Assembly (NCBI GenBank): GCA_012689325.1
Contig: JAAYEA010000254.1
Location: 1 to 35,525 of the forward strand
DNA length: 35,525 bases
Direction: 5' to 3'
DNA from: Chloroflexota bacterium
GTDB taxonomy: Bacteria > Chloroflexota > Anaerolineae > JAAYEA01
Below, piece by piece: positions 1 through 35,525 of the stretch (within the stretch, counting starts at the first letter, position 1; each line of letters begins with the position of its first letter). A program made the translations under genes and the position numbers. Below the pieces are notes generated by a model, which was not told where the DNA came from, did no database searches, and was given only the letters and a program-made list of their open reading frames with translations.

Positions 1-104
1 AAAAAGTCGCCAGGCGGAAGCTGGATGATGACAAAGCTGATGATCGAGATGGCGATCAGCGTCGGGATCAGCATCAGCAGCCGGCGGCCGATGTATTGGA
101 GCAT
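1..104 (-). CDS. ABC transporter permease, DppB/OppB type (N-terminal fragment, cut by window edge)
   Basis: Only the first 34 codons or so are inside the window. They read MLQYIGRRLLMLIPTLIAIS and continue to a conserved IIQLPPGDFF stretch, which is the first membrane helix and following loop of DppB/OppB-type permeases. The start is well supported because AAGGAGG lies just upstream of the ATG. The same pattern (RR-hydrophobic-IIQLPPGDY) opens the complete permease at 26504 in the right-hand locus, so the two are paralogs. It follows the two propeller genes on the same strand and should form the membrane channel for the binding protein encoded at 4448-6514. The second permease and the ATPases presumably lie beyond the left edge; they are not seen here. 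Confidence 0.85.
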   Translation of the reverse strand, partial: MLQYIGRRLLMLIPTLIAISIISFVIIQLPPGDF

Positions 105-136
105 AGCAACCTCCTTGGCGCGTGTGGGCGCCAGGC

Positions 137-177
137 GGCAGGCGACAAAGGACGGGTATCGTCCTATGTCGCCTGCC
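137..177 (-). other. Intergenic hairpin upstream of the permease gene
   Basis: An 11-bp perfect inverted repeat (137-147 with 167-177, GGCAGGCGACA / TGTCGCCTGCC) encloses a second 5-bp stem (149-153 with 161-165) and a 7-nt loop. It lies in the mRNA between the end of the propeller gene and the permease start. No U-tract follows, so it is more likely a processing, stabilising or polarity element than a classical terminator. A comparable hairpin sits before the DppB-type gene of the right-hand locus. Confidence 0.6.
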
Positions 178-212
178 CTGTAGCAGATACCTGCGATGAC
201 CCTGTGTGGCCC

Positions 213-2174
213 CTATTCCCAGTGCGGCAGGGAGTAAAAGCCCTTATAGTTGGACTCGTTGTAGCCCGGCGAGCGGATCGGGCGATACTGCTTGCCCGCC
301 GGCAGCGCCGCGTCCACGCGATAAATCCAGATCGACTCTTTGTCCCAGACCACCAACTCGTCGCGCCCGTCGCCGGTGATGTCCAGCGCCGTGTAGCAGT
401 AGGTCGGGTGGCCGTCGTCCGGCAGCAGCACGCAGCGATGCCCGTAGCCATCGATCAGCCCGCCATCCGTCGGGTGGCCGGAGTAGAAGAGGAACTCGCG
501 CCCGTCCGCCGTCCAGTTGATCGGCAGCAGCTCGCTGGCGTAAGGGGTCAGTTGGAAGGAGTGCAGCAAGCGCCCGCGCGCGTCGAACACGGCGACCAGG
601 CCCGGGTGCCCCCAGAAGGTGATGGTGGTGTATTCCAGCCCGGGGCGGTCGTGGCAGACGTTGGCAGCCACGACCTTTTGCATGTGCCCCATGCGGTGCT
701 GCGCCAGGATCTCGCCCTTGGCGGTGGCGACGACGAAACCGTCGTCCTCGGCGGCCAAGGCCACCAGCAGCTCGTCAGGGTGGTCCAGATCAAAGGGGCC
801 GACGATCACGGCATCCTGATGGCGCTCCAGCGGCAGCTCCCAGAGCAGCTTGCCGTCCTGGTCGATCATGGCATAGCCGGCCATCACCTCGTCGCAGCCG
901 TCGCCATCGATATCGTAAGCCGTGGGGAAGTGCCCCGGAACGCACTCGACGCGCCAGAGCACGTTCAGATCGGCGTCCAACGCCCAGACGTTGGCGTAGC
1001 GATCCTTGGTGATGATGTTCTGCGCGCGCGGCCCGCCGGTCAGGTTGCAGATCAGCAGCGCATCGCCCAGGATGCGCTCGTAGGGCCGGCCGCCGTTGAC
1101 GCGCGAGACCGGCGCGCGCGGGTTTGGCGCGGATTTGAGGATGCGCCCGGTCTTGCCGTCCGCGATATGGATGGCCAGGTCCTTGCAAAAGATCACTTCG
1201 TCGCAGCCGTCGCCGTTGATGTCATAGACCTGCACGCAGTTATCCGACATGGCCACCGGCAACAGCGTGGTCGGCTCGCCGATCTGCCAGAGCACGTTGC
1301 CGTCCAGGTCCATGGCCGTGAGGCAGTTGAGCTGCGGATAGTCGGTGTGCATCAGGTCCTGGCGCTGCGAGACGACGACCTCCAGCTTGCCGTCGCCGTT
1401 CAGGTCGCCGAAGCGCAGGTTGCGGTCGGTGCCAAAGCCCGGGGTGGCGATCTTTTTCCAGAGCTTGGGCTTGGGCAGGGCATCCTGCAGCGCCTTCTCC
1501 TCGGCGTGCCAGGCGGACTGGCGAGCCACAAAGGCGGCGTTTCCGGCGGCGGAGGTGGTCACGCGGGCGGCGGCAAAGTAGGCGGGGATCTGCGCGAAAA
1601 AGCCAACCTTGCCCAGCGCGTATTTCGGCTCCTCGCCGACGAACATCTTGGTCCCGTCCATAAAGACGGTGATCTGGCTGCCCACGCATTCCACGCGCAG
1701 CTTGTAGTACCGGTCCACGTCAAAGGCATAGCCGCAAGACGCCAAGAACTTTTCCGAACCGTGCTCCCGGTGCAACAGCGCCAGTTGCCCGCGGGTGATG
1801 CGCACCGCCACATAGCAGCGCGAGTTCTGGTAGCGGACGATCAGGCCGCAGTTGCCCTCAAAGCTGAGCGGGCGCACCTCCATCTCGAAGGCGTAATCGC
1901 CCCAGAAACGATTGCCCCTGACCAGCATCGGCGGGCCCGATTGCAGCGCCGCTTGCCCGTGGGCGACGATGTGCCGCCCATTCTCTTCCAGCACGCGAAA
2001 GTTGCCGCTGGCCCGGTCGCCCCAGCCGCCCGAGATGGTGGCAAACCACCACGGTCCCAGCGAGCGGGGCACCACATGGTACTCGCCCTCCGCCGTGAGC
2101 GGCCAGTCGGTTTGCAGGCCCACCGGCAGGTCGGCGAAATCCTCTTGCAGCGACACCACATCGTTCAGGCTCAC
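213..2174 (-). CDS. ConA-like / FG-GAP beta-propeller protein, rhamnogalacturonan-lyase-like (paralog A)
   Basis: Predicted 653 residues from a GTG start with AAAGGAG upstream. Residues about 10-210 look like a ConA/LamG-type beta-sandwich (GDYAFEMEVRPL, GLIVRYQNSRCYVAVR, YYKLRVE). From about 240 to the end is a propeller with calcium-type D-x-D/N-G-D-G loops (GDLNGDGKLE, YDINGDGCDE, YDIDGDGCDE, LDITGDGRDE). The order of motifs in the second half (KDRYANVWALD, GHFPTAYDIDGDG, DDGHPTYC, VVWDKESIWIY, YNESNY) recalls PL11 rhamnogalacturonan lyases, but family membership is by recognition only. There is no signal peptide or membrane helix, so the protein should be cytoplasmic, unlike typical secreted PL11 enzymes. 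It is a near-full-length duplicate of the gene at 2285-4246 and lies between a sugar/peptide binding protein and its permease, suggesting action on imported oligosaccharide. Confidence 0.75.
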   Translation of the reverse strand: MSLNDVVSLQEDFADLPVGLQTDWPLTAEGEYHVVPRSLGPWWFATISGGWGDRASGNFRVLEENGRHIVAHGQAALQSGPPMLVRGNRFWGDYAFEMEVRPLSFEGNCGLIVRYQNSRCYVAVRITRGQLALLHREHGSEKFLASCGYAFDVDRYYKLRVECVGSQITVFMDGTKMFVGEEPKYALGKVGFFAQIPAYFAAARVTTSAAGNAAFVARQSAWHAEEKALQDALPKPKLWKKIATPGFGTDRNLRFGDLNGDGKLEVVVSQRQDLMHTDYPQLNCLTAMDLDGNVLWQIGEPTTLLPVAMSDNCVQVYDINGDGCDEVIFCKDLAIHIADGKTGRILKSAPNPRAPVSRVNGGRPYERILGDALLICNLTGGPRAQNIITKDRYANVWALDADLNVLWRVECVPGHFPTAYDIDGDGCDEVMAGYAMIDQDGKLLWELPLERHQDAVIVGPFDLDHPDELLVALAAEDDGFVVATAKGEILAQHRMGHMQKVVAANVCHDRPGLEYTTITFWGHPGLVAVFDARGRLLHSFQLTPYASELLPINWTADGREFLFYSGHPTDGGLIDGYGHRCVLLPDDGHPTYCYTALDITGDGRDELVVWDKESIWIYRVDAALPAGKQYRPIRSPGYNESNYKGFYSLPHWE

Positions 2175-2284
2175 GTGATCTTCTCCTTTTGCGGTGACAG
2201 ATGATAAGCAGCAGCCCTCGGGCGGCAGGGACCAGCGCCCCGCCTCCTGCCCGGCTGTGCCACTCGCGCCCCGTTCCGGCGGCG

Positions 2285-4246
2285 CTATGCCCAGTTCGGC
2301 AGCGAGATCTGCGCCATGTAGTTCGACTCGTTCCAGCGCGGCGGCCGGATCGGGCGATACCGCTTGCCCGCGGGCAGCTTGGCATCGGAATGATAGATCC
2401 AGATGGACTGCTTGTCCCAGACGATCAACTCGTCCAGGCTGTCGCCGTCCAGGTCGGTGGAGGCGCAGCAGTAATCCGGGTGGCCATCGTCCGGCAGCAT
2501 CATCACGCGGCGGCCAAAGCCATCGATCAGCCCGCCCTCGCGCGGGTTCGCCGAGAGGAAGAGGTACTCCTGCCCGGAGCCGTCCCAGTTCACCGGCGTC
2601 AGCGCGCTGGCATAGGGCACCAACTCGAAGGAAGAGAGCAGCTTGCCTCGGCAGTCATAGACCGCCATGATGCCCGGATGCCCCCAGAAGGTAATCGCCG
2701 TGTATTGCAGGCCGGGCACGTCGGGGCGCACCTTGACGACGGCCAGCTTTTGCACGTGGCCGATCTTGTGCTGCGCGATCATCTCGCCCTTGGCGGTCTC
2801 GATGAGCAGCCCTTCCTCGCCGCAAGCCTGCGCCACCAGCAGCTCGTCAGGCGTGCTGGGATCAAAGTGGCCGATGGCCGTGGCGTCTTGGTGATCGCCA
2901 TAGGGCAACTCCCAGAGCATCGTGCCATCCTGGTCGAGCATGGCGTACCCGGCCATGACCTCGTCGCAGCCATCGCCATCGATATCGTAGGCGTTGGGGA
3001 AGTGCCCCGTGGTGCACTCGTAGCGCCAGAGCACGTTCAACTGGTCGTCCAGCGCCCAGACGTTGGCGTAGCGGTCCTTGAGGATGATGTTGCGAGCCCG
3101 CGGGCCGCCATCCAGGTTGCAGATATAGAGCGAGTCGCCCAGGACGCGCTCATAGGGCCGCCCGCCAGGCGCGGTGGAAAGGTGGGTGCGCGGCGTGGGC
3201 GCGGAGCGGAGCGTCTTGCCGGTGCGCCCATCGGCGATGTGGATGCGCAGGTCCATGCAATAGATCACCTCTGCGCAGCCGTCGCCGTCGATATCATAGA
3301 CCTGCACGCAGTTATCGGACATGGCCACGGGGAGGATGGTGCTCGGCTCGCCGATGCGCCACAGGATGTTGCCCTCCAGGTCGATGGCGGTGAGGCAGGT
3401 GAGCGTGCAATAGTCGGTGCCGGCCAGGTCGAAGCGCTGCGTGATCAGGATCTCGGGCTGGCCATCGCCGTTGAGGTCGCCGATGCGGATGTTGCGGTCG
3501 GTGCCAAAGCCGGGCGTGGCGATCTTTTTCCATGGCTTGGCCTGGGGCATCTTGGCGCGCAGGGCCTGTTCCTCGGCGGTCCAGGCGGCGGCGCGGGCGC
3601 TGGCGGCCTCGTTGGCGGCGCGGCTCGTCGTGGCCGCGATGCCGGCGAAGCGGGTGGGGGCCTGGGCGAAAAATCCGACCTTGCCCTGCAGATACTCGGG
3701 CTCCTCCACCTCCAGCATCTTGACACCGTCCAGGCTGACGGTGATCTTGGGCCCGACGCATTCCACGCGCAGTTTATAGTAACGGTCCACGTCGAAACGA
3801 TATCCGCGAGAGGCCAACAGCCGCTCGCTGGTGTGCTTGCGATAGATCAGGCAGAGTTGCCCTTTGGTGATGCGCGCGGCGAGGTAGCAGCGGCAGTTCT
3901 GGTAGCGCACGATCAGCCCGCAGGCGCCGTCGAAACTCAGGGGGCGCACCTCGGCCTCCAGGGCATAGTCGCCCCAGTAGCGGTCGCCGGTGATCAGCAT
4001 CGGCGGGCCGGATTGCAGCGCCACCATCGTGTGCGCCATCACGCGCCGCCCGTCTTCCTCCATCAGGCGCCAGTTGCCGCTGGCCCGCTGCGACCAGGAA
4101 TGATGGATCGTGGCCACCGTCCAGCGGCCAATCGTCCGATCCACGACGTGATACTCGCCCTCGGCGGTGGAGGGGTACTCGGAGGCCTTGCCCAACGGCA
4201 GGCCCGCAAAATCCTCGCGAAAGAGGACGACTTGGTTCAGACTCAC
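2285..4246 (-). CDS. ConA-like / FG-GAP beta-propeller protein, rhamnogalacturonan-lyase-like (paralog B)
   Basis: Also 653 residues, from a GTG start with AAGGGGGA upstream; like its neighbour it begins MSLN.VV. It aligns end to end with paralog A: the ConA-like N-terminal half (GDYALEAEVRPL, GLIVRYQNCRCYLAAR), then propeller loops GDLNGDGQPE, YDIDGDGCAE, YDIDGDGCDE and TDLDGDSLDE, ending in WNESNY and SLPNWA. The Asp-rich loops are those that bind calcium in FG-GAP/VCBS propellers. It has no export signal. The gap of about 110 bp to paralog A and about 200 bp to the binding-protein gene fits one operon. Substrate is unknown; rhamnogalacturonan-type oligosaccharides are the best guess from motif resemblance. 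Whether both copies are catalytic cannot be judged from sequence alone. Confidence 0.75.
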   Translation of the reverse strand: MSLNQVVLFREDFAGLPLGKASEYPSTAEGEYHVVDRTIGRWTVATIHHSWSQRASGNWRLMEEDGRRVMAHTMVALQSGPPMLITGDRYWGDYALEAEVRPLSFDGACGLIVRYQNCRCYLAARITKGQLCLIYRKHTSERLLASRGYRFDVDRYYKLRVECVGPKITVSLDGVKMLEVEEPEYLQGKVGFFAQAPTRFAGIAATTSRAANEAASARAAAWTAEEQALRAKMPQAKPWKKIATPGFGTDRNIRIGDLNGDGQPEILITQRFDLAGTDYCTLTCLTAIDLEGNILWRIGEPSTILPVAMSDNCVQVYDIDGDGCAEVIYCMDLRIHIADGRTGKTLRSAPTPRTHLSTAPGGRPYERVLGDSLYICNLDGGPRARNIILKDRYANVWALDDQLNVLWRYECTTGHFPNAYDIDGDGCDEVMAGYAMLDQDGTMLWELPYGDHQDATAIGHFDPSTPDELLVAQACGEEGLLIETAKGEMIAQHKIGHVQKLAVVKVRPDVPGLQYTAITFWGHPGIMAVYDCRGKLLSSFELVPYASALTPVNWDGSGQEYLFLSANPREGGLIDGFGRRVMMLPDDGHPDYCCASTDLDGDSLDELIVWDKQSIWIYHSDAKLPAGKRYRPIRPPRWNESNYMAQISLPNWA

Positions 4247-4290
4247 TTGGATCCCCCTTGGTAGCGATCACAGGATGCCCCCTAACCCAA

Positions 4291-4339
4291 CCTCTCCCAA
4301 AGGGAGGGCAAAAACAGGCCCCATCTCCTCTGGGAGAGG
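4291..4339 (-). repeat. Intergenic inverted repeat between binding-protein and propeller genes
   Basis: CCTCTCCCA at 4291-4299 is the exact reverse complement of TGGGAGAGG at 4331-4339, with imperfect complementarity extending outwards (CCCCTAACCCA against a GGGTCGGGATG-like arm). It lies in the roughly 200-bp gap downstream of the binding-protein gene. It resembles C/T-rich 'CCCTCTCCC' palindromes scattered between genes in many bacteria, and could reduce transcription into the downstream genes or stabilise the binding-protein message. There is no clear U-tract. Confidence 0.45.
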
Positions 4340-4447
4340 GTCGGGATGCGGGCTCAACCGGGGTTGCAGAGCCCCCGCGCGGCGGACTGTTGGGCTCGCG
4401 CCGACGAACAGGCCGCCACACGGGGCCATACGGACGCACTCGAGCGG

Positions 4448-6514
4448 TTATTCCGCTTTCCAGAACTGGCACGGGTTGCACGTGCCGACGTTGCCGCCTT
4501 CCCAGCCGATGTCCCAGCCCTTATCGGGCACGTTGCGGAACTTGAGGGAGGTCGGCATGGGCACAGAGGCGCGGTCGCAGATGCCCAGGTGCCAGAGCTG
4601 CTCGGCCTGGATGTCCATGATCTGGCCCCAGAGCTTGACCTGCTCGGCCTCGTCCATGGAGACCACCGCCTTGTCGTAGAGGTCCATCTGCTGCTTGATC
4701 TCCGCAGGCGGCTCCTCGCCGGACTTGCCCTTGGTGGCATACCAGAGGCCCCACAGCGGCGCCCAGACCGTATGCACCTGGTTGGCGATATACCGGTTCG
4801 GGTTCAGCAGCGGGTAAAGCCCAGCGCCGGTATAGTCCACACCGGCGTCCAGGTCGCCCGCTTCCATGCGCGTGTTGTACAACGCGATGTCCACCGGCTT
4901 GACCGTGGCCTTGATCCCGATGTCCTTCCAGCCGTTGGCGATGATGTTCAGCGAGTCGATAAAGTCATCGCGCTGGCTCATCACTTCCAGGGTGATGGCG
5001 AGAGGCGTCCCGTCCGGGCGCAGCCGATAGCCTTCGGCGTCCTTCTTGGTCAGGCCCATCTCGTCCAACAGGGCATTGGCCTTGGCCGCGTCATAGTCGA
5101 CGAACGCTTTCGCGGCTTTCTCATGATAGAAGGGCGAGCGCGGCAGCGGCACGACCTGGCGGATCTCCACGGGCTGGCCCAAATAGACCAACTGGCGGAT
5201 GTCCTCGCGCTTGATGCCGAGCGAGGCCGCTTGGCGGAAGCGCTTGTCCAGGAAGATCGCGCGCAGCCCCGGGTCCTTGTGGTTCAGGTTGAAACCGAGG
5301 ATGAACACGTTGGGCTCGCTGATGGGCACGTCGATGACGCGATAGTTGCCCATCTTTTCGTTCTTTTTGAGCACCATCGTCTCCGCCGGGAACTGCCCAG
5401 GGGTAAAGACCTCTAGCTCGACCTCGCCGGAAAAGACCATCATCTGCGCCGAGGCGGTATCCGAGGCCATGCGCGTGACGATCTTGTCTATATAGGGCAA
5501 CTGATTGCCCTCGGTATCGACCTTCCAGTAATAGGGGTTGCGGCCATAGGTGGCGCCCTCGGAGGTGTAGGCCTCCAGATCCCAGGCAAAGAGCCCAGGC
5601 ATGCCGATGCTGGTGTTGAGGTCCATCTCGCTCAGGAAGAGCTTGCTCCAGCTATCGAACTTGCGATCGGCCACTTTCTTGTCCAGCGCGGCCTTGTCCG
5701 CATACTTGGCATGGAACTGCTTGTGATACGCGGCGCATCTCCAGGCCTCGTGCTGCGGCGTGGCGATCTGGCGGATAAAGAAGGGGGCGGTCACGCCATA
5801 GCTGAAACGCACCGTATAGTCGTCCAGCTTTTCCACGGTGGGGACCTCGGCGCCGACGCGCAGCCAGCTTGGATACGCGGAGTAGAGGTCCTTGTTGCTC
5901 ATGATATCCTCATGCCAGAACAGGATATCATCGGCGGTGAAGGGCGAGCCGTCAGAGAACTTGATCCCCTTGCGCAGATAGAGGGTAAAGACCTTGGCAT
6001 CCTTGTCTTCCCACTTTTCCACCAGGTTGGGCAGGATCTCGGCGCCGCCCATGGACAGGCGCAGGAACTGCTCGTACTGCACGAACTCGTAGGCATGATA
6101 ATGCGGGCTGGTGCGCACGCCCATCGTCCAGGTGCCACCGTATTTGCCCACCGACTCGTAGGGGACGACGACGAGCGGATTCTCCGGCAGCCGCTCCTCA
6201 ACGGGCGGGAGCTTGCCGGCCTTGACCAGCTCGGCCAGCATCGGCGCCTCTTTGAACTTGACGGGCTCCGGCGTCGCGGTCACCACTTTTTCGACGGGGA
6301 CCTGCTTCTCCACCACCACCGTCTCTTTGACCACTTTTTCGACGGGGACTTGCTTCTCGACGACCACCGTCTCCTTGACGATCTTTTCGACGGGCACTTG
6401 CTTCTCAATGATCTCGGGGGTCGGCTGAGCGCAAGAAGCCGCCAGGATGCCCACGGCCGTCACGGCAGATGCGCGCAGAAAATCGCGGCGATTGAACTTT
6501 TTAACGGTACTCAT
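4448..6514 (-). CDS. ABC transporter substrate-binding lipoprotein, SBP_bac_5 family, Tat signal
   Basis: Predicted 688 residues starting MSTVKKFNRRDFLRAS, with GAGGAGG just before the ATG; a longer in-frame reading up to 6625 lacks support. Residues 9-14 (RRDFLR) form a twin-arginine motif and LAASC, with Cys28, is a lipobox, so it should be an exported, lipid-anchored binding protein. After the Cys comes a linker of near-identical 16-residue units (VEKQVPVEKVVKETVV), then the mature domain beginning KEAPMLAELVKAGKLPP. The body has family-5 features (LRKGIKFSDGSPFTADDILF, RNPYYWKVDTEGNQLPYIDK). It is clearly paralogous to the binding protein at 24370. It is the first gene of the minus-strand locus and is preceded by a consensus promoter. 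Ligand inferred to be an oligosaccharide; family 5 also includes peptide binders. Confidence 0.9.
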   Translation of the reverse strand: MSTVKKFNRRDFLRASAVTAVGILAASCAQPTPEIIEKQVPVEKIVKETVVVEKQVPVEKVVKETVVVEKQVPVEKVVTATPEPVKFKEAPMLAELVKAGKLPPVEERLPENPLVVVPYESVGKYGGTWTMGVRTSPHYHAYEFVQYEQFLRLSMGGAEILPNLVEKWEDKDAKVFTLYLRKGIKFSDGSPFTADDILFWHEDIMSNKDLYSAYPSWLRVGAEVPTVEKLDDYTVRFSYGVTAPFFIRQIATPQHEAWRCAAYHKQFHAKYADKAALDKKVADRKFDSWSKLFLSEMDLNTSIGMPGLFAWDLEAYTSEGATYGRNPYYWKVDTEGNQLPYIDKIVTRMASDTASAQMMVFSGEVELEVFTPGQFPAETMVLKKNEKMGNYRVIDVPISEPNVFILGFNLNHKDPGLRAIFLDKRFRQAASLGIKREDIRQLVYLGQPVEIRQVVPLPRSPFYHEKAAKAFVDYDAAKANALLDEMGLTKKDAEGYRLRPDGTPLAITLEVMSQRDDFIDSLNIIANGWKDIGIKATVKPVDIALYNTRMEAGDLDAGVDYTGAGLYPLLNPNRYIANQVHTVWAPLWGLWYATKGKSGEEPPAEIKQQMDLYDKAVVSMDEAEQVKLWGQIMDIQAEQLWHLGICDRASVPMPTSLKFRNVPDKGWDIGWEGGNVGTCNPCQFWKAE
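6283..6415 (-). repeat. 48-nt in-frame tandem repeat encoding the lipoprotein linker
   Basis: Two nearly identical 48-nt units (6283-6330 and 6331-6378) and a third partial, more diverged one (6379-about 6415) encode the VPVEKVVKETVVVEKQ linker right after the lipidated Cys. The unit length is exactly 16 codons, so copy-number changes would keep the frame. The charged, Val/Pro-rich units probably form a spacer between the membrane anchor and the binding domain. Confidence 0.8.
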
Positions 6515-6668
6515 CAGTTCCTCCTCTAGCAGGTATATGCGGATTTCACAGAGCCGACTCGACCACGGCCTCGACTGGAGAGCGCCACCTCCTCTTGGGC
6601 GACGGTAGGGGTACAGCGCGCCCATGGCATGCCGAGCATCACAGTCTCGAACACACCTTCTCCACTCG

Positions 6669-6696
6669 ATTATAGAACCTCAGCGAGCTTTGTCAA
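6669..6696 (-). promoter_or_regulatory. Consensus sigma-70 promoter for the left transporter operon
   Basis: On the minus strand TTGACA (6691-6696) and TATAAT (6669-6674) are separated by 16 bp. Both hexamers match the consensus exactly. Transcription would start near 6661, leaving a leader of about 145 nt before the binding-protein ATG at 6514. No riboswitch or clear operator was recognised in that leader. Confidence 0.75.
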
Positions 6697-6728
6697 ATCT
6701 CCCAGGGTTCGGCATCTTCTACCGACCA

Positions 6729-8042
6729 TCAGCCCTGCTCGTCGGCGGCGCCGCCCGTGGAGGCCCGCAGCGCCCGGCGTGCCTGGGCGACCAGCAGCCC
6801 CGCGAGGGCCCACTCGCTGAGCGCCGCCGCGCCCGCCGCGCCCACCTGGCCCCAACGCGGGATGGCCAGCGCATTGACCCCGAGGCTGAGCAGCCCAACG
6901 GCCAGCATCGCCATCGTCACGCGTCGTTGCCGTTCCAGCGCGTACAAGGTGTGCCCGGCCAGCAGATAGACGAACAGCGCCGGCGCCGCGCAGATCAGCA
7001 CCCGGAACAGCAAGACCGTCGGCGCGTCGTCCGGGCCGGCGCCATACACCAGGCGGACCAGCAGCCCGGCGAGAGCGATCCCCCCCAGCGCCAGGGCCAG
7101 CCCCGCCGCCAGCATCGCCCACGCCCCCGTGCGGAAGAGCCGACGCAGCCGGTGGGCGCCCCCCTCGCTTGCTCCCAGGCGCGCCAGCTCGGGGAACAGC
7201 GCCTCCAACAGGTTGCCCGGCAACAGCCCCACCGCCTCCCAGAGCTTGTAGGCCGCGCTGTACCAGCCCGCCGCGGCCTCGCCCTGCCAGGCCCCCAAGA
7301 GCAGCAGGCCCACGCGGCTGTACGCCACGGCGATGATCCCCGTCAGGGCGAAAGGATACGAGGCCCCCAGGATGGCCCGCCAATCAGCAGTCGCCAGCCG
7401 CAGGGCCGCCAGGTCGCCCCACCGCCAGAGCGCGCCGCCATACATCAGCACGCCAATGGCGCTGGCCCCCGCCGCGACGCCCAGCACCCCGCTGACCCCC
7501 CAGCCCCCGGCCAGCGCGGCCAGCGAGCCCGCCAGCCCCAGAGCCCGCACGCAGACGTCCACCAGGGCGCTGATCTCCATGCGCTGGCGCCCGTTGACAA
7601 AGGCGCGCAGCCCGCCCTGGATCTGGTCCGGCAGCAATAGCAGGCTGCCCATCCACAACGCCTGCCGCGTCGGCTCCGGCCAGGGTCCGGCCAGCGCCGC
7701 CCCCCACACGAGAAGCGTGGCTGCCAGCGACAGCGCCAGCTTGATGGGAAGCACGCCGCTGAGCGCGTCACGCTCGCGCTGCCGGTCGTCCAGGCGGGCC
7801 ACCGCCCTGGTCAGATACATGTTCAACCCCAGGTCGGCGGCCGCGCCGACGATCCCCAACGTCGTCACGATCAGCGCGTAGCGGCCGAGCCCCGTGGCGC
7901 CCTCGTAGCGGGCCACCAGCGCGACCAGCACCAGCGAGAGCAGCCTGCTCCCCAACTGAGCCGCTAGCCGGGCCGCCGCGTTCTTGCCGACCCGCCTCGC
8001 CGCGCGGCGATCACGTGGCATTTCCATACCCCCACCGCTCAT
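6729..8042 (-). CDS. Polysaccharide flippase-like membrane protein (Wzx/MurJ-type, MOP superfamily)
   Basis: About 437 residues, almost entirely hydrophobic helices (12 or more predicted by eye), opening with RLAAQLGSRLLSLVLVALVA and G.GRYALI. This is the usual start of Polysacc_synt-type flippases: helix 1, then a G-x-YG/GRYAL element. Such proteins move lipid-linked glycans across the cytoplasmic membrane. The ATG chosen at 8042 overlaps the stop of the upstream glycosyltransferase gene by 4 nt (ATGA). Starts at 8027 (preceded by GGTGGGGG) or 8021 are also possible. It is the last gene of the nine-gene operon, which supports a role in exporting the product built by the genes above it. Confidence 0.75.
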   Translation of the reverse strand: MSGGGMEMPRDRRAARRVGKNAAARLAAQLGSRLLSLVLVALVARYEGATGLGRYALIVTTLGIVGAAADLGLNMYLTRAVARLDDRQRERDALSGVLPIKLALSLAATLLVWGAALAGPWPEPTRQALWMGSLLLLPDQIQGGLRAFVNGRQRMEISALVDVCVRALGLAGSLAALAGGWGVSGVLGVAAGASAIGVLMYGGALWRWGDLAALRLATADWRAILGASYPFALTGIIAVAYSRVGLLLLGAWQGEAAAGWYSAAYKLWEAVGLLPGNLLEALFPELARLGASEGGAHRLRRLFRTGAWAMLAAGLALALGGIALAGLLVRLVYGAGPDDAPTVLLFRVLICAAPALFVYLLAGHTLYALERQRRVTMAMLAVGLLSLGVNALAIPRWGQVGAAGAAALSEWALAGLLVAQARRALRASTGGAADEQG

Positions 8043-9901
8043 TCGCGCGGCTTGTAGATGGCATAGCCCCATCCATCGCCGCCCACCGTCGCGACCAGCG
8101 CGTAGCGCGCCTCCACGAAGCGCCAGACCGGCGCCAGGTTGTCATAGGCGGCCCGGCCCTCCTCCAGCTCCCAGAACCAGCCACGCCCGCCCGGCACGCT
8201 CCGCGGGACGATGATCAGGGCGGGTCGGGCGGCCTCCAGGCGCTGCGCGATCTCGCGCGCGTCGCCGGGCGCGGTCCGCAGCCCTGGCAGGATCGCGTCA
8301 TGCCGCAAGGGGTTGCTCCGCCCCGTCCAAAAATAGAACCCAGCCTCGTGGCCCAGGATGGCGATGGGCTCGTCGGGCAAGGTCTCGTCCACGATGTACT
8401 GCAGCAACTCGGGCCACGGCTTCCGGCGCGGCGAGCTGTCATCGTACCACACCGTGCCCCGCGGCGCCGCCCACCGCGTGTCCATGCGCGGGATATAGTC
8501 CGCCTCCCAGATCGCCCCAGCGACGCCATAGGCGACCATGGCCGCGGCGACCCATCGCCCCGCGCGGGCCCTCGCCTGGGCGCCATCGCCGCCTCCCAGC
8601 GCCCTCGGCAGCCAGTCTGCCGCCACGAACGCCAACGCCGGCGCGGCGGTGGACAGGTACATAAAGTGGAAGGTGCCGATAGGATAGAGAAAAGACCGCG
8701 CGTCGGCCAGGACGCTATAGAGGGCCAGCGTCGCCAGCGCCAGCTCGTCCCCGCTGAGGAGCTGCCGGCGGCGACAAGCCTTCAGCCATCGCACGCCCAG
8801 ATAGGCCAGCAGCGCCGCGAGGGCCAGGGTCGTGGGCGACCAAAGGGCCTGGATCGCCTCCTCGACAAAGGCGGGGCGGGAGGCGAGCATCGCGGGCACG
8901 AGCCCGGGCCGCAGCTGGTCGATCTCGCGCCAGGGGGCCAGCGCCAGGGCCAAGCCCAGCGCCGCCAGCAGCCCCGCCGCCAGTCGGCGCCCCCGCAGGG
9001 CCCGGGGCGCGGCGGCCGCCGCCAAACCGACGCCCGCCAGGAGATAGATCCCCAGGCCGCTGATGATGTAGCAGGTGGACTCGCGGGTGCCCCACGGTGG
9101 CCACTCCCGGAGCAGGATGGCACCCTGATCGTACGCCGAGTATCCCTCCCAGACGGCCGCCGAGCCAGCCTGGCGCACGAGAGGGGCCAGGCCAAGCGCG
9201 ACGGTGGCCGCGGCCGTGACCAGGTACGCCAAGAACGCCCGGCGGCCCGGCCTCCCATCCCCCGCCCGGGCGCGCATGATCCAGGCGGCCGCCAGGATGC
9301 CGCCGCCGGTCCCCAGGCTGGCCAGCGCGAACTCGGGCTTGGTGAGCGCGGCGGCGCCGGCGGCCAGCCCTGCCGCCATGGGCCACAGGAGTCCGCCGCG
9401 ACGCCCAGAGCGCAGCAGCGCCAGCGCCAGGGCAAGCCCCAGCACGCCCCCCAGCGGCACGGCGCCCGTATAGGCAAAGGTGTACCCGACGAGCCCGCCC
9501 CACCAGCCGCCCAGCGCGAGCGCCAAGGTGGCCAGCAGGGCCAGCGCGGGCGAGAGCAGGGACCGCGCCACGGCGTAGGTCAGGAGGCACCCCAGGGCGG
9601 CCAGCCCATGGCAGAGCAGTAGCAGGCTGCCGACATGGACGCCCAGCGCGCGGAAAAGCCCCGCCAGCAGATGGACGGGCAACGGGCCGTACATCCAGAG
9701 GACATCCCGGTAGAGGGCCTCGCCTGCCGCCACCCGCGCGGCGACCTGCATATACCAGCCCTGATCCAGGATCGGGTCGTAGAGCCGCCCCCAGGTGAGG
9801 GCGCTCCACAGCGCGCAGGCGCCCGCCAGCACGGCGCCCCCTGCCAGGTCGGGCCAGGCAAGGGAGAAGCGCCCGGGGGCAGCCGGCCGCGGCGCGCTCA
9901 T
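8039..9901 (-). CDS. GT39-like polytopic membrane glycosyltransferase
   Basis: 620 residues with many hydrophobic helices. The first extracytoplasmic loop carries DPILDQGWYMQVAARV and LYRDV-x(2)-MYGPLP, the acidic/aromatic pattern of polyprenyl-phosphate-sugar-dependent glycosyltransferases (GT-C fold, PMT/ArnT-like). In these families an Asp/Glu in this loop is catalytic. The C-terminal 130 residues form a soluble part (PRMDTRWAAPRGTVW, EPIAILGHEAGFYFWTGR). The ATG at 9901 overlaps the stop of the gene upstream in an ATGA, and its own stop overlaps the flippase start in the same way. It likely transfers a sugar from a lipid-phosphate donor to a lipid, glycan or protein acceptor outside the membrane; donor and acceptor are unknown. 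Confidence 0.75.
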   Translation of the reverse strand: MSAPRPAAPGRFSLAWPDLAGGAVLAGACALWSALTWGRLYDPILDQGWYMQVAARVAAGEALYRDVLWMYGPLPVHLLAGLFRALGVHVGSLLLLCHGLAALGCLLTYAVARSLLSPALALLATLALALGGWWGGLVGYTFAYTGAVPLGGVLGLALALALLRSGRRGGLLWPMAAGLAAGAAALTKPEFALASLGTGGGILAAAWIMRARAGDGRPGRRAFLAYLVTAAATVALGLAPLVRQAGSAAVWEGYSAYDQGAILLREWPPWGTRESTCYIISGLGIYLLAGVGLAAAAAPRALRGRRLAAGLLAALGLALALAPWREIDQLRPGLVPAMLASRPAFVEEAIQALWSPTTLALAALLAYLGVRWLKACRRRQLLSGDELALATLALYSVLADARSFLYPIGTFHFMYLSTAAPALAFVAADWLPRALGGGDGAQARARAGRWVAAAMVAYGVAGAIWEADYIPRMDTRWAAPRGTVWYDDSSPRRKPWPELLQYIVDETLPDEPIAILGHEAGFYFWTGRSNPLRHDAILPGLRTAPGDAREIAQRLEAARPALIIVPRSVPGGRGWFWELEEGRAAYDNLAPVWRFVEARYALVATVGGDGWGYAIYKPRE

Positions 9902-11346
9902 CGGCTCTCCGCAAGCAACGCTAAAAAGTCGAACCGCTGCTCAAAGATCTCCTGGTCCCAGCGCAGCCCGCGGGCTCGCCAGATGCGGACCTCTCTGCTC
10001 GCGCCGCGCGCGGCGTAGCGCCGCACCTCCGGCCCTTCGACGCGCTCGTAGGCCTCGGCCAGCCGGGCCGAGACGAACTCGGCGGGCAGGTACGGCTGGC
10101 TTATGATCGCCGCCTCGTCCAACGCGGGGAGGCCCCAGATGCGGTATTGGCCCGCGGAGGTGTAGGCGGGGCGGCCGGCATAGTACCAGATCTGCCCGGC
10201 GAGGCTATAGTCCAGGGCAAAGATCGGCGTGGGGATATCGGCCAGGGCGGCGCCCAGCTCGGGCCAGCCGGCCGCCTCCTGCCAGATCGCCGGGGCCACG
10301 CTGCTGCGCGGCCAGCGGGATGGGCCCGCGAGGCCGATCGCCGTCCCCGCGCCGTACAGCGCGGCCAACAGCGCCAGCCCCGCGAGGACCGCCGTCCCCA
10401 GGCGCCCCCGTCGCTCCTGCCAGGCCCCGCTCAGGCGCGCGCCCGCCAGGATCAAGAGCAGCGCCAGGCCGTCGGCCAGGTTTCGGGGGCTATTGGCCGG
10501 GCTGACCGCCACCGGCGCCAGCAGCAGGAGCGCCGCCAGCGTCAGCAGCCTTTCGCCGGGGGTCTTGATCCGCCTCAGGCCGGCCAACGCCGCCACGGCC
10601 AGCGGCCAGGTCAGGTAGACCAGTGCATGATGGGCGTTGCCCAGGAGGCTGTACGCACCGCCCACGCTCGTGACCATGTGGGAGAGTTGGAAGCGAAAGG
10701 AGGCCCAGCCGTGGGCGGCGTTCCAGCCGATCACCGGCAACAGCCCCAAGCCGCCGATCAGCACGGCGAGCCAGAAGCGGCGCTGGCCCAGCAGCCGCCG
10801 GTGATCCAGCAGCACCGCGGCGCCCAGGGCGGCAGCGTAGAAATAGGCGCTGTACTTCGAGTTGAACAGGAGAGCCAGGCTGACCCCAAACCAGATGGCG
10901 CTCCCCAGCCGTGGCGGATCCTCGCCGGCCAGCCGCCAGAAGGCGAGCAGGTTCAGCAACATCAGCGCCAGGTGCAGCCCGTTGGTATAGACCAGCCGGG
11001 AGGTGATCAAGTACGGCGCGCCGACCGCTAGCAGCGCTGCGGCACAAAGCCCCGCTCGCTCCGAGAGCATCCGCCGCCCCACCAGGTAGGCCAGGGCGAC
11101 GGCGCCCACGCCCAGCAGGGCGTTGAGCCAGCGCACGCCCCACTCGCTGGCGCCGCCCAGCGCCGTGCTGGCGCGGACCAACAGGGCGATGCCCGCCGGG
11201 TGGTCGTAATAGGCCCAGTCGGGGTGCTGCGACCAGAGCCAATAATAGGCCTCGTCGCCGATGAGGGGCAGCGCCCCCAGCCCCGCCAGGCGCAGCAACG
11301 CCGCCACCATGAGGATGCCGATCAGCCCCCACCGCGCGCGGCTCAT
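9898..11346 (-). CDS. GT39/PMT-like membrane glycosyltransferase with GDEAYYW motif
   Basis: 482 residues from ATG 11346, which overlaps the preceding stop as ATGA; a longer in-frame reading upstream would be antisense-like low-quality sequence and is rejected. The N-terminus is a membrane helix followed by LIGDEAYYWLWSQHPDWAYYDHPAG. GDEAYYW with a following YYDHPP-type element is the signature of dolichol/undecaprenyl-phosphate-mannose-type transferases (PMT_2 domain), in which the Asp-Glu is catalytic. Multiple helices follow, then a C-terminal soluble segment (FALDYSLAGQIWYYAGRP, AYERVEGPEVRRYAARG) of the kind that contacts the acceptor or donor in ArnT relatives. Two GT-C enzymes side by side suggest sequential sugar additions to the same product. 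Confidence 0.8.
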   Translation of the reverse strand: MSRARWGLIGILMVAALLRLAGLGALPLIGDEAYYWLWSQHPDWAYYDHPAGIALLVRASTALGGASEWGVRWLNALLGVGAVALAYLVGRRMLSERAGLCAAALLAVGAPYLITSRLVYTNGLHLALMLLNLLAFWRLAGEDPPRLGSAIWFGVSLALLFNSKYSAYFYAAALGAAVLLDHRRLLGQRRFWLAVLIGGLGLLPVIGWNAAHGWASFRFQLSHMVTSVGGAYSLLGNAHHALVYLTWPLAVAALAGLRRIKTPGERLLTLAALLLLAPVAVSPANSPRNLADGLALLLILAGARLSGAWQERRGRLGTAVLAGLALLAALYGAGTAIGLAGPSRWPRSSVAPAIWQEAAGWPELGAALADIPTPIFALDYSLAGQIWYYAGRPAYTSAGQYRIWGLPALDEAAIISQPYLPAEFVSARLAEAYERVEGPEVRRYAARGASREVRIWRARGLRWDQEIFEQRFDFLALLAESR

Positions 11347-12179
11347 GGGATCGCCTCCACCCGCACGACGTAACGGTACTGCTCCAGCGGCGGGTCGAGC
11401 TCGAGGTCGATCCCCGACCAGGAGAGGTAAAAGATGCCGGTCCAGCGGTACTGGTTGTAACGCTCCCGCCCCACGTATTTGGGCCGGCCCGGCTCGGTCT
11501 GGACGCAAAAGCGCAGCGCCCCGTCCCGATGCACCCAGCAGCCGAAAGCGTCCTCCGTGGCGTGCCAGATGCCGAGCTCGTCGCCATGCCGGAGGCGGCC
11601 GTCGGCATCCTGATAAACCTGAAAGTTGATGGCGCCCTGCTCGTTCATCAGGTAGGCTTGCTCCCAATCCACCTGCAAGCCGCTCAGGTCCACGGCGATC
11701 TCGATCTCGGAGCCGCGCAGGGTGTAGCGGAACGTGACCACGCCCAGCGACGGCACGTCCTCGTACTTGACGCGCCAAAAGCGCGTGGGCCGGTCGGCGG
11801 TGTCTATGGCGAAGGTCTTGACCAGCGTGACCGCGCCGGCTTCCCGGACCAGCGAGGTGGTGGCGTGGCGGGAGAGGTAAGGGACGCCGCCGGCCTGGAT
11901 GATGGGCGCGCCAAAGCCAAAGCTCTCCTCGGCCACTTCCTTGCCCCGATAGACCAGGATCAGCCCCTTTTGCAGGGAGGCGATCTTGCCGATATGGGGG
12001 CGGGTGTCGGCGTAGAGCCGCAGCACCAGCTCGCCAGATAGCGGCACGGTCAGCGGCGCGGGCTTGGGGCGCAGCAGGTCATCCAGGTACAGCACCAAGT
12101 GGGGATCGAACCGCTCCTTGACCGCCGCCAGCAACAGCAGGACCGCCAGCAGGGCCAGCGCCACCCGTCGCCGCTTCAT
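11343..12179 (-). CDS. Membrane-anchored protein of unknown function in the glycan operon
   Basis: 278 residues. The N-terminus (MKRRRVALALLAVLLLLAAV) is a signal anchor or uncleaved signal peptide; there is no lipobox. The rest is soluble and looks beta-rich, with many aromatic residues (FWRVKYEDVPSLGVVTFRYT, YRWTGIFYLSWSGIDLEL). No family was recognised. Translation is coupled on both sides: its ATG overlaps the stop of the FG-GAP lipoprotein gene, and its stop overlaps the start of the GDEAYYW glycosyltransferase. The domain would lie outside the membrane, where the glycosyltransferases act, so a role in binding or presenting the glycan or its acceptor is possible but unproven. Confidence 0.65.
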   Translation of the reverse strand: MKRRRVALALLAVLLLLAAVKERFDPHLVLYLDDLLRPKPAPLTVPLSGELVLRLYADTRPHIGKIASLQKGLILVYRGKEVAEESFGFGAPIIQAGGVPYLSRHATTSLVREAGAVTLVKTFAIDTADRPTRFWRVKYEDVPSLGVVTFRYTLRGSEIEIAVDLSGLQVDWEQAYLMNEQGAINFQVYQDADGRLRHGDELGIWHATEDAFGCWVHRDGALRFCVQTEPGRPKYVGRERYNQYRWTGIFYLSWSGIDLELDPPLEQYRYVVRVEAIP

Positions 12180-13507
12180 GGCATCGCTCCCCCCCGCGCC
12201 TCGTCGCGATGGAACATGGGCCAGGGGCTCGCGCCCAGCGGGCCGACATCGCGCAGGAGGTGGATGCCGTTATCGGCGCCCACCACAATGTCCGCGCGGC
12301 CATCGCCCTCCAGGTCGCCGACCCAGGGCGAGGAAAAGACGGGCGCGCCCAGGTCATAAGGGAACCCCGGCAGGGCCTGTCCCGCCGCCGTCCAGCCGTA
12401 AAGATGCCTGTCCTTGGAGCCCACCACGATATCGAGCTGGCCGTCGCCGTCCAGGTCCGCCAGGGCCGCGGACGAGATGATCTGGTCACCCACCTGGATC
12501 GGCCAGCCGGGGAGAGGCTGCCCCGCGTCGTCCCAGAGGTACATGCGCCCATCCCAGGCGCCCACGGCGATCTCCAGCCGGCCATCGCCGTCCAGGTCGG
12601 CCACCGCCGGGGAGGCCTCGATGGAGTGGATGTTCCCGCCGGGCGGGTGCGGGGTCGGCGTGGGCCCGGTGACCGCGCCCAGGGAGCGCACCGGAAAGCC
12701 GTCGCGCGGGCGGCCGTCTCGGCCCACCACGTGGAGCCAGCCGGCGTCGTCGCCAAAGACGAGCCAGCGCGCGCCGTCGCCATCGAAATCGGCCAGCGCC
12801 GGGGACGAGTCCGAGTCCGCTTCAAGCTCCACGGGAAACCCGGGGAGCTGCGTCCCTGCCTCGTTCCAGGCATAGGCCCAGCCCTGCGAGGGGTCGCCGG
12901 GCGTCAGCGCGGTGACGGCAAGCAGCCCCGGCGCGTGGGCCGCCGTGGCGTCTGGCCAGCCCAGCATGGGCTGCGGCCAGCCCGCCACCGGGCGGCCTCG
13001 CGCATCCAGCAGGTGCATCTGGTCCAATCCGCCGATGGCGATGCGCGGGCCATCGAGGATGGTCGGCGAGGCCCAGATCATGTAGCCCAGATCCACGGGA
13101 AAGCCCTCCGCGTCACGGCCATCGTGGCGCCAGGCGAACAGCTTGCCCGCATCCGAGCCGGCGACGATCTCGGGTCGCCCATCGCCGTCCAGGTCGGCCA
13201 GCGCCGCGGAAGGAAAGAAGCCCCTCCGGCTATAGATGGGCCACCCGGGCAAATCCTCCAGTTGGTCGTCCAGCAGGTAAAAGTAGCCGTCCCACGAGCC
13301 GACGGCGATCTCTGGTCGGCCATCGCCGTTCGCGTCGAAAACCAGCGGGGACGAGATCACCGGCTTGGAGGTAGGTCGAAAGAGGTGGCCCTCGTCCAGC
13401 CGCTCCGGCGGCCGCGCCGCCGCCCGGCAGCCCACCAGCAACAGCGCCGCTGCCAGCGCGACGCGTCCCAGCGCCCCGCCTCGCCCCCGCGCCCTAACGG
13501 CTGCCAT
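12176..13507 (-). CDS. FG-GAP/VCBS beta-propeller lipoprotein
   Basis: 443 residues with a signal peptide ending in LLLVGC (Cys27), a lipobox. The mature part contains six to seven repeats of the form 'SSPL.FDANGDGRPEIAVGS.DG..Y..D', clearest at FDANGDGRPE, ADLDGDGRPE, ADFDGDG, ADLDGDGRLE, ADLDGDGQLD and GDLEGDGRAD. The D-x-(D/N)-G-D-G loops are the calcium sites of integrin-type propellers, so a seven-bladed, calcium-stabilised surface propeller is predicted. The ATG at 13507 overlaps the upstream methyltransferase gene by 14 nt. Propellers of this type bind glycans or proteins, or serve as scaffolds; catalysis is not implied. It differs from the ConA-fused propellers at 213-4246. Confidence 0.85.
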   Translation of the reverse strand: MAAVRARGRGGALGRVALAAALLLVGCRAAARPPERLDEGHLFRPTSKPVISSPLVFDANGDGRPEIAVGSWDGYFYLLDDQLEDLPGWPIYSRRGFFPSAALADLDGDGRPEIVAGSDAGKLFAWRHDGRDAEGFPVDLGYMIWASPTILDGPRIAIGGLDQMHLLDARGRPVAGWPQPMLGWPDATAAHAPGLLAVTALTPGDPSQGWAYAWNEAGTQLPGFPVELEADSDSSPALADFDGDGARWLVFGDDAGWLHVVGRDGRPRDGFPVRSLGAVTGPTPTPHPPGGNIHSIEASPAVADLDGDGRLEIAVGAWDGRMYLWDDAGQPLPGWPIQVGDQIISSAALADLDGDGQLDIVVGSKDRHLYGWTAAGQALPGFPYDLGAPVFSSPWVGDLEGDGRADIVVGADNGIHLLRDVGPLGASPWPMFHRDEARGGAMP

Positions 13508-14372
13508 CGCGCTCCGCCACCACCAAGGGAAAGGAGAACGGCTCGCTCCCCTTGATCAGCACCTTGGCCTGGCGCAACCACCAGCGCGGGCCGCGCGTCA
13601 CCCTGAGCCAGCTCGCCCGCAGCCCGGCGCCCGCCAGCGCCGCCGCCAGCTCGCGGCGCCCCAGGTGCCGGTCGCCGCGGCCGGTGCCGGGGAGCGGCTC
13701 GCGCGCGATGGGCGTGTCCATGACGACGAGCCAGCCGCCCGCCTTGAGGGCGGCCGCGCCGCGCCGGAGCGTCGCTTCGAGGTCCCCGGCATAGTGCAGG
13801 CTGGCGTTATAAACAATCAGGTCGAACCTCCCTTCGGCCAGGGGCGGCCGCTCCAAGTCGCCCAGCACGGGGAGAAACGCCGCGCGAGGCAGGTAATGGC
13901 GAGCCGCGGCTCCCAGCCCGAAATCCTGGTCCCGGCTGGACTCTACCGCCACCACCCGGCCGCCGAGCTGGGACAGCCGGTGGCTTAACCAGCCTGTCCC
14001 CGCCCCCAGGTCGGCGACACATGCGCCTACCAGGGCCGCCCTTTGGGCCAGCGCCCGCCACAGCGCGCGACAGCTCTGGCGGCGGACCTCCCAATAGAGC
14101 GCGGGATAGCCCGCCGGGCGCCCCTCGGGCAAGGCCCAAGCCTCCTCCGCGGTCATGGGCTGCCAGCCGTCGCGCAGCCGCGCCTCGCGGTAGCCTTGGG
14201 CCAACTCGTCAAAGCGGCGGAGCTCTGCCGGCGGCAGGCAGGCCACCAGGCCATCCGACAGGGGATAGCGGCGGCCGCACGGCGCACAACCTAGCCCCTC
14301 CTCGACCGCTTGCAGGGCGCCCCCGCAAGCCGGGCAGGCGAGCAACTCCATCCACTCCCCCAGCGCGATCAC
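13494..14372 (-). CDS. SAM-dependent methyltransferase with N-terminal zinc ribbon
   Basis: About 292 residues from GTG 14372, which overlaps the previous stop (GTGA); ATG 14351 is an alternative start with GGGGGAG close by. Residues 8-45 form a Trm112-like zinc ribbon with Cys pairs C13-x2-C16 and C29-x2-C32 (LLACPACGGAL, LGCAPCGRRYPL). The Rossmann methyltransferase domain follows, with motif I DLGAGTGWLS at about 121-130, an acidic residue after the next strand (VVAVESSRD), and motif IV-like FDLIVYNASLHY. This is the class-I architecture of many glycan or small-molecule methyltransferases with a built-in ribbon. Substrate unknown; operon context suggests a sugar or lipid intermediate. Confidence 0.85.
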   Translation of the reverse strand: MIALGEWMELLACPACGGALQAVEEGLGCAPCGRRYPLSDGLVACLPPAELRRFDELAQGYREARLRDGWQPMTAEEAWALPEGRPAGYPALYWEVRRQSCRALWRALAQRAALVGACVADLGAGTGWLSHRLSQLGGRVVAVESSRDQDFGLGAAARHYLPRAAFLPVLGDLERPPLAEGRFDLIVYNASLHYAGDLEATLRRGAAALKAGGWLVVMDTPIAREPLPGTGRGDRHLGRRELAAALAGAGLRASWLRVTRGPRWWLRQAKVLIKGSEPFSFPLVVAERDGSR

Positions 14373-15205
14373 GGCGCCGCCTCCGTGCGCACCAGGACCA
14401 TGGCAAAGTGGTCGCCCAAGCCGCGGAACGGCGCGCGGACCCTCAGCCGGCCATCGAGCGCCTCCAGCCGGGCAAAGAGGCGGCCCCGCCGCTCCAGCAG
14501 CGGGCTCAGGTAGGGAGGGGGCAGCGCCACGGGCAAGCCCATGGTCCATTTGGCGGCAAAGCACGGGGCCATGGCCCGCGCAAAGGCCCCCGGGCTGTAA
14601 TAGCGCACCGGCACGGCCAGGGAGCCCTGCGGCGACGCCAGCCCGGCCGGTCGCCAGCCGGGGCGCGCCCGCCGAAAGGCCTCCCGCGGCCGCAGGTGCA
14701 CCAGGCTCCAGCCGATCTCCCACAGGCACCACCGGTTCATCACGGAGCAGACCAGGGGCGCCCCCGGCGGCAATAGCCGCGCCAGGGCGCGGGCCACCGG
14801 CCTCAGGTCCGGCTCGCAGTTCAGCGCGCCAAAACTAGAGTAGGCGCCGTCAAAGCGATCTCCTCCTTCGTCCGCCAGCTCCGCCAGCCGGCCCGCCGGC
14901 AACGCCCGCCAGCTCACCGGCGGCGCGCCTGGCGGCTGTGGCTTGGCCTGCGCCGTCTGGATCATCGCGGGCGAGACGTCCGTGGCCACGATGCGATAGC
15001 CGGCCGCGGCCAGGGCCAGGGCCTCCTCGCCGGTGCCGCAGCCGACCTCCAGCAGGCGGCTGCCGGGCCGAAGGGCGCTCATCAGCAGCGCCAGGCTCTC
15101 CCCCCGCATCCAGGCCATGATGCGGTTGGTCCCGTAGAGGCGGTCATAGCTCCCGGCGGCCTCGTCGAAGGCCGACGCGACCGCCTCGTAATAGTCTGGG
15201 GTCAA
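14369..15205 (-). CDS. Class I SAM-dependent methyltransferase (TTG start)
   Basis: About 278 residues. The start is taken as TTG at 15205: it overlaps the radical SAM stop as TTGA and has GAGGGGG six bases upstream, and the protein then begins TPDYYEAVASAFDEAAGSYDRLYG, the normal N-terminus of Methyltransf_11-type enzymes. The longer reading from 15448 runs into the radical SAM gene. Motif I is LLEVGCGTGEE (about 51-61), followed by IVATDVSPAMI (acidic SAM-ribose contact) and FDGAYSSFGALNC. The C-terminal part (YYSPGAFARAM) is typical of this group. It is the first of two adjacent but dissimilar methyltransferases, suggesting two different methylation steps on the product. Confidence 0.85.
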   Translation of the reverse strand: MTPDYYEAVASAFDEAAGSYDRLYGTNRIMAWMRGESLALLMSALRPGSRLLEVGCGTGEEALALAAAGYRIVATDVSPAMIQTAQAKPQPPGAPPVSWRALPAGRLAELADEGGDRFDGAYSSFGALNCEPDLRPVARALARLLPPGAPLVCSVMNRWCLWEIGWSLVHLRPREAFRRARPGWRPAGLASPQGSLAVPVRYYSPGAFARAMAPCFAAKWTMGLPVALPPPYLSPLLERRGRLFARLEALDGRLRVRAPFRGLGDHFAMVLVRTEAAP

Positions 15206-16653
15206 CTGGCCCCCCTCGCCGCCGCCTGCGGGGCCCGCGCAGGAGCTCGACGCAAGAGCTCGGCCATGCCGCGGGCCAGCCAGAGCGCCAGACGCTGGCG
15301 CACCCTGACCACCAGCGGCGCCTGCTCCTCGCCGTGCCGGAGCCGCGCGGCGCGCCACTCCTGATAGAGCCAGCGCTGCACCCAGCGGTAAAAGCGCGTC
15401 GAGTAATCCCGCTGGAAGAGCAGCCGGTTCTCGGCGGTATAGTCCCAATCCGGCGCATCCAGCAGCCGGTGCCGGATCTCTTCATAGAACTCGGTCCCCG
15501 GCAGCGGGTAAGCGATGGTGGAGCTGAACTGGGTGGGACGCGTATCACGCAATAGCCGCACGGTGGTCCGGATATCGGCCCATTCCTCCCCGGGGTAGCC
15601 GAGCATGATGTAGAAATAGGTCTCGATGCCATAGCGGCGGCAGAGCTCGGCGGCCTGGCGGATCTGCTCCACCTTGGTGCCCTTGTTCATGGCGTCCAGC
15701 ACCTTTTGCGAGCCCGACTCGGCGCCCAGGGCGATGCGCACGCACCCCGCCTCCTTGAGCAGCCGCACCATCTCTTCGTCCAGCAGGTCCACCCGCGAAA
15801 GGCACTCGAAGGGGATGGCGGCCTCGCGCGCCAGGATGGCGTCACGCCAGGCGCGGACCCAGCGCCGGTCGATGCCGGTCACATCGTCCACCACCCTAAG
15901 CTGATCCGGGTGATACTGCGCCTTGAGCAGCGCCATCTCGTCGGCGACGGACTTGGGAGAGCGGGGCCGGAAGCTGCGCCCAAAGACGCTCTTTTGGCAC
16001 CACTTGCAGCCATAGGGGCAGCCGCGGCTGGCGATGATCGAGAGGGAGAAATAGCCGTGGCGGCCGACCCAGGCTCGCCGATAGGCTTCGATGTCGATCA
16101 GGTCGCGCGCGGGCAAAGGCAGCGTATCCAGTTGGCGGCAGTGCGCCCGCGGCGGCGTGCGGACCGCCTCGCCCGCCTCGTTGACGTAGGCCAGCCCCGC
16201 CACCTCCCGCAAGGCGCCCCGATCGCCGCCCAGCAGGATCGGCAGCACCTCCAGAAGCGTCGCTTCCCCCTCGCCGATGACCGCAAGGTCCACCGGCCGC
16301 TCGCCGTTCGCCTCGTGCAGCACATAGCTCTCCGGCCGGCCTGTGGGATCGGCCCCGCCGACGATGACGATGGCCCCGTAGTGGTGGGCTGCCTCCGCGA
16401 GGCGGAGCGCCGAGGCGCGCACGGTGGCCAGCACCGAGATGCCCACCACCTTGGGCCGCTCCCGCTCCAGCGCGGCGACGAAATCCTCGCTGCCCGTCCG
16501 GAACATGGCATCAAAGATCGAGACGGCATATCCCGCCTGGCGAGCCGTGGCAGCCAGGTAGAGGAGGCCTAGCGGAAAGTAGGGCGTCATCAGACGGTGT
16601 TCCGTGGGATCCTCGTGCAAAAACAGGGGATTAACCAGCATGATGTCGGTCAC
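15202..16653 (-). CDS. B12-binding-domain radical SAM protein
   Basis: 483 residues from GTG 16653, with AAAGGAGG ten bases upstream; ATG 16641 lies too far from it. An N-terminal cobalamin-binding-like Rossmann domain (IMLVNPLF, YFPLGLLYLAATARQAGY, VGISVLAT, IVIVGGADPTGR, VDLAVIGEGEATLLEVL) is followed by the radical SAM barrel with the [4Fe-4S] motif SRGCPYGCKWC (Cys212, Cys216, Cys219) and GAESGSQKVLDAMNKG plus YIMLGYPGE. The C-terminus is basic. Enzymes of this class carry out methylations or rearrangements on lipids and secondary metabolites; the true cobalamin requirement cannot be proven here because the canonical DxHxxG loop is not evident. It is translationally coupled to the methyltransferase downstream. 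Confidence 0.88.
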   Translation of the reverse strand: MTDIMLVNPLFLHEDPTEHRLMTPYFPLGLLYLAATARQAGYAVSIFDAMFRTGSEDFVAALERERPKVVGISVLATVRASALRLAEAAHHYGAIVIVGGADPTGRPESYVLHEANGERPVDLAVIGEGEATLLEVLPILLGGDRGALREVAGLAYVNEAGEAVRTPPRAHCRQLDTLPLPARDLIDIEAYRRAWVGRHGYFSLSIIASRGCPYGCKWCQKSVFGRSFRPRSPKSVADEMALLKAQYHPDQLRVVDDVTGIDRRWVRAWRDAILAREAAIPFECLSRVDLLDEEMVRLLKEAGCVRIALGAESGSQKVLDAMNKGTKVEQIRQAAELCRRYGIETYFYIMLGYPGEEWADIRTTVRLLRDTRPTQFSSTIAYPLPGTEFYEEIRHRLLDAPDWDYTAENRLLFQRDYSTRFYRWVQRWLYQEWRAARLRHGEEQAPLVVRVRQRLALWLARGMAELLRRAPARAPQAAARGAS

Positions 16654-16761
16654 TCGGGCGCTTCCTCCTTTGTATTGTCCCCACGCCAAACACGCTGCCA
16701 CTCGCAGGCCCACCGAGTCGCGCGATCCACAGGGCCGCGTTCCGCCGTACTGCGTGTTCCA

Positions 16762-17754
16762 TCATCCATGAGGGGCCTCTCCCGCTGGCAGGCCGTGGGC
16801 GGCCAGGGCTTCGGCGAACCGCTGGAGGATCTTGGCGCCGTGATCGCCCATGTGCCCCTTGCAGATATCCGGCGTGAAGAGGGCGCCCGCCCCGCCGCGC
16901 GCCGCCGCCTCTTGCGTGAGCCGCGGGATCTTGCGCCGTTGCTCCCACTCCTCCAACCCATCGCCCGGACGCCAGCTGAGCGCCGCCTCCAGGACCCGCT
17001 TGCTGGAGCGGAGCAAGGCCCCCATCTCGGGCTCGCCCTCGCCATGGGCCCCCGCGTTGGGGAGATAGTGGGCGACCCAGTGGTTGATCGCCAGGATGCG
17101 GCGATAGAGATCCCAGCCATAGAGGGGAACCAGTTGCGCCAGCTCGTGGGCGGTAAAGAGGCTCGGCGGGCCGAAATCCAGGACATGGTCAGCGAGGACA
17201 TAATTGGGACAGAGGGTAACGCCCAACTGCCGAACGGCCCGCACCAGCAGGACCGCTTGCCCGCGGACCAGCCACACGCGGCCCTTCTGGCTGACGATGA
17301 GGAGGTCGATGTCGTCTTGGGCGCTGCTGGGGTTGTTCACGGCGAGGGCGCCGGTCACGGCGACCATCTTGACGAAGGGCAGCGCCGCGATGAGGTGGGC
17401 ATAGCGCCGGGCCGAGGCCCACAGCGCGGCGGCGGAGCTCTCGCGCTGCCGCCGCACCGCCACCAGATGGTCGCGCCCGGCCAGGAACCAGAAGGGCGCC
17501 GCCGCGCCCAACCTCACGCCGAGGCGGCGATCGTGAGCGAGACACCCTTCGACCTCTGCCAGCGTCGCGCTCCAGCCAGGCAGAAACCGATGGATCTCGG
17601 GCGCTTTTAGCGGATAGTCAAAGAGATCAGCATAGACAATCGCCTGGAGGATCGCGACCGCCAGACCGTTAGCTCTGCTGCAGGGCCAGGGCAGGGGCGC
17701 CGTTCCCGGCTCGTACGCTGAACAAGCCGGTTCCCGGGATGCACGAACAACCAT
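16762..17754 (-). CDS. Nucleotidyltransferase-fold protein, first gene of the glycan operon
   Basis: About 330 residues from ATG 17754 (AGGTGG eight bases upstream; GTG 17766 is possible). AILQAIVYADLFDYPLKAPE near the start looks like a small helical domain. The central VTGALAVNNPS followed by DDIDLLIV (Asp147, Asp148, Asp150) is the G-S/A...DxD pattern of the pol-beta nucleotidyltransferase superfamily, in which the aspartates bind metal. The usual 'GS' is 'GA' here. The C-terminal half is helical. No exact function can be given: NMP transfer to a small molecule or protein is the family norm. It is first after a good promoter, with a gap of about 108 bp before the radical SAM gene. Confidence 0.7.
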   Translation of the reverse strand: MVVRASREPACSAYEPGTAPLPWPCSRANGLAVAILQAIVYADLFDYPLKAPEIHRFLPGWSATLAEVEGCLAHDRRLGVRLGAAAPFWFLAGRDHLVAVRRQRESSAAALWASARRYAHLIAALPFVKMVAVTGALAVNNPSSAQDDIDLLIVSQKGRVWLVRGQAVLLVRAVRQLGVTLCPNYVLADHVLDFGPPSLFTAHELAQLVPLYGWDLYRRILAINHWVAHYLPNAGAHGEGEPEMGALLRSSKRVLEAALSWRPGDGLEEWEQRRKIPRLTQEAAARGGAGALFTPDICKGHMGDHGAKILQRFAEALAAHGLPAGEAPHG

Positions 17755-17832
17755 GTGGCGTTCCACCTGTGCGTGGCAGACTGTCTGTGTCCCACCGATG
17801 GGCCGCTCTCGCAGGGGCCGGGTGCCGAGCGC

Positions 17833-17861
17833 ATTGTACTATGGAGAGATGGGGCTGTCAA
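17833..17861 (-). promoter_or_regulatory. Near-consensus sigma-70 promoter of the nine-gene glycan operon
   Basis: On the minus strand TTGACA (17856-17861) and TACAAT (17833-17838) are separated by 17 bp, one mismatch from consensus in total. Predicted start near 17826, about 70 nt before the first gene. This separates the glycan operon from the riboflavin transporter genes upstream, whose last stop is at 17911. Confidence 0.7.
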
Positions 17862-17910
17862 ACTGAGCCAGGCGGGGAAAATGGGAGCTATTTGCAGGAG
17901 CGGCCCAGGC

Positions 17911-18666
17911 TCAACGCAGCGTGTCGCGCAACTGGTGTACCAACTGGATAAACCGCGCCGTGTAAAGGTCCTCCTGGCGGCGCGGGCGCGGCAGGTCGAT
18001 CTCGAGCGCGCACTCGATGCGGCCAGGGCGAGGGCTCATGGTCAGCACGCGGTCGCCCAACAGGACCGCCTCCTGGATGTCGTGCGTGACCATCACCACG
18101 GTCTTGCGGTCCATCTCCCAGAGGCGCAACAGCTCGTAGCTCATCCGCTCCCGCGTGAGGGCATCCAGCGCCCCAAAGGGCTCATCCAAGAGGAGGATGT
18201 CGGGGTCGTAAATGAGGGCGCGGGCCAGGGCGACCCGCTGCCGCATTCCGCCCGATAGCTCGCGCGGCAGGGCGTTGGCAAAGCCCGTCAGCCCCACCAG
18301 ATCGAGCATCTCCTGCGCCTTGCCCTCGCTGACAGCGCGAGGCGTGCCCTGGAGCTCCAGCGGCAGAGCCAGGTTCTGCAACGCGGTGCGCCAGGGCATC
18401 AGGTTGGCGTGCTGAGCGACGAAACCGATCCTCGCCTGCGGGCCCTGCAACGGCTCGCCGTCCAGCAACACGGCGCCGCCGGTGGGGCGCACCAGCCCGC
18501 CCAGGATCCGCAGCAGCGTGGACTTGCCGCATCCTGATGGCCCGAGGATGCACACGAACTCGTTGGGCCGCACCTCAAAGCTGGCCTCGGCGAGCGCCTC
18601 CAGCGAGCTATCGGGCGAGTTGAACATCATTTGCACTTTTCGGGCCACCAAGATCGGCTTGTCCAT
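17911..18666 (-). CDS. ABC transporter ATP-binding protein of the riboflavin uptake system
   Basis: 251 residues. Walker A GPSGCGKST (42-50), Q-loop VAQHANLMPW, signature LSGGMRQRVALARAL, Walker B DILLLDEPFGALD and H-loop VMVTHDIQEAV are all present, so it should be active. The sequence belongs to the SsuB/TauB/ThiZ-like subfamily that partners NMT1/THI5-like binding proteins. The start ATG at 18666 has a weak AAGG upstream and lies 21 bp from the binding-protein stop. It is the third gene of the FMN-riboswitch operon and energises riboflavin import by context. Confidence 0.88.
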   Translation of the reverse strand: MDKPILVARKVQMMFNSPDSSLEALAEASFEVRPNEFVCILGPSGCGKSTLLRILGGLVRPTGGAVLLDGEPLQGPQARIGFVAQHANLMPWRTALQNLALPLELQGTPRAVSEGKAQEMLDLVGLTGFANALPRELSGGMRQRVALARALIYDPDILLLDEPFGALDALTRERMSYELLRLWEMDRKTVVMVTHDIQEAVLLGDRVLTMSPRPGRIECALEIDLPRPRRQEDLYTARFIQLVHQLRDTLR

Positions 18667-18687
18667 GTTCTGCCTTGGGGTGAGCGG

Positions 18688-19692
18688 CTACTTGATAAAG
18701 CGGTTGGTGTACAGGTCACCCGGCTTGACCTCGTTGGCGATCAGCCCCAGCTCTTTGAGCAAAGCGGCGCTCTCCGCCCAGGCGGCGGGGTCGCTGGCGC
18801 CCAGCGGGTCGCTGCGCCAAAAGTTGATGGCCTCGTCCAGCACGGCGCGCTGCAGCTTGGCGGTCGGCTCGTCCATCTCGGGGATCGCCTTGCGCGCGAT
18901 AGCAAAGGCCGCCTCTGGCTCAGCGATGGTGTCTTGCAAGCCCCGCAAAAAGGCGCGCACCGCCTTTTCCACCAGCTCGGGCTGCTTTTCGATGGTCTCG
19001 TCGTTGGTGATCAGCCCATTGGAGACGAGCTGGGTATAGCGATCCAAGTAAAAGACGTTGAGCTGGTAGCCTGCCGCGGCCATCTGCACCGGCTCATTGA
19101 GGGCGTAACAGATAGCCGCGTCCACGCGCTTTTCCGCCAGGCTGGCCGTCTGCGTGTAGCCGATGACCTGGAGGTCGATATTGGCGGAGGACAGGCCCAC
19201 CTCATCCAGGAAGGCCAGCCAGCCGATGTAGCTGGCGCCCGAGAGCGCGGGGGTGCCCACGGTCTTGCCGGCGAGCTGCGCGGGCTCGGTGATGCCCTTT
19301 TCCGCCAGGGAGACCACGCACACCGGGAAGCGCCGATACCAGTTGAGCACATAGCGGACGGGCAGCCCGTTGGCCCGCGCCAGCACCACCTGATCGCCGC
19401 TGCCGATGGCGAACTGCAGGTCGTTGGTCGCCAGTCGCTGCAAGAGGTCGGTCTCCATGCCGTAATCCAGCGTGACCTTGAGCCCTTCGGCCTCGAAATA
19501 GCCCCGCTCCAGCGCCACGTACATGGGCGTGAACTGGACGTTGGGGATGAAGCCCATGGCGATGGTAACCTCGCGAGGCGACTCGTCAGCGCCGCGGTTC
19601 GCGCCCTGGCAGGCGCTCAGCACAAGCAGGAGAGCCAGCGCCAAGGCCAGCAGCCTGGCTCCCATGGTCGATCGCGTTCCAGACAGATTCAT
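18688..19692 (-). CDS. ribY: Riboflavin-binding lipoprotein of ABC transporter (RibY-like, NMT1/THI5 family)
   Basis: 334 residues from ATG 19692 with GGAGGAGGT directly upstream; the longer reading to 19725 lacks a ribosome site. The signal peptide ends LLVLSAC (Cys28), a lipobox. The mature part opens EVTIAMGFIPNVQFTPMYVA and continues ALERGYFEAEGLKV and LDYGMETDLLQRLATNDLQF, the usual opening of NMT1/THI5-like binding proteins. These are often annotated as thiamine-precursor or taurine/sulfonate binders, but the FMN riboswitch upstream of the operon points to riboflavin, matching the RibXY systems described for Chloroflexi. Placement between permease and ATPase fits a complete importer. 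Confidence 0.82.
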   Translation of the reverse strand: MNLSGTRSTMGARLLALALALLLVLSACQGANRGADESPREVTIAMGFIPNVQFTPMYVALERGYFEAEGLKVTLDYGMETDLLQRLATNDLQFAIGSGDQVVLARANGLPVRYVLNWYRRFPVCVVSLAEKGITEPAQLAGKTVGTPALSGASYIGWLAFLDEVGLSSANIDLQVIGYTQTASLAEKRVDAAICYALNEPVQMAAAGYQLNVFYLDRYTQLVSNGLITNDETIEKQPELVEKAVRAFLRGLQDTIAEPEAAFAIARKAIPEMDEPTAKLQRAVLDEAINFWRSDPLGASDPAAWAESAALLKELGLIANEVKPGDLYTNRFIK

Positions 19693-19764
19693 CCTATACC
19701 TCCTCCACCAATCCCGGCTGGCCATGCGGCGGCGCGCTCCCCGAAAACGACCCCGCCCTGCCAG

Positions 19765-20589
19765 CTAGCGGCCCTGCTCGTTGCGGCGCCACCAAAGCGC
19801 CCATCGTTCCAGCGCCGATACCGCCGCGTACAGAGCCAGCGCGATGAACATCAGGGTGAACAGGGCCACGAACATCAGCGGCGTATCAAAGAGGCCGCGG
19901 GCCAGGTTGACCAAAAAGCCCAGCCCCCGATCGGCGCCCACGAACTCGCCCACCACGGCCCCGATCACCGATAGGGTCACGCCGACCTTGAGGCCGCCGA
20001 AAAGCGTGGGCAGCGCCGAAGGCACCTCCAGCAGCCAGAAGGTCTGCCAGCGCGAGGCCCGCAACGAGCGCATCAGCTCCACCAGGTCGCGGTCGATGCT
20101 CCGAAGGCCCACCATGGTGTTGATCAACACCGGGAAAAAGAGGGTCAGCGCGCAGACCAGCACCTTGGAAAGGCTTCCCGCGCCGAACCAGATCACCAAG
20201 AGGGGCGCCAGCGCGACGATGGGGATGGCCTGGGAGGCGACGATATAGACGGAGAGGAGGCGCTCCAGCAGAGGGGATTTGGCCAGGGCGTAGCCCAGCA
20301 CCAGCGCCACGCTCAGCCCCAGGGCCAGCCCCGCAAAGACCTCGCGCAGGGTGACCCAGGTATGGATCAGCAGCGAGCCCTCGCTCAGGGCCATCCAGAA
20401 GCGCTCCAGGACCTGGCGCGGGCCGGGGAGCAGAAAGGTCGGGTAGCGCCCCGCGGTGACGAGCAGGCCCCACAGGGCCACCATCACCACGACGCTCAGC
20501 ACGATGCTCAGGCCCTTTTGCGTGGCCTGCAGCCGGTAGTGGTTTCTGGTCGCGTTCGGTATGGACTGTCTGTCGCCGTTCTTGAGCAT
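19765..20589 (-). CDS. ribX: Riboflavin ABC transporter permease (RibX-like)
   Basis: 274 residues with about six membrane helices and the permease EAA-type loop (LVELMRSLRASRWQTFWLLEVPSALPTLFGGLKVG), as in SsuC/TauC/ThiX-type permeases. The ATG at 20589 has no Shine-Dalgarno sequence: the bases before it are the U-tract of an intrinsic terminator. A downstream start (GTG just before the first helix, with AAAGGG upstream) is possible but would shorten the cytoplasmic N-terminus. It is the first gene of the three-gene operon under FMN riboswitch control and forms the channel for riboflavin. Confidence 0.85.
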   Translation of the reverse strand: MLKNGDRQSIPNATRNHYRLQATQKGLSIVLSVVVMVALWGLLVTAGRYPTFLLPGPRQVLERFWMALSEGSLLIHTWVTLREVFAGLALGLSVALVLGYALAKSPLLERLLSVYIVASQAIPIVALAPLLVIWFGAGSLSKVLVCALTLFFPVLINTMVGLRSIDRDLVELMRSLRASRWQTFWLLEVPSALPTLFGGLKVGVTLSVIGAVVGEFVGADRGLGFLVNLARGLFDTPLMFVALFTLMFIALALYAAVSALERWALWWRRNEQGR

Positions 20590-20590
20590 G

Positions 20591-20624
20591 AAAAAAAGCC
20601 CCGCGCAGGAATCGCTTCGGGGCC
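20591..20624 (-). terminator. Riboswitch-controlled intrinsic terminator
   Basis: In minus-strand RNA, GCCCCG (20618-20623) pairs with CGGGGC (20598-20603) around a 14-nt loop and is followed by seven U (20591-20597), ending one base before the ribX ATG. The 5' arm with its flank (20615-20623, GCCCCGAAG in RNA) is exactly complementary to the first strand of the FMN aptamer (20806-20814, CUUCGGGGC), giving a nine-pair antiterminator. This is the expected off-switch when FMN is bound. Confidence 0.8.
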
Positions 20625-20666
20625 TGGGAATAGGCGTGCGCCAATCAGGCAGGGAGACCCTGCTTG

Positions 20667-20815
20667 CCTTCTTTCATCCGGACTGTACCGTCGGCTCCGG
20701 CTTGGCACCGGATCAGCCAGAAACTGGCGCGCGGGCTTGGCATCGGCGACCTTCGCCGAGTTAAGTGCCATACCGCCGGTCGGGAATCGACGTGCGTCTC
20801 ACCCTGCCCCGAAGG
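20667..20815 (-). promoter_or_regulatory. FMN riboswitch (RFN element)
   Basis: Reading the minus strand, the conserved RFN blocks appear in order: CCTTCGGGGCAGGGTGA, TTCCCGACCGGCGGT, AGCCCGCG, then GCTGATCCGGTGCCA...CCGGAGCCGACGGT, ACAGTCCGGATGAAAGAAGG. The closing P1 stem pairs 20667-20671 with 20811-20815. It lies between a consensus promoter and the ribX start, and a small GCAGGG/CCCTGC hairpin and a terminator follow it. FMN binding should terminate transcription and so shut off riboflavin uptake when flavin is plentiful. Confidence 0.96.
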
Positions 20816-20833
20816 CTTGTTGATCTGCATTGG

Positions 20834-20861
20834 ATTATAGGCAGATGGTGCTTGGTGTCAA
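20834..20861 (-). promoter_or_regulatory. Consensus sigma-70 promoter for the riboswitch operon
   Basis: On the minus strand TTGACA (20856-20861) and TATAAT (20834-20839) are both perfect, with a 16-bp spacer. The predicted start near 20826 is about 10 nt before the first base of the FMN aptamer, as expected for a riboswitch leader. Confidence 0.85.
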
Positions 20862-20896
20862 ATGGGCCACAGCCATGGACTCGGCGCGACGCGCCG

Positions 20897-23239
20897 CTAC
20901 GGGACCAGCACCACGACTGGCTCGCCCAGCGCCACCTGGTCATCGGGCCAGCGCGTCCCGGACGGATCCACGGCCAGCGCCCGCGAGCCATCCTGGCGAT
21001 AGAGGCCAACGCGCCACCGGTACTCGCCGGCTGGCAGGTCCGCAGGGAGCTGAACGCGATGGCTATCGGCGATCCGTTCCCCCTTTTCCCAGAGGTCGGT
21101 GGGATAGGCGCCGCCAACCGGCGGCCCATCGCCTTGCGCGACGATCCCAGCAGGCCCCACCAGATGCACGAACACGATATAGTCGTCCGCCGGGGCGCCC
21201 AGCGCTTCCCAAATCAGCGTCAACTCCAGGGTACCGCCCGCGACGGCGGCGCCAGCGGGCTCTTGTTGGGCGGCGACCAGCGCGATATGATCCCCTAGAC
21301 TGGCCAGCTCGGGCCCGCCGGGGAGATAGGTCGGCATCGTCGCGGGCGCGAGCTTGATCCGCCCAAAGGCCGCCGCTCTGCCGATGGGCCTCCCCGCGGC
21401 ATCAAATGCCGGAAGGGCTCGCAGCTCTGGCCCCGGCAGAAAGAACGCCACGTGGATATTCGCCAGGATCGCCTGCGCGGGTGACTCGGTCACCGGCACC
21501 CGATAGGTCTCGCGAAAGACGTCGCCAGCCCGCCAGAGCCGGGTGGGGTAATTGCCTCGGCCCGGATAGATGTTCAGCCCGCCGGCGAGCTCGCCCTCCG
21601 CGGTCAACAGGTGCACCGCCAGGGTATAGTTCGCGTCAAACGGGCCGAGCGCCCGCCAGAGGAGCGTCACCGCGACGCTCTGGCCGGGGGTGGCTCTGGC
21701 TGGCTGGACGGCATAGCCAACGAGCTCGGCAGACTCGCCAAAGCGCGCCAGGAGCGGCTGCTCCCCCGGTTGCAGTTCGGCCTCGCGCAGCAGCGCCGGC
21801 GGTGCATAGGCCGCGGGAATCAGCCCGAGGGCCAGGAGGAGGTTAACGCCCACCAGCGCCGTCCCCAACGCGCCGGGCCACCACCCTCGCCAGCGCGCAG
21901 GCAGCCGCCTGGCCCACTCGCCCCAACCCAGGGCCAGCAGCGCGGCCATCGCGGCCAGCCCCGGCAGCAGCATCCGCCCGCGCAGCCGGTGCGTGCCATA
22001 GAGGAACTCGCGGCCTCCTACCAGGGCGATCAGGGACACCAACAGCGCCAAGAGCACCCCAGCCCCCAGAAGCCGCCGACGAGCGGGGCGCGCCCTGACC
22101 CACCCGGCCGCCAGCCCGGTGACGCCGCCGACGGCCAGCAAGGTAAAGAGCCCATAGACCCAGGAGTCAGCCCCCAGGTTGCCCCAGCCGAAGGAGGCCC
22201 ACGTCGTCAGGTAGCCGTACTGCAGGAACGCCCCAAGCCCGGGCCACCCCGCCCCGAACTCGACCTGCCCCCTGCCGGAGAGCCGCTCCAGGAACCAATA
22301 GGGAAACCAGGGATAACGCGGGAGGATATAGCCGGTGAGGCGGTGGTTGTTCCACAGCCAGAAGGCGGCCCCCAGGACCACCGCCAGCACCCCCAAGGCC
22401 AGCGCGACGCTTGTGACGCGGGAGAGCGCGGTCCGCAGGCGGCGGGCGCGCGGGGCAATGGCGAGGGCCAACAGAACGACGGGCAGAAGGGCCAGGGCAG
22501 AGGCTTTGGTCAGCAGGGCCAGCCCGGCGGCCAGCGACAAGCCGAGCACCGGCCCCGGCGCGGGCCCGCACAGCGCCACTCGCACGGCGAGCCAGGCGAT
22601 CACGCACCCCAGCGCCGCGATCAGGATGTCGTTGGTGACGACGCTGCCGATGAACAGGTATTGCGGCCAAAAGGCCGCCAGCGCCAGGGCGGCCAGCGCG
22701 ACATCGCGGCGGCCGGGAGCCAGGAGCTGGGTCAGCCGATAGGCCGCCACCACGCCCACCACGCTGATCGCCACCGAGACGAGGCGGGCCAGGTGCAGCG
22801 CCAGGTAGGTTCCCCGCCAGGGGAAGCGCTCCGCCTGCGGGTCGTGCAGCGTGGCGTTGTTGCCGCCCACGCCGCCGGACACGCTCATGTACGGGTTGAC
22901 CTCGACCGTCACGCCGTCCGAGGTATCCACCAGCGCCACCGGCAGCGCCGCCAGGAGGTAATAGAGCGGCGGCTGATCGGCCTGATCGCAACACAGCTCG
23001 GCGGTCAGGGGGATACCAGGCCGCGGGAGCGCCCGTTGCCGCGCCACATGCTCGACGTATTTATAGTGTCCCCACTCGTCGTGGGCTTCCCACGGCGGCG
23101 TGGCGACGCTATAGGCAACGCCCAGCAAGAGGTGGAGCGCCAGGGCCAGGGCCACCCAGCGGCGATCAGGGCCTCGCGCGTCGTGCGCCGGTCGGGCGAC
23201 GCGACCAGTTTCTACCTCGGCCAACTGCGCTCCTGACAT
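20897..23239 (-). CDS. Large GT39-like membrane protein with two C-terminal beta-sandwich repeats
   Basis: About 780 residues from ATG 23239. That ATG has AAGGA only one base away, so TTG 23224 (AGGAG at good spacing) may be the true start. Residues to about 490 are polytopic membrane helices. The first outer loop carries PPWEAHDEWGHYKYVEHVA, the acidic D-E loop of GT-C transferases, and GSVVTNDILIAAL is the second usual element. The last 290 residues hold two related beta-rich repeats (SVAVTLLWRAL...YTLAVHLL...GNYPTRLW and LELTLIWEAL...YIVFVHLV...GGAYPTDLW), a pairing common in Chloroflexota membrane glycosyltransferases. It stands alone between the riboflavin operon and the divergent regulator. 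Likely adds a sugar to an extracytoplasmic acceptor. Confidence 0.75.
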   Translation of the reverse strand: MSGAQLAEVETGRVARPAHDARGPDRRWVALALALHLLLGVAYSVATPPWEAHDEWGHYKYVEHVARQRALPRPGIPLTAELCCDQADQPPLYYLLAALPVALVDTSDGVTVEVNPYMSVSGGVGGNNATLHDPQAERFPWRGTYLALHLARLVSVAISVVGVVAAYRLTQLLAPGRRDVALAALALAAFWPQYLFIGSVVTNDILIAALGCVIAWLAVRVALCGPAPGPVLGLSLAAGLALLTKASALALLPVVLLALAIAPRARRLRTALSRVTSVALALGVLAVVLGAAFWLWNNHRLTGYILPRYPWFPYWFLERLSGRGQVEFGAGWPGLGAFLQYGYLTTWASFGWGNLGADSWVYGLFTLLAVGGVTGLAAGWVRARPARRRLLGAGVLLALLVSLIALVGGREFLYGTHRLRGRMLLPGLAAMAALLALGWGEWARRLPARWRGWWPGALGTALVGVNLLLALGLIPAAYAPPALLREAELQPGEQPLLARFGESAELVGYAVQPARATPGQSVAVTLLWRALGPFDANYTLAVHLLTAEGELAGGLNIYPGRGNYPTRLWRAGDVFRETYRVPVTESPAQAILANIHVAFFLPGPELRALPAFDAAGRPIGRAAAFGRIKLAPATMPTYLPGGPELASLGDHIALVAAQQEPAGAAVAGGTLELTLIWEALGAPADDYIVFVHLVGPAGIVAQGDGPPVGGAYPTDLWEKGERIADSHRVQLPADLPAGEYRWRVGLYRQDGSRALAVDPSGTRWPDDQVALGEPVVVLVP

Positions 23240-23346
23240 GTCCTTCCATTCGCTCGCTGTCTGGTGCAGCATGGGCTGTCCCAGCCGAGCCCGCGCGGCC
23301 TGATCTTGGTTCGGGCGCCCCTGCATGCGGGCCGTCGGATGCGCCT

Positions 23347-23375
23347 ACTATTCCACGAGTCAGCCACAATGTCAA
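23347..23375 (-). promoter_or_regulatory. Possible promoter for the GT39-like gene
   Basis: Minus-strand TTGACA (23370-23375) is perfect; 17 bp on, AATAGT (23347-23352) is a poor -10. Start near 23340, about 100 nt before the proposed ATG. It is divergent from the regulator promoter, 43 bp away. Confidence 0.45.
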
Positions 23376-23410
23376 ACGAACAAGTCGCGCCCGACTTGCG
23401 CGCGTCACGG

Positions 23411-23426
23411 ATTTGCATTGACAAAT
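23411..23426. promoter_or_regulatory. Candidate operator overlapping the -35 of the GntR gene
   Basis: ATTTG-N6-CAAAT is a perfect 5-bp inverted repeat that covers the -35 hexamer of the regulator promoter. A second, wider symmetry (TTGCA at 23414-23418, TGCAA at 23434-23438) overlaps it. GntR-family proteins usually bind short palindromes at their own promoters, so autoregulation is plausible; the assignment is inference. Confidence 0.4.
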
Positions 23427-23446
23427 CAGGTTTTGCAACTTATAAT
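23418..23446 (+). promoter_or_regulatory. Perfect sigma-70 promoter for the GntR regulator and transporter operon
   Basis: TTGACA (23418-23423), a 17-bp spacer and TATAAT (23441-23446) match the full consensus. The expected start near 23453 rules out upstream in-frame starts for the regulator, including ATG 23445, and leaves ATG 23475 or 23490. Confidence 0.85.
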
Positions 23447-23489
23447 GTCATCAGATGTGTTGTGCGCCCAGACGATGGAGATCTGCCCA

Positions 23490-24245
23490 ATGGCGACGGA
23501 AAACGCTCCCCTGCCGCAGCGTCCCATTCACCGGAGCACCGCCCGCGATCAGGTGGCGAGGGACTTGCGCGGCCGGATCATGGCCGGCGATTGGAGGGTT
23601 GGCGAGATGCTGCCTTCCCAGAGCCAGCTCTCGGCCATGTTTTCCGTCAGCGTGCCCATCATCCGCGAAGCGCTGCAGACGCTGAAAGGCGAGGGGCTGG
23701 TCCGCGTCGTCCACGGCAAGGGGGCGATCATCGCCCCGCTGGATAGCTCCAATGTCATCCGCGCGCTGGGCCTGCTGGCGCAGCGCGAGTACGTGACCCT
23801 GCACAACCTATGGGAGATCCGCTCGCTGCTGGAGCCAGAGATCGCCGAATTGGCCGCGATCCGCGCCACGGAGGCGCAGATCGCCGAGCTGGAGGCAACG
23901 ATCCAACCGACCGCCGATCCGCAGATGGATGTGGCGGCCTGGGTGGCAGCAGATATTCGCTTTCACACGCTGCTGGCCGAGGCCGCGGGCAACCCCATCT
24001 TGCCGCTGATCATGGAGGTCTTTGTCAGCCTCCTGGCCGAGTCCATGCGCCTGATCCGCAGCCGCAAACCCACCAACGCCCCTGCCGAGCATGCAGCCAT
24101 CATTGCCGCGCTCCGCGCGCGCGATCCTGTTGCAGCGCGACAGGCTATGCTGGTGCAGATCGAATCCAACCGGCGGGACATCGACGAGCTGGAGCCTTTG
24201 GCCGCGACCGTCGAACTCCCCGCCGCTATCCAGGAAAGGGGGTGA
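23490..24245 (+). CDS. GntR-family transcriptional regulator, FadR subfamily (FCD domain)
   Basis: 251 residues from ATG 23490 (GGAG nine bases upstream); ATG 23475 is an alternative. Residues about 17-82 form the winged helix-turn-helix (DQVARDLRGRIMAGDW, GEMLPSQSQLSAMFSVS, PIIREALQTLKGEGLV, HGKGAIIA). Residues about 95-230 are an FCD ligand-binding domain (LWEIRSLLEPEIAELAA, FHTLLAEAAGNPIL, EHAAIIAALRARD), including the His/Asp/Glu positions that often bind a metal with an organic acid. FadR-type FCD regulators commonly respond to sugar acids such as uronates and their breakdown products, in keeping with a pectin-type pathway. The transporter genes begin 124 bp downstream with no evident promoter of their own. 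Confidence 0.92.
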   Translation: MATENAPLPQRPIHRSTARDQVARDLRGRIMAGDWRVGEMLPSQSQLSAMFSVSVPIIREALQTLKGEGLVRVVHGKGAIIAPLDSSNVIRALGLLAQREYVTLHNLWEIRSLLEPEIAELAAIRATEAQIAELEATIQPTADPQMDVAAWVAADIRFHTLLAEAAGNPILPLIMEVFVSLLAESMRLIRSRKPTNAPAEHAAIIAALRARDPVAARQAMLVQIESNRRDIDELEPLAATVELPAAIQERG

Positions 24246-24369
24246 TCCGCCCTCCAGGCCAGCGCATGCGCCCCAAGCAGCGACTCGCCTGACAGGGGTC
24301 CGCCCACATCCGTTGCCAAGTAGAGTTCGCCGTTTCCGCCCTCTAGAGAGGAAAGGAGAGATCGCTCAC

Positions 24370-26400
24370 ATGGCTACCGAGCATATCAATCGCAGGACGT
24401 TCCTGAAGGCCACAGCCCTCGCCGCAGCAGCGGCGATGGTCCAGGCCTGCGCCCCCGCCGAGCCCACCTCGGCCCCCGCGCCGACCAAGGCGCCCGCCGC
24501 GCCCACCAACACGAGCGCGCCCGCCGCCACCGCCACGCCGGAAAAGATGACCTTCAAAGAGGCCCCCATGCTGGCCGATCTGGTCAAAGCTGGCAAGCTG
24601 CCGCCCGTGGAACAGCGGTTGCCGCCCAGCCCGCAAGTGCTCACGCCGCTGACCGAGGTCGGCACCTACGGCGGCACGCTGCGCACAGCCATCAACAACG
24701 TCAACAGCCTCTTCGGCGATCCGCAAGCGGTGATCGGCACCGAATTGGTGTTGCGCATCGACAAGGACTTTTCCACCATCATCGGCGGCCTGTTCGAGTC
24801 GTGGGAGTTCAACAGCAACGCCACGGAGCAGGTCCTGCACCTGCGCAAGGGCCTCAGGTGGTCGGATGGCGAGCCCTTCACCACCCAGGACTGCCTCTTC
24901 GACTATATCGACTGCAAGGGCAACAAGGAGCTCAGCCCCGCCGGCCCCAGCTCTGCCTGGAAGGTCGGCAAGGCCATGACGCCGATGACCATGGAGGCGC
25001 CGGACGACTATACGCTCAAGCTGGGCTTCGCTGAGCCGTACCCCCTGATCACCCTCCGGCAGTGCTTCTACTCGGGCTGCCAGTACGGCGGCATGTTCGC
25101 GCCCAAGCATTACGGCAAGCAGTTCCATCCCGCCTATGCCGATGCCGCCGCGTTGGACAAGCTGGTCAAGGACAACAAGTTCGAGACCTGGATGCAGCTC
25201 ATGGGCGCCAAGATGCTCGTTGGCTCCACCATCCCGGCGGCGGTCGGGCTGCCCGGCATGACGGCCTTTATCCGCACCGCGGACGACCCCGACCACCACA
25301 CCTACGAGCGCAACCCCTATTACTGGAAGGTGGACACCAGCGGCCAGCAACTCCCCTATTGGGACAAGGTGATCGTCTACATCATCGCCGACAAGGAGCT
25401 GCTCACCACCCGCCTCGTCTCCGGCGAGCTGGACCTGATCGGGCACAGCGCCTACCTCAAGAACATGGAGCTCTACCAGAAGAGCCTGGACGCGCAAAAG
25501 CTCAAGATCTATATGTGGAAGTCCACGCTCCCCTCGGCGGTGCTCATCTACCCGCAACACACCTGCAAGGATAAGGAGCTGCGCGAGTTCTTCCAGAAAA
25601 AGGACGTGCGCGTCGCCCTCTCCATCTCGATGAACCGCGACGAGATCAACGACGTGGTGCACTTTGGCCTGGGCGAGGTGCGGCAATGGGCCATGTGGCC
25701 GGATTCCGCCTACTATCGCCCCGGCGACGAGTCGCATTACGTCGAGTACGATCCCAAACAGGCCAACGAACTGCTGGACAAGGCCGGGTACGACAAGAAG
25801 GACGCTGAAGGCTATCGCCTGCTGCCCTCCGGCAAGCGCCTGGGCTGGCTCATCGAGTACGACCCGGAGCAGGGCGACATCCCGCCCACGCTAGAGCTGT
25901 GCATCCAGTACTGGAAGGCCATCGGCATCGAGCTGACCATCAAGCCGCTGAACCGGTCGCTGCTCAACGAGCGCTTCAACGCCAACGACTTGATCATGAC
26001 CACCTGGCAAGGCGATATCTCGGATATCGTCTGGCCGCAGAACCCGCGCGCGGTCATCTGCGGCCTCTCCAACCACACCTGGGCGCGGGCCTGGGAAGCC
26101 TGGCTGTGGACCAAGGATCGTTTTCCTGACATCGAAGAGGAGCCGCCGCAATGGCTCAAGGACCAGTTCGATGACTGGATGGCTTTCCAGGTCGAGCTGA
26201 ACGCCGACAAGCGGATGGAGATCGCCCGCAAGATCTGGGACCGCTACTACGAGGAACTGCCCTGCTTTGGCACCGTCGCCATCCCGCAACCGGTGGTGAT
26301 GAAAGCCAACATCACCAACTTTCCCGAGATGGGTGCCTGGGGCTACTCGTGCATCCGCGCCGTGCCGGTGAACCCGGAGACCTTCTTCTTCAAGAGCTAG
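24370..26400 (+). CDS. ABC transporter substrate-binding lipoprotein, SBP_bac_5 family, Tat signal
   Basis: 676 residues from ATG 24370 with AAAGGAGAG upstream. Residues 8-13 (RRTFLK) are a strong twin-arginine motif, and VQAC (Cys27) is the lipobox. An Ala/Pro/Thr-rich linker (APAPTKAPAAPTNTSAP) replaces the VPVEK repeats of its paralog at 4448. The mature domain again starts KEAPMLADLVKAGKLPPVE and has LRKGLRWSDGEPFTTQDCLF and YERNPYYWKVDT, placing both in the same subfamily. It is the receptor for the transporter encoded just downstream. The likely ligand is an oligosaccharide, inferred from the propeller enzymes in both loci. Confidence 0.92.
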   Translation: MATEHINRRTFLKATALAAAAAMVQACAPAEPTSAPAPTKAPAAPTNTSAPAATATPEKMTFKEAPMLADLVKAGKLPPVEQRLPPSPQVLTPLTEVGTYGGTLRTAINNVNSLFGDPQAVIGTELVLRIDKDFSTIIGGLFESWEFNSNATEQVLHLRKGLRWSDGEPFTTQDCLFDYIDCKGNKELSPAGPSSAWKVGKAMTPMTMEAPDDYTLKLGFAEPYPLITLRQCFYSGCQYGGMFAPKHYGKQFHPAYADAAALDKLVKDNKFETWMQLMGAKMLVGSTIPAAVGLPGMTAFIRTADDPDHHTYERNPYYWKVDTSGQQLPYWDKVIVYIIADKELLTTRLVSGELDLIGHSAYLKNMELYQKSLDAQKLKIYMWKSTLPSAVLIYPQHTCKDKELREFFQKKDVRVALSISMNRDEINDVVHFGLGEVRQWAMWPDSAYYRPGDESHYVEYDPKQANELLDKAGYDKKDAEGYRLLPSGKRLGWLIEYDPEQGDIPPTLELCIQYWKAIGIELTIKPLNRSLLNERFNANDLIMTTWQGDISDIVWPQNPRAVICGLSNHTWARAWEAWLWTKDRFPDIEEEPPQWLKDQFDDWMAFQVELNADKRMEIARKIWDRYYEELPCFGTVAIPQPVVMKANITNFPEMGAWGYSCIRAVPVNPETFFFKS

Positions 26401-26414
26401 ATTCACAAGCCAGT

Positions 26415-26450
26415 GGCCGTTCCCCTCCTTCAACAGGGAGGGGAACGGCC
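26415..26450 (+). other. Strong hairpin between binding-protein and permease genes
   Basis: A perfect 14-bp stem (GGCCGTTCCCCTCC at 26415-26428 with GGAGGGGAACGGCC at 26437-26450) encloses an 8-nt loop, starting 15 bp after the stop codon. There is no U-tract. Such elements protect the upstream message and partly block read-through, which would give the usual excess of binding protein over permease. Confidence 0.8.
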
Positions 26451-26503
26451 GCGCACGAAGTCACACCTCACTCCATTGCGAGGACTGACGAAGCGAGGGA
26501 CCA

Positions 26504-27496
26504 ATGCGCGGTTATATCCTAAGGCGGGTGTTGCAGTCCATCCCGATCCTGATCGGCATCTCGATCGTGGCCTTCCTGATCATCCAGTTGCCCCCGGGCG
26601 ACTATCTCACCGTTTATGCCTCCAACCTGAGGTCGCAGGGCGAGTTCATCGGCGACGAAGAGCTCGAGGCGCTAAAGGCGCAATACGCGCTGGACAAGCC
26701 CGTCTATATGCAATACATCAGGTGGATCACCAATTTCTTGCAAGGGAACATGGGGCAATCGTTCTATTGGAACAAGCCGGTCTCATCCCTGATCGGCGAG
26801 CGCATTGCCCTGAGCATGGTGGTCTCGATCCTCACCCTGATCGTTACCTATGGCATCGCTATCCCGGTAGGGATTTACTCATCCATCAAGCAATACACCT
26901 GGTCCGATCATGTCATCACGCTGATCGCCTTCATCGGCGTCGGGCTCCCCTCTTTCCTGGTGGCCCTGATCGTCATGTACCTGGGGGTCAAGTACTTTAA
27001 CCTGGGCGCAGGCGGGCTTTTCTCCGCCGACTATTTGGATGCGCCCTGGAGTTTTGCCCGCGTCATCGACATGCTCAAGCACATGTGGCTGCCGGTGATC
27101 GTGATCGGCATCTCGGGCACGGCGGGAACGATCCGCGTGATGCGCGCCACCACGCTGGACGAGCTGAGCAAGCCCTACGTGGAGGCCGCTCGCGCCCGCG
27201 GGCTGAGCGAGCTCAAGGCGGTGCTCAAGTACCCCGTGCGCGTGGCCCTGAACCCCATCCTGAGCACCATCGGCTGGATGCTGCCCACCATCGTCTCCGG
27301 CGAGACGCTGGTCTCGCTGGTCTTGGGTCTCCCCACCACGGGGCCGCTCCTCTACCGCGCGCTGATCACCCAAGACATGTTCCTGGCCGCCAGTTTCATC
27401 CTGATCCTCAGCTCCCTGACGGTGCTCGGCACGCTTATCTCGGATATCCTGCTCGCGTGGATGGATCCGCGCATCAGATTCGGAGGGGCAGAGTAG
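26504..27496 (+). CDS. ABC transporter permease, DppB/OppB type
   Basis: 330 residues, start MRGYILRRVLQSIPILIGIS with GAGGGA upstream of the ATG. The N-terminal IIQLPPGDY motif, about six membrane helices and the coupling loop (RATTLDELSKPYVEAARARGLSELKAVLKYPVRVALNP) are those of DppB. It pairs with the DppC-type protein that starts one base after its stop. It is paralogous to the truncated permease at the left edge. Confidence 0.93.
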   Translation: MRGYILRRVLQSIPILIGISIVAFLIIQLPPGDYLTVYASNLRSQGEFIGDEELEALKAQYALDKPVYMQYIRWITNFLQGNMGQSFYWNKPVSSLIGERIALSMVVSILTLIVTYGIAIPVGIYSSIKQYTWSDHVITLIAFIGVGLPSFLVALIVMYLGVKYFNLGAGGLFSADYLDAPWSFARVIDMLKHMWLPVIVIGISGTAGTIRVMRATTLDELSKPYVEAARARGLSELKAVLKYPVRVALNPILSTIGWMLPTIVSGETLVSLVLGLPTTGPLLYRALITQDMFLAASFILILSSLTVLGTLISDILLAWMDPRIRFGGAE

Positions 27497-27497
27497 C

Positions 27498-28667
27498 ATG
27501 GCAGAGCCAAACATCCCCCAGGTGCAAGATCAGACCTTGGCCGAGATCGGCGCTGACCTGGAAGACCAGGTCAGCAGCAGCGTGCAACTCCTGACCCATG
27601 GACAACTGGTGCTGGCGCGCTTCAAAAAGAACCGCCTCGCCGTCATCGGCGGCGTCATCCTGGCCATCCTGTATCTGCTGGCTATCCTGTGCGAGTTCGT
27701 CTCGCCGTATGACCCGGACCGGCGCTTTCAAGGGTTTGTCTATCTCCCGCCCACCACGGTGCACATCAGGGACGCTGAGGGCCGGTGGCGGGCGCCTTTC
27801 ATCTACCCCATTAAGCGCATGACTGACCCCAAGACGTTCGAGCGCAAGTACGTCGAGGATACCAGCGTCCGTTACCCGATCAAGCTGCTGCAGAAGGGCG
27901 ATGAATACGAGCTATGGGGGCTGATCCCCACGAATGTGCACCTCTTTGGGGTGGACGATGCGGCCGGCCCGCTGGCCATCATGGGGCTGGAATCCATGGG
28001 GCGCGACCTCTTTTCCCGCATCCTCTATGGCAGCCGGATCTCGCTCTCCATCGGACTGGCGGGCGTCTTTTTCAGCCTGATCATCGGCCTGGTCCTGGGC
28101 GGGCTCTCCGGCCTCTATGGCGGCGCGGTGGACAATATCGTGCAGCGGGTCATCGAGTTCATCCGCTCCATCCCCACCATCCCGCTCTGGATGGGCCTGG
28201 CCGCGGCTCTGCCCCCCAACTGGCCCCAGTTGCGAGTCTATTTCGCCATCACCATCATCCTCTCCTTCGTGGGCTGGACCACGCTGGCCCGCGTCATCCG
28301 CGGCAAGTTCCTTTCGTTGCGCGAGGAGGATTACGTACTGGCGGCGACGCAAGCCGGGGCCTCGCGCTGGTTCATCATCTGGGAGCACCTGGTCCCCTCC
28401 TTTATGAGCTATATCTTGGTGCACCTGACCCTCTCGATCCCGGGCATGATCATGGGCGAGACGGGCCTGAGCTTTTTGGGGCTGGGGCTGGCGCCGCCCG
28501 CCATCAGTTGGGGCGTGCTGCTCAAGGACGCGCAAAAAATCCAGGAGGTGGCGATCCATCCGTGGATCCTGTGGCCCTCGATCTTTGTGCTGGTCACCGT
28601 GCTGAGCTTTAACTTTTTCGGCGACGGGCTGCGGGATGCCTCCGATCCCTACAGCCAGCGGTTGTAG
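27498..28667 (+). CDS. ABC transporter permease, DppC/OppC type
   Basis: 389 residues, longer than most DppC proteins (about 300). The N-terminal region (LARFKKNRLAVIGGVILAIL) is the OppC_N helix; between it and the core is an insertion of roughly 100 residues (YDPDRRFQGFVYLPPTTVH...YPIKLLQKGDEYELWGLIP) before GRDLFSRILYGSRISLSIG. This insertion is a feature of one OppC subgroup and would lie on the outer face near the binding protein. The coupling loop REEDYVLAATQAGASRWFIIWEHLVPS is intact. The gene begins one base after the DppB stop. Confidence 0.93.
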   Translation: MAEPNIPQVQDQTLAEIGADLEDQVSSSVQLLTHGQLVLARFKKNRLAVIGGVILAILYLLAILCEFVSPYDPDRRFQGFVYLPPTTVHIRDAEGRWRAPFIYPIKRMTDPKTFERKYVEDTSVRYPIKLLQKGDEYELWGLIPTNVHLFGVDDAAGPLAIMGLESMGRDLFSRILYGSRISLSIGLAGVFFSLIIGLVLGGLSGLYGGAVDNIVQRVIEFIRSIPTIPLWMGLAAALPPNWPQLRVYFAITIILSFVGWTTLARVIRGKFLSLREEDYVLAATQAGASRWFIIWEHLVPSFMSYILVHLTLSIPGMIMGETGLSFLGLGLAPPAISWGVLLKDAQKIQEVAIHPWILWPSIFVLVTVLSFNFFGDGLRDASDPYSQRL

Positions 28668-28682
28668 GCTGGGAGAGTATAG

Positions 28683-29726
28683 ATGAGCAACGAAAACACG
28701 AACGGCCACAACATGCTGGTGCAAGTCAAGAACCTGAAGACGCATTTCTTTCTTACCGAAGGCATCGTCCGCGCGGTGGATGGCGTCAACTTTTATATCG
28801 ACCGCGGGCGGACGCTGGGCGTGGTGGGCGAATCGGGCTGCGGCAAGAGCGTCACGGCCCGCTCCATCATGAACATGATCCGCCCGCCGGGACGCAACGT
28901 CGCCGGCCAGGTGATCTATCACCGGCAAAAGAAAGAGGCGCAAGGCTCCACGGTCACGGAAGAGATCGACCTGCTGACGCTGGAGCCCATGAGCGCCGAG
29001 ATGCGCTCCATCCGCGGCGGCGAGTTCTCCATGATCTTTCAGGAGCCGCGGGCGTCGCTGAGTCCGCTGCACACCATCGGCACGCAGATCATGGAGGGCC
29101 TCAAGCTGCACATGGACATCGACGACGAGGAGGCCCGGCAGCGCGCCATCGAGCAGTTGCAGCGGGTCAACATCCCCAAGGCCGAGGAGCGCATCGACGC
29201 CTACGCCCACCAGCTCTCCGGCGGCATGTGCCAGCGGGCCATGATCGCCCTGGCGCTGGCCTGCCAGCCGGCCCTGCTCATCGCCGACGAGCCGACGACC
29301 TCGCTGGACGTGACCACCGAGGCGCAGATCCTGAACCTGATGCGCGAGCTGCAGGATACCTTCCACACCTCGATCATGTACATCACGCACAACATGGCCG
29401 TCATCGCCGAGATCGCGCAACGCGTGCTGGTGATGTACATGGGCAAGGATGTGGAGCTGGCGCCGGTGGATGCCCTGTTCTATGACCCGCGCCACCCGTA
29501 TACCCGCGCGCTGCTCCGCTCCATCCCCCGCATCGACGATGAGCGCGAGATGCTGGCGGTGATGCGCGGCAACGTGCCTGATCCGTACGCGCTGCCCACC
29601 GGCTGCCCCTTCCATCCGCGCTGCGAATCGCGCCTGCGGGTATGCAGCCAGCCGGTCGAGGTGCCCTATGTCGAGGTGTCGCCGGGCCACTTTGTCCGTT
29701 GCCATCTCTACGCCGGAGGAGGTTGA
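28683..29726 (+). CDS. ABC transporter ATP-binding protein, DppD/OppD type
   Basis: 347 residues. Walker A GESGCGKS (49-56), a long helical region, signature [16 protein letters not shown] (about 178-193), Walker [14 protein letters not shown] and H-loop [11 protein letters not shown] are present, so ATP hydrolysis should be intact. The C-terminal oligopeptide-transporter region ([20 protein letters not shown]) has the Cys pattern that binds an iron-sulfur cluster in some DppD proteins. It starts 15 bp after the DppC stop and pairs with the ATPase that follows. Confidence 0.93.
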
Positions 29727-29731
29727 GCCTG

Positions 29732-30796
29732 ATGACCGAAACCACACAGCCCTATCTCGGCCCCTCGCCCGACACACTGGTCGAGGTGCGCGATCTGCAA
29801 AAGTACTTTCCCATCACCAAGGGCTTCCTGCGGCGCGTGGTCGGCCAGGTCAAGGCCGTGGATGGAGTCAGCTTTACCATCAACAGCGGCGAGGCGCTGG
29901 GCCTGGTGGGCGAGAGCGGCTGCGGCAAGACCACCACGGGCCGCCTGATCACCCGGCTCTATCGCCCCACCGGCGGGCGCATCTATTTCCGGCTGGGCGA
30001 TCCCGGCGCCCCGATGGCGGATATCTCGCACCTGGAGCGCGACGAGCTGATGCCCTTCCGGCGGCAGATGCAGATCATCTTTCAAGACCCCTTCACCTCG
30101 CTGAACCCGCGCAAGACGATCCTGGAGATCGTCAGCGAGCCGCTGCGCATCAACAAGGTAGGGACCCGGCGCGAGCAAGAGGTGCGCGTGGCGGAGCTGC
30201 TGGAGCTGGTGGGGCTGCGCCCCGAATACATGATGCGCTACCCGCATGCTTTTTCCGGCGGCCAGCGCCAGCGCATCGGCGTGGCCCGCGCCCTGGCGCT
30301 GAACCCCAAGTTTGTGGTCGCGGACGAGCCCGTCTCGGCGCTGGACGTCTCGGTGCAGGCTCAGGTGCTCAACCTGATGAAGGCGCTGCAAAAGCAGCTC
30401 GGCCTCACCTACCTCTTTGTGGCCCATGACCTGAGCGTGGTCAAGCACGTCAGCGACCGGATCGCCGTGATGTACGTGGGCAAGCTCGTCGAGACGGCGC
30501 AGAGCCGCGAGCTCTTTGAAAAACCGCTGCACCCCTATACCGAGGCGCTGATGGCCTCCGTGCCCAAGCCCGACCCGCGCGCCCCCCGGGCCAAGTTCGT
30601 CCTGCCCGGCGAGGTGGCCGATCCGGCCAACCGACCCGCGGGGTGCTGCTTCCACCCGCGCTGCCGCTACGCCCAGCCGATCTGCTCCACCGAGGAGCCG
30701 CTGCTGCGCGAGATGATGGGCGGCCGGACCGTGGCTTGCCACTTTGCCGAGCAACTCGACCTGAGCGGCGCCTTGGCGCCCCGCACTGAAGCATGA
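29732..30796 (+). CDS. ABC transporter ATP-binding protein, DppF/OppF type
   Basis: 354 residues from ATG 29732, with GGAGGAGG upstream; a longer reading overlapping the DppD gene is rejected. Walker A GESGCGKT (60-67), signature [17 protein letters not shown], Walker [13 protein letters not shown] and the H-loop [11 protein letters not shown] are intact. The [21 protein letters not shown] stretch is diagnostic of the OppF/DppF subfamily, and the C-terminal [12 protein letters not shown] repeats the Cys-rich tail. Second nucleotide-binding subunit of the transporter. Confidence 0.93.
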
Positions 30797-30800
30797 TTTC

Positions 30801-30868
30801 ACCACAGAGGCGCAGAGAACACAGAGAGGATCTGGGCCAGGAGAGAAGAGCAGTTATCTGCGCCTCTG
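30801..30868. repeat. Intergenic 'CACAGAGGCGCAGAG' repeat with inverted copy
   Basis: CAGAGGCGCAGA (30805-30816) is perfectly inverted at 30857-30868 (TCTGCGCCTCTG), 40 bp apart. The left part (ACCACAGAGGCGCAGAGAACACAGAGAG) matches a type of short repeat (CACAGAG-rich) scattered in intergenic DNA of several bacterial phyla. It lies between the ATPase and UroD-like genes and could fold in the mRNA. Confidence 0.6.
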
Positions 30869-30898
30869 CGGCGCCCGGTGACCTGAAAGGAGCGAGAA

Positions 30899-31966
30899 GT
30901 GAATCCTAGGGAACGCGTGCTGACGGCGCTTTCGCGCCAGGTTCCCGACCGCGTGCCCAAGACCATGTCGCTGTGCCCCAGCCAGATGGAGCGCTTTCAG
31001 CGCGAGACGGGCAGCGCCAGCCCCGCCGACTATTTCGGCTTTGAGACGCGCGGCGTCGGCCCGCTGCCGGTGCAACAGGAGGCCGACTTTTCCCCCTACC
31101 TGGTGGACCTGCCGGAAGGGGCGCGGGTGGACGAGTGGGGCATCGGCTGGCTGCAGACGGAGGGCTTCCACTTTGAGCGGATCATCCCGCCGCTGCGCCA
31201 CGCCAAGACCGTGGCCGATATCGAGCGCTACCCTTACCCCGACCTGGCCGCCGAGTACCGCTTTGCCGGCTTTCAGGCGCAGGTGGACGCCGTGCACGCC
31301 CGCAACCTGGCGGCGGTGGGCTCGGTGACGCCGGTGGGCGGGACGGTCTTTTGGCCCGCCTACAAGCTGCGCGGCATGGAAGCGCTGCTGATGGACCTGG
31401 TGATGGAGCCCGAGATGGCCGGGGCGCTGCTGGACCGCGTCACCGAGATCAGCCGGGCGCTGGCGGCCCGCCTCGCCACCTATGACCTCGACATCCTCTG
31501 GCTGGCCGACGATTTCGGCACCCAGCGCGCGCTCATGTTCCGCACGCCGATGTGGCGCGAATGGTTCAAGGAGCGGCTGCGGGTCGTCATCGACGCGGCC
31601 AAGGCCATCAACCCCAAGCTGCTGGTGGCCTTTCACTCCGACGGCAAGATCGACGAGATCATCCCCGACCTGATCGAGATCGGCGTGGACGTGCTCAACC
31701 CCTTGCAGCCCGAGGTGATGGACCCCGTCGCCATCAAGCGGGAATACGGCAAGGATCTCGCCTTCTGGGGCGGCGTGGGGACGCAGACCACCATGCCCTT
31801 CGGCACCGCCGCCGAGGTGCGGCAGGCCGTCGGCGACCTGATCGGCAATGTGGGCGGCGATGGCGGGCTGCTGGTGGCCCCCACCCACCTGGTGGAGCCG
31901 GAGGTGCCCTGGGAGAACATCCTCGCCTTTTTCGAAGCGGTGGAGGAGTACGGGACGTATAGCTGA
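30899..31966 (+). CDS. Uroporphyrinogen-decarboxylase-fold protein (UroD/MtaA-like), no zinc Cys
   Basis: 355 residues from GTG 30899 with AAAGGAG upstream. NPRERVLTALSRQVPDRVP is the classic N-terminus of UroD-superfamily proteins; DDFGTQRALMFRTPMW and IPDLIEIGVDVLNPLQPEVMD are conserved later blocks. In the cobamide methyltransferases of the family (MtaA/MtbA) zinc is held by H-x-C and a later Cys; here the corresponding place reads HSDG (His246, Asp248) and the C-terminal site LLVAPTHLV has no Cys, so thiol methylation is unlikely. True heme-pathway UroD is also unlikely from context. It follows the DppF gene by about 100 bp. A role in demethylating or decarboxylating the imported compound is inference. 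Confidence 0.85.
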   Translation: MNPRERVLTALSRQVPDRVPKTMSLCPSQMERFQRETGSASPADYFGFETRGVGPLPVQQEADFSPYLVDLPEGARVDEWGIGWLQTEGFHFERIIPPLRHAKTVADIERYPYPDLAAEYRFAGFQAQVDAVHARNLAAVGSVTPVGGTVFWPAYKLRGMEALLMDLVMEPEMAGALLDRVTEISRALAARLATYDLDILWLADDFGTQRALMFRTPMWREWFKERLRVVIDAAKAINPKLLVAFHSDGKIDEIIPDLIEIGVDVLNPLQPEVMDPVAIKREYGKDLAFWGGVGTQTTMPFGTAAEVRQAVGDLIGNVGGDGGLLVAPTHLVEPEVPWENILAFFEAVEEYGTYS

Positions 31967-32168
31967 GAGGTGGTGATCAGGTCACAGGTCACACGTCCCA
32001 CTGCCAGCGGGCTCTATAGCTCGGTTACGGAAGCGACCAACACATCAAGGGCTTTGGTCACGATGCAGCGTGGAGACGCGATAGACGAATCTCATACGGT
32101 CTCCCGATCTATCTGAGTCAATTCGATCTGTCTCGATCTGCGTCCTACTCTCGGAGGAGGCGGCCACT
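31967..32168. other. Intergenic stretch before the lower-GC nuclease patch
   Basis: About 200 bp with no credible coding frame. It holds direct repeats of CGATCT near 32110-32140 and AGGTCACA twice near 31980, but no promoter matching the strong ones elsewhere, and no terminator after the UroD-like gene. Base composition becomes visibly less GC-rich from here to about 33.1 kb. Confidence 0.5.
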
Positions 32169-32852
32169 ATGAGAGTCCCGCAAAGAGAGAAGCTGCGAGG
32201 GAGCCAAAAGTGCCTCCAGATACTTGTGAACGACTATCCAAGCCTCATAAACACCCAGTTGGCATTCTGGATCGGACTGCCATCGGCAGAGGGGATCCAT
32301 TGGCGATCACCGCTCAAACAAGACGAGTACGCCGAGTACCGCGATAGCGACGCCATAGACCACCTCGGCATGTCATTGCCGAAGCGCTCACTCGAGTCCT
32401 TTTGGCCCCGACAAGGTCCGCAGTGGGATGCGCTGGCCAAGACAGATCGAGGTGATGTCATCTTGGTTGAGGCAAAGGCACATATCCGCGAGATGGTGAC
32501 AGATCCGTGCAAAGCCAAGAGCACGAGATCCCAGGACGTGATACGAGAGAGCCTCGATGCCACCAAGAGGTTTCTGGGCGCAAACCCGGATGTTGACTGG
32601 ATGAAGAGCTTCTACCAGTACACAAATCGCCTGGCTCACTTATACTTGCTTCGCGAACTCAATAGCTTGCCCGCGTATTTGCTTCTTGTCTATTTCATCA
32701 ATGACCAAGATGTCGGAGGTCCCGGCAGCGAACAGCAGTGGCAAGGCGCTATCCAGCTTCGAGATTCATACCTGCGTATTCCACCGAAGCATAGGCTGTC
32801 CGAGTACATCCTGCATGCTTTCGTTGATGTCGGGAACTTGGGCTCGGCATAG
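32169..32852 (+). CDS. PD-(D/E)XK-like putative nuclease, hypothetical
   Basis: 227 residues from ATG 32169 with GGAGGAGG eight bases upstream. WDALAKTDRGDVILVEAKAH carries the D...(E)xK order (Asp in WDAL, Glu and Lys in VEAK) of the PD-(D/E)XK nuclease core: acidic residue, beta strand, E-x-K. The rest is helical, with aromatic residues. No named family was recognised, although similar short 'VEAKAH' proteins occur as hypotheticals in many bacteria. Lower GC and different codon choice from flanking genes (ATA, TTG, AGA and CGA used freely) suggest recent acquisition. It has no evident link with sugar metabolism. Function (defence, DNA repair or none) is unknown. Confidence 0.7.
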   Translation: MRVPQREKLRGSQKCLQILVNDYPSLINTQLAFWIGLPSAEGIHWRSPLKQDEYAEYRDSDAIDHLGMSLPKRSLESFWPRQGPQWDALAKTDRGDVILVEAKAHIREMVTDPCKAKSTRSQDVIRESLDATKRFLGANPDVDWMKSFYQYTNRLAHLYLLRELNSLPAYLLLVYFINDQDVGGPGSEQQWQGAIQLRDSYLRIPPKHRLSEYILHAFVDVGNLGSA

Positions 32853-32903
32853 CGGTCACCACCGGACTGCAATGCATTCGATAGAAAGCGCCAGGAAGAA
32901 TGC

Positions 32904-33092
32904 ATGCTATTTGAAAGCGATGTGATCGAGATGGGCTGCGCTGAGCTGAAATCGAGAGGCTACATCGTGGAACAAAGACCCGAGCCGACACGGCGAGGCG
33001 AAGACATCATCGCCGCGCAGAAACAGCCCCGTGCCGTTCGGTTGTATCTAGGAGCCAAAGGTGAAACCAGTCGAATCGCATGGCCTGTTTGA
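32904..33092 (+). pseudogene. Truncated nuclease-like fragment with altered ExK motif
   Basis: A 62-codon frame begins MLFESDVIEMGCAELKSRGY and continues EDIIAAQ, LYLGAKGETSR before a stop. This resembles the first third of restriction-endonuclease-like proteins whose motif reads LYIEAKGETS; here the glutamate of E-x-K appears as glycine (a single-base GAA to GGA change) and the protein ends straight after the motif. Both point to a decayed remnant. It follows the nuclease-like gene in the same low-GC patch. A functional short peptide cannot be excluded, but no ribosome site as strong as its neighbours' was seen. Confidence 0.55.
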
Positions 33093-33095
33093 CGG

Positions 33096-33145
33096 CGGGT
33101 GAGTGGTGCCCTTGATAATGGCGTCCACCTGCCGCCATTCACCCG
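33096..33145. repeat. Imperfect inverted repeat at the right edge of the low-GC patch
   Basis: CGGGTGAGTGG (33096-33106) and CCATTCACCCG (33135-33145) are complementary except for one position that would be a G-U pair in RNA; the loop is 28 nt. No T-tract follows. It may be a hairpin between the remnant and the next gene, or mark an insertion boundary. Confidence 0.4.
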
Positions 33146-33178
33146 ACGACAACCCGACGTACACTCGAAAGGAGATCC

Positions 33179-34339
33179 ATGTCCACCTTACCCCCCATCC
33201 GCGCCATCACGCGCGGGCCCAAGTTCCATTGGTTCGGCTACTATGACAAGCTGCAGTTCGACCCCACCGGCCGCTACGTACTGAGCATGGAGGTGGATTT
33301 CGAGCACCGCTCCCCCACCGGCGACGACATGATCCGCGTGGGGATGATCGACTTGCAGGACGGCGACCGCTGGATCGAGTTGGGGACCAGCCGCGCCTGG
33401 TGCTGGCAGCAGGGCTGCATGTTGCAGTGGCGCCCCGGCTCGGCCAGCGAGGTGGTCTGGAACGACCGCGAGGGCGACCATTTCGTCTCGTACGTGCTGG
33501 ACGTCGTGACCGGCAAGAAGCGCACCCTCCCCCACCCCATCTATGCCCTCAGCCCCGACGGGCAATGGGCGGTGCTGCCCGACTTTCGCCGCATCAACGA
33601 CACCCGGCCGGGCTATGGCTACGCCGGCCTGCCCGACCCGAACAAGGCCCAGTTGGCCCCCAAGGATTCCGGCATCTGGCTGATGGACATGCGCACCGGC
33701 CAGGCCAAGCTGGTGGTCTCGCTGGCGCAGATGCTCGAGATCCCCTGGCCTCACGGCGACATGACCACCTGCAAGCACTGGTTCAACCACCTGCTCTGGA
33801 ACACCGACGGCACCCGCTTCGAGTTCCTCAACCGGTGGCGCGGCGAGGGGACGCGCGGCTTGCCCACCCGCATGATGACCGCCAACCCCGACGGCAGCGA
33901 CATCCAGGTGCTGGACGATTACGGGCACACCTCGCATTTCATCTGGCGCGACCCGCGCAGCATCCTGGCCTGGTCCTGGCACCCCTCCCACGAGGGCGCC
34001 TTCTACCTCTACACCGAGGGCGCTAGCGAGGTCGAGGCGGTGGGCCTGGGCGTGATGGTGGTCAACGGGCATTGCACCTACCTGCCCGGCGGCGAGTGGA
34101 TCCTCAACGACACCTACCCCGACGCGGAGCGCCTGCAGAACCCCTACCTGTACCGCATCGCCACGGGAAAGCGTTACCCCCTGGCGCACCTGCACGCGCC
34201 CGAGGTCTACACCGGGGAGTGGCGCTGCGACCTGCACCCGCGCTACAGCCCCGACGGGCAGTGGGTCACCGTGGACGCCGCCCATGAGGGCGGGCGGCAG
34301 ATCTATCTCATCGACGTCCGCGACATCGTGAACAAGTAG
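33179..34339 (+). CDS. TolB/WD40-like beta-propeller protein, oligogalacturonate-lyase-like (paralog 1)
   Basis: 386 residues, ATG with AAAGGAG just upstream; no signal peptide. Repeated propeller strands of the PD40 type are visible (FDPTGRYVLSM, LSPDGQWAVLP, WNTDGTRFEFLN, YSPDGQWVTVD). Conserved His-containing motifs are HWFGYYDK near the start, WFNHL (His204), TSHFIWRD (His253), NGHCTY (His298) and CDLHPRYS (His353). The layout, a seven-bladed propeller with several inward histidines, recalls PL22 oligogalacturonate lyases, which bind manganese through His residues, but the match is structural analogy rather than recognised family identity. Its paralog follows 19 bp later. By position it may act on cytoplasmic oligosaccharides delivered by the transporter. 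Confidence 0.7.
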   Translation: MSTLPPIRAITRGPKFHWFGYYDKLQFDPTGRYVLSMEVDFEHRSPTGDDMIRVGMIDLQDGDRWIELGTSRAWCWQQGCMLQWRPGSASEVVWNDREGDHFVSYVLDVVTGKKRTLPHPIYALSPDGQWAVLPDFRRINDTRPGYGYAGLPDPNKAQLAPKDSGIWLMDMRTGQAKLVVSLAQMLEIPWPHGDMTTCKHWFNHLLWNTDGTRFEFLNRWRGEGTRGLPTRMMTANPDGSDIQVLDDYGHTSHFIWRDPRSILAWSWHPSHEGAFYLYTEGASEVEAVGLGVMVVNGHCTYLPGGEWILNDTYPDAERLQNPYLYRIATGKRYPLAHLHAPEVYTGEWRCDLHPRYSPDGQWVTVDAAHEGGRQIYLIDVRDIVNK

Positions 34340-34358
34340 ACCAAAAGGAGAGGGCCAA

Positions 34359-35525
34359 ATGCCTACCGAAGAAAAGTTCTTGCCCGTTCAGCGGCTCACC
34401 GAAGGTCCGTTCTACCACTTTTTTGGTTATTATGACAAATTCCCTTGGGACATCACCGGGCGCTACATCCTGGGGATGCAGGTCTCCTTCATGAACCGCC
34501 CGCCCACCCCGGAGGACGTGCTGGTCATCGGCCTGACCGACACCAAGGAAGGCAACCGCTGGCGCCCGCTGGCCTCCACGGTGGCCTGGTATTGGCAGCA
34601 GGGGACGATGCTGCACTGGCTCCCCTCCGCGCCGGACCGCAAGATCATCTTTAACTGCCGGACGCGCCAGGGCTACGGCTCGACCATCCTTGATATCGTC
34701 ACCGGCGAGACGCGCATCCTGCCCCGCCCGATCTATGCCCTCTCGCCGGACGGCAAGGCGGCGATCTGCCTGAACTTTTCGCGGGTGCACCGCACCCGGC
34801 GCGGCTATGGCTACACCGGCGTCCCCGACGCCTGGGCCGACGACCTGGCCCCGGAGCAGGACGGCATCTATCACATGAACCTGGAGACCGGCGAATCGCG
34901 CCTGATCGTCTCCCTGGCGCAGGCCCGGCGCTACCGCCCGCTCCCCTCCATGGAAGGGGCCACGCTCTGGTTCAACCACCTGCAGTTCAACACCGCCGGC
35001 ACGCGCATCGAGTTCCTGAACCGCTGGCGCAACCTGGAGACGGCGCGCTCCCACGTGACCCGCTGCTACACCGCCAACCCGGACGGCAGCGACCTCTACC
35101 TGCTCAGCGACGAGGGCATGGTCTCGCATTTCGACTGGCGCGACGACAAACACTTCCTGGCCTGGTCCACCGCCCGGGGCGAGAACCACTATCACCTCTA
35201 CACCGACCGCACCGACCAGGTCGAGATTATCGGCAAGGACGTCTTTAGCATGGACGGCCACTGCTCCTACAGCCCGGATCGCCAGTGGATCCTGACGGAC
35301 ACCTACCCCGATCCGGTGGATTCCAAGCGGACGCTGATCCTCTACCACGTGGCCACCAACCGGCGCATCGACATCGGGCGCTTTTACTCCGCGCCCGAGA
35401 TCACCGGCGAGATTCGCTGCGACCTGCACCCGCGCTGGAGCCGCGACGGCAAGCAAGTCTGCTTCGACTCGATCCACGAGGGCGAGCGGCAGATGTACTT
35501 GATCGACGTCTCGTCCATCACGGGC
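34359..35525 (+). CDS. TolB/WD40-like beta-propeller protein, oligogalacturonate-lyase-like (paralog 2, 3' end missing)
   Basis: 389 codons are visible from ATG 34359 (AAAAGGAG upstream) and the frame is still open at the window edge. It is homologous along its length to paralog 1: YHFFGYYDKFPWD at the start, WYWQQGTMLHW, YALSPDGKAA, WFNHLQFN, VSHFDWRD, DGHCSYS and CDLHPRWSRDG. All four histidine motifs of paralog 1 are kept, which argues that they matter for function. No signal peptide. Since the visible part already reaches the homologous end of paralog 1 (LIDV), only a few codons are probably missing. Confidence 0.75.
   Translation, partial: MPTEEKFLPVQRLTEGPFYHFFGYYDKFPWDITGRYILGMQVSFMNRPPTPEDVLVIGLTDTKEGNRWRPLASTVAWYWQQGTMLHWLPSAPDRKIIFNCRTRQGYGSTILDIVTGETRILPRPIYALSPDGKAAICLNFSRVHRTRRGYGYTGVPDAWADDLAPEQDGIYHMNLETGESRLIVSLAQARRYRPLPSMEGATLWFNHLQFNTAGTRIEFLNRWRNLETARSHVTRCYTANPDGSDLYLLSDEGMVSHFDWRDDKHFLAWSTARGENHYHLYTDRTDQVEIIGKDVFSMDGHCSYSPDRQWILTDTYPDPVDSKRTLILYHVATNRRIDIGRFYSAPEITGEIRCDLHPRWSRDGKQVCFDSIHEGERQMYLIDVSSITG

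Follow-up and report, generated by a model that had tools for sequence, protein, structure and literature searches.

The nine-gene operon described here probably serves to build a chemically modified glycan for the cell surface, a reading that builds on its gene content, overlapping junctions, conservation and adjoining glycan genes. It lies on the minus strand of the window, the whole 35,525-nt stretch of DNA analysed, which is one contig of a 5.3-Mb Chloroflexota genome of 97% completeness. Other families and classes show the same gene content and order again, which puts the arrangement beyond chance.

Operon structure and encoded proteins

An earlier note had read positions 17754-6729 as a nine-gene, tightly coupled operon, and ORF calls and translation confirmed all nine ORFs on the minus strand. 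A recount of the junctions agreed with it as well: seven of the eight overlap, six by 4 nt (four ATGA, one TTGA, one GTGA) and one, g4/g5, by 14 nt. The sole non-overlapping junction is g1/g2, with a 108-nt gap; AAAGGAGG stands ahead of the GTG start of g2. The genes and candidate promoters are as follows.

g1, 16762..17754, minus strand: nucleotidyltransferase-like protein, 330 aa, unnamed family
g2, 15202..16653, minus strand: cobalamin-binding (class B) radical SAM enzyme, 483 aa, start GTG
g3, 14369..15205, minus strand: class I SAM-dependent methyltransferase, the usual partner of g2, start TTG
g4, 13494..14372, minus strand: class I methyltransferase with N-terminal Trm112-like zinc ribbon, start GTG
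g5, 12176..13507, minus strand: FG-GAP beta-propeller lipoprotein, lipobox LLVGC
g6, 11343..12179, minus strand: unnamed family, N-terminal TM helix and beta-rich domain of ~250 aa
g7, 9898..11346, minus strand: GT39-like (PMT_2) GT-C glycosyltransferase
g8, 8039..9901, minus strand: multi-TM, GT-C-like protein without a named family
g9, 6729..8042, minus strand: Wzx/MurJ-type polysaccharide flippase
17833..17861, minus strand: sigma-70-like promoter TTGACA-17-TACAAT ahead of g1, consensus match only
6669..6696, minus strand: perfect sigma-70-like promoter TTGACA-16-TATAAT just past g9, consensus match only

These two sigma-70-like sites compare with 0.6 expected. The site at 6669-6696 probably belongs to the next gene and suggests the position of the operon's 3' boundary; with candidate promoters before g1 and after g9, a single transcription unit within the boundaries of the earlier note fits.

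The radical SAM enzyme, the two methyltransferases, the propeller and the flippase named in that note agree with the Pfam domains of g2, g3/g4, g5 and g9. In g2, both Radical_SAM (E 1.9e-27) and B12-binding (E 4.2e-19) domains are found by Pfam, and the radical SAM core, the CX3CX2C motif (C212, C216 and C219, invariant in alignments) and the N-terminal position of the B12-binding domain place it in class B. Against the curated NCBIfam equivalogs, however, every score falls far under its cut-off: the top model is BchE (168 bits), the second ApyD, and other top models are HpnJ (126.5 bits against a cut-off of 577.6) and further B12 radical SAM enzymes of lipid biosynthesis. Sequence search of the PDB gave AprD4 as the nearest solved relative, with OxsB and the methyltransferase TokK also among the best matches. 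AprD4 is a sugar-acting radical SAM enzyme, and neither it nor OxsB is known to methylate. The CX3CX2C motif and the B12-binding domain are shared with the B12 radical SAM enzymes BchE, HpnJ, HpnR, TIGR04295, OxsB and TokK and the related AprD4, but g2 falls in a separate Anaerolineae group that is tied to g1 and g3 and scores below equivalog level. The methyl-modified product that had been proposed is still likely, but g2 fits no functional equivalog and its closest solved structure is that of AprD4.

In g1, the motif TGaLxxxN...DDxD, an N-terminal YADxFxYP and a C-terminal CKGH are conserved. G135 and D148/D150 are invariant, and their spacing roughly fits the pattern hG[GS]x9-13Dh[DE]h, though g1 has no family match. 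This hG[AST]...DhD-like motif may relate it to DNA polymerase beta-type nucleotidyltransferases (MNT/ANT-like), from which it differs in lacking a family match and in carrying the additional YADxFxYP and CKGH motifs. Neither g1 nor its relatives match any Pfam or NCBIfam model even at relaxed E-values, and the PDB search gave no significant match for g1; an MNT protein aligned over the motif region at a non-significant E of 1.9. A structure model of g1 was unusable (pLDDT 40). Pfam places both g3 and g4 among the class I methyltransferases and identifies the N-terminal domain of g4 as a Trm112p zinc ribbon.

The remaining five genes encode surface and membrane proteins. Pfam assigns g5 to FG-GAP, and its translation has an N-terminal lipobox, LLVGC. 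A single N-terminal TM helix is followed in g6 by the beta-rich domain, which probably lies outside the cell; g6 and its relatives have no Pfam or NCBIfam match, relaxed thresholds included. Like that of g1, the structure model of g6 (pLDDT 63) was built on a shallow alignment of two rows, the window sequence and that of the Caldilineales MAG SKYG74. Foldseek ranks mutarotases and LacZ highest for it (E 5e-5 to 1e-3, TM ~0.4), so that a galactose-mutarotase-like fold may be taken as a lead only. The same model gave no informatively named match among viral structures. Within the PMT_2/GT39-like enzymes, which include TIGR03663 (Agl23), g7 scores 76.5 bits against the Pfam gathering cut-off of 26.1 for PMT_2. 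It differs from Agl23 in matching TIGR03663 weakly (41.7 bits, under the cut-off of 126.25), for which reason we rejected that assignment, and in being paired with the unnamed g6 domain. For g8, which has no Pfam or NCBIfam match, hydropathy and a motif suggest a GT-C-like protein, and g7 is therefore the only family-backed GT-C enzyme of the two that had been claimed. The flippase g9 matches Polysacc_synt with 75 bits (Pfam cut-off 28.2). Because g1, g6 and g8 are without a family, we infer their roles.

Recurrence of the operon and its modules

That the synteny might be confined to this genome is refuted by seven more genomes of the Anaerolineae, spread over three families besides that of the window, which share g1, g2, g5, g6, g7, g9 and a methyltransferase; a check of conserved synteny thus finds the operon in four families, that of the window included. 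In all, the g6 profile hit eight of the 396 genomes of the class (families f1, f20, f36 and f50). At the g6 loci, g2, g5, g6, g7, g9 and a g3-type methyltransferase lie within ~12 kb, accompanied by g1; one locus lacks g1 and g2 because the contig ends there. A first scan of genome contigs with g6 gave no match, and the scan with g2 returned the SKYG74 locus (JANWYQ010000208.1) and a Phaeodactylibacter locus of the form radical SAM-methyltransferase-radical SAM. The SKYG74 locus has largely the same gene order as the window, and its propeller is 71% identical to g5 over 420 aa. Since SKYG74 and most other carriers fall in the class of the window, the organism is most likely a member of the Anaerolineae group of Chloroflexota.

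Two orders can be distinguished. In the window and SKYG74, g3 and g4 lie between the radical SAM gene and the propeller, and the g1 of SKYG74 is convergent at the far end of its locus. The remaining two families have g3 at the end, and g4 was not seen there; five of their six loci carry a Wzy_C ligase/polymerase between the flippase and g3, and at the Wzy_C position of the sixth (L029) the gene caller gave only opposite-strand ORFs. Near-constancy is limited to g2 and g3 and does not extend to g4 or g8. Homologues of g4 occur at L012, L103 and L104. Among homologous g6 loci, g8 was found in the window only, and we rejected it as a conserved part of the operon; its distant homologues lie in four genomes, without other operon genes in the stretches checked.

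Across the class, the g2 profile separates three score tiers. The first (>840 bits) comprises the g6 loci, the second (698-732 bits) falls in families f10, f16, f33, f38, f45 and f57, and the third (<460 bits) consists of more distant paralogues; in the radical SAM tree the first two form one group (support 99/99). In seven of the eight second-tier loci the order is g1-g2-g3-propeller; where coverage is better, genes for a GT4 and for a Wzy_C protein that includes an NBR1-Ig-like domain come next. Wzy_C with an NBR1-type Ig-like domain is encoded at L096:6437-8320, L098:7356-9089 and L099:13046-14929, and the propellers adjoining these three genes have no obvious signal peptide as read from their sequences. 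Besides g1 and g3, and in some cases g4, many third-tier loci have as many as three or four radical SAM genes, with Wzy_C, GT2, GT4 or flippase genes as neighbours. At the Anaerolineae loci L107, L108 and L109, three to four radical SAM genes cluster with g1 and g3; in L109, a single-contig genome, the cluster sits beside Wzy_C, GT2, GT4 and flippase genes.

The association is also visible from the side of g1. Of 120 genomes of the class, 23, representing 15 families, have a single copy of g1, and in 18 of these 23 a radical SAM gene lies no more than 1.5 kb away. Among the exceptions, the radical SAM gene of SKYG74 is at a greater distance within the locus, and another locus is truncated by the end of its contig. 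Across 21 loci, the distance matrices of g1, g2 and g3 are correlated (r 0.58, 0.53 and 0.78; permutation p 0.0005), which partly reflects shared species ancestry. Since g1 loci often contain Wzx, Wzy_C and GT2/GT4 genes, their context is that of surface polysaccharide assembly. In Phaeodactylibacter (Bacteroidota), L025:2075-6875 has a g3-like methyltransferase gene between two radical SAM genes, beside an FkbM methyltransferase; the module is therefore partly present outside Chloroflexota.

Outside the class, the g6 profile found 20 genomes, all of a single family in the same phylum. There, the g6 domain forms the C terminus of a protein of ~1270-1470 aa that carries a GT2 at its N terminus and has a middle part that reads as GT-C-like from its sequence, and a B12 radical SAM gene follows this fusion in 19 of 19 loci. 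The inspected loci encode a further protein after the radical SAM enzyme, in one case with a match to the PQQ/BamB propeller family; neither a flippase nor a homologue of g3 could be detected at these loci. In two classes, then, g6 is associated by fusion or neighbourhood with both a GT-C-like enzyme and a B12 radical SAM enzyme.

Proposed pathway and competing explanations

We infer every catalytic step, and the product, from protein families and gene neighbourhoods. In the cytoplasm, g1 would activate or tag a sugar precursor, on which g2 would carry out a B12/radical-SAM reaction, be it C-methylation or another carbon change, and to which g3 and g4 would add methyl groups. The lipid-linked unit would be flipped by g9. 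Outside, polyprenyl-phosphate donors would supply the sugars that g7 and perhaps g8 attach, with the membrane-anchored and possibly sugar-binding g6 assisting the GT-C enzymes. A Wzy_C ligase/polymerase, in the operon in relatives and elsewhere in the genome here, would polymerise or attach the product, and the lipoprotein propeller g5 may bind or display it. The flipping step is not universal, as no flippase was detected at the loci of the other class.

How does this compare with known polysaccharide loci? Like the Wzx/Wzy loci for capsule, O-antigen and EPS, the operon has a Polysacc_synt flippase, g9 being of the Wzx type, and homologous loci add Wzy_C, GT2 and GT4. Unlike them, its nine genes include, by Pfam, neither a Wzy polymerase or Wzy_C ligase nor a cytosolic glycosyltransferase, and they add a GT39-like enzyme, a second, GT-C-like protein, g6 and the radical SAM/methyltransferase module; nor did Pfam find an initiating phosphoglycosyl transferase in the operon. 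Lacking an in-operon Wzy and cytosolic glycosyltransferases, the window operon was not classed as a Wzx/Wzy member. Partly from the missing polymerase, the earlier note had concluded that a standard capsule or O-antigen cluster does not fit, an argument unsupported in that form: the module of the relatives occurs with Wzy_C, Wzx-type flippases and GT2/GT4, and Wzy_C genes lie on other contigs of the window's own genome. The glycolipid or glycoprotein that the note suggested fits no better than a Wzx/Wzy-like surface polysaccharide. Its claim that the pathway is undescribed has held up, in that literature searches of incomplete coverage found no paper on the locus or the gene combination.

The strongest competitor, though an unlikely one, is protein O-glycosylation, in which the GT-C enzymes would place the modified sugar directly on exported proteins such as g5, the radical SAM enzyme acting on the sugar or on the acceptor peptide. 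The PMT_2/GT39-like g7 belongs to the family of protein mannosyltransferases, a propeller occurs in every g6 locus of the class, and the other class combines the GT2-GT-C-g6 fusion and a radical SAM enzyme, with or without a propeller-like protein, with no flippase homologue detected. PMT_2 enzymes also serve lipid and polysaccharide pathways, however, and a flippase in every Anaerolineae g6 locus, together with Wzy_C or cytosolic glycosyltransferases at many of the wider loci, argues against direct transfer to protein.

The best-scoring models of g2, BchE, ApyD, HpnJ and the lipid-biosynthesis enzymes, instead point to a modified glycolipid or hopanoid-type lipid on which the radical SAM enzyme would act, as is the case in the part of the family around BchE, HpnJ and HpnR. 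So does a radical SAM protein in a neighbouring-type locus with a weak match to DUF3463, an HpnH domain. We consider this rather improbable: all these models score far under their equivalog cut-offs, and the neighbours are glycan genes. The hopanoid version was rejected on the HpnJ score and on the genome search for squalene-hopene cyclase, which gave no convincing candidate (the best is a PF13243 fragment of 30.9 bits over 104 positions). Still further down the scale, and very improbable, is a RiPP-like or secondary-metabolite cluster whose radical SAM enzyme and methyltransferases would modify a small peptide. RiPP clusters commonly pair B12 radical SAM enzymes with methyltransferases, both of which are present here, and ApyD is the second-best model for g2, but the flippase, GT-C and Wzy_C partners are non-RiPP genes.

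Wider meaning and neighbouring genes

A broader proposal, which we put forward tentatively, is an undescribed glycan pathway in at least two Chloroflexota classes: a B12 radical SAM enzyme, regularly accompanied by a nucleotidyltransferase-like or a GT-C/g6 partner, may equip lipid-linked sugars with a rare modification (C-methyl or deoxy carbon), and g6 may represent a new module of GT-C enzymes, accessory or catalytic. Chloroflexota are considered to be without LPS and BAM genes, and polysaccharide or protein has been suggested as the material of their outer layers (PMC13319060). The proposal, if true, would help to explain this unusual LPS-free, multilayered envelope. The chemistry and genes of these outer layers are little known, and the module supplies specific candidates. 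It links two unnamed families, g1 and g6, to B12 radical SAM enzymes, and it suggests a regular role for radical-SAM chemistry in the way Chloroflexota assemble their surface glycans.

Finally, the window holds several other features. Directly upstream of the operon, 17911-20820 on the minus strand looks like a riboflavin-type ABC uptake unit; an FMN riboswitch (RF00050, 90.5 bits; 20662-20820, minus strand) precedes its ABC permease, NMT1-like binding protein and ATPase. Upstream of this unit, at 20897-23326 on the minus strand, lies a gene for a large PMT_2-like GT-C protein (809 aa, 30.7 bits). At 213-4246 on the minus strand, two genes in tandem each encode a 653-aa protein with matches to FG-GAP and a rhamnogalacturonan-lyase-11 C-terminal domain, and ORFs of similar length also lie on the opposite strand there.
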